Made by a program: the position numbers and the translations under genes. Shown piece by piece: positions 1 through 64,000 of a stretch of 64,000 nucleotides of DNA (positions are counted from its first letter, which is position 1; every line of letters begins with the position of its first letter). This DNA comes from Malus domestica (lineage: Eukaryota > Streptophyta > Magnoliopsida > Rosales > Rosaceae). The notes under the pieces were generated by a model, which did no database searches, was not told the origin of the DNA, and saw nothing but the letters and a program-made list of their open reading frames with translations. The stretch is from the NCBI RefSeq assembly GCF_042453785.1, contig NC_091675.1:4476501-4540500 (forward strand), read 5' to 3'.

Positions 1-1332
1 TTCATGTTGCCTTACTAAAGAAGACGACATTTACACATATATGCCACTTTTCATTTTCCTCACGACCAACGTGGGATTTGTACCACCTAGAGCAGATCTC
101 AAATTAAAATGTTAAATTTCATTTTTATAGTTGATGCGGTAAAATAATATTTTGTAAAAGTCTCTTAATTCAATTGAGATGTCAAATTATATATATATTT
201 TTTGGTTACTTGTAAAATAAAGTGGGTTAGAATTTAATAAATAAAATAATGGATAAGTGAGGAAAAGTAAAAAAAATATATGGGCCCAGCACGAAAGTAA
301 AACAAAAGCATATTTTAGCGTAGCTTTCAAATTTGATAGCAAAGTGGAGAATGTCAATCTTTGTAGGATTTTGACATTTTCTTCGGAACTAAAAAATCAC
401 ATTTGCTTTGTGAAAACAGTCCATATAGAATTTTGACATGATCTTAACGTGATAACAATAACTTTTTTAAAAATTTGTACAAATTTTAGTGAGTGAATTT
501 AAATTGGAGCAGCTTTGTTTAGCCGGTTAAGCAGTGCGGGCTATGAGAGGCCAGGCCCGAGTTGACCCGAAGGATCCCGTATCTGCTCCGTTTTCAATGG
601 AAAGGAAAAAAAATACGGGTGGTGGTGGTCAACTCCGACCCGCCCAAGTGACCCGAACATCAACGGTCCAACACACCAGTAATTGTAAACGATTAACTGT
701 GACTGCGTGTAAATCCCGCGAAAGTCAGGGTTATTTTCGGTGGTCGGTAAATGTCGATACCCGAAATTACAACCCTCGCCGAGACTCCGATTTCTTCAGC
801 TCTCTCTGCTAGCAAAAATCCTCCGATTTCTAAACCCTAGCACCTGTGAGTGGTGGTGAACCCACTGTCGCAGAGGTCCTCTCGCTCCTCCGATCGTCGA
901 CGGAAGCAAGTTCTCGCACCGCCGATTGCCTCCCCCCCTCACTCTCCTTCTGTAAGTGTTTCTTCTCCTCCTCCTTGCTCTGAAAATTCCGAACGATTGC
1001 CCATCCCTTTCTTCTTCGTGTTCTTTCCCTTCCTTTCCTCTACGTTTTGCCCTAGGTTTTAATTGCAGAGACCAATTGAATTTGATGTACTGTTATAGTC
1101 GAATTCGTATTTGCAAATGCGGACGTAGATATGGGGACACGAGATAGAACAGTGAATAGGCGAGCTTAAGTTGCATTGATTAATTCAGCGTGCTTTACCT
1201 GTTTTAATGCATTTGCAGTCACATTTTACTGTTTTTTTGGGCATGTACTAGCTCCATCTTGTTCACTTAATTCGCAAGATTTGATTACGTTTTTTTATTT
1301 TTGCAGTTGGGTCCCATTGTGTATGCGCTGCA
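1..1332 (+). promoter_or_regulatory. Upstream region and 5' leader of the PRP40 gene
   Basis: AT-rich sequence up to about 500 is followed by a GC-richer stretch with a telo-box-like 'aaaccctag' at about 832-840 and pyrimidine-rich leader sequence to 1050. A probable leader intron lies between about 950 and 1306, because 'ttttgcag' at 1299-1306 looks like an acceptor just before the start codon. Short open frames here show no family resemblance and I do not call them genes. The exact transcription start is not visible. Confidence 0.45.
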
Positions 1333-4300
1333 ATGGCGAATAACCCTCAATCCTCAGCTGCGCAGGTGCCGAATTTTAACCTTGTTATGGTTAAGCAGTC
1401 AATCATATGAATTTATTTCTTGTCCTGTTTTGCAATTCACTTTTGATTATAGTTTATTGTTTAGATAGTGAAATTATTTTAAGGATGTTCCATGTTCATG
1501 TTGGCTTGCTTGGGGACAAATAACTTCGTATTTCATCGTTGTTGTTAAGGGGCCGAATACCTTATTCATTTCAAGTGCATAAGGATATGTGTTTTAGTAA
1601 TCTTGTTTATGTAATTTTCACCTGTTTTGAATCTGTTTTTTTCTTTGGTCTCTCCTATCTATCTGGATTAGCCATTTCGGCTTCCCCCAGTTGCTCCCAT
1701 GGGTCCTCAGAGTTTTGGTTCATCTCCTCTTCAAGTAAATTCCTTTCCTGTCCATCTTTGGTGCCTTTTGTATTCTCTACTTCCTGGCGGACTATTAATA
1801 AGTGGTGTATGTACAAATCCCTTCAATGCAGTACCGACCAGTGGTTCCAACACAGCAAGGACAGCAATTTATTTCACCAGCTCCCCAACAATTTCAGCCT
1901 GTGGGACAAGGTATTCCTTCTCCAAATGTTGGGATGCCTGCTAGTCAAAGTCAGCAATTACAATATTCTCAACCAATGCAACCGTATCCTCTCAGGCCAA
2001 GTCAGCCTGGTCATCCTCACTCGTCACAGGCGTTGCCTATGCAATACATGCAAACGAGGCCTATTACATCTATCCCATCACAGTCTCAGCAACCTGTCCC
2101 ACCTTTTAATAACCAAATGCCTGGAATGCCTTATTCTTCCTCATATGTGGTAAGTTCTCACAGTGTTATCTGTATATATGTGTTTTCCTCGATTTGATTC
2201 AGCATATTTTTAAAATATTTATGTGCATCTGAATTGTTCAGTTCACTCCGCCTACGTATGCCCAGCCACAAAATAATGTCAATTCACAGTTTCAGCCGAT
2301 GTCTCAAATGCAAGCACATGTTGTATCTGCTACAGGACAGCCTTGGGTGTCCTCTGGTAATCAGGGTGTAGCAGTTCCTTTTCCAGTACAGCAGTCTAGC
2401 CAACAATCTTCAAGCACTCCTTCCACAGATTCTGTAAGTGCTTTATTTATTAAAATTCAATTTAGTTACCTTTAAGCCATTAAATGTTAGGTTAAGGTCA
2501 TTGTTTCAATATCTCCTTTTGGTACTACCCCAGAACCCAAAAGATATGTCATCTGAGTGAATTTCTGATTATTTCATCTAAATTGTCATTTTAAAATTAC
2601 ATTTGTCATGTTTTTGCGATTCCATACAGCCCCATGAAACAGTAAGCACACTTAGATGCTGATGCGACACTGAATCATGCAAACCATTATCTTCAGTGTC
2701 AATGAAAAATGAATGGATTTTCTTCTTTGTGTTGTAATTTTTACTCTCCTAATTTTCAGGCTGTAAATGTTTCTAGCCAAGCACAGCAATCTTCTTCGGA
2801 TTGGCAAGAGCATTTGGCGGTTGATGGAAGAAGGTAAAATTGTAATTTTGTCTGCTTTTTCTCCTTCTAGGTTGGTGAAATATGATGCGTTATTAAAGTG
2901 GTTCTTTATTTATTTTTCAATGAGAAACACTGTGGTTCGATATTTGTGAGACTTACTCTGGTTTATTATTTATTTTGAAGTTCTTCCTGACCTTATGCAT
3001 TCTTACTTGTTTTATTTCTATTTTGTGATGGATTCTTTTTTTTTTCTTCCAGATATTATTTCAACAGAAGGACAAGACAATCTAATTGGGAGAAGCCTTT
3101 AGAATTGATGACACCGATGGAGGTGAGTCATATTGCTGATTGGTTACCAGTGGCTAGAACTTTTATATATAATCTCCAATGACCTGTTGAACATGCCTTT
3201 GGAATGTTTTTTGTATTTGCAATTTTGCCCAGAAAATTTATTGCCATTTATGGATGTTTGAAAAATTTAGGTTGTAACTATGCTTAAATTGGTTTATGCG
3301 AATTATTCTTTTATTTGCATGTGCTTTAACTGGTTTGTAGATGTCATGGCAAGTCTGGAGAAATTTTACAACTGCTCTATAAGCTCACTTTGAAGACGAG
3401 GTTTCATTTCACAAGGCAGGCAATAATTGCTATTTACTTCATATTTATCTTGTAGTTGGATGTGGTTAATGAATGCCAAGCAGTAATTGATGCCATTACC
3501 CATATCATCCATTATCCTTGGTGGAGATGAGTGTACTTTTTGCCTATTTATTTTTCTCTCCTCTGTGGGTTGGTTTTGTTTGAGTATCTTCTTAGCGAAG
3601 TGTTTCCAATTTCTATTTGTTTCTTATCTTCTTTCCCTCTAAGGCTATGTTTGATATTCTTGTTAGTTTTTATGGTTTTTAGAAAATGAATTATAAAACG
3701 CACAGGCACACAGCCAACCCTTCTTTTCGTCTTTCTTGCATACACAGTTGCATTAGTAGATTAACATATGCATGTATACTCATGTGCACGCCAGTCAGAG
3801 AGTCAGACACATATGCGCACCCAAACTCCCACATTGATGCTGCTTGTCACAGGTTTTCTTGTGGCTGTGGTACTTGTTCTATGGTATTTTTTTTAACTTA
3901 ATTTTTTTGTTAGTATGAGAGTTATAATATTGGACAGTATTATTTTTAACCTTTTTCTTAAAAAGGTATCCCTGCATGCACTTGTTAGTTGTATATGACA
4001 TTTTTGTTGTCTATGGTTTATAAAGGCTTTTTCAACAGGAACTCTTGTGCTATTGTCAGAGGTATGAAATGATACATCACTGGGATTGGGTTTTTTACTT
4101 CAACAATTATTATGTCTGTGATTAATATTTGCATGTGTCCCAGCTTTTCATTATATGTAGATTTTAGTTATATCCTGTCATGGTTTCACCATATGCAAGG
4201 AAAGGCCTAACAGTGCTAATGGAAGAATCGCAAGGATATGTAGAACTTCTAGTGGGTACTGTAATTTGTACTCTGCTGGTGTTAATAAACTATGAGTTCT

Positions 4301-7300
4301 CTCCTGCTGCTTTTCTATAGAAGTAAAGGAACCAGAGGATATAACAGTTTATCACTGCTGCTTTGTTGTAGTACTTTTTGTTTTCATTTTTCACCTGTTA
4401 TATGCATTTGGTTAGCTTCATTTATTTGCTTCCTATACCTGTTGGGTGTGTAATTCGCCACGGGAGGTCAGGCATCTTCATTTACATACATGTATCGATC
4501 TCAGGTTGATCTTTTGGGGGGAGGGGGGGAGCTTTTGTACGAACTTATTTACGGTTGTTTCTTTTTCTAGTGAACCTATTCTTTTTTATTGATTATGCTA
4601 GACTTTTAGTATTCTTTCAGGAATGGCTTGATTGAGATAATCTTTCACCTAATAATTTTTCTCGCTGTAATAGAGGGCTGATGCATCAACTGTTTGGAAG
4701 GAGTATACATCTGCAGATGGGAAAAAGTGCGTGTATTCTTATCATTCTGTTTAATCCCCTAATTCCTGATTTTGTTTTCTCAATATGCATGTCAATGATT
4801 TTTTTTTGGGGCCATTGTTCACTGTTAGTTTGAGTGGCTGATTCAGGTATTATTACAACAAGGTTACAAGGGAGTCTAAGTGGACAATTCCAGAGGAGTT
4901 GAAGGTTTCTCATCCTGTTTATTCTTTCTCTCCCTTCTTTATTTTTTTGTAATGTCCTTACACTGTGAAGTACATGCTTCCAGTTGGCTCGTGAACAGGC
5001 TCAAAGAGAACTAATCCAAGGAACACATTCAGAATTGAATTTGACTTCTCATACCCCTCCTGCTGTTGCTTCAGCTGAAACACCTATGGGAGCTAGTTCA
5101 GTTGGCCCCAGCACTTCTTCAGCCCTACCTGTGATGGTCTCGAGCCCTGTTGCAGTTACACCTGTGTCTTCCTTTTCTAATCCTTCTGCTATCACACCTA
5201 CTGGATCATCAGTTGCTTCTGGTGCACAGCCTTCCATAACTGGTGCCGTTGGCAGTCAACCTTCTGCAGTTACTGTGAGTCCACTGCCCGCTTCTGTTTC
5301 AGGGAGTTCCGGAGTTCCTCCTACTTCGGTCAATACCACTACAAATTCACTGTATGGATGTTTTTGGGTGCTTTATTTTCTATGCTCTGTTGATCCTTCT
5401 GTGGTTTATATAATCTTCGAGTCCAAATTGGTCTTATGTGTCTTGAAAAATTACAGGAGTACTTATGAAACTGTAGCATCTCAAGATATTTCAAGTTCAG
5501 CTGATGGAACTTTGACTCAAGATATTGAGGTAAGGTTTTTTTCTTAATGGAAACATGCACATTAATTTCACCTTTTCTAGACACTGCCGTAGCAAGTCTT
5601 ATTTCAGAGCAGTTCTTTTGCCTGTTTCAATTGTGGTTTAAAGCAATTAACGAGACCAGATGCTTAATCGTCTTTTCTGAGATTTCTCTATGGCAGGAAG
5701 CCAAAAGAGGTATGGCAGTTGCTGGAAAAGTCAATGTGACTCCTTCAGAGGAGAAAACATTTGATGACGAACCATTGGTGTATGCCAATAAGCAGGTACA
5801 AAGTTTAGGTTTTGTTTCTTTGTTCAATTTTGTTTCATTTTTGTGCCTTTATTTATTTATTTTCATTTTTGTGCCTGTCTTTTTCTTCTTTCGTCTAAAA
5901 TAATCTGATAATTTTTTTTCTCTTTTAGGAGGCAAAAACTGCATTCAAATCACTTCTGGAATCTGCAAATGTTCAGTCCGATTGGACTTGGGAGCAGGTG
6001 GCTTCACTTCCATTCTTTTTTTCACTGTCTTATATTGTTGAGGAGTCTTCTTATATTCTATGGTATGTTGTATCAGACAATGAGGGAGATCATTACTGAC
6101 AAAAGATATGGCGCATTAAGAACTCTAGGTGAGAGGAAGCAAGCATTTAATGAGGTAAACTTTTGGTTAACGTCTTAACTCGCTTTAGAGTGAGTGTGTC
6201 GTTCTTTTGTTACATGGAAGACTACTTTAATCTAATTAGAATTCTTGATGCTTAATGACTTTCCCTCTGCTTAATATTCAAGATGTTCATCAAGAATATT
6301 TCGTATCCTGTTTAAACCTAAAACATATGTGTTGAATTGTAGTACTTGGGTCAAAGGAAAAAACTGGAGAATGAAGAGAGGCGCGTGAGGCAGAAAAAAG
6401 CTCGGGAAGAATTCACAAAAATGTTGGAAGTATGTTGATTACAAGTCATAATTGGTTATTGCATTTTTTCTTTACAACTTTATATTACCTCTTATCTAAA
6501 AGACCATGTTTTGTTTTTTTTTAAAGGAGTCCAAGGAACTTACATCAGCAACTAAATGGAGGTTTAGTCTCTCCCTGCATCATGAATAGTTTGCTATTAT
6601 TTTACTCTTTGTATGTGTATTTTTTACAACACAAAATGTTTTAGATGTTCTAACTGATGCATTTACCTGATCAGCAAAGCTGTGAGTATGTTTGAAAATG
6701 ATGGACGATTCAAGGCTGTAGAAAGAGGTAGAGACCAGGAAGATCTTTATGAGAGCTACATTGTAGAACTCGAAAGGAAGGTAACAGTTTGCGTTTTATT
6801 TCACATTTTCTGACTTATTCAATCCACCAGATGTAGATGTCATGTTGTACATTTGGGCTTAATATTTGACTCCAGATTTTAAATTCATAACGAAAGATTT
6901 TTGGTAACCAATAAAGAGAATGGAGAATCAGAACTACTTGCTTTATGTGTGAATTATGTTGAAATACCAGAAATTAGGCACGTAGTATTCGATTATAGGC
7001 TGGCAGCTGGCTGCCTCACATACACATACTATAATCCTTAGTCCGGTTTTATGCTCGTTCCATATCCCTTCAATTTGTGGCTTCTTTTAGGATTTAGGCA
7101 ATTTCTCATTGTTAAATGTTGCCCTAAATGGTTTCCTTTCATTTTCATTGTCCTTTTGGTGTACTCCAAAATGTTCTGTCACTAAATGTGGCACCTAAGT
7201 AGACATTGACAGTTCATAGATGATAGGGAATATCACCACATAGCGAAGTGCACAATTTTAAGTTTTTTAAGTCTCAAGCAGAACTATGAAAAACTAATAC

Positions 7301-10300
7301 TGAGATGCATTTGGTTGCCATATGTGTCGGTATTCCATTGCCATTCTCTTTTGAAGTTTGTGGATAAAAAAATAGGTACTCGTATGTCACAAAGGATGTC
7401 TGTTCTTACTGCATAGGTTGCAATGTTTAATTGCAGGAAAAAGAAAAGGCAGCTGAAGACCATAAGCAGAATATAGTAGAGTACCGGAAATTTCTGGAAT
7501 CTTGTGACTTTATCAAGGTAAGTCTTTGTAAAATGAACGTGCACATAATTAATATTATATTTTTGTTTTTGTGATTCCTTGTATCTATAACCCATTTGCA
7601 TGGTCATCGTCATTTGCAGGTGAACAGTCAGTGGCGGAAAGTTCAAGATCGCTTGGAGGATGATGAGAGATGCTTGCGCCTTGAAAAGCTTGCCAGGTTG
7701 CTCATTTTCCAGGTAAGTCACATAATCTATTGTCAATCAGGCGTGTTCTGTGTGTGTAAAATGATTGGTTATGTTAATTTAGTAGAATTATATGACGGCA
7801 TTTTTGGTGCAGGACTATATTCGTGACCTCGAGAAGGTGGAAGAGGAGCAAAAGAAGTTACAGAAGGTATAATCCCGTATAAATTATATTTTCCTTTTCA
7901 AGTTTATGTTCTTATATTTGTCTCTAACTTCAAGGAACAATTGAGGCGGGTAGAAAGGAAAAACCGCGATGAGTTCCGCAAGCTGATGGAAGAACATGTT
8001 GCCGATGGCACTCTTACAGCTAAAACTCTCTGGCGTGATTACTGTTTGAAGGTGCTCGACCTTAAAATTGTAGCAGAGATAATATGTCTAGAACAGTTGC
8101 ATAGTAAATTCAAAGACAATTGATGATTTTCTTCTGCATCAGAAATTCGTTTCATAAGTGCTGTCTTTGGGTTGTAGGTTAAAGACTTGCCTCCTTATGA
8201 AGCTGTTGCATTGAACACCTCTGGTTCAACACCAAAAGAATTGTTTGATGATGTTTTTGAAGAATTAGAGAAACAGGTGATGCTTAACATCTCATGCCTC
8301 AGTCCATTAATGATTTTGTATTGTTAGTTAATGTTGATACATCGAGATGTAATTGAAGGAAGTTGAGGTTCTTCATAAAACCAATTGGCAATATGGGGAA
8401 TAGCCCAACTTCTTGTAAACACATGCATGGTCCCTTAATTCTCTGATATGGGATTCACACTTTCCAAGTTATCAACACATAGCTCACTTGTGGGGTCATG
8501 GAATCCTAACATGTGGACAACACATATTGGGTGATGTGGGAGCATGCCGGTTGTTGAGCTTAACATGTGGGCTAACCTACTGGGATACTATAGAGGAAGT
8601 TGAGGTTTCACTATATGAGGAGTCCCAACATTTTATTACCACATGCAAGGTCCCTTAATTTCGTGATGTTGGGACTCACTCTCAACAGTTTGGACTGGAT
8701 GCTCTTACATATAGAGTATCAGAGATGGCAATTCATATGTTATGCTAATGATCGCATGTGCTCCTCACCACCCAATATTCTAAAGCTCCATGTGTTTTGG
8801 CTCTGTCACGGCATTCATGTCACACGTGAGGTGTTGTTGAGAATAGAATCCCACATCGGAAAATTAAGAGCCTTGCATAGCAATAGATATTATCACGGTA
8901 CTCTCCCACATTACCAGATGATTGTGGGTTTAATGCTCTTACTTCTACAGCTAAAATACAATATCAGTTTTAGAGTTTGATTGCATTACACAACTTTGAA
9001 CCTGCAATTCAGATGACTTTATGCATGACATTATTTTTTCTTGTGGACAGTATCATGACGATAAAGCTAGGATAAAGGATGCAATGAAGTCAGGGAAGGT
9101 ATGATGTTTATAACTGTATAATCTTATAAACTTGTGGCATTTTGGGAAACATTTCAAATATCATTCATTTCTTTACCCAGGTTGCCATGGCATCCACATT
9201 GGCGTTTGAAGAGTTTAAGGTTCCTATTCTGGAAGAAATTGGTTCTCCACCAATATCAGACATTAACTTCAAGGTAAACCCCTGTATTTTCAGTCTGTTG
9301 CTAGCTTAAAACTGATATTTTTCCCCTATCATTTGTATGCTTGAAATATAAAGGTATGTAGAATATGAGTTGATTGTGTTTTTTACTCATTGTTGGCATA
9401 TTCCCAGCCCCGATTAAGCAAATAAAGTTAGTTTGTGTGTAATCAACATATGTTGAAGTGGCTCTTTGTTCACTGAGATTCGTACAATTTACTTGGTTGT
9501 AGCAGTATCAGTGTTTCTTGTATCTACTTGGTTTGAAACTTTGCTATTTTGACCCTAGCAACTTATAACCTGGTGTATCATTGTAGTAAGAAGCCTTAAT
9601 GGTTCAGTTTATCTGGCCAAGACATTAAATAATATCATTTTTTTTTCTTTGTGCTTCTTTACTTATTAAAGCTGAATTGAAATTTGAAAATGACTGCCAG
9701 TAAATAATTAAACTGTAAGCACTTATCTTCATTTGATTTAAGTTTACACGATTATGCCATCATCTGTAACAGTCAATTCACGGATGCAAGGATCAACTGT
9801 TTTTTGGTTTCTAAATCAGCAACAACTGATGTGACTGTTTGTATTTACCTGTGGATAATTTGTGTGTTTGAGTCTGCTAATACTTTTACTCCTTTTGAAG
9901 CTTGTGTACGAGGAATTATTAGAGAGAGCCAAGGAGAAGGAGGAGAAAGAGGCAAAGAAGCGTCAACGACTTGCTGATGATTTCAATAAACTTTTGCACA
10001 CAATCAAGGTACAGTGAACTTCTGTGGAAGAGGATGATGTGTGATGCTAGAGATTGTATTGACCTTCTATGTTATGTGCTTTGTAGGAGATAACGGCTTC
10101 TTCTAATTGGGAAGATAGCAAACAGCTTTTTGAAGAAACCCAAGAATACAGGTTTTTCTAATGAGAACTTTATTATAAAAAAAACATTTAACATGCCTTT
10201 GTTGTCTGAATTTTTTAGTTTTTGGTCTGAAAATTATTTCTTAATTTTATTTTCAGATCAATTGGGGAAGATAGCGTTAGTAGGGAAATTTTTGAGGAAT

Positions 10301-11057
10301 ACATTACAAACTTACAGGAGAGGGCTAAAGAGAAGGAACGCAAGCGTGAGGAGGAAAAGGTGTGAATCTTATTGTCATCTATAATCTGTTGGTGTCATTT
10401 TTAAAAGACAATATCTCAAAATTTGAGCCTGTGTAATTTTTTGTAGGAGTGGCATGTAATTCATTGTTATCATTTATGAACTGATATCTTGAATTGGGAA
10501 TTTCTTACTGATTCTGATACTTTTGCAGGCCAAAAAAGAGAGAGAAAGAGAGGAGAAAGAGAAGCGGAAGGATAAAGAAAGAAAGGAGAAGGAAAGAGAA
10601 CGTGAAAAAGAAAAGGGAAGGGAACGATCTAAGAAGGATGAAACAGATAGTGAAAATGTAGACATAACTGATACTCATGGGCATAAAGAAGATAAGAAGA
10701 GGGAGAAAGACAAAGATAGAAAGCACCGGAAGCGGCATCAAAGTTCTGTCGATGATGTAGGTTCTGATAAGGAGGAGAAAGAGGAGTCTAAGAAACACAG
10801 ACATAGTAGTGACCGCAAAAGATCAAGAAAAGTACGTGAACTTATTTCGTAATATATTTGGCCAATACCTTTAAGCTATTAATGAATGGAAAATGTATGA
10901 TTATTTTCCTGTTGTTTTATGGTAGCATACACCTGAATCTGACAGTGAAAGTCGGCATAGAAGGCATAGGAGAGAGCATCGGGATGGTTCCCGTCGAATT
11001 GGTGGGCATGACGATCTTGAAGATGGGGAGCTTGGTGAAGATGGGGAAATTAAGTAA
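1333..11057 (+). CDS. PRP40A: Pre-mRNA-processing protein 40 (PRP40A-like), 28 coding exons
   Basis: U1 snRNP-associated splicing factor that helps bridge the 5' splice site and branch point in the nucleus (family knowledge). I traced exons 1333-1365, 1672-1734, 1832-2149, 2242-2433, 2760-2833, 3053-3122, 4674-4726, 4847-4904, 4984-5351, 5457-5529, 5697-5795, 5929-5997, 6077-6154, 6343-6429, 6527-6561, 6675-6780, 7437-7517, 7620-7712, 7813-7866, 7935-8051, 8178-8276, 9051-9098, 9181-9273, 9901-10008, 10087-10151, 10257-10359, 10529-10831 and 10926-11057. All have GT-AG borders and the sum is 1024 codons, giving 1023 aa. The order is a Gln/Pro/Ser-rich N-terminus (1-200), two WW domains (about 212-245 and 254-287, with paired W and YY residues), a Ser/Thr-rich linker, a chain of FF domains (from about 467), and a Lys/Glu/Arg-rich tail ending in an acidic [14 protein letters not shown] motif. 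Which PRP40 paralogue it is remains uncertain; the call of PRP40 is firm. Confidence 0.93.
8277..9050 (+). repeat. Long PRP40 intron with repeat insertion
   Basis: At 774 bp this is one of the longer introns of the gene. It contains two related stretches (about 8356-8480 and 8592-8690) sharing 'gaagttgaggtt' and 'catgc..ggtcccttaatt', and an 'aatcccacatcgg' motif at about 8848. Such motifs are common in plant LTR-derived repeats. I cannot define element ends, so this is a probable degenerate insertion and not a named element. Confidence 0.4.
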
Positions 11058-12595
11058 GCCCTGCTGATGTATCTTCATAGGAGGTGATTTTTTGTGGCAT
11101 ATCAGGGTCTAAACATGCCGAATATAACCAAGATTATTTTGTTTAGCATATCTCATGGTCATACACGACGGAAATCTGATAGATGACATGTTGCTGTTGT
11201 TAATTCTGAATGAAGAATTAATATGTCCAGAGTCCAGTGGTAGTTCTTTTGCATAATGTTTGAAAAGAATTTTTTGATTTCTATACCAAGGCGGTCGTCT
11301 GAAGGTGACTGGATAGTGGACCAAAACAAAGTTGCGGATGACCGAAATATAAAATGCAACATTCTTCAGAGTTAATTTTCAAGTGAATGCTGTGTATTAT
11401 TCAGCGGTGGGTGGAGGGCGAGTAGTGAAATTGATCAGATGTGGTAAGATTAAGCTCTCCGACCACCGGATTGACTAGTTTCTATGCAGTATTTCTGAGT
11501 TTTGTCGAGTCCGATAATTGCAAGACAACTGAACATGATATTGCAACAAGTAGATATGCATAACAGGATTGTGATCTTATCTCTGAGGTGATAGTGGAAA
11601 GCTTATTGGGACCATATGATTTAAGCATTAAATGCAAAGAGAAGAGATGAGGCAGGTTAATTCTACTTGTTTAAATGCTTATTGCTTCATCCTGCTGTCC
11701 ATGTTGTGCGTGCTGTTTGGTTTTCTTCTCTTTTTGGTCCGGGCGAAAAATAAATTCACCTTCCAAATGGTTGTGCTGTGTCTGTGTGCGCATTTATATT
11801 GGCTTCTTGTATTATTTCTCTCTCTCCTTTCGTTTTGTTTAGTTACGGATTTAAGAATTTATAAAACTTCTCTGGTGAAGGGAAAAAACTAGATAAGGGG
11901 GTGTCTGTGTCCGGCAATGTCATATCATATGTAGAGCACATATCTTAAAAGCACAAAACTCGTATTTTGTTCGGATGTGTCACCATGTAGTTATGTCGGT
12001 GTAAGAGCTGTCTTAATCAGGCAGCCTGCCAACAAGTTTACTTTTGGCAAAGATGACATGCTAGGAGGCGAGTGTTGCTTACCAATACTCAATAAATCCG
12101 GAAGAAAAATATATGTTTTTTATGTAACAATCATTTCCTCGTTACAGGTAAATCATAGTTTAACACATGTCAAAACTTTTATGTGCTAGTTTGTGTTTTG
12201 TAGTTATGAATTAATGACTTCTTTAACTACGAGGAGCAAAGCAGTAATCTAAATAAAGTGTGCTACCCAGAACTATCGACGACAATGGGAGACATTAAGA
12301 TGACGGGACACGAGTGGTTGTGAGAGCCGTCAAAAGTAGGAGAGTAACTTTCATGATATTGTATCATTAGCACAAGTCACAGCAGCGCCTTGGAAGTCCT
12401 CGTATAGGCTTCCTTGCACTGCTGGTACACCAGTATGACACGTTGGACCAATAAGGTGATGCCATGTGGGCGGTCTGGGATGTCACCATGGCGTACCGGG
12501 AGTGTATGGTAGTCTTCATGGGATGAGGTTGCTCTGTCTAGAATTCAATTAGCTCAACTAACTTGGGTATCTCATACCAAATAATATTTTAGTCT
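11058..12595. other. 3' region of PRP40 and intergenic space
   Basis: The first few hundred bases are probably the PRP40 3' UTR, because the 11058-11170 stretch is also conserved in the duplicated copy near 21 kb. From 11.9 to 12.55 kb there is more GC-rich sequence of unknown origin with no convincing coding frame. I see no RNA gene or intact element. Confidence 0.4.
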
Positions 12596-13268
12596 TCAGA
12601 ATATGTCTTTGATGATGTCTTGTAAAATGGCGTCTCCAATTTCCGACCCAATTTCCCTTCTCTCTTGGTAATTATCACCCCATTCTTCAGCCGAAGCCAA
12701 CAAGTCCCACTCCAACAAAAAGTTGACGTTGCCTTGGTGCCCAGCCTGTTTATCCCCCCAACTCCCCAACTTCTCATAAACCAGCTTCCCAATCTCTTCG
12801 GCTCCAAGAAATCGGTCGCAGTTATGCTGCTGCTGCTCTTTCAATTTCTTCGCATGATTTTCCATCATCTCCCTCACGCAATCAAACAGGAGCAGCCTTG
12901 TCTGCTGCCACACCCTCTTCGATTTTGCGAAATGAGGGGATGGATTGATGCTAGACCGGGCAGGCTCTAGCATTTCTGAAACTCCAGAAGCTGTTGGGTT
13001 CTCAAATGGTGGGTGGAAAAGTAGTTCCCAGAGAGAAGATGATAATATTGAGTCTTCTGTAATCTTGTTGAAGCTATAAGTGGATGGACATGGAGTTTGC
13101 AGTTCATACTCTGTTTAGCCACAAGAAAATTGACTAGTATAAAATTCCTTAAAAATTCTCATAATTAAGACGATATTTTAAACTACTCTAATTAATGGTG
13201 AGGAGAATTCGAAATTGGGTAGAGGAGTTAAGTGCACCGTCCTGACCAACTGGCTTAACTCGTGTATG

Positions 13269-13358
<90 letters not shown>

Positions 13359-14130
13359 CTAACTGTTATGAAGAGGTAAACTTGCATTTGCATGGGGAGG
13401 TTTATCTTCTGGTACCGAATCGGGGTTTTGTTGCTTACGGTGAATCTCCGATGACTGTCCGTTGAGCCGTTCTATCTGTAACTGTAACAGCCTGTTGGCT
13501 TTGTTAGCAAGCAAATCAAATGAACATTTTTGTAGAAATCGGAAATTGGTCTGCTACCAAACTATCATCAATATTGTCGAAAATGTATCGATAACATGAA
13601 AAGGAATATATCGAAAGTGGTGTTTCCACCTTTCTCTCTTTCATATTGCAGGATTCCGAAACTTGAGAAGCGTCTGCTGCAACTGAGGCATCATGATCAT
13701 TTCGCAACGAAACAGGGGCTTCATCTGTTGATTCTTTTTCGCCCTCGGTGCACAAATCATACTGCGTCTTACTACTAGCAGATGAAAATCTATCCGATTC
13801 CCCGCTTTCCCGGCTACTTCTCCGCGTGTTGGTGCCGGCATTGGACTCCCCCTCTCTCTTTTCACAACCCTTAATGCTTGTTGTCTCACTATGTCTTGAA
13901 ACAAGCTTTTTATACAGACATCTCAGTATCTTAGGGCAGCTGAGATTGCCCCAACTGGATGATCTGGTAAGTTTCTTGCCCGAATTGCTATTCCTACTCC
14001 TCGAATTTCTGTTTGTACTCGAGCTTTTTCTCAGGTAACCCCTTTCGGATAGGTAAACCTCTAGGACGAAGGGTTCTTGCTGCTCTTGGAGGAGATCTGC
14101 AAGTTTTACTGGCTTGGGGGTGGAAGCCAT
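12596..14130 (-). CDS. DUF4378-type plant protein, two exons
   Basis: Minus-strand gene with exon 1 about 14130-13630 and exon 2 about 13108-12596, giving about 337 aa. The start MASTPKPVKLADLLQ is preceded by a leader with a TG/AG microsatellite. The first exon is Ser/Arg/Lys-rich, with a short conserved-looking 'RSSSWGNLSCPKILRCLYKKLVSR' type block described here only by its position (about residues 50-75). Exon 2 carries the C-terminal DUF4378-like segment: an SSSLWELLFHPP motif, a long helix around LLFDCVREMMENHAKK, and a terminal EIGDAILQDIIKDIF helix. The family is plant-specific with no firm biochemical role; some members are microtubule-linked TRM proteins. The donor after residue 167 keeps frame, but its acceptor (13109-13110) is not strong, so the junction may shift by a few codons. 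The intron holds a long GA repeat. Confidence 0.7.
13271..13356. repeat. (GA)n microsatellite, about 43 units
   Basis: An uninterrupted GA/CT dinucleotide tract of about 86 bp lies inside the intron of the DUF4378 gene. On the gene's strand it reads as a polypyrimidine CT tract. It produces spurious Arg-Glu and Leu-Ser open frames that are not genes. Confidence 0.97.
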
Positions 14131-14314
14131 TGGAGAATTCTATGGTTAGGGAGGGGTTGAGATAAAAAAAGAGTTGGGGTGCAAAGTAGAAAAGCTGGCA
14201 AATGAGAGACGGTGGTGAGGTTCTGAAGGTGAGTTAATTGAGGACGACAAATCATATCCATCAGCTTTGGGACTGAACAGAAGCAGAACAGAGAAGGAAG
14301 GTTGGTATTTATTT

Positions 14315-14316
<2 letters not shown>

Positions 14317-14360
<44 letters not shown>
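14317..14360. repeat. Compound (TG)n(AG)n microsatellite upstream of the DUF4378 gene
   Basis: A TG run changes directly into an AG run about 190 bp upstream of the start codon at 14130. It lies in the likely 5' leader or core promoter and is CT-rich on the gene's strand, a common feature of plant leaders. Confidence 0.9.
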
Positions 14361-14362
<2 letters not shown>

Positions 14363-15072
14363 TGTATGTATAACTGGTTGAGGTTATTGACCTAAGAGTT
14401 TTAGGTATTGCCTTGTTGCAAGTTAGGTCTTAGGTGTGTTTCTAACTGAAGTTGGTATGTCCGCCCCCCTTTGCACTTGATTTCTTACTGCAATTTTTCA
14501 TCCACATCAATTTGAAGAGTAAAAATAAAATAGTATTTTAAAAGAAAGTATTGGCTAAAATGATTAGAAACAAAATCTCAATGGTTGAACTGATCAAAAT
14601 CAAATATAAACGGCATACTGAAAAATGAATCATTTCAAGAACCAACCGGAATTTAAAAAACAATCATTTTAACTAATTTCCCGACCAAAAAGTTGTGTAT
14701 TAACCCTTACCTGTATTTTGGTAAATAATAAATTCCAATGTTGTGTTGTATTCAATATCCGTCTTATATGGATTTTTCCGGTATGAATGGTCCCATATTT
14801 TTGTTGTGATTTGTGGCCATAAAATGTTATGGTTGGTCGTGTCACAAGAGGCAAATTGGGAGTGTAATTTGTTTCTGCATGGCATAAAAGAAGTTAAGGA
14901 AAACTAATGAAAATGGTTTGAAAACTTTGAGTTTTAACGATAAGGACAAAATAAAGGGTAAAGTGAATAGTACCAGAATTAATTTTTTAGTGTAAAAATG
15001 TGGTTTTTTGTTAAAGTGAATAGTACCGTGAGCTTTTCGTTAAAATTCTCTAAAAGTTATTGTACCAACTTT

Positions 15073-15324
15073 GTGGGTGGGTGGGAAATGGGAATGGTGG
15101 CCATGTCCATGGGTTTGGTTCACTTCGCGGAGGCGGTGGTGGTTGAGGAAGGTGGTTAGTTGCTAGGGTAAGTGGGAAATTTACCTTAGTTTTTAGATGT
15201 GGGTGGGTGGGAAAGGGGAATGGTGGCCATGGCCGTGGGTTTGGTTCACTTCGCGGAGGCGGTGGTGGTTGAGGAAGGTGGTCAGTTGCTAGGGTAAGTG
15301 GGAAATTCACCTTAGTTTTTGTTC
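15073..15324. repeat. Tandem duplication of a 126-bp G-rich unit
   Basis: Two head-to-tail copies, 15073-15198 and 15199-15324, start with GTGGGTGGGTGGGAAA and end near CACCTTAGTTTTT/TACCTTAGTTTTT. I see only a few differences between them, so the duplication is fairly recent. The minus-strand frame across it is Pro-rich and is judged non-coding. Confidence 0.9.
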
Positions 15325-15653
15325 TTCTAAAATGACTTTTTGCTTTTATGCGAGCGATTTGGGTTGGGGGGTTGGTCATATTTTAGTTTGTGTACGAGTT
15401 TGACAAACTATCTGAATCATATATTAAAGCAAAAAGTTATCTTTTCAATCGTTCAAACTAATGATTCAGTGTCCAAAAACAAACAAAAAACTAATGATTT
15501 TGAACATATCATGACGGTATCACACGTCATATTGTTATTTTGTTAATCCAAATTCAAATAATGATATGTTTAATTAGAATGAAAATTGACTTTTGTGATT
15601 TTCACTTTCACACCTTCAAATAAGTAAACATGTCATAATCGTATGTTCAATCA

Positions 15654-16610
15654 ACAGCAGAGCCACTAACAAGGCTGAGGTGGGCTCTAGTATAGGGAGA
15701 GTTTTAGTTCTTTAACCTTACAAATACTAGTTGTTTGGGCTATTTTTTCTATTTTTAATTGTTATGACCCACCCAATAAGTACACGCACAATAGCCTCTG
15801 AAGTACGTGTGAACGTTTACTGATTTTCTTGTCAATTGTAAAGTTTTTTACCACTTTATTCTTAATTCTTGATCTTGTTTATTTGTTTATTGTTTGAATT
15901 TTAAGAATTCATACTTGAAATTTCAATTTTTAATTATAATATTATTTTCCTGATAGCTTTGTTAGATATAATTTATCATATACAATTGTGTTATTGTTGT
16001 TGAATTTGTTAGGTCCAAACGTTTGTCCAATGAAGAGGTTAAGAATTATCAATTCATTTTTTAGAAAAAGAGATAATGATGACAAATTAGAGAGTGATAC
16101 ACCTTCTGCATCTAATGAAGAGGTCCTAAAGGTATTATTTGATTGATAGGTCAATTTGACTTGTATTGACTCTTCCCATTTCTACATCAAGTACTAAACG
16201 AGTTTTTTTAGCAATGAATCTTATTAAAACAAGACTTCGCAACAAGATAGATAGTGAGTTTCTAGCATATTCAATGATTGTCTACATTAAAAAAATTGCC
16301 AAAAATGTTGATTCAGAAGAAATAACAAAGGATTTCAATTCTATTAAGGATCAAAGGGCACAACTTGAATAAGTACTTTTTCTTCTTTTTATTTGTTAAG
16401 TTGAATAAGATTTATGATATATGTTTTCTCTTTATTGCAAATTGCAACTTTAAATGTTTTTTTTGTTAAATTTAGTTGAAGCTTGATGATATATGTTTTC
16501 TCTTTAGTATACAACTTTATGTAGGTAACAAAAATAAAATTTAAACATTTGATTTCGCAATAATAAGTTTAGCTTAGCCCATCCACCAAATAATTCATGG
16601 CTCTGCTATT
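15654..16610 (+). mobile_element. Decayed hAT transposon with transposase remnants
   Basis: The ends resemble short inverted repeats (CAGCAGAGCCA at 15654; TGGCTCTGCTA near 16608), and the flanks contain 'ttcaatca' and 'tccaatca', a possible imperfect 8-bp duplication. At 16030-16145 a frame reads MKRLRIINSFFRKRD..SASNEE, like the start of TTF-type-zinc-finger hAT transposases. At 16184-16372 another reads STSSTKRVFLAMNLIKTRL..DSEFLAYSMIVYI, like the hAT C-terminal dimerisation region. Nearly all the catalytic middle is missing, so it is internally deleted and inactive. Confidence 0.7.
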
Positions 16611-18192
16611 GTGTCCAATCACGGTTAAGGATTGAAATTTTGACAACATAATATAACATGTCATGTAACCAATAAGAGAATATTTTATAATATTGCTTTT
16701 GTTATGTATTGTAATTGCGTGCATCACAAGATATAGCATATTTGATATATTGTCTTGACATGCATATGTGTGAGCATAATTTAAGCACACGTCATGTGAG
16801 TATGTGACATCTTATAGTTTCTATCCTTGTCTTGTTTTACATCATCAACGTGGAAATTTGGGGATCGCGCGAAAAGTATCATCAACGACGACGAAGTTTC
16901 AGAAAAAAAATGTATTACAAATGGTGTCCTGAAAAAAAATTGAGGTATCATCGACATAGAAATTTTGGAGATTAACAAAGAAAAGTAATATCTAGGAAAG
17001 AATAATGTTAGACGAGCCAACTTTTTAGGTTACATTTGCAAATCATGTGATATGTCATCAATAGGAAATAAATACATTAATCAATACTTAATTAATAATT
17101 CAATCATTAACAACCACGTTATATGATTTACAAAATATAGATTAAGTGGATAATTTCTCTAGTATTTTTTTGATTGTCGGCCAATATACCATCTCATTTA
17201 ACCAAATGCGACGTTCTCCTAATCTTTCTACAATGGATTTTGTGAAATCCCTTGTATATACGAAACGAGCTACTTGTTATAACACTGTTTTGATACTAGT
17301 GTGAGTTTAACAGCTGTGAGAATCATATTATTATTAAACTCAAACTTTTCAACCTATTATAACAACCTAAGAGATATGTAGTTTACAATTACAAAGTTGC
17401 ACTTAACAAAATCATTTGCTTGTCCCATCCTCTCTTTTGTTTTGCCTAGCTAGTAGCTAACTTTTGGTGTCAAAATTTTGGCTGCTTTTCGTGCTTTTGT
17501 GTGAATATTTTGTTGTGTGTATATTCTCATTTCAAAAGAAAGATGTATTTGCAAAGCAACTCTGGGTTTGGGATTCAAGTACTTGTGGTGATATGGCTTC
17601 TGATGTAGACTCTCTATCCTTCGATTCTCTGACATGTATTTGTACATTTATTCTTAGTTGGGGCTTCCTTGTCACATTATTCGTTCATCTAAGGCTACAC
17701 AAGAGTCGTGCATTGTAGTAGCTCCACGAAAATGGACGTGTGTGAGAGACTTGAATGCATGAGGCTCTCTTGTTTGTGTTTTGGACAAATGAGTGTGACA
17801 CTGTGACGTAGTACGAAAGCCCATACTCAAGAATATCACCAACAATTTGGCCTCATCTTTATACAACAAAGGAAAATAATAAGATCAATTGCTTAAAATT
17901 TTGAGCTGATTCTGACAATTCTTACTTGCAGAACTTCCAAAGAATGAGCGCTCAGAATTAGTTTTGTTTTACAAGTTTCATTTTTGTGATTAATAGTTTT
18001 CTGTGGTTCGTTGTACTTAAGAACTGCGGTTATATGGCAAGGAACTACGACCAAATAAAAAAAAAAACTACGACCAAATATACATAGTATTAGTTCGTAT
18101 TTAATACATTTACAAAATTTATGATTCGTTCTACATTTACAAGTAAATCGTTTTTCGTGTTACTAGAGTTAAAAAATATTTGTTACAAAAAA
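16611..18192. other. Intergenic region downstream of the polygalacturonase gene
   Basis: AT-rich sequence without a supported gene. About 16990-17125 holds a diverged copy of the MITE that is better preserved at 28037-28207 (shared 'aaatcat.tgatatg', 'ttgttgatgattat'-type segments in inverted sense). The remaining small open frames have no recognisable composition or motif. Confidence 0.45.
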
Positions 18193-20060
18193 TTAATTAA
18201 AAATTATAGTTGTTGCAGTAAGGACCACCATCAGTGGGCAAAATAGGTAGTAGCTTATAGGTAGATTAGCACTGCCAGGAGCTCCACTTGGGAAGTACGA
18301 AGGATCTAGCTCGCCTGCCTCCCCTGCCCCCCCTGTGATGTCTAGTCCCCGTGGCACAGGTGGTGCAGTTGACTGTGGTGGCGTGATTGGTTGCGGTGGT
18401 GGTGTGATCGGCACTGGCGGTGGCTTGATATCTTCTGGTGGTGGGGTGATTGATGGCAGCGATGGCGTTGGTATGACTGATACCGGTGGTCGCGCTGGCG
18501 GAGGAATGATTGGTACAGGTGACGGCGATGGCAGTGGCATTACCGGTACAGGTGACGGCGACGGCAATGGCATTACCGGTACAGGTGACGGCGACGGCAG
18601 CGGCATTACCGGTATAGGTGGTGGCGATGGCAATGGTAGGATTTGTACCGGCGGAGCGCTAGTTTTTGGTGAAGATGGTGTTGTTGGGGTCGTAGGCTCC
18701 GTTGTTGAACTCTTTAGACAAGCCACGTCGGGCACCGTAGTGCCGACATAAGTTCCGTCGGCATTGTTACAAGATGCAAAAATCTTCATATCCCCGACCG
18801 CTGGCACTATATTAATTTTATCCATCAAAATATTATGACAGCCACCAGAAACTTTATCACAGTTGAGTTTAATCGCCTCATCCGTCGCAGAAGTGCCTTC
18901 AAAATCGTTGTACGTCACATCCGCCACCACCACGGCCGACGACTGACTTTTGCAATTGTGTTCCCCATTGCAATAGTACTGATCAATAATGATAGGGTAT
19001 TTGGCTCTGTCAAGTTTGATCCTCTCAAACGTGATGTTCCTCGCATACCCGGAGCCGCCCTGCCACGTTTTTATTCTCGCTCCGTTTGTAGTTCCAGTAA
19101 AACTACAATCTTTCACGTATATGTTGTCCACTTTATTACTAGCTCCATCTTCTCCTAAGCTTCCAACGCTGTTTGCAAAAGAGAATTAATCTATGAGAAT
19201 CTGAATACTAATGAAGATTAGCATTTGATTATATTTATTTAACAATTAATGGAAAAGAAGGGAATGGAGACATACCTAATTCCATGGCCTGGTCCGCACG
19301 CAATGTTGGTGATGTAGAGAAAGGAACACCCGTCGCCAATGGCGATACAATCATCGCCTGTTCCGATAAACGAGTTGCGAATGGTGACATGGGTCGAGGA
19401 AGAGATGTCAATACCATCAGTGTTTGGACTGTCTTCCGGCGCATGTATGTTCAAATCTGAGACATCTGCATTGTCACAACTATTTATACCAATATGCGCT
19501 TGCGGGCTGTTCAGAAAAGTCAGTCCGCTGAGCTTAAGGTTTTGACAGTTGTGGAACTGCAATGCCTTATTTGGTTTGCAGTCGTTATTTGCCAAGAGTT
19601 TGCGCGATCTCGCATTGTACTGGCTGGTGCTCCACCACGCAGCCCCTTGGCCGTCGATTTTTCCTGAGCCGTCGAGCATTAGGTTTTCAATGTTTGAAAA
19701 ACTTAGCCAGTCCCCCGAATCGCATTCTTTCCATGCACCACGCACAGGAGCCAATAAATTCCCTAGAATCTGAACGTGAACGCTCTTCGAGTTGCATGGA
19801 CCTTCAAACTTTATACGTTGCAATAAGTACGTTTTCCCCTCCGGCACAATAAGTATCGGTATGTCATCCGTAGCGTCATTATTTCCTTCACATAAATCTT
19901 TCCACGCTTTAAAAAAAGCTTGGGAGTCGTCTGCCCGTCCATCTCCCATAGCACCGTATTTGGTTACGTCTAATATTTTGTGGCCTTGTCCGATGCCAAT
20001 AAACAACGATGAAGCGAGAAAGAAAACTAAAATGCAAACGAGTGTGTTGGTGATCGACAT
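18193..20060 (-). CDS. Polygalacturonase (GH28, exo-type) with proline-rich C-terminal repeats
   Basis: Hydrolyses alpha-1,4 bonds of de-esterified pectin in the cell wall. Exon 1 is 20060-19276 and exon 2 is 19168-18193, separated by a 107-bp GT-AG intron that interrupts the GHGIS motif; the protein is 586 aa. A signal peptide covers about residues 1-25. Catalytic motifs are SPNTDG (211-216), GDDC (235-238), GHGIS (258-262) and RIK (293-295), all intact. After the catalytic domain (to about 415) comes an unusual Pro/Ser-rich tail with near-perfect VMPLPSPSPVP repeats, then PITPP-type repeats and a hydrophobic C-terminus (ISYYLFCPLMVVLTATTIIF) that resembles a GPI-anchor signal. Most plant GH28 proteins are about 400 aa without this extension. 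I chose ATG 20060 over the in-frame ATG at 20102 because it starts a clean signal peptide. Confidence 0.9.
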
Positions 20061-20212
20061 TGTTTGCAAACAATTCAAATAATTATACAAACAAAAATCC
20101 AAAACTATTGTAGGCCTATTTGATTGAACTAATCTAGAGAATTAGAGAGAGAGGTCCGACCACAATTAGAGAGTAGAGAGAATGATTTAATTGTGAAGTG
20201 TGTCATTGTGTC

Positions 20213-20223
20213 TTTATTTATAG
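20213..20223 (-). promoter_or_regulatory. TATA box of the polygalacturonase gene
   Basis: The minus strand reads CTATAAATAAA about 155 bp upstream of the chosen start codon. This fits a core promoter with a roughly 120-base leader. Position and sequence are seen; use as a promoter is inferred. Confidence 0.55.
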
Positions 20224-20340
20224 TAGTAGGATAGGCAAAAACCTTTCCCTTTAGGAATATAGGATACATTCCTATATCTACTTGGATTTACCTCTAAATA
20301 AAACTACAACAAAAACCAATTCCACCAAATTAAATTCTAT

Positions 20341-20410
20341 TTATTTGAGCTGAGTTTCGGCTTTTGAAAGAAGAAAGAGATTCCTTGCACAAAAAGGTAT
20401 CTGAATCATC
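20341..20410 (+). pseudogene. Fragment of the KIN-7 kinesin C-terminal exon
   Basis: About 65 bp read in the plus direction match, almost base for base, the minus-strand kinesin exon at about 22595-22660 (region encoding [20 protein letters not shown]). It is inverted relative to the source gene and fused at a short shared 'atctcaaa' to PRP40 intron sequence. Confidence 0.85.
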
Positions 20411-21088
20411 TCAAAATTCGAGCCTGTATAATTTTTTATAGGAGTGGCATGTAATTCATTGTTATCATTTATGAACTGATCTTGAATTGGGAATTTCGTA
20501 CTGATTCTGATACTTTGCAGGCCAAAAAAGAGAAAGGAAGAGAGGAGAAAGAGAAGCGGAAGGATAAAGATAGAAAGGAGAAGGAAAGAGAACGTGAAAA
20601 AGAAAGGGGAAAGAAACGACCTAAGAAGGATGAAACAGATAGTGAAAATGTAGACATAACTGATACACATGGCATAAAGAAGATCAGAAGAGGGAGAAAG
20701 ACAAAGATAGAAAGCACCGGAAGCGGCATCAAAGTTCCGTCGATGATGTAGGTTCTGATAAGGAGGAGAAAGAGGAGTCTAAGAAACGCAGACATAGTAG
20801 TGACCGCAGAAGATCAAGAAAAGTACGTGAACTTATTTCGTAATATATTTGGCCAATAATTCCCTTAAGCTATTAATGAATGGAAAATGTATGATTATTT
20901 TCCTGTTGTTTTATGGTAGCACGATCTTGAAGATGGGGAGCTTGGTGAAGATGGGGAAATTAAGTAATCCCTGCTGATGTATCTTCATAGGAGGTGTGAT
21001 TTTTGTGGCGTATCAGGGTCTAAACATGCCGAATATAACCAAGATATTTTGGTTAGCATATCTCATGGTTATACACGAAGGAAATTCC
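20408..21088 (+). pseudogene. Duplicated 3' end of the PRP40 gene, frameshifted
   Basis: This segment copies 10413-11170, including intron sequence, so it is a DNA-level duplication and not a retrocopy. Exon 27 is present (from 20521), but a base is lost around 20672 (copy 'catggcata' versus 'catgggcat'), shifting the Lys/Glu/Arg frame. The intron is kept. The last exon (from about 20921) has lost about 80 bp, leaving 'cacgatcttgaagatgggg' up to its stop at about 20967. The copy ends at 'acacgaaggaaat'. It cannot encode a PRP40 protein. Confidence 0.92.
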
Positions 21089-21173
21089 TATTGGCCCTGA
21101 AGCTCATCTGAAGAACGGATTCAAGCTTCCAGAGGAGAAGAGTACTGATCTAGCCAACTTGCCTAATTCCGTA
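21088..21173 (+). pseudogene. Exon-like fragment of an unidentified gene
   Basis: After the PRP40 copy the plus strand reads PIGPEAHLKNGFKLPEEKS-type coding sequence followed by 'gtaagaat', a good splice donor. This looks like one captured exon with part of its intron. I do not recognise the source gene. Confidence 0.4.
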
Positions 21174-21267
21174 AGAATTTTAACTTATTTTTCCTACTGT
21201 AATTTGGAAGCAAATGTTACTGGAAGGAAACCAAAATTGTTTAGGAAGGTGCGACACCAATTGAAAA

Positions 21268-21337
21268 CAATTTAAATAATTATACAAACAAAAATCCAAA
21301 ACCAGTTACACCAAATTAAATATTTATTTTGAATGAG
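21268..21337. repeat. Duplicated polygalacturonase leader/promoter sequence
   Basis: 21268-21303 matches 20067-20104 (the leader just upstream of the polygalacturonase ATG), and 21300-21337 matches 20311-20346. The two parts are joined here with about 200 bp missing. They mark the right border of the patchwork segment. Confidence 0.8.
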
Positions 21338-21806
21338 GAACGAAGTCGTAAACTTTTCGCGCCAAGTTTATGCAATCCAACCAATGCAAGATCTCCAAAC
21401 ATTGGGTCCCTGTCGATCACGACATCTTCTGCGTAACGCCCATGTAGCTAGGGATCTTCCTCCGCACTCTGGCCACCACGCCGAGCTTAATCTCCGCAGC
21501 GAAGCGCAATGCGGTTTGGGCAATAAGTCGAACATCTGGCGGGCTGCGGCGGGAGAAGTAGGGGGAGGAGTGCTGGTTGAGCCAGAGAATGCAGCTGATG
21601 CAGCCGGTGCCGTCGTCTATGGTGAACCTGAGGAACTTGTTGGGTTTGAGGTCGCGAGACGTGACAGTGCCGACGGCCTCTGCGCGTGATAGGAGAGCGC
21701 CGTTGCAGGAGAAGGAGATTGAACCCGATGAAAATGAGGTTTGGGTGAGAGAGTTGAGGTCGAAGGCCAAGAGTTTTACGTGGGTGTTGTATAGCGGATG
21801 CTCCAT
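21337..21806 (-). pseudogene. STN1: STN1-like (CST telomere complex) gene, disrupted at the 3' end
   Basis: STN1 is the OB-fold subunit of the CST complex that protects telomeres and assists lagging-strand fill-in. The frame from ATG 21806 reads MEHPLYNTHVKLLAFDLNSL..., the OB-fold core DDGTGCISCILWLNQ, and SPYFSRRSPPDVRLIAQTALRFAAEIKLGVVARVR, matching the plant single-exon STN1 layout (about 160 aa). It stops early after VTQKMS at 21417. Beyond that stop the expected C-terminal coding sequence is still visible, first in one shifted frame (DVVIDRDPMF, about 21420-21386) and then, after one extra base, in another (EILHWLDC...). Two frame changes therefore separate the last 40 or so codons. It is a recent pseudogene or, less likely, a truncated 129-aa protein. 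Confidence 0.85.
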
Positions 21807-22368
21807 CAGTTAGGAGGATGAGAAATTTGAGAAAAAGTGTGAATTGGGGGGATTATTAATTAAATATCGACTAATGTATTTATTTTATATTAATGACATG
21901 TTACATGGTTTGCAAAGTTGATATACCTAGCGCTATCATTTTTTTTTTTAATTTTCCACAAGCTATTGAGGGAGGGAAAAGTTACGGCAATTTACTTTTT
22001 CGGAGGTCAAAAAGACTCATAAAGGCATTTCAACCTCTGACTATCTCACTAGCAGTACAGTCTAATGATATCCCATAGGATATCTCAAGTTCGACTCATA
22101 TTAAGTGATGAATTTAATACCCAATTATCGTTGCCATGTTATGTAGTTTAACCAAACTCTCATCCTAAAAGTGGAGTATAGAAGGAAGTTATTATATTTC
22201 AAAACTGTAACTGAAAACAGATCAAGAAAATGAATCCAATCAACACAAAAATCATTATACTAATCCACATTGATGCATAATCACAAGAGTTTGAAAGAAC
22301 CATTCTGAATAGGAAAGAAACAAACATTACAACCTACGTAAATATTAATAATCGTCACTCTATAATCT
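21807..22368. other. Intergenic spacer between the STN1 copy and the kinesin 3' end
   Basis: AT-rich spacer that should contain the promoter of the minus-strand STN1 copy and the 3' UTR of the minus-strand kinesin gene. I see no gene or mobile element. Confidence 0.5.
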
Positions 22369-25300
22369 TCAACATCCAACAAATTTGGGTACTGAATCTG
22401 GATTTTTGGCCCTCAAACTCTCGAGTTTCGACTTAAACTCACTATGGAAAGACATGAGCGATGTCTTCCGACAACCAAAAACAACACGGAACTGTTTGAT
22501 TTGTTCTTCAAGATCTTTCCTTCTCAACAACTCATGATTCAGATCCTTCACAACATTTTCCTTTTGGTCGGTAACCAGAGCAAGTGTTTGAGATGATTCA
22601 GATACCTTTTTGTGCAAGGAATCTCTTTCTTCTTTCAAAAGCCGAAATTCAGCTTCCAAGGCATCGTATCTTTGCTTGGATTTCTCCAGAAGCTGGTTAT
22701 TCGAATCCAGCTCTTCCTCCAGGCCGCGGTATCTTTCCTTGATAGTGTTGAGCTCATTGCTGAGTTTTTCCTCCCAACCGGCAGTTTCTCCTCCCCTTGC
22801 GTAGTCCTTTTATCACAAAAACTATAACTTATAACAAAACCACGCTAAATTGCTCTCGTGTCCGGGAAATATACCTAGACAGAACTTTTCACAAATCTTC
22901 AATAAAACACAACTTTTTTTTTCACTAAACAAACATTAAGTGAGCACTAAAGGGACACCAACACGCGTTTTATTGCCTGTTTATCGCCCCATTAGCAAAA
23001 TAAAAAGTTTTGTCCATGTTTATCTCTCCTTTTTCTCAATCCTAACTAAATTTGCTTCTTTCATGATTTTGGTGGGTACAACTAAAACTTAGCATGTCAG
23101 AGCGCACACTGCACATATAAGTAAATTGCAAGAAAAACTCGGAAAAGAACACATATATAAGTGATTATAGCAGCTTGATTCATTCCTATGTATAGATGGC
23201 TTCTTAAAAGTGTTTTTTTTTTTTTTTGCTACATTAGAAGCAGTTGATCCTATTCTTGAATCCTAATACTTTATGCATCAACATTGTTTGGAAACGTGTA
23301 AGAAATCTTCAACAGCAAGGCAGAGAATAAAATTATAACTAATGGAAAACATCTTTTTAGTTGTGACCAGGCAGCTACCTTGTATTTACTGCTGCATGGC
23401 GAATTCCTCACTTGTTCATTCTCAACACTTGATGGCTCTGATGATACCAATAATTTAACAGCGCTGTTCAACCTCTCAGAGAGCACTTTGTGCTGTTCTT
23501 GGATTAGAGAACTACTCGCAAAGAATGATCTTTGGCCATCATCAAATGCCTCTGAGAAATGGGTTTCGAGAGTTGTAAAGATGTTTGTGCCAATTTCACT
23601 TATGCTTGACAGCAATGTTGCCACCGAAGATTTTTCATCAGATATAAAGCTCTGTCCGGATAACTATACTGTTACAAAATCAATAACACCAAATGAACTT
23701 TCGAGTGCCCGATTTGAAAACAGCAATTACCTGAGTCTTTGATAACACATCCACATAAAAGTCTTTGCAAGTTGCTGCACATTCAGAAAGCCTATGAGGG
23801 ATTTCTCGAATAAGCTTTGCTTCTTTTTGTAGTTCAGATATATCCCGAACTAATTGATCGTTCAGTGCAGCTTGTTCAGCATGTTTCCTCTACACAGATA
23901 ATAAAAAGACAGAAATCCATAAATGTAGCCAGAAGTATAATTTATCCATTTTCACTCAAAAGTAGGATTCTACAATTTCCAAGAACAGTTATGCGATAAA
24001 CTAACCTTGAGATCATCTCTCTCTCCAACGGCAAGTTCTAGTTGTCTCTTCAAATTCTGGACATCCTGCTTGTAGTTCTCAGTTGAGCCCTGGAAAAATT
24101 TGATGAGATAAGTGAAAACAACATAGAAATTAAGCAAAATGCAGCACGAGAAAATAGGACGAGGATAATAGCTTCTCACTTTCCTGATGGAATAAATAGA
24201 AAAACAAAGAAAATCAGGAAAGTGGAAGAAAAATAGATGAAGATTAGACTCACAGGAACTTCGTCACTTGGCGGAAAGGATTGAACTTTTCTTGCAGGAG
24301 TCATTTGAAGGGAATCAAGGTCAGCTATGAAACCTTTGTTCATTTTCAACCATGTGTCTTCATCAACCACATTGCTAAAAGCATCTGGAAGAGGGCTAAA
24401 ACTGGGCAATGGTGAGTAATTTGAACGCTTGACAATGAAGGAATGGGTAGCTGCCTTGAAATTTGATGGGGTACTGAAGATATCTCCTTGAGATTTACTA
24501 CTGCTGTCACTACTGTCTTCCTTAAGGCTGTGTGTCCCAGAATCCTGTGCCTATACATAGATTTAAGGATATCAGAACCTCAGACACAGACATGCACTAC
24601 AAACAAAATGAAACATGAAAGATACAATATGTATGACTCCGCATTTAGACAACATATAACAAAGCTTAAGAGTTATACCTGACTAGAACTTCTTTCGAAG
24701 TCTGAAATAGTAGAAAGACCACTGAGATTGTCAGTTTTCATCTGTTGATCCCTGATGCATTGTTCCTGTTGTTTATGTGATTTCCGCTGCTCTTCCAGTT
24801 CCATTTCCAGCTTCTCACGCTCTAGTTCATACTGAACCATAGAAAGGTTAGCAGAAGTTGACAAAATGGAAATAAATATACACAAGTTAGAAGCTAAGTT
24901 GGTAGGTACGAAAAGTTGGTGAGGAAAACGCCATACCTGTAGTAAGTCATTTCTTAACTTCAATATTTCTTGCTCCAGCACCCCGGCATGTGATCCCTGA
25001 TAATTTTGTGTATTTCAAGACATGACATTTATGAGAGTGTGTTTCTAATCTTTTTGTGCAAAATAATATGAGATGATTTGTACCTGAAGTTTCATACGAA
25101 GATCTTCTATCTCTTGTTTTTGCCGCTTCAGTAAGGCTGCGTCTGTCAAAATCTGCGATAGATTTGACCATTAATGATGCGCTTAAAAGTTTCCTGTATG
25201 AGATGCTATAGTCCTAAACTAATTAGCACAACAAAGTGTTAAACATACTACTCAAGAAGAAACATACCTCATTCACTTGAGCACAATTAGTGATGCACTT

Positions 25301-27135
25301 AGCTCTGCTAGCAAATTGAAGGGTTCCCTTTGTTTCCTCAATGTGTACCTAAATGCCTCGATAACATATTATAGTTATAATATATATACATTAATTATGC
25401 TGCAAAACTAAATTATATTACCATAAGAGCAAATTATAGGGTACCTCTTCTGGTGCTATAGTGCATATAATTGAAGTTTTGGCATTGCCTCCAAGGGCAG
25501 GTTGAAGTATACGGGTAAGCTTACTATCACGATAAGGGATGTGACCCCTGTACAGAAGTTATCATTAGAAAAAATTGTTTACATTCAGCAAGAATGATTT
25601 ACTAAAAACAAAATAAGTACCTGTTTTTTGCGCCATCACTAAGTTTGTTAATTACATTACCAAGAATCATTAAGCTCTTGTTTATGTACTTTCCTTCCTT
25701 CAGACGTACTCCGCCAGCTCCAGTTTTAGCAATTCTTTCAGAACCAGCTAAATCTACCAAATTCTGCACCCATAAATTAAAATTTAAAGACAAACACTCA
25801 CAGGGTCGGGAAGTAAATAATTCGGATATTGTAAAGCATAAGAGAACAAATCATCTGGAACTGTTCTGTCAACTTTGATAGAGAATGGCTGAAAGAATAC
25901 GAACCAAGACAGAGACACGAATAGCATCAGCACTTGAACTAGTGTCCTTCGCATGGCTTTCAATTACCTAAACTCATAGGATACAGGTACCACTAGTTAG
26001 GGGGGTACATCCAATATTTAATTGAAGCTGTAGATAGAAAAGTATAATATTGACATACCATTCTGAATATTGTGTGAGATCTACTACTCCGAGCATTCAT
26101 GTTTGTTTCTCCAAAGTGCCTATTAACTGTAAGAAACATTTTGCCAGAGACAGGTTAATGACAAACATTCAACTGAAGGAGCACACAAGAACAGAAAACC
26201 GTGTTCTTCAAGTTTTGGTTTCAAAGTGCAAACCTTCTCCAGATTCAATGAGCTTCAACACCTGTTCAGCATTACTGACAATTTCCTCCCTGAGGCCAGC
26301 AACAAATATGCCACGCTGAACACGAAAAAATCAGTTAATTCAGTTCACTTAAAAGAAGCTAACTAAATTTGTCAAAAGGGTCAGTAGCCAACCTCCAAAC
26401 TCTCATGAATCTGCAATTTCTGATTCTCTACTGCAAAAAGGTCGTTAATTTCCTCATTGTACAATTCCATGTAGGATACTCGAATCAGAAACTCCCGGTG
26501 TGACATCTAGAAACATAAATAGCAACCAATTCAACACAGTAATTCAATACAGCGAGCAACAAATTTCAAATTAAGAAAGCACATATGGGTCATTACCATC
26601 TGGATTCTGTCAAAAACATCTCTAACGGCTCGATGAATGATACCTGGATCTGTTTTGGAACCATTCATGGTGAAAGTCTTCCCACTGCTAGTCTGTCCAT
26701 AAGCAAACGCAGTTCCTACAAACGTCAACACAAACATCAAATTAAACGCAAAACACTATCGAAATGGAGCAAATAAAGATTCAATTTTTTCACATACCAT
26801 TAAATCCTTCGACTACGGCATGAATAATGTCCTTGGTGAGCAGCTCATAAACCCTAGAATTCGTACAATCTTCATCGAACACATGATCTGCAAATAATAA
26901 AAGTGCATTTCTCGCAATCAAATCTCACTGAAACCAAACCAAACCAAACGAAATCAGAATCACAATGCTAAGTCTCATGTGCTTGCTTACCGAAAGCGTA
27001 GGAGATACCGGAGATCGGCGTGCCGTGGGGCTTGTGGAGCGAAATGCGGTTGTCGTCGACCTTCCAGATAGTTCCGGTGGAGGAATCGTGAGCTACCGGA
27101 GGCCTCACTCGAACCGCAACGCAGATCTTCTCCAT
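22369..27135 (-). CDS. Kinesin-7 motor protein (KIN-7N-like), 18 exons
   Basis: Plus-end-directed-type microtubule motor of the CENP-E-like kinesin-7 group. Exons (minus strand): 27135-26991, 26887-26798, 26715-26597, 26506-26393, 26315-26234, 26126-26059, 25967-25905, 25763-25621, 25547-25445, 25348-25268, 25152-25084, 24996-24937, 24831-24679, 24544-24254, 24089-24006, 23889-23731, 23651-23379 and 22806-22369. All have GT-AG borders and they sum to 844 aa. The motor domain is N-terminal (1-336): [10 protein letters not shown]-loop [10 protein letters not shown], switch I NARSSRSH, switch [10 protein letters not shown]. Coiled-coil segments follow, with a C-terminal helix-rich tail. The [13 protein letters not shown] start and 844-aa size best fit KIN-7N (ZCF125 type), but the subgroup letter is from memory. 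No break is seen. Confidence 0.93.
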
Positions 27136-28036
27136 TAGAGCCGTCGATGTTGTTTCTCTCCGAGAGTTTGAGGGACTGATGGAGTTCAACTTCCGCAGGC
27201 GGCCAAATGCTCTTTGCTTTTTGGAGGGGAGCAGGATTTGAATTTCGTTCAGTTTACGAAAATACCATTTATTCATATTTTTCAGTCCAGATTTCAACGG
27301 TTGGATAACGTCCCGAAATAATAGTAATTGTTTTGGAACTTTAACGAAAAGCTTTCGGTATTATTCATTTTAACGAAAAATCATATTTTTATATTAAAAA
27401 AATCAATCATGATACTATTCACTTTACCATTGATTGTGTCCTTATCGTTAAAACTCAAAGTTTTCAAACGTTTTTCATTAGTTTCTTAATTGTTTTTCTA
27501 GCGAGATCCATGCTAAAGAGCCTATACTACTTTGCTCTCTCTAGTTTGAAGCCCAAGTCCAATAAAAAGAATTGATGCCCAAAGGTTGGCCTTTTGTGGG
27601 TCTTCCACGTTTTGTTAGTGGCTACTCTATTCCATACCCAAGTATTTAAATCAGCTCGAAATAACTCGAGTTTGCATTGGGTTTAGCTCGTGTTTGACTT
27701 GTCCAAGTTTTAAAATAAGTCAATTTTATGTTCGGCTCGATAAGAGCAAGCTTGAATATTGGTATATTCAACACTTTTTTTTTTTTTAACAGGACAACTA
27801 AAATTATATTATACTCATGGAAGGAAGATTGAAATGAAAGCTTATGTCTACTTTATCTTTTTAAGATTGAAAAGATAGATGGAAATGAAAGTTAAGACAG
27901 CTCAAATTAGTAGCCTTTTTTCCCTTACTTATCTTACAAGCGATATTAGGCGAAGAAGTACTAAACTCGAAATCTCAAATCCAAAAATAAATATTATCAA
28001 CCATTATTTGCATTATCATTTCACTCTTAATTAATC
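27136..28036. other. Kinesin promoter region and intergenic repeats
   Basis: Includes the kinesin 5' leader. About 27339-27490 carries an inverted relative of the dispersed repeat seen at 14890-15050 ('aactttaacgaaaagc', 'actattcactttacc', 'gtccttatcgttaaaactc'). No further gene is supported. Confidence 0.5.
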
Positions 28037-28207
28037 AAGTAATGTTGCGGAGATCAAATTTTTAAACCAAATTTTGTAAATCATATGACATAGTTGTTGA
28101 TGATTATATTATTATTTAAGTGTTGATTAACGTGCTTATTTTCTATTTGTGACGTATTATATGGCTAGCAAATTTGATTTAAAAAGTTGATTTACTTAAC
28201 ATTACTC
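28037..28207. mobile_element. Short MITE with perfect 9-bp target duplication
   Basis: A 171-bp element with terminal inverted repeats (AAGTAATGTT at the left; AACATTACTC at the right) is flanked by identical 9-bp copies TAATTAATC at 28028-28036 and 28208-28216. A 9-bp duplication is typical of Mutator-type transposition. Diverged relatives occur near 16990-17125 and 62905-63030. Confidence 0.85.
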
Positions 28208-28616
28208 TAATTAATCTATCTAAAGTGTGGTAACCTTGGATAAGTCTACATAAATGTGTCCTTTTTTTGGAGTATTTATCAATAATAGCCAAAATTTGAC
28301 ACCTTATTTCATAAATGTCACATTTTATAAAAACTTTCAAATATAGCAAAAAACTCATGTAAATAGACCTAAATACCCTCAAAATCCCAAATCTTATTTA
28401 CACATAAAATCCAAAGCACTTGAATACATCTCCTCTACATTGTCGTTCACAGTGCAAGGCCACGAAGACAGTTGGTAAATGTCGTGGAGCAGTTGCGGGT
28501 GTTGTCCAACTGTCAACTAATTGAGTACCAACTTGAAAATTTGTTGGTCATGTCTGAAACTCAAACTCAATCTTTCCTGTTGATATAATATCATCATGAC
28601 AAAATATTATTTGTAC

Positions 28617-29580
28617 TAGAGGTGGGCAAACGGGCCCTGGGCCCGCGGGTAGGGGCGGGTATTAGCAGTTCGGGGCGGGTACGGGGCGGGTCCTGTTTTT
28701 TAATAGGGGAAACGGGGCAGGGCGGGCCGGGGCAATGACATTTTAGGGTCGGGGCGGTTCCATATGTATATAAAAACGGGGCCCCGGACCAACCCATTTG
28801 TAATTGAAATGGACAGCCCAGATTGAAAATAAACATACCTTCCAATCATGATTGTTGGTTTTTACCCTAGTATCTCTGAATCTGATCGAGTCTCTCTCAA
28901 AGCCCACTCCACACCGTCTGTCCCTCGACTCTAACTCTCAGTCGTCTCTCATTCGTCGTCCATCGAGCTCGACTTTGTCACTGGAGTCCTTCCCCAAACC
29001 CAACCAACCATGTCGAAGCTCGTCGGCGTCCTCGCCTTCTTAACCCTACCCCTCCCATTTCTGGCCCACTCATTCTCGCCAGACCACCCCACCGACCGCC
29101 ACGTTCTCGTTCTGCTTGATGACCTCACCGTCAAATCCTCCCATTCCATGTTGGTCCGGATGGTCTCGACCTTATGGGATTCACACCAATCGACGTTGGG
29201 GCGGCCGGAGACACCATCGACGTTGAAGATGTGGGTGGGATTTCAAATCAGACATTGCGACCCAAGAGATGTGGTGCACCGACTCGGTTGTTACTTGCGA
29301 CTCATCCTCCGAATCGGTTGCAAGTTGCGACTCATCCTCCGACTCGGAATCTTGAGCTTCTCGGCGTTGGTGGTTTGGGAGATGAGGAAGTGCTGCATGG
29401 CGGACTGTAAGTCCCTAACGGATTTGAAGGCAACGGTGGCAGTTTCGCAAAAAAAAAAAAAAAAAAAAAAACCAAGAACCCGTGGACCCCGCCCGAATCG
29501 GCCCGTTTCAACCAGGCCGGGTTAGGTCTGGTTCCTATATAGGAATGTGCTATCCCCGGTCCGGCCCGTGCCCACCCCTA
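28617..29580 (+). mobile_element. Non-autonomous hAT element carrying an OST48 gene fragment
   Basis: The ends are TAGAGGTGGGCAAACGGG and the inverted CCCGTGCCCACCCCTA, flanked by a perfect 8-bp duplication ATTTGTAC (28609-28616 and 29581-29588), diagnostic of hAT. The 964-bp element is GC-rich near its ends and has no transposase. It contains host coding sequence at 29010-29152 (separate entry). Confidence 0.9.
29010..29152 (+). pseudogene. Captured 5' coding end of an OST48 (oligosaccharyltransferase 48-kDa subunit) gene
   Basis: The frame reads MSKLVGVLAFLTLPLPFLAHS (signal peptide), then FSPDHPTDRHVLVLLDDL and VKSSHSM, the characteristic mature N-terminus of plant OST48/DDOST. Identity stops at about 29152 and the following frame is unrelated. 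It is about 48 codons of a roughly 430-codon gene, so not functional as OST48. It lies wholly inside the hAT element. Confidence 0.8.
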
Positions 29581-29708
29581 ATTTGTACAATCAGTTTAGC
29601 AGACGTGATGTTAGTTGAGGATTCTAACTCATTGAAACCAAATTCCAATCCAACTGTGCTTACGAATTTTCCTTAAATTTGTTGGATGACAAGGATTTAA
29701 AACCATAA

Positions 29709-30564
29709 GGGTGCGTTTGTTGCACCGGACTGTCTCGGACTGGACTAGCTTCAGGGACTAAGCTGGATTGGCTTAGACTAGACTAAGCTGGACTGACTTA
29801 GTGAAGCGTTTGGTGCAGTGTCAGACTAAGAAGCAGGACTATAATATTATATTATTTAATATATATTTATTAATATTTTATTTTTAATTTAATATATCAA
29901 TTAATATTTTATTATTACTTTCTTTTTCCCTGTTTTTCTAGAATCCTCCCCTATGTCTTCATTCATTGTTTTCTCCGCCTCTCCCTCCCCATTCACCTTT
30001 TCTCCCATTTTGTCACTTCGTTTTTTATTGCAAATCATCTACCTCTTCACTTCATCTTCTTTGCCTCTTGCCTCTGCACTTCATCTCTCCCTGGCAAGCA
30101 ACATCACCCACTTCACATCCCACGGAAAGCTGAAATTATGCAGAGGCTTCGTCCTCTCGATACCCATCGCCATGGACTTTGCTGCCTCTATTTCTCACTC
30201 CTCGGAATTTTCTGGGAAGAGGGAAGAATTTTTACTGAGATTGTTGTTTTCGTTTTGCTTTTTTGTTTCGGATATGGGCATGGGTGGGCTGGGTTTCAAA
30301 TCTGGGTTTAAGATTTGGGCATGGAGGCAAATGGAGTTGCAGAGAGGCATGCTTGTAGACAACACTCTTGCACACAACGCAAGTTCGGAGACGGGATTAG
30401 CAATCCCAAACGTTTTGAGGGGCCTCGCTAAGACCACGCAGTGAAGGACTTAGTCGGCACGAGTCCGACTTAGTACCATTAAACGTTGTCCCGCTTTCAC
30501 CAAACACTGGACTAGTAAGTGAGTCTAGTCCAGTGAAACTTAAGAAGGTCAAACAAACGGGCCC
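29709..30564. mobile_element. PIF/Harbinger-type non-autonomous element
   Basis: Terminal inverted repeats (GGGTGCGTTTGTT at the left; AAACAAACGGGCCC at the right) are flanked by TAA on both sides (29706-29708 and 30565-30567), the usual 3-bp duplication of this superfamily. Near both ends are repeated 'ggactgg'/'agtcc' motifs. An open frame at 29953-30444 has no recognisable domain and I do not call it a gene. Confidence 0.8.
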
Positions 30565-30994
30565 TAACAGTTTTCACAAGAGGAGCATTCCAATTAAATT
30601 CATGCTTCTCTTCCCCGCAATTCTAATTAATCTATAACCCCTATTAGCAAGTTCAAAATTGTACCGGATCTCACAAACCAATCAAAACTAAGTAATGGAG
30701 TGAGGGTGTGCGAAAATGCTGCTCTCAACAATGGGGCTAAAAATATTAATCCATGTGCAGAAAGTTTTAAATTTTTAAACATGAAAATGATTGGGAAGTT
30801 CAGCAATGTTGCTGCTCGTATATAAAGTTGTGGGGTGAGAGTTTTGCCACTAATTTTTATTTGGTTTTAATTTTGAGGGTATTTAGGTCTATTTAAGTAA
30901 GTTTTCTGTTATATTTGAAAGATTTTATAAAATGTGACATTTATGAAATTGAGTGTTAAATTTTGGCTATTATTAATAAAAACTCTTTTTTTTT

Positions 30995-33450
30995 GTGCCC
31001 ACCGTCATAAACATTTCTTTGCCATAAGAAATTGTAAGGCTGACTGCAAAAGAGAAGAAGGAAGAAAGAAGGAAGAAAGAAGGAAGAAGAGATTGAACAT
31101 ATATGGGATATAATCTAGTTTCCTTTTTCAGGTGTGAGATTTACATGATTATCCAAACCATGACCTACAAATCCAAAAATGTATGCATGCACGACGCGTA
31201 CTTTGCATAACAAGTCAAAAAGAAATTTACTTTCACCAACTTTTCTCGGTACTTTTGTTTTAATTATTACCAGCTACTTATGCATGTGTTAATTAAGTTG
31301 TTAACAACTAAGAACATTGTCAAGAAAAAGTATCCAGGAAGAGACACAACAGAGACAGTAGATACAGTGCTCTTCCACCATTTCCCTGAGTTTGAAGGAT
31401 TCTACTGTGCTCTTCCACCATTTTCCGAAGTTTGAAGGACTAACGTATGTGCATTGGAGAGCGTTAATTATCTCCTTTGCTTTTCTGTAGTTGAATAATG
31501 GTCGACCTAGCTAGGGGGTTTCTTTTTCCTTTTCTTTATTTTGCTTTTTTATTTTATCTCCGGAATGATACGTGCTTTGGTGATCTGATGGGGGCTACAA
31601 ATCCAAAATTTCAAACCCACTGCCTGCATCTGGATTGAAAGAGGCCCATCCACTTCAAGATTAATTGCTTGCCTTGTAAGGTAGACAAATATTTTGTCCA
31701 TGCACCTTTTCTTTATCCATCAACTATAAATACATATGGCTATTTCCATGGTAGCTACCTAACTCTCTTGACTACATTTCCCATTTCGAATGGCTTCGGA
31801 ATTCCATATTAGGTTAGAACTATTAATGTATTTTCTTTGTCTGAATGATATTTATGTTTTTTATGGAATATGTGATGAATTGCACATGATCGTGCTCATG
31901 CATGTGATAATAATCAGCTAATAACTCAATGCGGTGATTACCACTTTGTACAGGTTCACTTCACAATATTTATCATAATTTGAACCAATTAACATTTGAA
32001 GATCAACAATGGAAAGTTCACTCAAATCAAAACCCGTGTTTAGTTATCTAACTTTGACTTGATAAATAGACAAACGTAATATTGTCGATGAATACTTAAA
32101 TGCATTGGATGATAATCAAAGGGCTAAATGATTCTATTTTCAATGAATTCTTGCATTGGTAATTTATGTATGAAATCTAAAAAATGAACAATTCAGATTA
32201 TAAAATTTACTTTGGAACAAATCTAGACAACTAAATAGCACTATCTTAAATTACTAACTAGTTAACGGATGAGCACTAACGTTTAACGGATATCCACTGG
32301 CAGGCTAGAAAAGTCAGAGCCTCTTGTTTGCAAAACAAAACTAACCACAGAAACATCAGCATGTCGATCGCATCAATTAGGCAGCTGAGGTACGTAGTTG
32401 CCGCTTTGCCAACAAGTAATGGGAAAAAGTTAAAGTAGTAAGTCATCATGCGCTAACTAAAGCAAAGCAAAATGTGAGATTATAATATATGGAAAGAAAT
32501 GCATGTGTATGGAGATTTGAGAATCTTCCATACTATTCCTCCTCCGATTTTTCCAAATAAAGTACAGCGTTGCACTGCTTTTCCTTCGAATGGACATCTC
32601 TCTAAAGTTGGCGAGCCTAATATATATAGCACACATATATACATGATATATACCACACACAATATATATGTACCAAGAGAACATCATAATTATAATTATT
32701 TGGAGAAGACTGAATCTTAATTAGATGTGGTGGTTGGTTCTAGTCCAAACCTAGTATTACATCTAAAATGCTCGACCTAGCTTAGCTGTAAAGAATAAGA
32801 TCAGAGTTTAATTATTCATTCTTAATCACCCTAATAGAAAAATATTGAACCCAAACATAGTACTAATAACATAATTTAATGTATTAGGGCTTGGACCTTA
32901 CATGTGTGTGCATGATAGTTGGTTATGGTTATGATGGGTCGGAATTATAAGGTATATTATAGTATAATACAATATATAATTATATATATTACCGAATTCA
33001 AGATACATACCACATCGAATCCAATTTCTTTTTTCTAAACTTTGAAATTTTGATTTTGATGCATCAAAGTTACAAATATTTGGCTCAAAATCGGTATTTT
33101 CTATCTAACTTGCACTCCTAAGTATAACAGTTGATAAGGAACCAAATAGTCTCTTAATTACAAGTGTATCCCTCATATGTTAGGGTTATTTTGCGGTATA
33201 CGTACGTGTGAGATTGATGGATTTGAACTATAATATTCTCCCCTAAGCTAGGCAGAAGAGACCCATATATTGTTGAACGTTTATTCATGAGTTGGTGCTT
33301 CTTCTTTTTTCCTCCTTTATTTGTAGCATTCCATTTGGTAAGTCCATGTGTCCTATGTTGCATAATCTAGATACCAACTTTAATTTTTCTCGTACAGTTT
33401 TCAGTTAAAAGACGTAGATGAGTACGTATATTAATAACATTGTTTATACC
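30995..33450. other. Intergenic region without a recognised gene
   Basis: Contains a GAAGGAAGAAA purine repeat at about 31049-31092 and a tandem duplication of about 39 bp ('tgctcttccaccatttcc..gaagtttgaagga') at 31360-31440. The rest is AT-rich unique-looking sequence. No coding frame shows family signatures. Confidence 0.45.
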
Positions 33451-33794
33451 ATACTTAGGGCATCCCTATTTAGACCTCGTACAAATACTCAGGGAACTTA
33501 AATGTAATTATGTGATAAAGGAATGGGCAAATATGTAATAAGTGAAGAGCCCTTATTCTATAAAAGGATTCATCACCCACACAATTAAGAGAGGTGAATT
33601 CCTAGGCCCTCTCACCCCCCTCTCAAAGCTCTCACTCTCAGAGTTCTCTCTCCCTCAAATAAATACATAATCAGTATGGACGTAGCCCAAACCTTAGGGT
33701 GAATCACGATACATCTTGTGTTATTTACATTTCATGCAGATTCACAGTCGGATTTATGTTGTTCCAAGACCTCCGGTTTTGTGCATCAACAAAT
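33451..33794 (+). mobile_element. Probable solo LTR or LTR remnant
   Basis: The stretch has a TATA-like 'ctataaaaggattcatc' at about 33560, a CT-rich leader, then 'ggacgtagcccaaaccttagggtgaa' and 'gattcacagtcgga', and ends at 'gtgcatcaaca'. This layout is common in short Copia-type LTRs of dicots. I could not define matching target duplications, so borders are approximate. Confidence 0.4.
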
Positions 33795-34046
33795 ACCACT
33801 TGAAGCAGTAACAATTTAATCCATAGACAAATTGCTCATTAGATTGGAAGACAGCTACAGTAAGTAGTTAATCATCATTTGTTATGGGTCCAATTCTCTT
33901 TAGGTGGTGGTTTTTTTAGGGTTGTTCACGAATCACGACAAGATGTACCATGAATAATTGTTAATCGCATTTCCAGCAGATTTGTGAAAAAAGTCGGCGT
34001 TTCAAACAGGTGGACAATAAGAATTTAGTAACATGAAGCACGGATG

Positions 34047-34547
34047 CAGAGGGGGTTGAGGGAGAGCGAAAGATGCAGTCCTACAAGGTCTCAAATTTGA
34101 AGGGACCCCTAAAAATTTTATCACCTAATATTTATATGTAATAATGTTTTATATTTAAAAATTATTTTTGTAAGCACTTTAAAATCTCATCGTACATTTC
34201 TTATAAGCTTTAATTTTTGTTCATTTCTAAATATAAAAATTTGGAGTATAATGAGATACTTTTAATGGCAATAATAATACCTTAAAAAAGGTTTTTTTTT
34301 TTCAATTTATTATATAATAATGTTATATATTCAAGTGAAACTTTAAATTTAGAGTTTTTGAAGTTTTTTTTTTCTTGTTTGGTTATTTAAGATTGAACTG
34401 TTTTTTATTATTTAGTAAATGTTATGTTTGTAGCTCTTTTTACTTTCTAGCGTCAATACATTGTCCTACCTTTTTAAAAAGCTATCTTAAATAGGGGCCC
34501 TTTTATTAATTGTGCACACGGCTCCTAAAATCTCAAAGACGGCCCTG
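34047..34547. mobile_element. Short non-autonomous hAT element
   Basis: The right end, read in reverse, is CAGGGCCGTCTTTGAGATTT, a typical hAT terminus. The left end starts CAGAGGGGG. Flanks CACGGATG (34039-34046) and CACGTATG (34548-34555) match at 7 of 8 bases, as an aged 8-bp duplication would. The interior contains a decayed MITE-like stretch around 34170-34290. Confidence 0.7.
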
Positions 34548-34609
34548 CACGTATGGTTATTGGGCTTCATGCGTGAACCAACATGTTCTGATACATAATT
34601 AAAAGTTGA

Positions 34610-35104
34610 GAGTAAATTGTAGCAATGATCCCTCAATTTTAATCAATTGGAGCAATGGTCCTTCAACTAAAAATACATTACCATTGGTCCCTCAATTCAT
34701 CAAAATGTGTAGCTATGGTCTTTTTCGTCAACTTCGCTAGAATTTTGTCAAAATAAGTTATGTTGGGAGAACTATTGCTACAATTGGGTCCCCCAACTCA
34801 TCAAAACGTGTAGCTATGGTCTTTTTCGTCAACTTCGTTAGAATTTTGTCAAAATAAGTTATGATGGAATGACCATTGCTACAATTGGGTTAAAGTTGAG
34901 GGGTCATTGATTCAATCGGGTTAAAGTTCAGGGATCATTTCTCCAGTTGGATTAAAGTTGAGGAACCAATGGTAATGGATTTTTAGTTGAGAGACCATAG
35001 CTGCACGTTTTGATGAATTGAGGGACCAATGGTAATGAATATTTAGTTGAGGGATCATTTCTCCAATTGAGTTAAAGTTAAGGAACCATTGCTAAAATTT
35101 ACTC
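34610..35104. mobile_element. Foldback Mutator-type MITE with perfect 9-bp duplication
   Basis: Long inverted arms start GAGTAAATTGTAGCAATG and end CATTGCTAAAATTTACTC, with internal repeats of 'ggaccaatggtaatg' and 'tttagttgagggatcatt' in both orientations. Flanking copies AAAAGTTGA (34601-34609 and 35105-35113) are identical. The middle has a tandem repeat of about 115 bp ('tagctatggtctttttcgtcaactt' region, twice). No coding capacity. Confidence 0.88.
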
Positions 35105-35113
35105 AAAAGTTGA

Positions 35114-35758
35114 AGTTCCTTATTCCTTCGATGTGAAATTCATACTCTCAACATGCCCCTCATATGACGTGGAGATGAATAACCAAACTATATCTTAGCT
35201 AGCTAGCATCAAATTTAAAGTAGCAGAGAACGTCATTAGATGAATTAAATTACGAAAATGAAGAAAGAAAAAAAGAGGTCTTCAACATGCAAGAACAAAA
35301 AGCGAATCTTTACATAGACCAACAACTTGAAACAAACATGCAGAGCTACCTGCTACCAATCCTTAAAAAAAAAAAAAAAAGGTGCAAAACAAGAGCCTCA
35401 AGTTCACGAAGCGACAAGCGTGATCGAGCATGCATGGTAATGAAGCTAAAATGCCTATAAATATTGACAGAAAAAAACTTACATGCACTCATTTCATGCA
35501 TCTCTTTCACATGTAGACATGCATGGTTACGTGCTAGTCCTCAATACGTACAAAGCTACTAAAAAGAAAGTTTTCCCCGATCGACAACGGGAACCCAAAA
35601 GTAAAAGCAAAACCTAAAAGATTATTTAACTATCATTTTCAGTGACACGCTGAGCATGCATGCAGCCTAATGTACCCCACAAAACCATACCACTCTTTAA
35701 CCTTGCTCTAATTAATCTTCATTAGAGCTTATTGATCATCATTTTGTTACTTTAATAA
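35114..35758. other. Spacer and 3' flank of the bZIP gene
   Basis: Unremarkable AT-rich sequence, presumably including the 3' UTR of the minus-strand bZIP gene. No gene or element is recognised. Confidence 0.45.
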
Positions 35759-36217
35759 TTATTGTGAGTACTGCATCTGCATGGCAATCAAAATCCGGTA
35801 TAAATCCGAAAGTCTCGCACATAGAGCTAAGGACTCGGATGTCAAGCGGTCATTTTCTCTCCATGTTACGTGACACTTTTGAGCAACCACCCCCAACCGG
35901 TTCTTCATCTCCAGGTTCTCTATTTTCAACCGTTCCACCTCGTTCGTCATGTCCTCTAAATGCCTCTTCTTTCTCCACCTGGACCGCCGGGCTGACTCGC
36001 GATTTGACATCGTCCGTCTACGCTTTCTCTCGTCAACTGTATAGACCTCCCGGTTCGACCCCTCTGAGCTTGGGGAGGCCGAGTTCCCTGCTTGAAGCAA
36101 AGACAGTAGCTCTTGAATCTCGGCTGTTGTGAGCTCGGTTTCTTGAACCGGGCACTCGAAGTGGCCCATGTGGGCCGGTTCATGGTTGATGAACATGGCT
36201 GAAGAACTCATCATCAT
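35759..36217 (-). CDS. Group S basic leucine zipper (bZIP) transcription factor
   Basis: Single-exon, 152-aa nuclear DNA-binding protein. The basic region (about residues 65-90) holds the invariant spacing N-x7-R in NRESARRSR, followed by a leucine zipper with heptads through L-E-N-L-E-M-K-N-R-L and later leucines to near the C-terminus. The short size, lack of introns and N-terminal acidic/Gln segment fit plant group S bZIPs, which bind ACGT or ACTCAT elements as dimers. I chose the first of three consecutive ATGs (36217); the in-frame ATG at 36358 would add a tail lying upstream of the TATA box. I see no group S1-type conserved sucrose-control uORF upstream. Confidence 0.88.
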   Translation of the reverse strand: MMMSSSAMFINHEPAHMGHFECPVQETELTTAEIQELLSLLQAGNSASPSSEGSNREVYTVDERKRRRTMSNRESARRSRWRKKRHLEDMTNEVERLKIENLEMKNRLGVVAQKCHVTWRENDRLTSESLALCARLSDLYRILIAMQMQYSQ

Positions 36218-36278
36218 TTGAGTGAAGGGAAGGGAGGGAAGGAGGAGAAAAGGGAAGGAACGAAGAAGAGGGGCTGAG

Positions 36279-36286
36279 TTTTTATA
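36279..36286 (-). promoter_or_regulatory. TATA box of the bZIP gene
   Basis: The minus strand reads CTATAAAAACTC about 65 bp upstream of the chosen start codon. This supports the internal ATG choice. Use as a promoter is inferred. Confidence 0.5.
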
Positions 36287-37577
36287 GTCGAATGAAAAGA
36301 GACAAATGGGGTCCACCCTATGCAAAAGTTTTGGAGCAGTGAGGGTAATTTTGTCCAAGAAAAGTATGTGTTGAACAAAGGACTAGGGTTTCTTTTTATT
36401 TTTGGTTTATAAAAATTTTTAAATGTATTTTTGGGTTGGTGTAGTGCCATTACGTGCACAACTTTTGTGTAAAGGGGGAATGGGAATGGAAATGGTGATG
36501 TGTGGTGGTAGGGTTTCTGCTTTGTTAAGGAGAGAGGGATGGTGGGCTCCAACAGAAGATTAGCTTTAGCTTAATCACGAAGAATCAAACAAAAATGTAT
36601 AAACAAACAACAGATTATCTGAAAGTTTAGCCGACAAATTTCGCACAAGGCGTATGGAATACGCAGTTGAGAAGGTGATGATCTGATTCTCTCAATAATC
36701 AATATACATACCTGTGTTTGGAAAAATTCTGAAAAATATACAGTCAAATTATCCAAGATTGATATTATATTGTAAAAATCAAGATCTTCGGTCGAACTCA
36801 TGATAAATGCATATGTATAGACAGGGTCTTATGTATTTAAAAGGATGAACGTTCACAATTATGATATATTTTTTTCTTTAATTTAATTTGATCTCATTTT
36901 TTAACAGTCACAAAATTGACCATCTAGGGTGTATAAGCTGCTTTTGTGAGCTTCGCTTTTACATGGTTAGTGTCAGATTTTGCGCCTGAAGTGATTAATC
37001 AACCTAAGACGAATCCTAAAGTTTATGCTTCAAATGGCGATTCTACATCTAAAATCGAGTCAATAAATGTGATCAAAGAAAGAAAATTAAATTGAGTATA
37101 AAGATAGGTTTTATTAACAAGATTGATTGTTATTTAGCGTCATAACCAGATAATAACCAGTGCATATATATAATTCCCAGCTCACCGTGAGATGCATTAG
37201 TAAGCCTTTTGAGAATATTTCATTTGAAAAGAGTTGAGCTCCAGTAGTTAAAAGCAAGTTCTGTGTTCAAATTCCTCATTCTCCATTAATATTACCCCCT
37301 GTACCAGAAAAAGTATACCTCGTTTGTCATATTATTCTTTGTTCCTAGAACATGGCGTTTCGAATAAAATACTCGCATACAAATTAAGATTTCGTGGAAA
37401 GGAATCAAGGCAGTTTTCTTAGTTAGCATTCCTGGACTTTTTCTCAGTGGACGTTTTGGAAAGGGGTTCGGCTCTCATTAGTAAATCCAGACCAAAATAT
37501 AAGTGGATGCTAACATGCACACGTTCTCTTCTGCGTTTGAAGCTTTAATTAACCAGTAAAAATACAATCTAATGAAA
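36287..37577. other. bZIP upstream region and spacer
   Basis: Contains the upstream region of the bZIP gene and AT-rich sequence with no recognised gene, RNA or element up to the Mutator-type insertion. Confidence 0.4.
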
Positions 37578-37838
37578 TATTAATTAGGGTAAATTACATT
37601 TTACCATCTCAAGTTTGAGGTGTATTACAACCTTATACAATATTTTCAAAACATTTCACTTTCATACCTCACGTACTATTTTATTTCAATATAATACATC
37701 CGTTACATTTTTTATCCATTAATCTGTTAAGAGTTGACATGGCAACCACATTTGTGCCACGTGGCAAATTTTATTTATTTATTTAAAATATTATAATAAT
37801 TTACCTTATTAAAAAAATAAAAATAAATAGAAAAAAAA

Positions 37839-39347
37839 GGGTAAATATCAGTTTACTACCCTCAAGTTTTATGGTTTTCAACATTTGGTACATAAAGTTT
37901 TTTTCATCCCAGAGTCATACCTAAAGTGTTAATTTTGGGACAGTCTCATACATCCGTTAATCAAACTGTTAACTCTTCCATTAACTGATGACGTGGTGCC
38001 CATGTGGACAATGACTGGGTGCCACGTGTCATTAAAAAATTAATTAAATATTAAAATAAAATAAAATAAAATAAAAGAACCAGAACGCCTTCGTCTTCCC
38101 TACCCTCCACCACTCCACCCCCTCCAGTCCTAGGGAAAGCCCTAATCTGCGTGCAGAGATGGTCGTTATCCGTGGAGATCCTCAATGCCTATGGTTGGGA
38201 CCTCGAGCTCACGATCTCTTCCTTCACTCTAAAAAGCATTTCAAAACTCAAAAACTTTTTCCCTCATTTCTTCTTTGCCAAAAATGGAGCCTTCAGCTCT
38301 CAAACTGGTTATGGTTCAAGGTCCGCGGAAGGGTGAAACCCTAAAATTCGTACCCTGATCCAAGGTCCGAATTTGCTGCGTTGTTCAAGGCAACAACCTC
38401 CCAATTAAAGACTCCGGCATTTCCTCCAAGCACCTCTCCATCGAATCTGAATCAGGCAAATGGGTACCTCGACCCCCTAAATACGCTCGTGGATCTCACC
38501 GACGGCGACGAAATCAAAATTGATGAGTACACTTTCGTCGAGGTGAGGATCGCCGGCTACGAAGAGAGCCGGCTGAGACAGAACCCTAGGTGTGCGGTGA
38601 CCGCAACGGAAGCTACTGTTGTGCTGGTTTCGGAGAGTCGGGGAAGAAGAGGTAGGGTTGTGAATGAGAGCGAGGGGATAACGGAGGTGGAGAGAGCGAA
38701 TGTTGTGGAAATTGAGGTCGTAGGGAAACGAGGGAGGGGCCGACCGCTCAGAGCTAGGGTTTTGAAGATTGAAGTTGCGGAGGAGAAGCCTGTGGAGGAA
38801 AATTTGGCACGGCAAGTGAGTACGAGGCAAACTCAGAGCTCCAGGATCGAGGAATTGGGGAAGATCCCAAGTATCGTCGGAACCTCCACAGTCTCCGATG
38901 CCAATCTGGACAGTCATCAAACCCCATCGCGGCACCCGGGTTTTTAGGGGAAGGGAATGGGCTGGGTTTTTGGGGAAGGAGAAAAGGCTTGGTGGTAAGG
39001 GTGGGTATCAGGGAAGGGGATGGGTGTTGGCGGGTAAGGGGTGGAAGGGATGGAAGGGTGTTGGGTGAGGAAGACGAAGACGTTCTGGGTTTTTTTTAAA
39101 ATTTTTTTATAATAATTAATTAAATAATTAATTTAATATTTTAAAATTTTTTAATGACACGTGACGCTCAGTCATCATCCACATGGGCGCTACGTCATCA
39201 GTTAACGGAAGAGTTAACAGTTTGACTAACGGATGTATGAGACTGTCCCAAAATTAACACTTTAGGTATGACTCTGGGACGAAAAAAACTTCATGTACCA
39301 AATGTTGAAAACCATGAAACTTGAGGGTAGTAAACTGATATTTACCC
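37839..39347 (+). mobile_element. Inner Mutator-like element (Pack-MULE type) with captured FHA gene
   Basis: Terminal inverted repeats of about 190 bp (GGGTAAATATCAGTTTACTA at the left, its mirror at 39328-39347) surround a GC-richer core. Flanks are 'gaaaaaaaa' and 'aaaaaaaaa', consistent with a 9-bp duplication in an A-run. No transposase is present. The core from about 38090 to 38950 is host-derived coding sequence (separate entry). Confidence 0.87.
38284..38947 (+). pseudogene. Captured FHA-domain gene fragment, broken
   Basis: From ATG 38284 the frame reads MEPSALKLVMVQGPRKGETLKF, continues after an in-frame TGA (38356) as [35 protein letters not shown], then shifts frame to [15 protein letters not shown]. 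This is the order of an N-terminal phosphothreonine-binding FHA domain as in plant FHA proteins of the At4g14490 type. The conserved Gly-Arg position is altered (Cys instead of Arg), and the SSKH core is kept. The downstream frame to 38947 is Arg/Glu-rich with an AT-hook-like RGRGRP. A stop plus a frameshift make it a pseudogene. Confidence 0.82.
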
Positions 39348-40013
39348 AAAAAAAAAACTCAAACCCACCTGCCCGCAACCCCCACCCCAGCAAACAAACC
39401 CAGAAATCTTCACCCCACCCACCCGAGACCCACCTCCCTTCCCAAAAATCCCCTTCTCAGTCCTCTCCTCACTCGCCATTTCTAATTGCTTCTCACTCTC
39501 TCTAGGAGATGAGTCCTCAAACCCTAACCCTAATCTCATGCACTCATCTCTCTTCTTCTTCCTCTTCCTATCGCCGATCGATTCGTAGAGACGCTCGTCG
39601 ACGGTCTCCGCTCCCACAGAAAACGTAGGAGCTTGGACAGAGGGGGTGGCTCGGGTGGGATTTTTTGGGTGTGGCGGAGGTGGGATTTTTGGGCGTGGCA
39701 GCGGTCTCCGGAGGAGGGAGGTGAGGGTGGGGTGGGATGGGGTTTTTTTTTTTTAATAGGGTAAATATTATTATATTTTAAATGCATAAAAAATTAATAT
39801 TTTTGTCACGTAGCACATTTTTGGCAGCCACGTCAGCACAAATGTGGATCTCATATTTACCACGTAATCACTTAACGGATTTTCTAAGGGATGTATAAAA
39901 TTGAAATAAAATGATAAGTAAACGTATGAAATTGAAATGTTTTAAAGATGTTGTAAGGAATTGAAATTGACCCCAAACCTGAGAGGATAAAATGTAATTT
40001 ACCCTATTGATTA

Positions 40014-41294
40014 TTAAAGCTTAATTACTGATCAGGTTTTTGTCTCCCCTTTAGTGTGCCGCATCAAATTTGGTAAATCCAAAGTAGGGTTCATGTGCTG
40101 TGCTGCTGCACAGTTTTCCTAATCGATTCCCTCATTTTTTTTTTTAACAGTGTTTAATATAAAATTTTGGCCTGGTTTGTCTTTCTCTTGATTGTTATAT
40201 ATTTCGTACATAATATGGTCTAAAGTTAACCAGATTGATTTGAAAGCTAAAGAGATGAAATCACTCTATTTAATTATCCCTTTTTCGGTTACATTGGAAG
40301 GAATCGAACCTGACCTAGTTAGGCTAGCTAATTTCATTTCTCTATCCACTCACCATTTTGGCTAGCTTCAAAGGCTTATCTTACAAGTCTCTTTGGATAA
40401 CATTTTATAGGACCAGTGTATATATTGCCCGATGAAAACAATACATTATAAATCCCCAATTTGGCTATCCTAATACGTTTTGATATGATACGCAAGAACA
40501 CTAACGGATCAACAATAGGGCCAATGCATAAACTGTCGAATGTTCCTTTGATGTTGTTTGCAAGTATATTGTCATGAGAGCAAAATGTTTAACAAAATAT
40601 CTCAAGAGGCTGAGGAAGTGCCTTGATTAGACAAAGTGGCGTGTGAGCTTCATTTTTCCTTGGAAGATAAATGCATGCATCCACCATTGTCTAAAAGTGT
40701 CGGGAGCTAAGGGCAACTGGACATAGTGGCGCATGAGTTTGATCTCACCAGGAAGACAGATTTATGGATCCGCCATTGTTCAAAACGCGTATGCTATAGC
40801 CGAAGAATATTGCAGTATTTAGAACCGGCTGGCGGCTACATTAAAATCCCTCATCTAAACCGGCCTAAAAGAATAGAACCTTAAAAGCTACAAAGTCGAA
40901 ATCCCCTAGGGTGCTAGGACTAGACTAGCTCATGATCACAAATCACTCTAGCCATTAACGAAATTGTGTATAAAAAGTGCTTCCACTCTCCAATAAATAT
41001 TATATAGCTAGAGCTTATTGTTCACTGAACCTGGAAAAGTACATTGATAGTGAAGATGCTGCTTTGTTTTGTAAAGAAGAAAAGAAATGTTTTACAATAC
41101 AATTTACAAACGGCCCTTGGCCGGCACCACTAGATGTGTACACGAACAGCAAGATGAGGCTCCATGTACAAATGACTTACAATCTTTACGTTTATAGCAG
41201 TCGATCGAACATCTCTGCTTGTCTCATGTTTTCCTGTTGCCAGTTTATAGACTCGTATATGATATTCGAAGCCAGTGAGAAGTATAAATGATGC
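40014..41294. other. Intergenic region downstream of the DUF2045 gene
   Basis: Contains a diverged direct duplication at about 40610-40790 ('gacaaagtggcgtgtgagcttca' / 'gacatagtggcgcatgagtttga', each followed by 'tccaccattgtc'/'tccgccattgtt'). No gene is supported. The last few hundred bases should hold the 3' UTR of the minus-strand gene. Confidence 0.45.
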
Positions 41295-44200
41295 TTACAA
41301 TGTCACTGGAGGAGTACCCTGCGTTTCACAAACGAGAGAACTAAATTTTAGTACTCTTTGAAGTGTGGAAGGAGTGATCAACTGCGGGTTTTTTGAAGTT
41401 TTGTTTTAAAACTTATTTCCACAAGTTACAATTAACCAAAAGTATTCTATAGGAACCGGGCACAACAAACTCACCTTAAAGAGAAGATCATGTGCAATCT
41501 GTTCCCAGGGTAATGAAATGGACATTAAGCAACATTTGAGAGGTACCATCTCATCATCAAAACTATGGGTAGAAGAAGCAGCTGCATAGGCATTCTTCGC
41601 AGCCACAGATGCAACAGAAGCTGCTTTGCGAACAATGGAGCCAATCCCGAATCCTGTCTTGGATATAACAGGTGAAAAAGGACCCAGATCTTGTTGGCTT
41701 TGATCTGATAACATAACATCTACTTTCAGTATTTGACACAAACCCTTACATCATAGGATCAATTATTTGAAAATAGCACCTTCATCACAAAAGCACGCAG
41801 GAGCAACAACCTCACATGAAGCTAGATGAACTTTGCAGGAAAGATAATGGTAAATCATATTCATATGAATTTCCTAATAGCACAGTGAAGAAAATTAGCT
41901 CAGCAACTCATCCTAATTTGTCAGGAATAATTTTCTTTAGACCCTTCAAATTTGTAATTACATGCGGGCCACATGATAATCAATCTGCATCTAAACTATT
42001 GTGACTGGACATAATTTAGAGAAAAAGTACACATCCACCCGATCGTGTCAATGAAGTTTAATTTCTTTTATCCCATAAAGGTCATAATAATTTTATGCTT
42101 CAGAGCAACATTTCCTCTGGAACATCAAACAAGAAATCAAGTGCAAACTTTATACCGTCACTAAATTATAGAGTAAGAACTCCTCACCTGCAACACCAGA
42201 AACAGCTACTTCAACTTCCCCACGTCCTCCGGGACCTTTCATGTAAAGTTTGTCTGTTTTGCCAGGGGAATGACCAAGCAGATTCCCAAATCGAGACTTG
42301 CCAGCTGTGGAACAGAGACAAAGAGATGAGTGACTAAACCAATATGATGCAATCAAATCCCCTAGTAGGCCGCTGAGAGATAAATAAATGTCATTCCCAA
42401 TGCATTGTTCAAACTATATAGTGATTGTTTGGGTGGAACCCGGTCCTAATGGACTAGCTTTGAATCAAACTGATTTATAAGATAAAAGTCGATAAAAAAA
42501 AAGGTCTAAATGAAACAGCATGAATTTAGCGAGTTTATCCAAATGAACAATACTTTTGCACATCACATCTAAAGTCAACACATTTCAAAAATTCTTCATG
42601 TATAACCAGTGAAAGACACTTTATACTCCATCCAACTTAAACCAGAAAACATACAAAGCCATCCAACTGTTGAAGGGAAAATGGAAACCGTATCTAATGG
42701 TACAACAGACAAATATAAATTCATTTCAAAAGATTTTCACCGAGAAATAAAAGCAAACAGCAACATAAAGTTAATATCTCTAGTAAATCTTACCATCATA
42801 TGCATCTCGGACCATTTGATAGCTAACGAATCCTGAAAAAAGAGTCAGCTGCAGTCACAACACCAGAAAATCAGTGTGTTTACAGAGTATTCCTTGAAGC
42901 AACGACATGCGTGAGACATTCATTTATACCTCATCTCTAATAGTAGTTATGGCATGTGAAACAGAGATTTAGAAAGAAACCTTAGTATTTTTCGTCTTTG
43001 CAGAATTTGTCTCAATCCTCAAAGAGGAACTATCACTAGAACTGCATTCATCCACCTCCCTTACCCTAGGAAATGCTGCCCCATCGTGTGCATTGAGAAT
43101 TACACAGTAGCAATGGTCTGTTTCAGTCAAGACCTGGAAAAACATAAAATCATTTCTCACAGCATTGTAAATTGTACATATGCCAGAAAGCAAACTGAAA
43201 GACTAGCATAAAAAGTTGGTTAAAGTCTGAAAGATGTGAAATTGAAAAAAATACGAAAATCATCAGTCTCAAAACAAGCAGGTTCTTCAAACTAATAACA
43301 GAAAAGTGACGATAAAAAGCATGATTACACATTTAACTGTTGTGGGGCAAGAACATTTTCAAAATAACAATGGAAGGTCGTTTGTAAATGATCTCATCAC
43401 ATCTTTTACCACAGCATCAAAAGTGGAGTCAAAGTCATCGATTGCAAAACAAATATCTGGATAAGCAGGTGTTGTCTCCACTTCCTAGATAAATGTCATC
43501 GATAGTGTTAGAATTAAGTGGAAGCAATAACATGATTCAGTGATATCACGTTTATCAGAAAGTACCTAAACTTGCCTTTTTCGAGTCCAACTGAAAATCG
43601 ACACGGCTTGGAGATGCATAAACAGTCTTTACAACCTGCAGAGGTGCCACAAGTCGTATGATGTTGTATGGAAAACATAGACTGCACCCAGAGATATCCA
43701 CAGTATGCAGACTGTATTGCAATTTTTCCATAATAAAATACAGAAAGAAGAAGATTGTAAGACATACTTCAACACAATAATTTTAGGTTGTGCATACCTT
43801 ATATATTGGAGATAATGGTATACCTTGCTCAGCTTGATGATTCCGAAGGTCCTGATGACTGAAAATCAACACTTAATTTAACTTTTACCATCGCAAAGCT
43901 CTGGTGAAAAATTAAAAGCATATAAGGATATTTGACTACAAATCTACAAAACATAAGTAAAATCATTGGTCCTTTTTTCTAAGCTTTTGGGATAACTGAA
44001 CCGGGGTAATGAAAAGTTGATCCAGTGAAACTCCAATCAGAGAAAACATAACAAGACAATGCAGCAACATATAAACAATCCTGATCACTAGATTCACTAC
44101 ACATCTGAACTCTATCTCCAATACTTAACTAACAACACAGAAACGTGTTTGATAAGAAAAAGAGATGTGCGAAACTTATAGAACCGAAGCATTATGCCCA

Positions 44201-44939
44201 TGAAAGACAAGAGCTAGTTACCTGCAAATAGCCACTGTTACAGTGAATGAAGTGTGAGCAATCAAGTTCAAGTAAAACGAACGCCTCCAATCCACATCCA
44301 CATTACTTTCCCCAATCAAGTCATCCAACTGTTTGATAAAAGTAAACACACTTATGAGCTACAGTACATCTAGAATCTCTTAAAATTTCGACAAAACAAA
44401 AACCCGAAAAGGCGATTTCGAAGCCCATTTTTTTACCTTATGTGCCCACCTGCGTACAAAGTACGGAGAAACACCTTCCTTGCCGTCATTAAATCCATAC
44501 CCATAATAGCTCTGCCCCCAAAAAAATGCATTAATTCAAACAAATGAAGCTATAATTTTTTTTTATAATTTAAGCAAAAAAATAGAAACATATAAATAAA
44601 AGGGTACCAATTTTCTGACGAAGAAGACGAGATCATCGTCCTGACGTCCTCTGGAATCTTTACCGCGTACGAAGTACAAATCCAACATATCGTGCCAGAA
44701 TCTGTGGTCCAATTCGACATCGGAAGTGTCGTCCTCGTCCGCGACTATCACTGTTTTCCCCAACAAGTTCGAGTGCTTCTTCACCATACTCAGCAATTCA
44801 AATCTACCCAGAAGAAAAAGAACAAAAATTTAGCTCGGGGAAATTTTACGCAACCAATTTTCCCGAGAAACAAACAGAAAATAGCAAAATTGAAGACGTG
44901 GGTTTACCTGGAGGGGGTTTCTTCTCCATGACCGAGCAT
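41295..44939 (-). CDS. DUF2045 / KIAA0930-like conserved eukaryotic protein, 12 exons
   Basis: Function unknown; the family is shared by plants and animals. Exons (minus strand): 44939-44908, 44803-44608, 44511-44437, 44328-44222, 43858-43798, 43635-43576, 43484-43410, 43133-42981, 42848-42794, 42304-42188, 41704-41475 and 41318-41295, giving 394 aa in one continuous frame. Recognisable blocks are RFWHDMLDLYFVRG with DDDLVFFVRK (near residue 45-70), DVDWRRSFYLNLIAHTSFTV, VYASPSRVDF, YPDICFAIDDFDSTFDAV, FVSYQMVRDAYDAGKSRFGN, LYMKGPGGRGEVEVAVSGV and a C-terminal LPWEQIAHDLLFKGTPPVTL. These follow the order seen in human KIAA0930. Intron 6 uses a GC donor (AAG|GCAAGT at 43575); no GT donor there keeps the frame. 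Exon 9 must start at 42848, because the nearer AG at 42833 breaks the frame. Confidence 0.9.
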
Positions 44940-45190
44940 TTCGATTGGTAGTATTGCTTTGGTTTTCTGAGGGATGATTGAAGAAATTGGTAGAAGGAAG
45001 GTAGGAGGTAGTGGTTATGAAGGTCACGAGTTATGGTGAGTTCACTCGGTGACCTGCTGCCGCTCTCTGTAATTTTTCCACCAAACGGTCTGACAGGGAT
45101 GACTCGCGTCACTTTGGACTTTGGAGTAATTTCAAGTTTCCCGTAGTTTAAACTTGGTTTATATCACTTGACGTGGTCTACTACCAACAA

Positions 45191-45262
45191 GTCGTTGTAG
45201 TATAGTGGTAAGTATTCCCGCCTGTCACGCGGGTGACCCGGGTTCGATCCCCGGCAACGGCG
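45191..45262 (+). tRNA. tRNA-Asp (anticodon GTC)
   Basis: 72-nt cloverleaf. The acceptor strand GTCGTTG pairs with CAACGGC and the discriminator is G. The D-arm contains AGTATAGTGGTAAGTAT, the anticodon loop is CTGTCAC within CCCGC/GCGGG, and the T-arm is CCCGGGTTCGATCCCCGG with the B box GGTTCGATCC. No intron. A T-rich run at about 45264-45280 serves as the Pol III stop. It sits about 250 bp upstream of the divergent DUF2045 gene. Confidence 0.97.
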
Positions 45263-46275
45263 TTTAGTTTTTATTTTTCAATTTCTCCATACATTTATTT
45301 TGGGCCTGCTTGTTTTGAATTCGACTGATTAACTTTGGGCCAGAAAGTTCCAATCCAGTAGAGACTTTTTTTTAAGGGTTTAGTGACCCAACACCGATAA
45401 TATGTTTGCCATTAGGGACGGGTTCAGTTTCAATTGATTCGATTTTTTGCCAAAATCAAAACTAAATCGAATATTTTGTTCAGTTCAAATTTTTTTATTT
45501 GGTCGGTTTGAATATTTTTCAATTCAGTTTCGATTTTTTTTTTTTTAAACAATACAGTTACTGGACACACCGATCCTTTAATGGCTTGTTTACGTAATCG
45601 TAATCAAAATAAGAGGAATTTGATTGAGGAGGAATTGAGTTGATGAGGAATTGGAATGAAAATGAGTCAAAATCAGATTCCTGTTGAAGTTGTTTACTTA
45701 AATGTTCAAGAATTGGAATATAAATGAAATTGAGTTCATATAAGTTGTTTACTAATTCAGCTGAATCGGAATAAATATCAGTATGATTACTAAATTACCC
45801 TTGGTTATTTTATTCTACATTTATGTTTATAAACATTTTAATTAGATATTTTTATTTATTTAATTAAAGTAAAGAGTTAAAATATGCATTATTGATTTAT
45901 TGTGCATAAATTAGATTATAATCTAATTAAAAGTAAAAAACCTAGCCACATTCATCTTCCTACCCACAGAAAAGAGAACCCAGATACCTTCAGAGTCTTC
46001 AAGACCTTCCTACCCCGTAGAAGAAAGAAGCCATAAAGCAATTGAAGAGTCAAGTCCTTCCTACCCCACAAAATAAATAACCCAGAAATTCAAAGAAATT
46101 CATTTGCTCATGCCTATTTCTTTCTCAGGTTTATGGTGGTGCAGTGGTGATACATAAGGGAGATGGAGATGGAGAAGTGGTTCGTGCTCTAATTTTCAAG
46201 ATTCTTCGATTCTTAGGGGCAAACAGAGAGTAGTTGTAGTGGGTATGGGATCTGGGCTTGGCGGAGCAGCATCTA

Positions 46276-46622
46276 GGGTTGGTTTGGTATTGCTGTGCTT
46301 TGAAAAAATATTGATTCTGATGTGCTGTGAGAATAAGTAGCTGTGAAATAAAGCAGCATAGTGTTTAGTAAACATTTTTGTAAAAGTGCTTTTGAAAAAA
46401 AAAAAACAAACAGTATTATAGTGTTTGGTAAACTTTTATGTAAAACAGATGTGAAAAATGCCAGTTTTTCAAAGCTGGGTTTTGCAGCTTTGTTTTTTTG
46501 GCTTTTTTTCATCCAAAACTGTGAAAAAAAAGATGAAGCTGAATGTTTACCAAACAGAAAAAAGCTCCCAACATTTTTTGATACCCATTTTTTTCATAAT
46601 TACCTCAATACCAAACCAGGCC
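46276..46622. mobile_element. Harbinger-type MITE
   Basis: 347 bp with inverted ends GGGTTGGTTTGGTATT and AATACCAAACCAGGCC, flanked by CTA on both sides (46273-46275 and 46623-46625). The interior contains mirrored 'gtgtttagtaaac' and 'gtttaccaaac' segments. Confidence 0.8.
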
Positions 46623-46658
46623 CTAGTCGTGAGGTAGATGAAGCAGCAGCACTGGTAA

Positions 46659-46855
46659 GAGCAATTCCACCCATGGAGCCCTTCCCCCTGACAATCCACT
46701 ATTCAATCCACCATATTAAACAGTAACTGCCTTAAATGAATAGTAACTACCATTAATGAACAGTAATTGTCATTTACATCTCCACCCTTGGAACCCTCCC
46801 CCTGGCAATAAGCAATTAAAATAATAGTTTTTTTTGTTTGTTTAAATAATAAAAA

Positions 46856-46913
<58 letters not shown>

Positions 46914-47091
46914 ACAAAAAAAAATAAAAAATTGCAAAGGCCTCGGGCCACAGGCCCGTCGACTCCCCACCCCCCTTCGCTCGGGCTCCCACCCTCACTC
47001 GGGCCCTTCCCTGCTGGAGCTACTCCCACCGGCCCTCAGGCCCTTTCTCCTCCCCTGTCGCCCGAGCAACCAGCATCCGCTGGAGTTGCTC
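46659..47091. mobile_element. Harbinger-type MITE with an internal (CT)n run
   Basis: Inverted ends GAGCAATTCCACC and GGAGTTGCTC are flanked by TAA (46656-46658 and 47092-47094). It includes a CT microsatellite at about 46859-46910 and a GC-rich stretch to 47080, not coding. Confidence 0.78.
46859..46910. repeat. (CT)n microsatellite
   Basis: About 26 uninterrupted CT units inside the MITE at 46659-47091. Confidence 0.97.
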
Positions 47092-47768
47092 TAAGGGAGA
47101 TGATCACAGTAAGATGAAGAGCAGTATTGGAATAATCACAACCAAGTGAGGGCATAATTGGTAAAAGAAGTCCATTCCCGATTCCCCTCTAATTTAGGAA
47201 TTGAAATACCTCCCTCATGTAGGAAGTCCAATTCCTCCAAAATCAGGAATGAGATTCCCCAATTGATGTGGACCCCACATATTTTTTGATTTTCCAAGAT
47301 TAAGTAAACAAAAGTGTATCCCGTAATCGAAATCCAATTCCATAAACTGATTCTGATTACATGTACGTAAACGTGCTCTAAATCTTATGTCCATAGATTC
47401 GTGTAGAAAACATGCAAGTTTCGTATAGAAAACCTGCAAGACTGCAAGTTTCAATTAAGCACTACTACCTAACACCTGCAAGACTGCAATAGTAGATAGA
47501 AATAGAATACTCTGATTACAACAAATCTCTCTGTTCATGGACGATTTACATCACATCACTCAGTTCCAGGGAAATTCTTTCAATATTTATGACATAAAAT
47601 AAACTGTCTTGTTGCTTACCTGCTAAGTTTCTATACAGACCTTATCATGAGAGACTTGTAAAAAGGCTCCATGCAATAGTCAGTGACCATTGACATGATG
47701 ATTAGTGTGGACCACTGACATGATGATTATTGTGGACCTTGAGTATTTGTATATAATTTTTATAATAT

Positions 47769-47885
47769 GAATTATTATTAGCACTTTAAAAATTTTATTT
47801 TACACTTATCATAAGTGTATTTTTCTTTCTTAATATAGAAAGTTTTGAGTGTAGAATGAGATTTTTTTAGTACTAATAACAATTC
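47769..47885. mobile_element. Intact short MITE of the family split by the LTR retrotransposon
   Basis: About 117 bp with mirrored ends 'gaattattattagcacttta' and 'agtactaataacaattc'. Its body ('ttttattttacac', 'gtatttttctttcttaatatagaaag', 'gagtgtagaatgagat') matches the two halves that flank the LTR retrotransposon at 51417-51451 and 62154-62232. Confidence 0.7.
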
Positions 47886-48321
47886 CTTTTATAATTAATA
47901 TATATTAAATAATTAGTAATATATATATATTTATATATATATCGATTCAGTTCGGTTTCCAAACCGCCAAAATTAAAACCAAACAACCAATTTTGGTTCT
48001 GTTTGAATTGATTTTCTTAGTTTGGTTCGGTTTTTTTTTCAGTTTTTAATTTTTTGAACCCACCCCTACTTGCCATGATTTTCTTGTTACTGGCTTCCTG
48101 TCACGCGTCTAACAATTAGCTTTTTAAAAATAAAAAATAAAAAAATTTATGTTTAGTTCTAATTACATGTTTTTTAATCAAAAAATAAAATAAAAAACAA
48201 AGAAAGAATAATAAACCTCCCACGACGTGGGTTTGAATTCATTTAAAACATGTAAAATGTCATTTTGTCCATATTTTGTTTGGGTAAATTGTTCATTGTT
48301 CTTGTTATAGTTTTCTTGTTA

Positions 48322-48468
48322 GGGGTGTGATATCCACACACCCCTTTTTACTTTTCCCACACCTTTTTGGTTTTCGGCTGTCGGATCAGATGAATTGAAG
48401 AAGATCAACGGACAGAAATTAACAAAGGGTATGTGAGAAAAAAAAAAGATGTGTGGATAGCATACCCC
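48322..48468. mobile_element. 147-bp Mutator-type MITE
   Basis: Inverted ends GGGGTGTGATATCCACACA and TGTGTGGATAGCATACCCC are flanked by identical 9-bp copies TTCTTGTTA (48313-48321 and 48469-48477). Non-coding. Confidence 0.88.
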
Positions 48469-48477
48469 TTCTTGTTA

Positions 48478-50550
48478 TTATAACCATATTGTATTCCTCA
48501 TACTTAAATTCATAATTTTATCCCTCAAAAGATAAAAAAATATCATAATTCTATCGCTTAAACCTTTTACGAGTCCTCTTAATTCGAATGTAAGTTCACA
48601 TATGACCTTCTCTCACACTTAAAATCTCATATAAGATCCGTTACTAATTCCGATACATGGGCTCAGCTGATGTGTTGCCGCACAAGCACCTCTTCAGCTC
48701 ATCAATCAAAGCTTAGAATTTGCCCGATTCGAGACACCTACCCCGACAAAACGAAACCATCCGTACATATTCAAATTAAGTGCTTATGTTTTTTGACCGG
48801 AGGGAGCCGCTGTTTGACACACTTTCCATGGGAAAAGGTCGAAGGCAAACAACTCATGCGCAGCCGAAATATACAGTGTTTGATTATAAAAGATTTTGTT
48901 TTGAGTGTTTATGTAATTTAGTGGTCTGATCTTTGTTTGGGGTACGAATATATCTGGCTTAAGTAAAAAGATTTGATAATTATACGAAAATTTTAAAATT
49001 CGTGGCACTCAAAAATTTATATGTAAGCGAACAGATTTGATAGTTATACAAAAAATTTATAACTCGTGATACTTGAGAATCTATACAGTTAAAGTGGCCT
49101 AAACATAAAAAATATCTTCTTAGCTATAGTGCTTAAGATGGTGCGACCAAAAAAGAAGAGTAAAATGGATTGGAGATTATCAACTTGGCACTTAAAAAAC
49201 CAATTAGCGACACTAATGATGTTATCAGACGTGACCTTTCACCATAAGAAAGAAACTGGGTCATTGTCTTTGTTTTTTTCGACATAATCTTCATTAATAG
49301 AAGAAAATGTTACATAGAGAGAAACCTAAGAGCTCAAAATTTTGGATTGGTAATAATTTGATACCTAAAGTTTCCAATTAAAAGAGGCCAGAGCAGACAA
49401 CGACAACCAACATTACATAGCAACACCGCTGTGGCCAAACTGAAACCAACAACCATGTAAACTGTACAGTATTATAGAAGGAGGCGGTACGAAGACCCAA
49501 ACCGAAATCAAGGAAACGATTTTGCACACTTTCCACTTAATAAGCGATAAATCGTTCTCACAGTAAGTGGTTAATATAAGTTTCAGATTATACTTCTCAA
49601 TCGAAAGCAAAAGCATAGGCGGCAGCCTGGTGTTATGACAGAGAAGGACGGTAGGAGAGGAAGGATAAACATGTCGATTACTAGAAGAGGGGGAAAGAAA
49701 CTGAAGCAAAGGCTATGGATTTGAGATTCATTTGGGAAGATAAAAAAATGTGGCTTAAGAGAGCAAGTGTAAGATAGCTATAGAGAAATAGGTCTTTTAA
49801 GGAAAAGGTATTTTATACATTAGATTAGATCTTAGTTTATTAAATCCTTGACTCAAATTTTAACGATTAAAATTTTGATGTATAAGATATTTCGAGGTAG
49901 AGTAAAAAATTTCAAAGAGAGTTATAAATCTCCCATGCTTTGGATTCCCTGGTCTTGGTTGTACATGGTCGAGGGGAAAAGAGAGCAAAAAAGGTAAACG
50001 TAACTTTGGGCAATGAAACGTGCTGATGATTATATGAAATGACAGCATATTGCAAAATCATGGAGAAAAAGAGCTAATCTTTGAATATATAGTTAAAGTG
50101 GCTTTTCCTGCTTTGCTTTTCTTCTACATTTCATTCTGGCATGAATTTTAAATCATAATTAGGAAATCCTTAAAATCATTTAAAATAAATTAAAACGATA
50201 ATTTCAAGGTTCCTGCAGGCTTGAATCTTGGCAGCAGCAGGCTATGTGAACAAAAATCAGCATATTCCACGACTAAGTAAAAGACTAACAATCCAAAATT
50301 TGATCACATATATGCAGATATTTATTCAAAACCAGTAATTAATTAACATATGATTATCATCATTAATTTCCAGTCATTAATCCAAAACCATAACCAGCAA
50401 ACTTTCCCAACTGCAAATTAAAGAAACCACAAAAACTGATTTCACTTATCAAAAGGGAAGAGATAGATAGCATTTCATTTGCTTGTTACATATATAAATT
50501 AACATACAACTTATTTCTCAATCGGTCGACGTGGTGCTAGTCCAGCACTA
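48478..50550. other. Intergenic region without a recognised gene
   Basis: AT-rich sequence. A pair of related 45-50 bp stretches occurs at about 48965-49020 and 49022-49085 ('agatttgataattatacgaaaattt..attcgtggcactc'). I see no gene, RNA or complete element. Confidence 0.4.
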
Positions 50551-50874
50551 CTAGTACGTACCCTTCTTTCCTTTGCCTGTTCTTCTCCGGCTGGTGGTGG
50601 AGTGATCAACAACCTCATGCCGGAAATTCCCATCGTTCAAAATCAACGGCAGGTCGTTACAATCATCGCCGTCTTCTTGAGTAATGATACGGATGCAAGA
50701 GCACCTTTCTAAAGATGCAAAGAAAGCATAACTGACACTGTGCATGAGCCACATAGCCACCCCATCAACCTTGCTACAGCCGTGTGATGAGCCGCTCGAC
50801 GAGGACCGGAGTTTGGGCTCGACGGAAGAACTACTTGACCGGAAACTGAAGAAGCTGGAGCATGTGGTGGCCAT
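50551..50874 (-). CDS. Small plant protein of unknown function, single exon
   Basis: 107 aa starting MATTCSSFFSFRSSSSS. It has a Ser-rich N-terminus, a central hydrophobic/aromatic block (SKVDGVAMWLMHSVSYAFFASLERCSCIRI, about residues 33-63, described here as two parts: VDGVAMWLMHSVSYAFFASL and ERCSCIRI), an acidic EDGDDCNDLPLILNDGNFRH segment and a basic RRRTGKGKKG end. I recall similar small uncharacterised plant proteins with this order, so it is probably a real gene, but I give no function. The ATG at 50874 was chosen because upstream in-frame sequence looks like leader. Confidence 0.62.
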   Translation of the reverse strand: MATTCSSFFSFRSSSSSVEPKLRSSSSGSSHGCSKVDGVAMWLMHSVSYAFFASLERCSCIRIITQEDGDDCNDLPLILNDGNFRHEVVDHSTTSRRRTGKGKKGTY

Positions 50875-51416
50875 GGAGTAGGAAATGGAATTAAGTTTTG
50901 GTAGCCAGCCACATTGTGAGAGATATGTTGAGAAAGCTATAGGCTTTAAGCATTTTCTCAAGGGACCTTTATTAGGCTTGTGAATGATTACAAGTTGAAA
51001 TTCCAATATATGATATTGCAATTTGGTTCGCATTACTGTCCTTTCTGCCCTGTTGGGCCGTCTACGACTAGTGCAAAAATACAAAAATTAATAAGACTTA
51101 AACATCAATTATGATTTATGATTAATCTATGAATGCATCATACCAAGCGTATATATGATGTGATCTTCCTTCATTAATAAGTTAAACACCAAAAGTATTA
51201 GTTAGTTAGAAGCTAAATGGCTACTAGTACTAATTAAGGAAAAAAAAATAAGGTGAGTATATTGTCTAATACCTTTTTCTAGGATCATCAATAGAGGGGA
51301 CGGTGAATTCGAATTTATGACATTTTAAAGAATTGAAATTCGAGTATTGTAGACCGAGAAGACAAAAACTAGTTGACAAATAGAACATTAATTAGTACTT
51401 GAGTTCATAAAGGGAA
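50875..51416. other. Upstream region of the small minus-strand gene
   Basis: Leader and promoter of the 107-aa gene plus AT-rich spacer up to the split MITE. No other feature is recognised. Confidence 0.4.
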
Positions 51417-51451
51417 CTGTTATTATCACTCTAAAAATCTCATTTTACACT
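51417..51451. mobile_element. Left half of a MITE split by the LTR retrotransposon
   Basis: The sequence 'ctgttattatcactctaaaa' to 'ttttacact' equals the left half of the element at 47769-47885. It is cut exactly at the retrotransposon border; the other half resumes at 62154. Confidence 0.75.
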
Positions 51452-52374
51452 TGTAGACATCGAAATTTCGGTAAATAAATGTTGACCGATAAATCAAAGT
51501 GTCAACGCTCATGTATTACATAAATTTTACACGTAACGTGTGACTCAACGAAAATTGAAATGAGTTGGAAAAGTCATCAAATAGGACACATGTCAACACC
51601 TGGCAGAAACGACTTATTTCATCTGGGATATTATATTCAAAATTAGGCATTGGAAAATTCTATAAATACAAGCCCATTTCATTCATTTAAGGGAACCAAT
51701 TCATATTACACCTTGAAGCTCTGAAACTCCAAAGCTCTCAAGCATCCAGGTTCCCGAAGAATCAAGAAAGCCTTCTTCGTTCTTCGTTCATCGTTCTTCC
51801 AAGATCAAGCCCCGACGGCCCTTGAAGAAAGTGTTCTTCGTTCATCGTTCTTCTAAGATCAAGCCCCGACGGCCCTTTGGATCAACAATCATCCACCTTC
51901 AAGCCCAAGCCTCAACGGCCCATTGAAGAAAGCGTTCATCGTTCATCGTTCATCAACTGTTCATCCTCAAGGATCAAGCCCCAACGGCCCCTTTGGATCG
52001 ACAACATCAACGAATCCGCTCATCCGCTGTTCATCAAGCCCAAGCCTCGACGGCCCTTGAAGAAAGCGTTCATCGTTCATCGTTCATCAACTGTTCATCC
52101 TCAAGATCAAGCCCCAACGGCTCCTTGAAGATCCGCTCAAATCCACCTTCAAAGATCAAGCCCACGGCCCCTTTGAAGAAACTTCCAACTGTTCATCCAA
52201 GATCAAGCCTTGACGCCCCTTGGATCGACGAAACACCTACCAATCAACACCTTACGGAGATCGAATCAGAGGATAAATTTGAGAGAGATTGTAACCCAAA
52301 ATCATCAAATACAAATATTTGTTTGTGCACGTTTGTTCTTGTCTCTTTCGTTTCAGGAATTTTCCGTGTTCACA
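51452..52374 (+). repeat. 5' LTR
   Basis: Begins TGTAGACATCG and ends TTCACA. A TATA box TATAAATA lies at 51661-51668. From about 51790 to 52220 it contains an irregular array of 'caagcctcgacggcccttgaagaa'-type units (each under 50 bp) that also recurs in the element's interior. Short frames through this array are not genes. Confidence 0.95.
51661..51668 (+). promoter_or_regulatory. TATA box in the 5' LTR
   Basis: TATAAATA in 'attctataaatacaag', about 210 bp into the LTR, is the likely core promoter of the retrotransposon. The identical site in the 3' LTR is at 61440-61447. Confidence 0.7.
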
Positions 52375-52452
52375 AATTGACACGCCCAGTGGGACAATCT
52401 CTACCTCTCATCTCTTCCTTCGTTCAAAGAATCCAAGTACACCTCAAAGTCA

Positions 52453-54417
52453 ATGGCATCAAGCAAGGGACAAGCCGTTCTTGCAACCACTGAGGGAAGG
52501 ATCTTAAGCACTTCTGCCGCAAATGGACGATCCATTGGCGCCACAACCGCTCCTCAACATGCCACTTCAAAATTGGTGCCGCTAAAAGAGCAAGGGGAGC
52601 ATCCAAGGTGTGAGTCTGTCATCAACCTGATCTCGCTGGGGGCACCGAAGCATGATGTTAAGGCACACAAGATGACATCCCAAAACAGCCAACGACGTTC
52701 TTCATCAGCATCCTGGATGTTTAAAGGAAAGTCACGTCTATTGGTCGCACAAGTCATGACTATTGGTGTTACCTCCGTTGAAGAACAACTGGCTCAAATG
52801 AATGAAGCGATTGCAAGGCTAACACAGATTGTGGACGAAAAAGACTTGCAAATTGCTGCCCTCGTCAGCCGACTGGAGCCACAGGACGGCGATAAACCCG
52901 ACCCAGAGAATGATCCACTAAAGAGAAGAGATGACGAAGAAGATGAGCCTCAGGTGGAGAAAAACGATGCGAAGCCGGAGCCAGACCAAGCAGCGGCACT
53001 CATGGGATCTCTTTCTATCCAGCAACTGCAAGAGATGATCACCAACACCATCAAGGCACAGTACGAAGGGAGCTCATATACCTCCGGGTTGTACTCAAAG
53101 CCGTATTCAAAGAAGATCGACGCCTTAAGGATGCCGATGGGTTATCAACCACCAAAGTTCATGCAATTTGATGGAAAGGGAAACCCGAAACAGCACGTTG
53201 CCCACTTCGTTGAAACTTGCAACAACGCAGGAACCGAAGGGGACTACCTCGCCAAGCAGTTTGTGCGCTCGCTGAAAGGAAACGCCTTTGAGTGGTACAC
53301 GGATCTGGAGCCTGAGTCCATCAACAGTTGGGAGCAATTGGAGCGGGAATTCCTTAATCGCTTCTACAGCACCCGCCGCACTGTAAGCATGCTAGAGCTA
53401 ACAAGCATAAAGCAGTGGAAGGACGAGCCAGTCATTGACTACATCAACAGATGGCGCACTCTAAGCCTCGACTGTAAAGACAGGATCTCGGAAACCTCTT
53501 CAATCGAGATGTGCATCCAAGGCATGCAATGGGGTTTGCAATACATCCTTCAAGGCATTAAACCGCGGACCTTCGAGGAATTGGCCACTCGCGCCCATGA
53601 CATGGAGTTGAGCATCGCCCATCATGGGAAGAAAGAACCGACCGCCGACTACAAGAACGAAAAAGTTCTTGGGACAAAGGTGGAAAAGGCTGCATGGAAA
53701 CCCACCAAGGAAGCGATGACGGTCAACACATCTCCCGTCAAAATATCCACACGAGGCAAGGCGATTCAAACCGAAGCTTTTCGTGATCAAGAGATGCGTA
53801 GACGCACTTTGAAGGAGCTTGAGGAGAAGACTTATCCATTCCCCGACTCTGATGTGGTTGCCATGCTAGATGACCTGTTGGACAAGAAGGTGATCAGTTT
53901 GCCTGAGTGCAGACGGCCAGAAGAGATGAATCGCACTGACAGTCCAAGGTACTGTAAATTCCACCGCTTCATCAGTCATCCGACAGAAAAATGTTTCGTG
54001 CTGAAAGATCTCATCATGAAGCTGGCTCAGAAAGGAATCATCGAGCTAGATCTTGACGATGTGGCGAAGTCAAACTATACCACCTTCACTTTTGGCTCTT
54101 CCGACTCAAAGTTTTCACCTCAACCGCTGGGGGCATCCTCCAAGACAAGCAAAGTTGAAGGATGGACTCAAGTCACTCCTAAGAAATTGCATAAGAAGCA
54201 TACGTCTCCTCCACAAGTCCGCCAATCGGAAAGGGGGCAAAGCAGCTCTTGTCAACCTTCAAAGCAACATGAACGTGTTGAAGATGATGAAACTTCGACA
54301 CGAAGATCGTCCGTCCCCATCATGATGCGCGACTTCTTGCCCGAAGACTTCTTCAATCACGCGGTCAAAGCTCCTTGCTATGAAAATTGTAAGGAACGCC
54401 TCTCCCGGATTGCTTGA
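52453..54417 (+). CDS. Retrotransposon Gag-like polyprotein, 654 aa
   Basis: Structural protein that would form the particle packaging element RNA. It has a short coiled-coil near residues 108-142, an acidic linker, then a retrotransposon Gag domain at about 236-386 (FMQFDGKGNPKQHVAHF, FVRSLKGNAFEWYTDL, WEQLEREFLNRF, CIQGM..GIKPRTFEELATRAHDME). At about residues 500-517 there is a CKFH-x4-H-x4-C pattern (CKFHRFISHPTEKC), a zinc-knuckle-like motif common in plant Ty3-type Gag proteins. The frame is open throughout and ends at a TGA, with no fused protease. Start ATG 52453 lies about 80 bp after the LTR. Confidence 0.9.
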   Translation: MASSKGQAVLATTEGRILSTSAANGRSIGATTAPQHATSKLVPLKEQGEHPRCESVINLISLGAPKHDVKAHKMTSQNSQRRSSSASWMFKGKSRLLVAQVMTIGVTSVEEQLAQMNEAIARLTQIVDEKDLQIAALVSRLEPQDGDKPDPENDPLKRRDDEEDEPQVEKNDAKPEPDQAAALMGSLSIQQLQEMITNTIKAQYEGSSYTSGLYSKPYSKKIDALRMPMGYQPPKFMQFDGKGNPKQHVAHFVETCNNAGTEGDYLAKQFVRSLKGNAFEWYTDLEPESINSWEQLEREFLNRFYSTRRTVSMLELTSIKQWKDEPVIDYINRWRTLSLDCKDRISETSSIEMCIQGMQWGLQYILQGIKPRTFEELATRAHDMELSIAHHGKKEPTADYKNEKVLGTKVEKAAWKPTKEAMTVNTSPVKISTRGKAIQTEAFRDQEMRRRTLKELEEKTYPFPDSDVVAMLDDLLDKKVISLPECRRPEEMNRTDSPRYCKFHRFISHPTEKCFVLKDLIMKLAQKGIIELDLDDVAKSNYTTFTFGSSDSKFSPQPLGASSKTSKVEGWTQVTPKKLHKKHTSPPQVRQSERGQSSSCQPSKQHERVEDDETSTRRSSVPIMMRDFLPEDFFNHAVKAPCYENCKERLSRIA

Positions 54418-54705
54418 CAAAATTCACAAAAGCTCATTGTCCGCACGAGCCTAAACTGTAGGACACAATGCTCCTTGTTCGCACGAGCCTAAAACTGCAT
54501 GAACCAAAGCTCCTCGCCTACACGAGCCTAAATTGCATGGCACAATGCTCCTGGTCTGCACGAGCATAAAAGGCAACACCAACGCTCCTGGTCTGCACGA
54601 GCATAAAATGCGACAACCCAAAGCTCCTTGCCTGCACGAGCTGAAACTGCAACACGGCACCAAATGCTCCTTGTCTGCACGAGTTGAAACTGCAAACGGC
54701 ACCAC
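54418..54705 (+). repeat. Degenerate tandem repeats after gag
   Basis: Around seven copies of a unit of roughly 40-45 bp with the core 'gctcctngtctgcacgagc' and 'taaactgca'. Non-coding; minus-strand Cys-rich frames are artefacts of the repeat. Confidence 0.85.
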
Positions 54706-54890
54706 CAAAAGAAAATACAAAAAAAATATATATATATCTATGTATTTGAACTACGTCTTGACTTGATCTCTTTCTTTGGAAGGGTACGTAGGCAGCTTAA
54801 ATATTCAATTTCAAGTTCAGTCACATCAAAATTAAAAAAAAAAGTGTTTTATTAAATAGAGTCAATTTTATTACAAAAAAAAAGAGAGAT

Positions 54891-54895
54891 ATATA

Positions 54896-54943
<48 letters not shown>
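54891..54943. repeat. (AT)n / (GTATAT) microsatellite
   Basis: An AT dinucleotide run with a few G interruptions inside the retrotransposon. Confidence 0.95.
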
Positions 54944-54944
<1 letters not shown>

Positions 54945-55383
54945 CTAGTTCGAGCAGCAACAAAAGAAGGCAGAAAACGCCATGGACTCCAAAGCAACAC
55001 CAGGCCCAAGCCTGTGTCAAGTCCAACGTCCAAGCCTGGTTCTCTCTCGGTCCGTACACACCTCAAATCACCATTTCCCTTGCCAACAAGCCCAAAACAG
55101 GCCTGGGCCCATAACGCACAGACCACGCTCAAGTTGATTTGCAAGACCATGACACGTACAAAGTGACGGACCGGCTGAGGAAGGAAGTTCGAATGCCACT
55201 GAGGAAGGTTCTCGAGCTGCCGGAGGTGTACATACCAGTGGGTTTCGATTCCGTACAACAGAGTGGTTTCCGTGGTGATGAAGAATTACAAGGAGTTACT
55301 TGGAGGCTGCTGAAAACTCTACCTCTCTTTCTCGCCTTCATCACTGCACCAGAAATTCGGAATTTCCAGCAAGCATTAGAACA

Positions 55384-55475
55384 TGGGTTCCCCGCCGCAG
55401 AATCCCAACTGGGTCTTCGATTATAGTGTGATTGAGGACATTCTTGTGCCAGGTGGTGAACTTCCATCTCTTGAC
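55384..55475 (+). pseudogene. Possible fragment of an ILR3-like bHLH gene 5' end
   Basis: The plus strand reads MGSPPQNPNWVFDYSVIEDI LVPGGELPSL, resembling the N-terminus of ILR3/bHLH115-type factors. There is no bHLH domain and the frame then diverges and stops. Identification rests on a short match from memory. Confidence 0.4.
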
Positions 55476-55716
55476 CCACCACTTCAACCCGTTCATCTCG
55501 CCCGATTCGAGTTGGGTCGGGTACCACAAAGTGCAGAAGCAGCAGGATTCCACTAGCCCAAATCCGAGTCCAGCTCCCTTTCTAGCATCGTCTTTGACGC
55601 TTGTAGCAGCGCCGTCAACAACATGAGCAGCTCTCCACGACAACCACAGCAACTCCAGCTGCACGACGAATGCTTTGTCGCTTTGAGTCACCACCACTCA
55701 AAGCTCTTCCGATCAG

Positions 55717-55826
55717 AAGAAGGCAATTGTCGCCGTCGACAACGACGGTTCAAAGAAGATTGCTGATACTTTTGGTCAGAGAACTTCGATTTACAGAGGG
55801 GTCACCAGATTTATTACAAACTGACA
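55717..55826 (+). pseudogene. AINTEGUMENTA-like AP2 factor fragment (start of the AP2 domain)
   Basis: The frame reads KKAIVAVDNDGSKKIADTFG then QRTSIYRGVTRF, the linker and first strand of AP2 repeat 1 in AIL/PLETHORA proteins. It stops at TGA shortly after, where HRWTGRYE would be expected. In AIL genes an intron interrupts soon after this point, so the end may mark an exon border. Confidence 0.72.
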
Positions 55827-55866
55827 AAAAGCAAACCCGAAACGTCTATTAGTCAGATACAAATAC

Positions 55867-55932
55867 ATGGCTCCAGCGAGCAATTGGTTGTCCTTCTCTC
55901 TCATGTCTCCCATGGAAATGCTGAGGTCCTCT
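55867..55932 (+). pseudogene. AINTEGUMENTA-like factor N-terminal fragment
   Basis: The frame reads MAPASNWLSFSLMSPMEMLR SSES, the conserved N-terminus of AIL6/PLT3-type proteins (with one extra Met). It lies after the AP2-domain piece, the reverse of the gene's own order, so pieces were shuffled. Confidence 0.75.
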
Positions 55933-56296
55933 GAGTCCGATCAATCTCCGGCGGGATCTCGACCTTTAACCCGGTTCGATCCTCATAGATCTGAAATTGC
56001 CATGACTCCCGTGGATCTCTCCTCCCTTTCCCTTCGTCTCTGTAGAAATTTGGGGCACCCAGAGGGCACCCAAATTCGGTCTCTCCCTCTTCATCCGCCG
56101 CTGCCAACCTAGGCAGAGCAGAAAGCGACGCCGCCTTCAACCTCTAACTTCCCGTCTCCACCTTCTTCGTCCAAAGCAAGCACCATCGACTGCAGTCCGA
56201 CGAATCGCTTGCGGCCAAAGCTATTCGAGCCTCGTCGGCGCATCGCGACTCCTCTCTCTCCTCCACTTACGCTGCTCGCGGTGCTCGCCTGCTCTC

Positions 56297-57146
56297 TGCA
56301 AACATATTAGATGAAGAGCAATGCAAAGAATTGAAAATGGGTTCTTATTTGGCTGTTGCCGCAGCCTCAACAAATCCCTCGCATTTTATTCACTTGATTT
56401 ACAAACCCCCTGGCGGACCTGCTAAGGTCAAATTAGGGTTGGTTGGTAAAGGTCTTACCTTTGACAGCGGTGGCTACAACATCAAGACAGGGCCTGGCTG
56501 TTCAATTGAACAAATGAAATCTGATATGGGAGGTTCAGCAGCCGTATTAGGTGCAGCAAAAGCCATTGCTCAAATCAAACCAACTGGTGTAGAGGTTCAT
56601 TTCATTGTTGCAGCTTGCGAGAATATGATGAGTGGAACAGGTATGAGGCCTGGAGACATTGTGACAGCATCAAATGGAAAGACAATTGAGGTCAATAACA
56701 CTGATGCTGAAGGTAGACTTACTCTGGCTGACACATTGGTATATGCTTGTAACCAAGGTGTTGATAAGATTGTTGACCTAGCAACCTTAACCGGTGCTTG
56801 CATAGTTGCTTTTGGACCCTCAATAGCAGGTGTCTTCACACCAAGTGATGACCTGGCGAAGGAGGTGTTTGCAGCTTCAGAAATCAGTGGGGAGAAATTT
56901 TGGAGGTTGCCAATGGAGGAGAGTTATTGGGAATCAATGAAATCCGGAATAGCCGATATGCTCAACACCGGTGCTCGTCAAGGTGGTTCAATAACTGTTG
57001 CTCTCTTCTTGAAGCAGTTCATTGATGAAAAAGTTCAGTGGCTGCATATTGACATGGCCGGGCCTGTTTGGAGTGACAAGAAACGCACTGCTACAGGGTT
57101 CGTTGTTTCCACTCTGGTGGAGTGGGTTCAGAACAACTCTTCTTAA
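56297..57146 (+). pseudogene. Intronless C-terminal half of a leucine aminopeptidase (M17) gene
   Basis: An open frame of more than 270 codons from about 56297 ([18 protein letters not shown]) to the natural stop at 57144. It carries the M17 metal and catalytic signatures: [28 protein letters not shown], and [17 protein letters not shown]. These hold the Lys, Asp and Glu ligands of the two zinc ions. Plant LAP genes have several introns; none is present, so this came from spliced RNA. The N-terminal half is missing and replaced by unrelated sequence. The reading frame is intact, so a truncated protein could be made, but no start of its own is evident (first ATG in frame 56337). Confidence 0.9.
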
Positions 57147-57430
57147 GTAGCTGAAGCGTCCGGCGGGAGAAGCATTACATCAGCATCACCAGCCTGGGTA
57201 CAAATCCATGTTGATGGGGTTCTTTGATGCCGCGAGTCGGACTTCAGTTGATGAATAAAACGTGCAGGAAAAGAAATGGCAAGGGTTAATGGACCTATGG
57301 ACATAGTCTTGTTCAAGTTTTTACTGCGAAATCCTTCATATCTTTCCTGTAAGGGTCGGTTTAATTTCTCCTTTTGTATGATTTGCCTTTTATCTTGTCG
57401 TACACCACGTCTTCGTCTCGCCATTTGTGC
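57147..57430 (+). other. Probable leucine aminopeptidase 3' UTR
   Basis: The stretch following the stop is T-rich and non-coding ('gatgaataaaacgtgcagg' contains AATAAA). It most simply continues the captured LAP transcript. Inferred from position only. Confidence 0.4.
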
Positions 57431-57479
57431 GATACGTCAAGACCACCGCGCGCTCCTGCGGGCAGCGAGGACAGGATAA

Positions 57480-57826
57480 ATGCAGTCCAGCAAGCATACG
57501 GTGCCGGTCAGATCCGGATGTTAGGGGTGTACATACAGCGATCGTGGATCATTTTGCTAGTGACAGCTTGCGCCATGGTCCCCATCTATGTGTGGCCCCC
57601 ACCTATTCTCGAGCTAGTTGGAGAGACCACCAAGATTTCTGAGGCCGCCGAAAGGTTTGCAGTGTTGATGCTTCCACAGTTACTCGTCTATGCCATCAAC
57701 TTTCCAATTCAATAAAAATAAAAAAAAATCTTACAAGCACAGAGGAAAGTTAGTGTGATAGCCTGGATCTCAGGTGCAGTACTTGTAGAACATGCATTTC
57801 TCAGTTGGTTGCTGATGATTAAGCTC
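57480..57826 (+). pseudogene. MATE (DETOXIFICATION) transporter fragment
   Basis: The frame reads AVQQAYGAGQIRMLGVYIQR SW then ILLVTACAMVPIYVW, and QLLVYAINFPIQ. After an A-rich insertion (57716-57729) it continues as ILQAQRKVSVIAWISGAVLV EHAFLSWLLMIKL. This is the region of transmembrane helices 2-5 of plant MATE efflux carriers. The pieces are joined without introns and broken by the A-rich insert, so it is a captured, non-functional fragment. Confidence 0.78.
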
Positions 57827-57829
57827 GTT

Positions 57830-58625
57830 GGGGGAGTATAGGGTGTCTTGAGAGATTCCTTCAAGTTCATCCTTGCCGTCTCCGCCACAACGGATACGCT
57901 TGAAAATTGGGAGGATCGACGAGAGGCTGAGGTCGTCTAAGCTTGTGCGACTCGGTTGAGTTGCTGAACACGTGGAAGATCCCCTACTACATCTGCACGT
58001 CCGCCCTCTCTGCCCATCTTCCACCGCAGCGCCTGGCCTCCCTCGAGCTCATCACTATGGCCACCATGATAGCAAAAAAACTTCAACGACCGCCGTCAAA
58101 CGACTAGCCGGTCATGAAGCTCGAAGCACCATCTTCTCGGCCTCCTTGCTCCGCTCCCTGCAAGTTCCTCTACCCATCACCCAAATTTATACACAAAAAA
58201 AAAAAAAAAAAAAGAGGGTGGTGGTGCATCTGGCACCACGTGAAAAAAAAGGGAAGGGTGCATGGGCACCAACTAAAGAAACAGAAAATAATACAAAAAA
58301 TAAGAAAAAAGGGTTTCATGGTGCGTCTGGCACCATGTGCAGAAAAAGAAAGAAAAAAAAAAATATATATATATATATTTATATAAAAATAAAAAATAAA
58401 AAATAGAAAAGAAGGAGAAAAGAAAAGAAAATGAAGTTATGATAATATGGTGTGTATGTACATAATATATGTCTGTATATAGCAACAAAAAAAAAAAAAA
58501 TGCATCGAGAGAAATAAAGTCCATTTTATTTATTTTTTTCTGGAAATTTTACACAAATTTGCACTATGCATACCTTAAAAAAAAAAAAAAAAAAAAAATC
58601 AAATCAAATTTACAACAGGGGATAT
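57830..58625. other. Retrotransposon interior with A-rich tracts
   Basis: Contains unidentified sequence to about 58190 (possibly another host fragment reading TWKIPYYICTSALSAHL), then A-rich runs and two copies of 'ggtgc(a/g)tctggcaccacgtg'-like sequence (about 58222 and 58321). No gene is called. Confidence 0.4.
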
Positions 58626-59237
58626 TCAAGGACGATCAGGTGGCGCCTCACAACTCGGCAGAGCTCCAGGAAGAGAAGGCGTCGGAGGTTGGCTGTTTGA
58701 AGCCTCAGCAGTCGGTACAGCCCCAGAAGACGAAGGTAAATGCTGCTGGAACAAACCCACAAACCTCCGATGATCAAGTAAAATCTGACCATCAGATTCC
58801 TGCATCTGGTCAATTTTCCTCTTCATGTTTGTGGCATAGTTATGTGCAAGCTTGTGCAACTGTTTATTCTCATGCTTGAGCCCTCTGATCTCTTGTTTGA
58901 GACTCATCACTTCAGCCGCCAACGATTCAACTTGACGGGTTCGAGCAAATAGGCGTTGGGCCATGTTGGACACAGAACCCGCACACTGCACACTAAGAGC
59001 CAGGGACTCCTTAACAGCCAACTCATCTGACCGCCTGGAAAGTAGTCTGTTATCTTTGGGAGTGACAAGGTTCCGGGCCACCACCGCAGCGGTCATATCA
59101 TTCTTCATCACCGAATCCCCAACAGTAAGAGGACCAGTAGGGGATATGAAGGATGGGCGCCATATGTTGTCTGGAGAAGGCGGGACTGCCTCTTCACCAA
59201 GATTCAAGTCAAAACGACGGTCGGAGGGTCCAGACAT
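58626..59237 (-). CDS. Antisense ORF of the retrotransposon, 203 aa
   Basis: The frame opens MSGPSDRRFDLNLGEE and runs opposite to gag. The middle is a heptad-rich coiled coil (about residues 100-165: TRQVESLAAEVMSLKQEIRG LKHENKQLHKLA). The C-terminus is Pro/Ser-rich. I recall near-identical predicted proteins annotated in many dicot genomes as part of retrotransposons, and antisense ORFs are reported for Tat-lineage Ty3 elements. Its length, ATG context and lack of stops support a maintained ORF. Function is unknown. Confidence 0.7.
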   Translation of the reverse strand: MSGPSDRRFDLNLGEEAVPPSPDNIWRPSFISPTGPLTVGDSVMKNDMTAAVVARNLVTPKDNRLLSRRSDELAVKESLALSVQCAGSVSNMAQRLFARTRQVESLAAEVMSLKQEIRGLKHENKQLHKLAHNYATNMKRKIDQMQESDGQILLDHRRFVGLFQQHLPSSSGAVPTAEASNSQPPTPSLPGALPSCEAPPDRP

Positions 59238-60590
59238 TTTCAAAGTGTTGAAGGAAGAAGAGATCGGACAAATCAAGATCTTAGAAGTGCAAGAGGGGAG
59301 TTTTCACAAGCGAAAATTCAAGTGTGCTTTGAAACGAACTGCATGCCTCTATAAAAAATCAGCACTCGACGGGATTTCAGAGATCGAAGAGGCGAGCTCA
59401 GAATTCGAAGAGGCCATTCAAAAATCGAAGAGGCAAGCTCAGAAATCGGAGAAGCATCTTGCTTTTCCAGACGCGTCAACACCCGTCACACGCAAACTCA
59501 GCTTTGCGGAAATCACGGGCAATTTGTTAAAGCGCCAATCCCAGATATCGAAGAGGCGCCAGTCTTTTCAGCCTCGTCATCACCTGTCATATGCACACTC
59601 AACTTTGCGCAAATCACGGGCAATTTGTCGAAGATTTTCGGTGAAGGAGAAAGCACGTGAAATTTTATTGTTCAATCACGCGTTAGTTGTCGACACGAGT
59701 GAAAGAATAGTACCTCTACAAGTATTAAAGAACTTCCTATAAACTGTCTACCTTCACCCTACATAGTAAGGCAGACATACATAACATTTCTTCATCTCCA
59801 AAAATGCTTTCCCAACGAAACCTCTCGAGTCATTCAGTGTTCCTTATTCCTTGGGGTACCTCTGCAAGCCAATGACTCCAAAGCAAAAGTATCTCATATC
59901 ACCAGGGTAGAAAGCAAGAGTATCTCATATCATGCGTTCTCTCTGTCCTTTCCTTTGTCCTTGTTCTTACCTACAAAGACAAGGATAAAGAAAACAATAT
60001 GCCGGAACTTCCACTCGAACTCGGGTAAGGAACCGACTGCTTGGAACCCTTCCCTGATTGCCTACCTAGCACTGCTCTCGAGTACTCGTTTCGCACTGCT
60101 GCTGTACTTCCAAAGAAGCTGCCACATCTGCCTGGAGAACAGATAAGGCAAGTGAAAATGATACCTTGCAGCATGTGGAGACAAGGTGCAGAAGGAACAA
60201 GCAGAGAAGAATGCGGTTTGCACAGTCAACTCAGCAGAAGGAGTCCGAACTGAGGAACTCGAGAAGCTGCCATATCTGCCTGAAGAAACAAGCAGAGAAG
60301 AATGCAACATGCACAGCCAACTCGGCAGAAAGAGTCTGAGATGAAGAACTCGTTTTGACCCTCAAATTCTTGGGTCGACTTACTAGGCGTTGTGGGCTGC
60401 ACGTGCCGATTCACCACCCTTGAATCGAATCCTTAAAGATCAAGTCACCAACTGGAAGAAAAGCCCATCAATCTTGAAGATCATACCGTTGACCAAACTG
60501 CTCAGGTGTGAATTAGAAAGATTGAACAAAGAAACAGGTTGTCACCTTCATCTCGTGCCTACTTGCCATGTGTTCGAGTCAACCTTCAAG
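59238..60590. other. Retrotransposon interior, leader side of the antisense ORF
   Basis: Includes a minus-strand TATA-like 'ttttttatagagg' at about 59349-59361, about 115 bp upstream of the antisense ATG. There are short 'atcgaagaggc' repeats at 59380-59570 and repeated 'agcagagaagaatgc..cagtcaactc' units at about 60195-60340. No host gene is recognised. Confidence 0.5.
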
Positions 60591-61155
60591 AATCAAGCCT
60601 CAACGGCCCTTGAAGAAGTTTCCGGCCAAATTCAAGATCAAGCCTCGACGGCCCTTGAGGAAATCACAAGTCCGATTCAAGATCAAGCGTTCACCATATT
60701 TGAATCAAATCCAGTTCAAGAACAAGCTGTGGAAAATCAACAATTGGAGGAATCCAAAAAATCCTCCAACCCAGTTCAAGATCAAAGTTGTGGAAAGTCA
60801 ACAAGCGCAACAAAATACGTGCCGATTCATCCACTACCAAAGCCAAATATCATCTACCACATGAAGCTCCTTGTGGCCCAATTTCAACCTTCAAGATCAA
60901 GCCTCGACGGCCCTTGAAGAAATTCCAAACAAAAGTTCAAGAACAAGCCTCAACGGCCCTTGAAGAAATCTCAAGCCCAATTCAAGATCAAGCCTCGACA
61001 GCCCTTGAAGAAATTTCAAACAAAAGTTCAAGAACAAGCTTCAACGGCCCTTGAAGAAATCTCAAGCCCAATTCAAGATCAAGCCTCAACGGCCCTTGAA
61101 GAAATCTCCAGCCCAATTCAAGATCAAGCCTCGACGGCCCTTGGATCGACATCTA
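60591..61155 (+). repeat. Tandem array of LTR-type repeat units before the 3' LTR
   Basis: About ten copies of 'ttcaagatcaagcctcgacggcccttgaagaaat'-like units in variable spacing. The same unit occurs in both LTRs. Frames through it encode IQDQASTALEEIS-type repeats that look like passive translation. Confidence 0.92.
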
Positions 61156-61230
61156 CAGTAAGGGACTTCAAAACGCATCTCCTACACGTGACAATCACAT
61201 GTATACGACGTGCTTTGAAGTGGGGGCATT

Positions 61231-62153
61231 TGTAGACATCGAAATTTCGGTAAATAAATGTTGACCGATAAATCAAAGTGTCAACGCTCATGTATTACAT
61301 AAATTTTACACGTAACGTGTGACTCAACGAAAATTGAAATGAGTTGGAAAAGTCATCAAATAGGACACATGTCAACACCTGGCAGAAACGACTTATTTCA
61401 TCTGGGATATTATATTCAAAATTAGGCATTGGAAAATTCTATAAATACAAGCCCATTTCATTCATTTAAGGGAACCAATTCATATTACACCTTGAAGCTC
61501 TGAAACTCCAAAGCTCTCAAGCATCCAGGTTCCCGAAGAATCAAGAAAGCCTTCTTCGTTCTTCGTTCATCGTTCTTCCAAGATCAAGCCCCGACGGCCC
61601 TTGAAGAAAGTGTTCTTCGTTCATCGTTCTTCTAAGATCAAGCCCCGACGGCCCTTTGGATCAACAATCATCCACCTTCAAGCCCAAGCCTCAACGGCCC
61701 ATTGAAGAAAGCGTTCATCGTTCATCGTTCATCAACTGTTCATCCTCAAGGATCAAGCCCCAACGGCCCATTTGGATCGACAACATCAACGAATCCGCTC
61801 ATCCGCTGTTCATCAAGCCCAAGCCTCGACGGCCCTTGAAGAAAGCGTTCATCGTTCATCGTTCATCAACTGTTCATCCTCAAGATCAAGCCCCAACGGC
61901 TCCTTGAAGATCCGCTCAAATCCACCTTCAAAGATCAAGCCCACGGCCCCTTTGAAGAAACTTCCAACTGTTCATCCAAGATCAAGCCTTGACGCCCCTT
62001 GGATCGACGAAACACCTACCAATCAACACCTTACGGAGATCGAATCAGAGGATAAATTTGAGAGAGATTGTAACCCAAAATCATCAAATACAAATATTTG
62101 TTTGTGCACGTTTGTTCTTGTCTCTTTCGTTTCAGGAATTTTCCGTGTTCACA
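61231..62153 (+). repeat. 3' LTR
   Basis: Same length and ends as the 5' LTR (offset 9779). The only difference I saw is A instead of C at about 61770 ('ggcccatttgg' versus 'ggcccctttgg'). Preceded by the polypurine tract at about 61217-61229. Confidence 0.95.
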
Positions 62154-62232
62154 ACACTACTCATAAATGTATTTTTCTTTATAATTATAGAAAGTTTGGA
62201 GTGCAAAATAAAATTTTTGGAATGCCAATAAC
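62154..62232. mobile_element. Right half of the split MITE
   Basis: After the duplicated ACACT the sequence 'actcataaatgtatttttct' to 'ccaataacaattattttc' equals the right half of the MITE at 47769-47885. Together with 51417-51451 it reconstructs one element interrupted by the retrotransposon. Confidence 0.75.
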
Positions 62233-64000
62233 AATTATTTTCATAAAAAGAGACTTCATCCCAGTGAAAGATCCAAGAAGACAAAAGCCGAAGAGGACGT
62301 CCTCGCAACCTACCATGCCCAATGCCTAAAACCCAATTCTCTTTTTGGCATAGTAGCTATGCTTGAAGAGAATATCAAAGATGCATTGAATAATTTTATG
62401 CGTAGCGATTGGGATGAGATGTTGGTTCATATGTGTGAAAAACTTATTCAGTATGTGTGTGTGTAGTTTTGTAAATTGAGAGTACGGATATTTGTGAATT
62501 TAGCACATATCTCTTGTAACCAAAAAATATTTTTAGAGACTTTATTCGTTCAACAAAGATTTGTTACATGATTGATAGGCGCTTGCCGCATGATATTTGA
62601 TTGACAAAACAATTTATAACTAGGGGCATTCCCATTCTCCTCTATGCTTGAAAATGTTATAAAAACAAATTAAGCATATTTTAGTATAAATTAGTAATGA
62701 AAATCTCGATATATATAATAGATAGGAATATAAGGATAATGCTGATATGTTAAAGAATGGAGGAAGATAATGATGAGCGTCGAGTGCGTTTCATCATTTC
62801 CATTACTAGCTAGCTAGCTACCTAAAGCTAGTTATTTGATAGAAAGAGATCGATCAAAGTCTCAAAGACATTTTTTAAAAGGAAATACTAGTGAGATTAA
62901 AAATTTTAAATTAAATTTACAAATAAAATGATATGGTTGTTGATGATTGGATTATTATGTAAACGTTGATTAACTTGTTTATTTCTTATCGTTGATACAT
63001 CATTTGATTTACAAATTTGAGTTAAAATTTTGATTTCTCTATCATAGGAAGATTTGTTTTGTTATAAACCAAACCCTAAAAAAGTTAACTTTCGTGGTGT
63101 GTGTTGGGTACGTATGTGCATGCGCGCGCATGCTAGAGAGAGATCTAGAGAGAGAGAGAATCTTTCCTTGATATCCAAACAAATGCGTGGCAGAATTGCT
63201 TTGCAATAGAGTTGCTGCAGCAATTAGAAGATTTCTTACCGGCTGTGACTTGAACAAATAATAACTAGGTTAGCTAGGAGGTAATTCAATATTACCAGGA
63301 AAACAAGCCCCAGTGCTCCAAAATCAATGTATTCACTTTCTAGGCTAGAAATTGATGTATGTGTGCATGAATAATAGGTGTCATTAGACAGTCTTGCATA
63401 GTTTAAAGAGAGATTTTTTATGTCATCGGCTATACATAATCACGTTTATATTTCTCAATACAATTATGTGCATGTCTCTTTCATCACGTCGTTATTAAAT
63501 AGTTTAGTCGACTCCAATAAAATATTTTTGAATGTCATCGATTGTATACAATTATGCGCCGATCTCTCTCAATACTTAATCACTTTAATAAACAAGAGAA
63601 ACATGTGTAATTGTATAATTAAACAAGTAATTAAATACATTTGTTCTCATCATGACAATTCACTTCTCTTCCTCCATGAAGGCTTAATTTTGAATACTCT
63701 AGCCTGAAAGTTTCATTTCAGACAGTTTTTAGATTTAAGTCCATTCTTTACACTGCAATGTGCCAATGTTGTTTGTTAAGCGATGTGCCAATGTTGTTGG
63801 TTTTATGATAGGTGTCACTAGACAGTCTTGCATGGTTTAAAGAGAATATCAAAGACGCATTGAATAATTTTATCACAAATGTATTTTTCTTTATAATTAT
63901 AGAAAGTTCGGAGTGCAAAATAAAAATTTTGGAATGTCAATAACAATTTTTTTCATAAAAAGAGACTTCATCCCAGTGAAAGATCCAAGAAGACAAAGCC
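62233..64000. repeat. Rearranged direct repeats at the right edge, no gene recognised
   Basis: 62160-62290 and 63873-64000 are near-identical and both run from the MITE half into 'agagacttcatcccagtgaaagatccaagaagacaaa'-type unique sequence (given in part). 62369-62400 recurs at 63843-63873, and 63379-63411 recurs at about 63812-63844. A MITE relative lies at about 62905-63030. Short frames here lack any family signature. Confidence 0.75.

Follow-up and report, generated by a model that had tools for sequence, protein, structure and literature searches.

How pieces of several host genes came to lie inside one LTR retrotransposon, and whether that element collected them itself, are the questions raised by a locus of apple (Malus domestica). 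The window, the whole stretch of 64,000 nucleotides analysed here, contains at 51452-62153 an LTR retrotransposon of about 10.7 kb with TG...CA ends. Two of the pieces, from a leucine aminopeptidase and a MATE transporter gene, prove to be copies of host RNA, and a region of variable content at their site is a trait of the family.

Architecture of an apparently pol-less element

The element has LTRs with TG...CA ends, a short target-site duplication (TSD), gag and a polypurine tract, as expected of an LTR retrotransposon. Its LTRs are young, with a single mismatch in 923 bp (51991/61770). Its parts are as follows.

51447..51451, no strand: left copy of the TSD, ACACT (sequence)
51452..52374, + strand: 5′ LTR, 923 bp, TG...CA (LTR comparison)
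52378..52395, + strand: primer-binding-site-like stretch, three bases in from the 5′ LTR (a call from position and sequence only)
52381..54417, + strand: gag open frame, 678 aa stop to stop (Pfam, PF03732, 2.7e-15)
54420..55044, + strand: conserved left zone after gag, with short tandem repeats and an A/T-rich tract; common to relatives
55045..57999 (limits approximate), + strand: cargo bay, a mosaic of host RNA copies whose contents differ in relatives
58000..61215, + strand: conserved right zone; common to relatives
58626..59303, − strand: antisense ORF (aORF), 225 aa stop to stop (ORF list)
61216..61230, + strand: purine-rich, polypurine-tract-like stretch directly before the 3′ LTR (position and sequence)
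61231..62153, + strand: 3′ LTR, 923 bp (LTR comparison)
62154..62158, no strand: right copy of the TSD, ACACT (sequence)

The original prediction had read a perfect TSD, near-identical LTRs, a Gag ORF and a lack of pol motifs from this locus, and all four hold. Pfam found no pol in eight frames of the element, and tblastn with one apple Gypsy probe, taken from locus L030 (by Pfam it comprises RNase H, the zinc-binding domain of integrase and the end of RT), matched neither the window element nor any of the loci L009-L048 except L029/L030; this probe represents a single lineage, so that pol of another lineage or in heavy decay could escape it. By Pfam and this single-lineage probe, the window element lacks the set of protease, RT, RNase H and integrase that marks an autonomous LTR retrotransposon, and the same probe found no RT in the family copies examined. 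The 16-kb copy L023/L024 was rejected as a pol carrier, its surplus length including a nested hAT transposon (DUF659, zf-BED and hAT dimerisation domains); its cargo includes a helicase domain. A scan with Gag found no relatives among viral contigs.

Host pieces in the bay and evidence of RNA origin

The bay and its borders hold the following pieces.

55098..55297, + strand: DUF2828-domain gene in two parts, carrying a frameshift and lacking about 690 nt internally (protein match to P0091)
55349..55480, + strand: bHLH gene, 5′ UTR and first 33 codons (P0240; C5:44792917, 95%)
55474..55660, + strand: two short pieces without assigned origin, also in L039-L043
55650..55808, + strand: AIL6 exon 3, 3′ part up to the splice donor (...YRGVTR; C15:30854715-30854873, 97%)
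55809..55949, + strand: AIL6 exon 2 from the splice acceptor, 58 nt of 5′ UTR and codons 1-28 (C15:30855721-30855864, 99%)
55941..56189, + strand: piece common to the predicted apple protein P0241 (MTPVDLSS...) and copies L031-L033, without settled parent
56190..56301, + strand: uncharacterised gene, P0242 codons 36-68 (protein match)
56292..57401, + strand: leucine aminopeptidase (LAP), 855 nt of CDS (stop at 57146) followed by 3′ UTR; without its six introns
57402..57489, + strand: piece without assigned origin, matched in the C11 copy only
57490..57827, + strand: MATE (DETOXIFICATION 33-like, DTX33-like); one intron missing

Six host genes are identified here by protein (DUF2828, bHLH, AIL6, the uncharacterised P0242-like gene, LAP and MATE). 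With both strands searched, all six lie in sense, and minus-strand matches are weak (E >= 0.08). LAP (PF00883, 6e-106) and MATE (PF01554, 1.2e-11) are supported by Pfam, and AIL6 is identified by protein matches. That LAP, MATE and AIL/PLETHORA pieces lie between gag and the antisense ORF is thus borne out; the predicted minimum of three host genes was right and falls short of the actual mosaic, to which DUF2828, the bHLH N-terminus, the P0242-like gene and a reversed order of AIL6 exons have to be added. Untranslated sequence was taken up with LAP (3′ UTR), bHLH (5′ UTR) and AIL6 (5′ UTR).

The cargo from LAP and MATE is of RNA origin. The parental LAP gene in the apple genome consists of seven exon blocks, and the element copy has none of its six GT-AG introns; the MATE parent has two exons, whose one GT-AG intron is missing as well, with one base at the join differing from the parent. 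The predicted lack of introns is therefore confirmed for seven introns in all, and retained introns, named beforehand as evidence against the idea, were found in neither gene. Nor did later separate insertions, the other such outcome, appear: there is no nested LTR-like pair or nested insertion among the best 20 of 43 direct-repeat families, and no nested insertion among the best 25 of 79 inverted repeats. Spliced pieces of several host genes within one LTR element are the mark of a Bs1-like transduction. The relative L009 likewise lacks an intron of PEP carboxylase (130 bp) and one of another gene (407 bp), as judged by block positions, the borders not having been read. The DUF2828 piece has its probable parents at C13:9143548 and C16:9125127-9125995, and its internal deletion was rejected as a product of splicing because no placement yields GT-AG borders. 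The A-run of the MATE piece is expanded, which creates stops. The LAP copy differs from its parent at 17 of 855 nt, as against 1 of 923 between the LTRs, which argues that LAP was captured before the last insertion of the window element.

The AIL6 pieces stand in reversed exon order: the donor of exon 3 is joined to the acceptor of the upstream exon 2, and the joint falls exactly on both splice sites. This acceptor was placed from the sequence and is conserved in the homeolog. Such a junction of a downstream donor with an upstream acceptor is the signature of back-splicing and defines a circRNA-derived retrocopy, so that the reversed exons were most likely copied from a back-spliced circular RNA; the AIL6 copy in L027/L028 spans 690 of the 807 nt of the predicted circle of exons 2 and 3. 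The same order might have arisen without a circle: reverse transcriptase could have switched between two linear AIL6 mRNAs, or the template could have been a trans-spliced or tandem-duplicated transcript. Template switches at short matches are frequent in the window element, and the joint has a 3-nt overlap (CAG). Against this, both sides of the joint coincide with splice sites, the acceptor is kept in the homeolog, and the L027/L028 copies traverse most of the predicted circle; we regard a linear origin as rather unlikely.

A variable bay in the relatives

Both anchors, gag and the aORF, are present in 18 copies: the window element and 17 relatives, of which 10 were picked by LTR similarity (L009-L012, L016-L020, L026) and seven for common cargo (L013, L027, L028, L031-L033, L041). 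For want of an anchor, L021 and L022 (LTR only), L023, L024 and L025 (one anchor missing), L042-L046 (short stretches with the gag anchor only), L040 and L029/L030 (no anchor) stand outside the 18, and the first-listed loci L001-L008 were left out. In 18/18 the anchors enclose a core of 1043-2839 bp that is variable, that is, covered by fewer than four of the other 17 copies. The variable region at the bay site is therefore a trait of the family and not of the window copy alone. P450, PEP carboxylase, Sec15, NLR and P-type ATPase genes occur in some of the other cores. Among relatives, 8 of 19 sense ORFs passed the Pfam cut-off (7/10, 0/5, 1/2 and 0/2 by set, the first set having been preselected as gene-like), as did 0 of 10 antisense ORFs; no scanned ORF passed it in the bays of L011, L012, L017, L018, L020 and L026, which belong to the 10 relatives picked by LTR alone. 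Of the 12 copies in which an LTR pair could be measured, 11 have LTRs that are at least 99.5% identical. L011, the only relative with both outer ends found by script in its stretch, has matching TSDs (GTAAT). Because the filling at this one site varies from copy to copy, the family has the look of active machinery for gene shuffling.

The anchors themselves are kept. The median dN/dS of gag is 0.20 (14 copies), and the aORF stays open for at least 190 aa in 14 of 18 copies, with a median dN/dS of 0.29.

The check proposed beforehand, a search of related copies for the same fragments, showed that the pieces recur in other combinations and that the window element has joints in common with other copies. 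The region 55098-55480 is also in L029 and L030, both without the backbone of the window family; 55650-56262 is in L027 and L028; 55941-56122 and 56242-56301 are in L031-L033; and 56292-58079 is in the C11 copy, where the left part of the window cargo has no match. The C11 copy thus carries the LAP-MATE cargo on a far more diverged backbone: identity to the window element is 96.3% in the cargo, as against 90.0% in gag, 85.9% in the aORF and 87.3% in the LTR head, and synonymous divergence is 0.021 in LAP and 0.246 in gag. This contrast between cargo and backbone is clear for L013, L027 and L031 and weak or absent for L028, L032 and L033. Microhomology at six joints amounts to 4, 6, 8, 9, 7 and 2 nt (sum 36, about 4 expected), as read by eye against present-day sources that are possibly not the true donors, one count needing a 1-nt gap. 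Shared cargo on a diverged backbone and microhomology at the joints suggest that cargo also moves between elements, and the divergence values support such an exchange. Since its pieces are found elsewhere in other combinations, the window element probably did not itself collect the larger part of them; it looks like a recombinant of already circulating cargo.

Probable template switching, its alternatives and known systems

The explanation that we hold to be very probable as a whole takes the window element for a recently inserted member of an apple LTR family that has gag but no pol. Its cargo was acquired, on this view, as reverse transcriptase switched templates one after another, to host mRNAs, to at least one circular RNA and to other elements, and selection maintains gag and the aORF while the cargo drifts and is replaced. 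Family RNAs would be packed into particles made of their own Gag and of enzymes from an autonomous relative, and cellular RNAs would occasionally be packed with them: mRNAs after splicing and, most likely, an AIL6 circle made by back-splicing. During minus-strand synthesis, reverse transcriptase would jump at short microhomologies onto these RNAs, or onto RNAs of other copies with other cargo, and then return to the element RNA, whereby the usual place of pol would turn into a refillable bay. We infer the packaging, the helper element and the order of jumps; capture at the RNA level by template switching is well supported because seven introns are missing, six genes lie in sense and the joints have microhomology. 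Of the original proposal, repeated template switching onto mRNAs, capture from RNA stands; one of the sources, however, looks like a circular RNA and not an ordinary mRNA, and the window element was probably not the site of most captures.

That the window element or its direct parent hopped over many mRNAs in a single reverse transcription would agree with the sense orientation of the identified pieces and the spliced state of LAP and MATE, and is largely contradicted by the partial mosaics common to the C11 copy, L027/L028, L031-L033 and L029/L030, which make one such burst improbable. Still less probable is a patchwork assembled from DNA, either as double-strand-break filler or by nested Helitron or Pack-MULE capture. 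Short scrambled pieces with microhomology do resemble end-joining filler, yet the introns of LAP and MATE are gone (the shorter pieces span none), all identified pieces share the orientation of gag, and in each of the 18 copies the same two anchors flank the variable core. Pack-MULE or Helitron capture was set aside with these introns missing, terminal structures having been sought among the best-listed repeats. The LAP chimera might also encode a selected protein, given its open frame of 332 codons, a near-identical chimeric protein in the apple annotation (P0075, 12 members on 7 contigs) and a dN/dS of 0.42 against the parent. The last value is lowered by the constraint on the parent itself, however, and between the window and C11 copies dN/dS of LAP is 1.41 on few changes (4 synonymous, 19 non-synonymous), far from the medians of gag and the aORF; stops or frameshifts interrupt the DUF2828, AIL6 and MATE pieces, and a working gene carrier seems accordingly a doubtful reading, about as improbable as the single burst.

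The apple element has partial parallels in known systems. Maize Bs1 is described as an LTR retroelement with segments of membrane ATPase, xylan endohydrolase and beta-1,3-glucanase genes (PMC13317346). Several host genes are likewise transduced in the apple element, but here they number at least six, contents vary among relatives at one site, cargo appears to have been exchanged between diverged backbones, and one joint is of the back-splice type. TR-GAG elements have LTRs, a single intact GAG frame and no pol, and one Arabidopsis member is reported to transpose in ddm1 (PMC8704663); gag is also the sole element frame in sense in the apple element, which adds long host-RNA cargo and an antisense ORF, at about 10.7 kb. 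The Gypsy elements Grande, RIRE2 and Retand have an antisense ORF between pol and the 3′ LTR (PMC7264820), to which the aORF, itself in the 3′ portion of the internal region, is likened by position; in the apple element no pol was found, and the bay occupies its place. Host genes within LTR elements are also known from a survey of annotated genes, with 672 captures in rice and 1,343 in sorghum (PMC3726574); as available, it describes no variable bay, mosaic exchange or analysis of introns, and its main text does not use ‘template switching’ or ‘intron’. Mouse circRNA-derived pseudogenes are retrocopies of back-spliced exons, and LTR sequences in their flanks are reported in a review (PMC5408686, PMC5345220). 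The AIL6 piece is an apparent copy of the same kind, but unlike these mammalian retrocopies it forms part of the cargo of an LTR element in a plant and occurs in at least three copies. In the literature searched, which was covered in part, no report was found of such a bay, or of any plant LTR element with a circular RNA inside it, and nothing specific on a gene-capturing family of apple; the main text of a Rosaceae TE paper does not use ‘captured’ or ‘gene capture’.

The case offers an example from plants in which an LTR element seems to have turned a circular RNA into DNA. Predicted apple proteins can be retrotransposon cargo, as P0075 warns: its annotation is that of an ordinary hypothetical protein, yet it is a chimera. 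What was with Bs1 a textbook curiosity becomes a process that seems to be family-wide and still under way, one genome holding several fillings of independent origin. The rules of template switching, exon shuffling and the RNAs present in plant retrotransposon particles thereby become directly measurable. We lean, by a small measure, to the broader view of an active pol-less family whose spacer bay is filled by any particle RNA, circles included, and whose fillings are swapped between backbones, even those of unrelated LTR families, while selection keeps gag, the aORF and perhaps the length of the bay, not its sequence. If so, the apple genome would keep a readable record of the RNAs that entered retrotransposon particles.

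Host-gene mosaic in the window element

The element at 51452-62153 is flanked by perfect ACACT target duplications, and its two LTRs, 923 bp each, differ by a single mismatch. It possesses an intact Gag frame of 678 aa (Pfam PF03732, 2.7e-15) and, near the right end, an antisense frame of 225 aa, for which no Pfam match above the curated cut-off was found. Pol was not found in the element with Pfam and a pol probe, the latter derived from one Gypsy lineage only. Its closest proteins bear Malus names, which points to apple, and the window covers 4476501-4540500 of contig C15 in a 651-Mb assembly. Immediately to the right of the insertion lies a 125-bp direct repeat, 96% identical (62161-62285 and 63873-63997). 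Elsewhere in the window, the minus strand carries ordinary host genes, which Pfam identifies as a polygalacturonase-like glycosyl hydrolase 28 (18193-20141) and a bZIP factor (35759-36382).

Protein comparison on both strands identified host pieces in the cargo between gag and the antisense ORF. From left to right, and all in sense orientation, these correspond to DUF2828, bHLH, AIL6 (an AIL/PLETHORA gene), an uncharacterised gene (P0242), leucine aminopeptidase (LAP) and a DTX33-like MATE gene. The DUF2828 gene is present as two pieces, the bHLH portion is the N-terminus, and the middle part of AIL6 is followed by its N-terminus; an additional piece matches a predicted protein, P0241. Probable parental loci for LAP, MATE, AIL6, DUF2828 and bHLH were found by genome searches. 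The LAP parent on contig C15 consists of seven blocks and six introns, all GT-AG; LAP in the window element is uninterrupted and reaches beyond its stop codon to include 3′ UTR sequence. The MATE piece lacks one GT-AG intron of its parent on C8, with a join differing from the parent by one base. The LAP and MATE pieces are copies of spliced RNA, and the intron evidence is confined to these two. Within the MATE piece, an A-run (57710-57730) that is A5 in the parent is longer in a family relative on C11 sharing the LAP-MATE cargo, and is interrupted and longer in the window element, introducing stops. One apple annotation includes P0075, a 381-aa hypothetical protein that is a chimera of window cargo 55903-57143, with 12 member sequences on seven contigs and an AIL6-derived start connected to the LAP part by a predicted intron.

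The inverted order of AIL6 coincides with splice sites. In the parent, exon 2 carries 58 nt of the 5′ UTR plus some 51 codons, and is followed by an intron and then by exon 3, which ends in ...YRGVTR; in the window element, the end of exon 3 (GT donor) abuts the first base of exon 2 (AG acceptor). This acceptor and its pyrimidine tract are kept in the C1 homeolog, and we infer that the acceptor is in use. Two relatives, L027 and L028, contain the identical joint, flanked by 549 nt of exon 3 and 141 nt of exon 2, and thereby span 690 of the 807 nt of a circle of exons 2 and 3. The exon order is most simply accounted for by a circular RNA template. A lucky switch between linear AIL6 mRNAs is possible, but it would have to land on both splice sites.

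A variable bay across the family

Four relatives picked by LTR similarity have the LTR, the right part and gag in common with the window element (gag being shortened in L012), but do not share window segment 54972-58079. Both anchors are present in 18 copies, namely 10 chosen by LTR, seven by shared cargo and the window element, and in these gag and the antisense ORF lie 2.3-4.2 kb apart. Each contains a core, 1043-2839 bp long, to which fewer than four of the other copies align (islands <60 bp were ignored, and the left zone was counted within the core for L020 and L026). Pfam matches in the bays of relatives are as follows.

L009 bay: P450 and PEP carboxylase
L010 bay: PB1
L016 bay: Sec15
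L019 bay: Rx_N and P-type ATPase
L033 bay: F-box
L023/L024 bay: helicase domain

Host-gene matches occur in four of the 10 LTR-chosen copies (L009, L010, L016 and L019), and L023/L024 is an eleventh copy outside the anchored set. A Pfam cut-off was passed by 8 of 19 sense ORFs versus none of the 10 antisense ORFs scanned. In the L009 bay, two cargo types meet at query position 978/979, and several other genome places match the left or the right type only; this joint is not unique to L009, because the two sides are also matched together at a single C17 place (19635158-19637542). Another family copy, L023, has a nested hAT transposon at 4636-7808, with a BED zinc finger, DUF659 and a dimerisation domain.

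Probable cargo exchange, age and selection

The window element and the C11 copy have 1,788 bp of cargo in common at 96.3% identity, whereas gag, the antisense ORF and the LTR head are only 90.0%, 85.9% and 87.3% identical; synonymous divergence is 0.021 for LAP and 0.246 for gag. This contrast is also seen in L027 and L031, and is weak or absent in L028, L032 and L033. Since the LAP piece is longer in the C11 copy, which has no match to window cargo left of 56292, the window LAP was probably truncated by a later switch at 56292-56301. The DUF2828-bHLH piece recurs in L029 (95%) and L030 (89%), which have no match to the window element beyond this piece. There it sits between direct repeats of ~340 bp, a candidate LTR-like pair, whose identity is 95.9% in L029 (2155-5815) and 90.0% in L030 (3851-7357), and the unit is nested in a Gypsy element, which in L030 shows pol domains. 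These loci may represent a second small LTR-like family likewise bearing host cDNA pieces, DUF2828 and bHLH.

LTR pairs were comparable in 12 of the 18 copies (221-991 aligned bases), and identity is at least 99.5% in 11 of them and 92.8% in L027. One difference per 923 bp corresponds to roughly tens of thousands of years at commonly used plant rates. The window insertion is recent, and the captures are older. A frame of at least 600 aa covers gag in 14 of the 18 copies, and in 10 of the 18 a near-full-length match to Gag is free of stops. Pairwise dN/dS of gag has a median of 0.20 (range 0.13-0.31 across 91 pairs), and that of the antisense ORF a median of 0.29 (range 0.06-0.56, from 90 of 91 pairs), whereas LAP cargo of the window and C11 copies, with four synonymous and 19 non-synonymous differences, gives a ratio of 1.41. 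Judged from these ratios, the backbone genes look constrained and the LAP cargo does not.

Proposed origin of the mosaic and known systems

Copy-choice reverse transcription over many rounds is the simplest account of the mosaic. Particles would hold element RNAs together with cellular RNAs, a helper would presumably serve the family of the window element, and the presumed succession of rounds would end with the one giving rise to the present window insertion. At six window joints the two sources overlap by 4, 6, 8, 9, 7 and 2 nt (by eye), with ~0.7 expected at each. According to a review, LTR-mediated retrocopies involve template switching at microsimilarities (PMC5408686). Bs1 is reported to have transduced three host genes (PMC13317346), and the counts of captured genes are 672 for rice and 1,343 for sorghum (PMC3726574). 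Gag-only elements capable of transposition (PMC8704663) and antisense ORFs in Grande, RIRE2 and Retand (PMC7264820) have also been described. As far as our searches show, this literature lacks a counterpart to a bay that is refilled throughout a family and exchanged between backbones, and to a plant cargo whose source was apparently a circular RNA.
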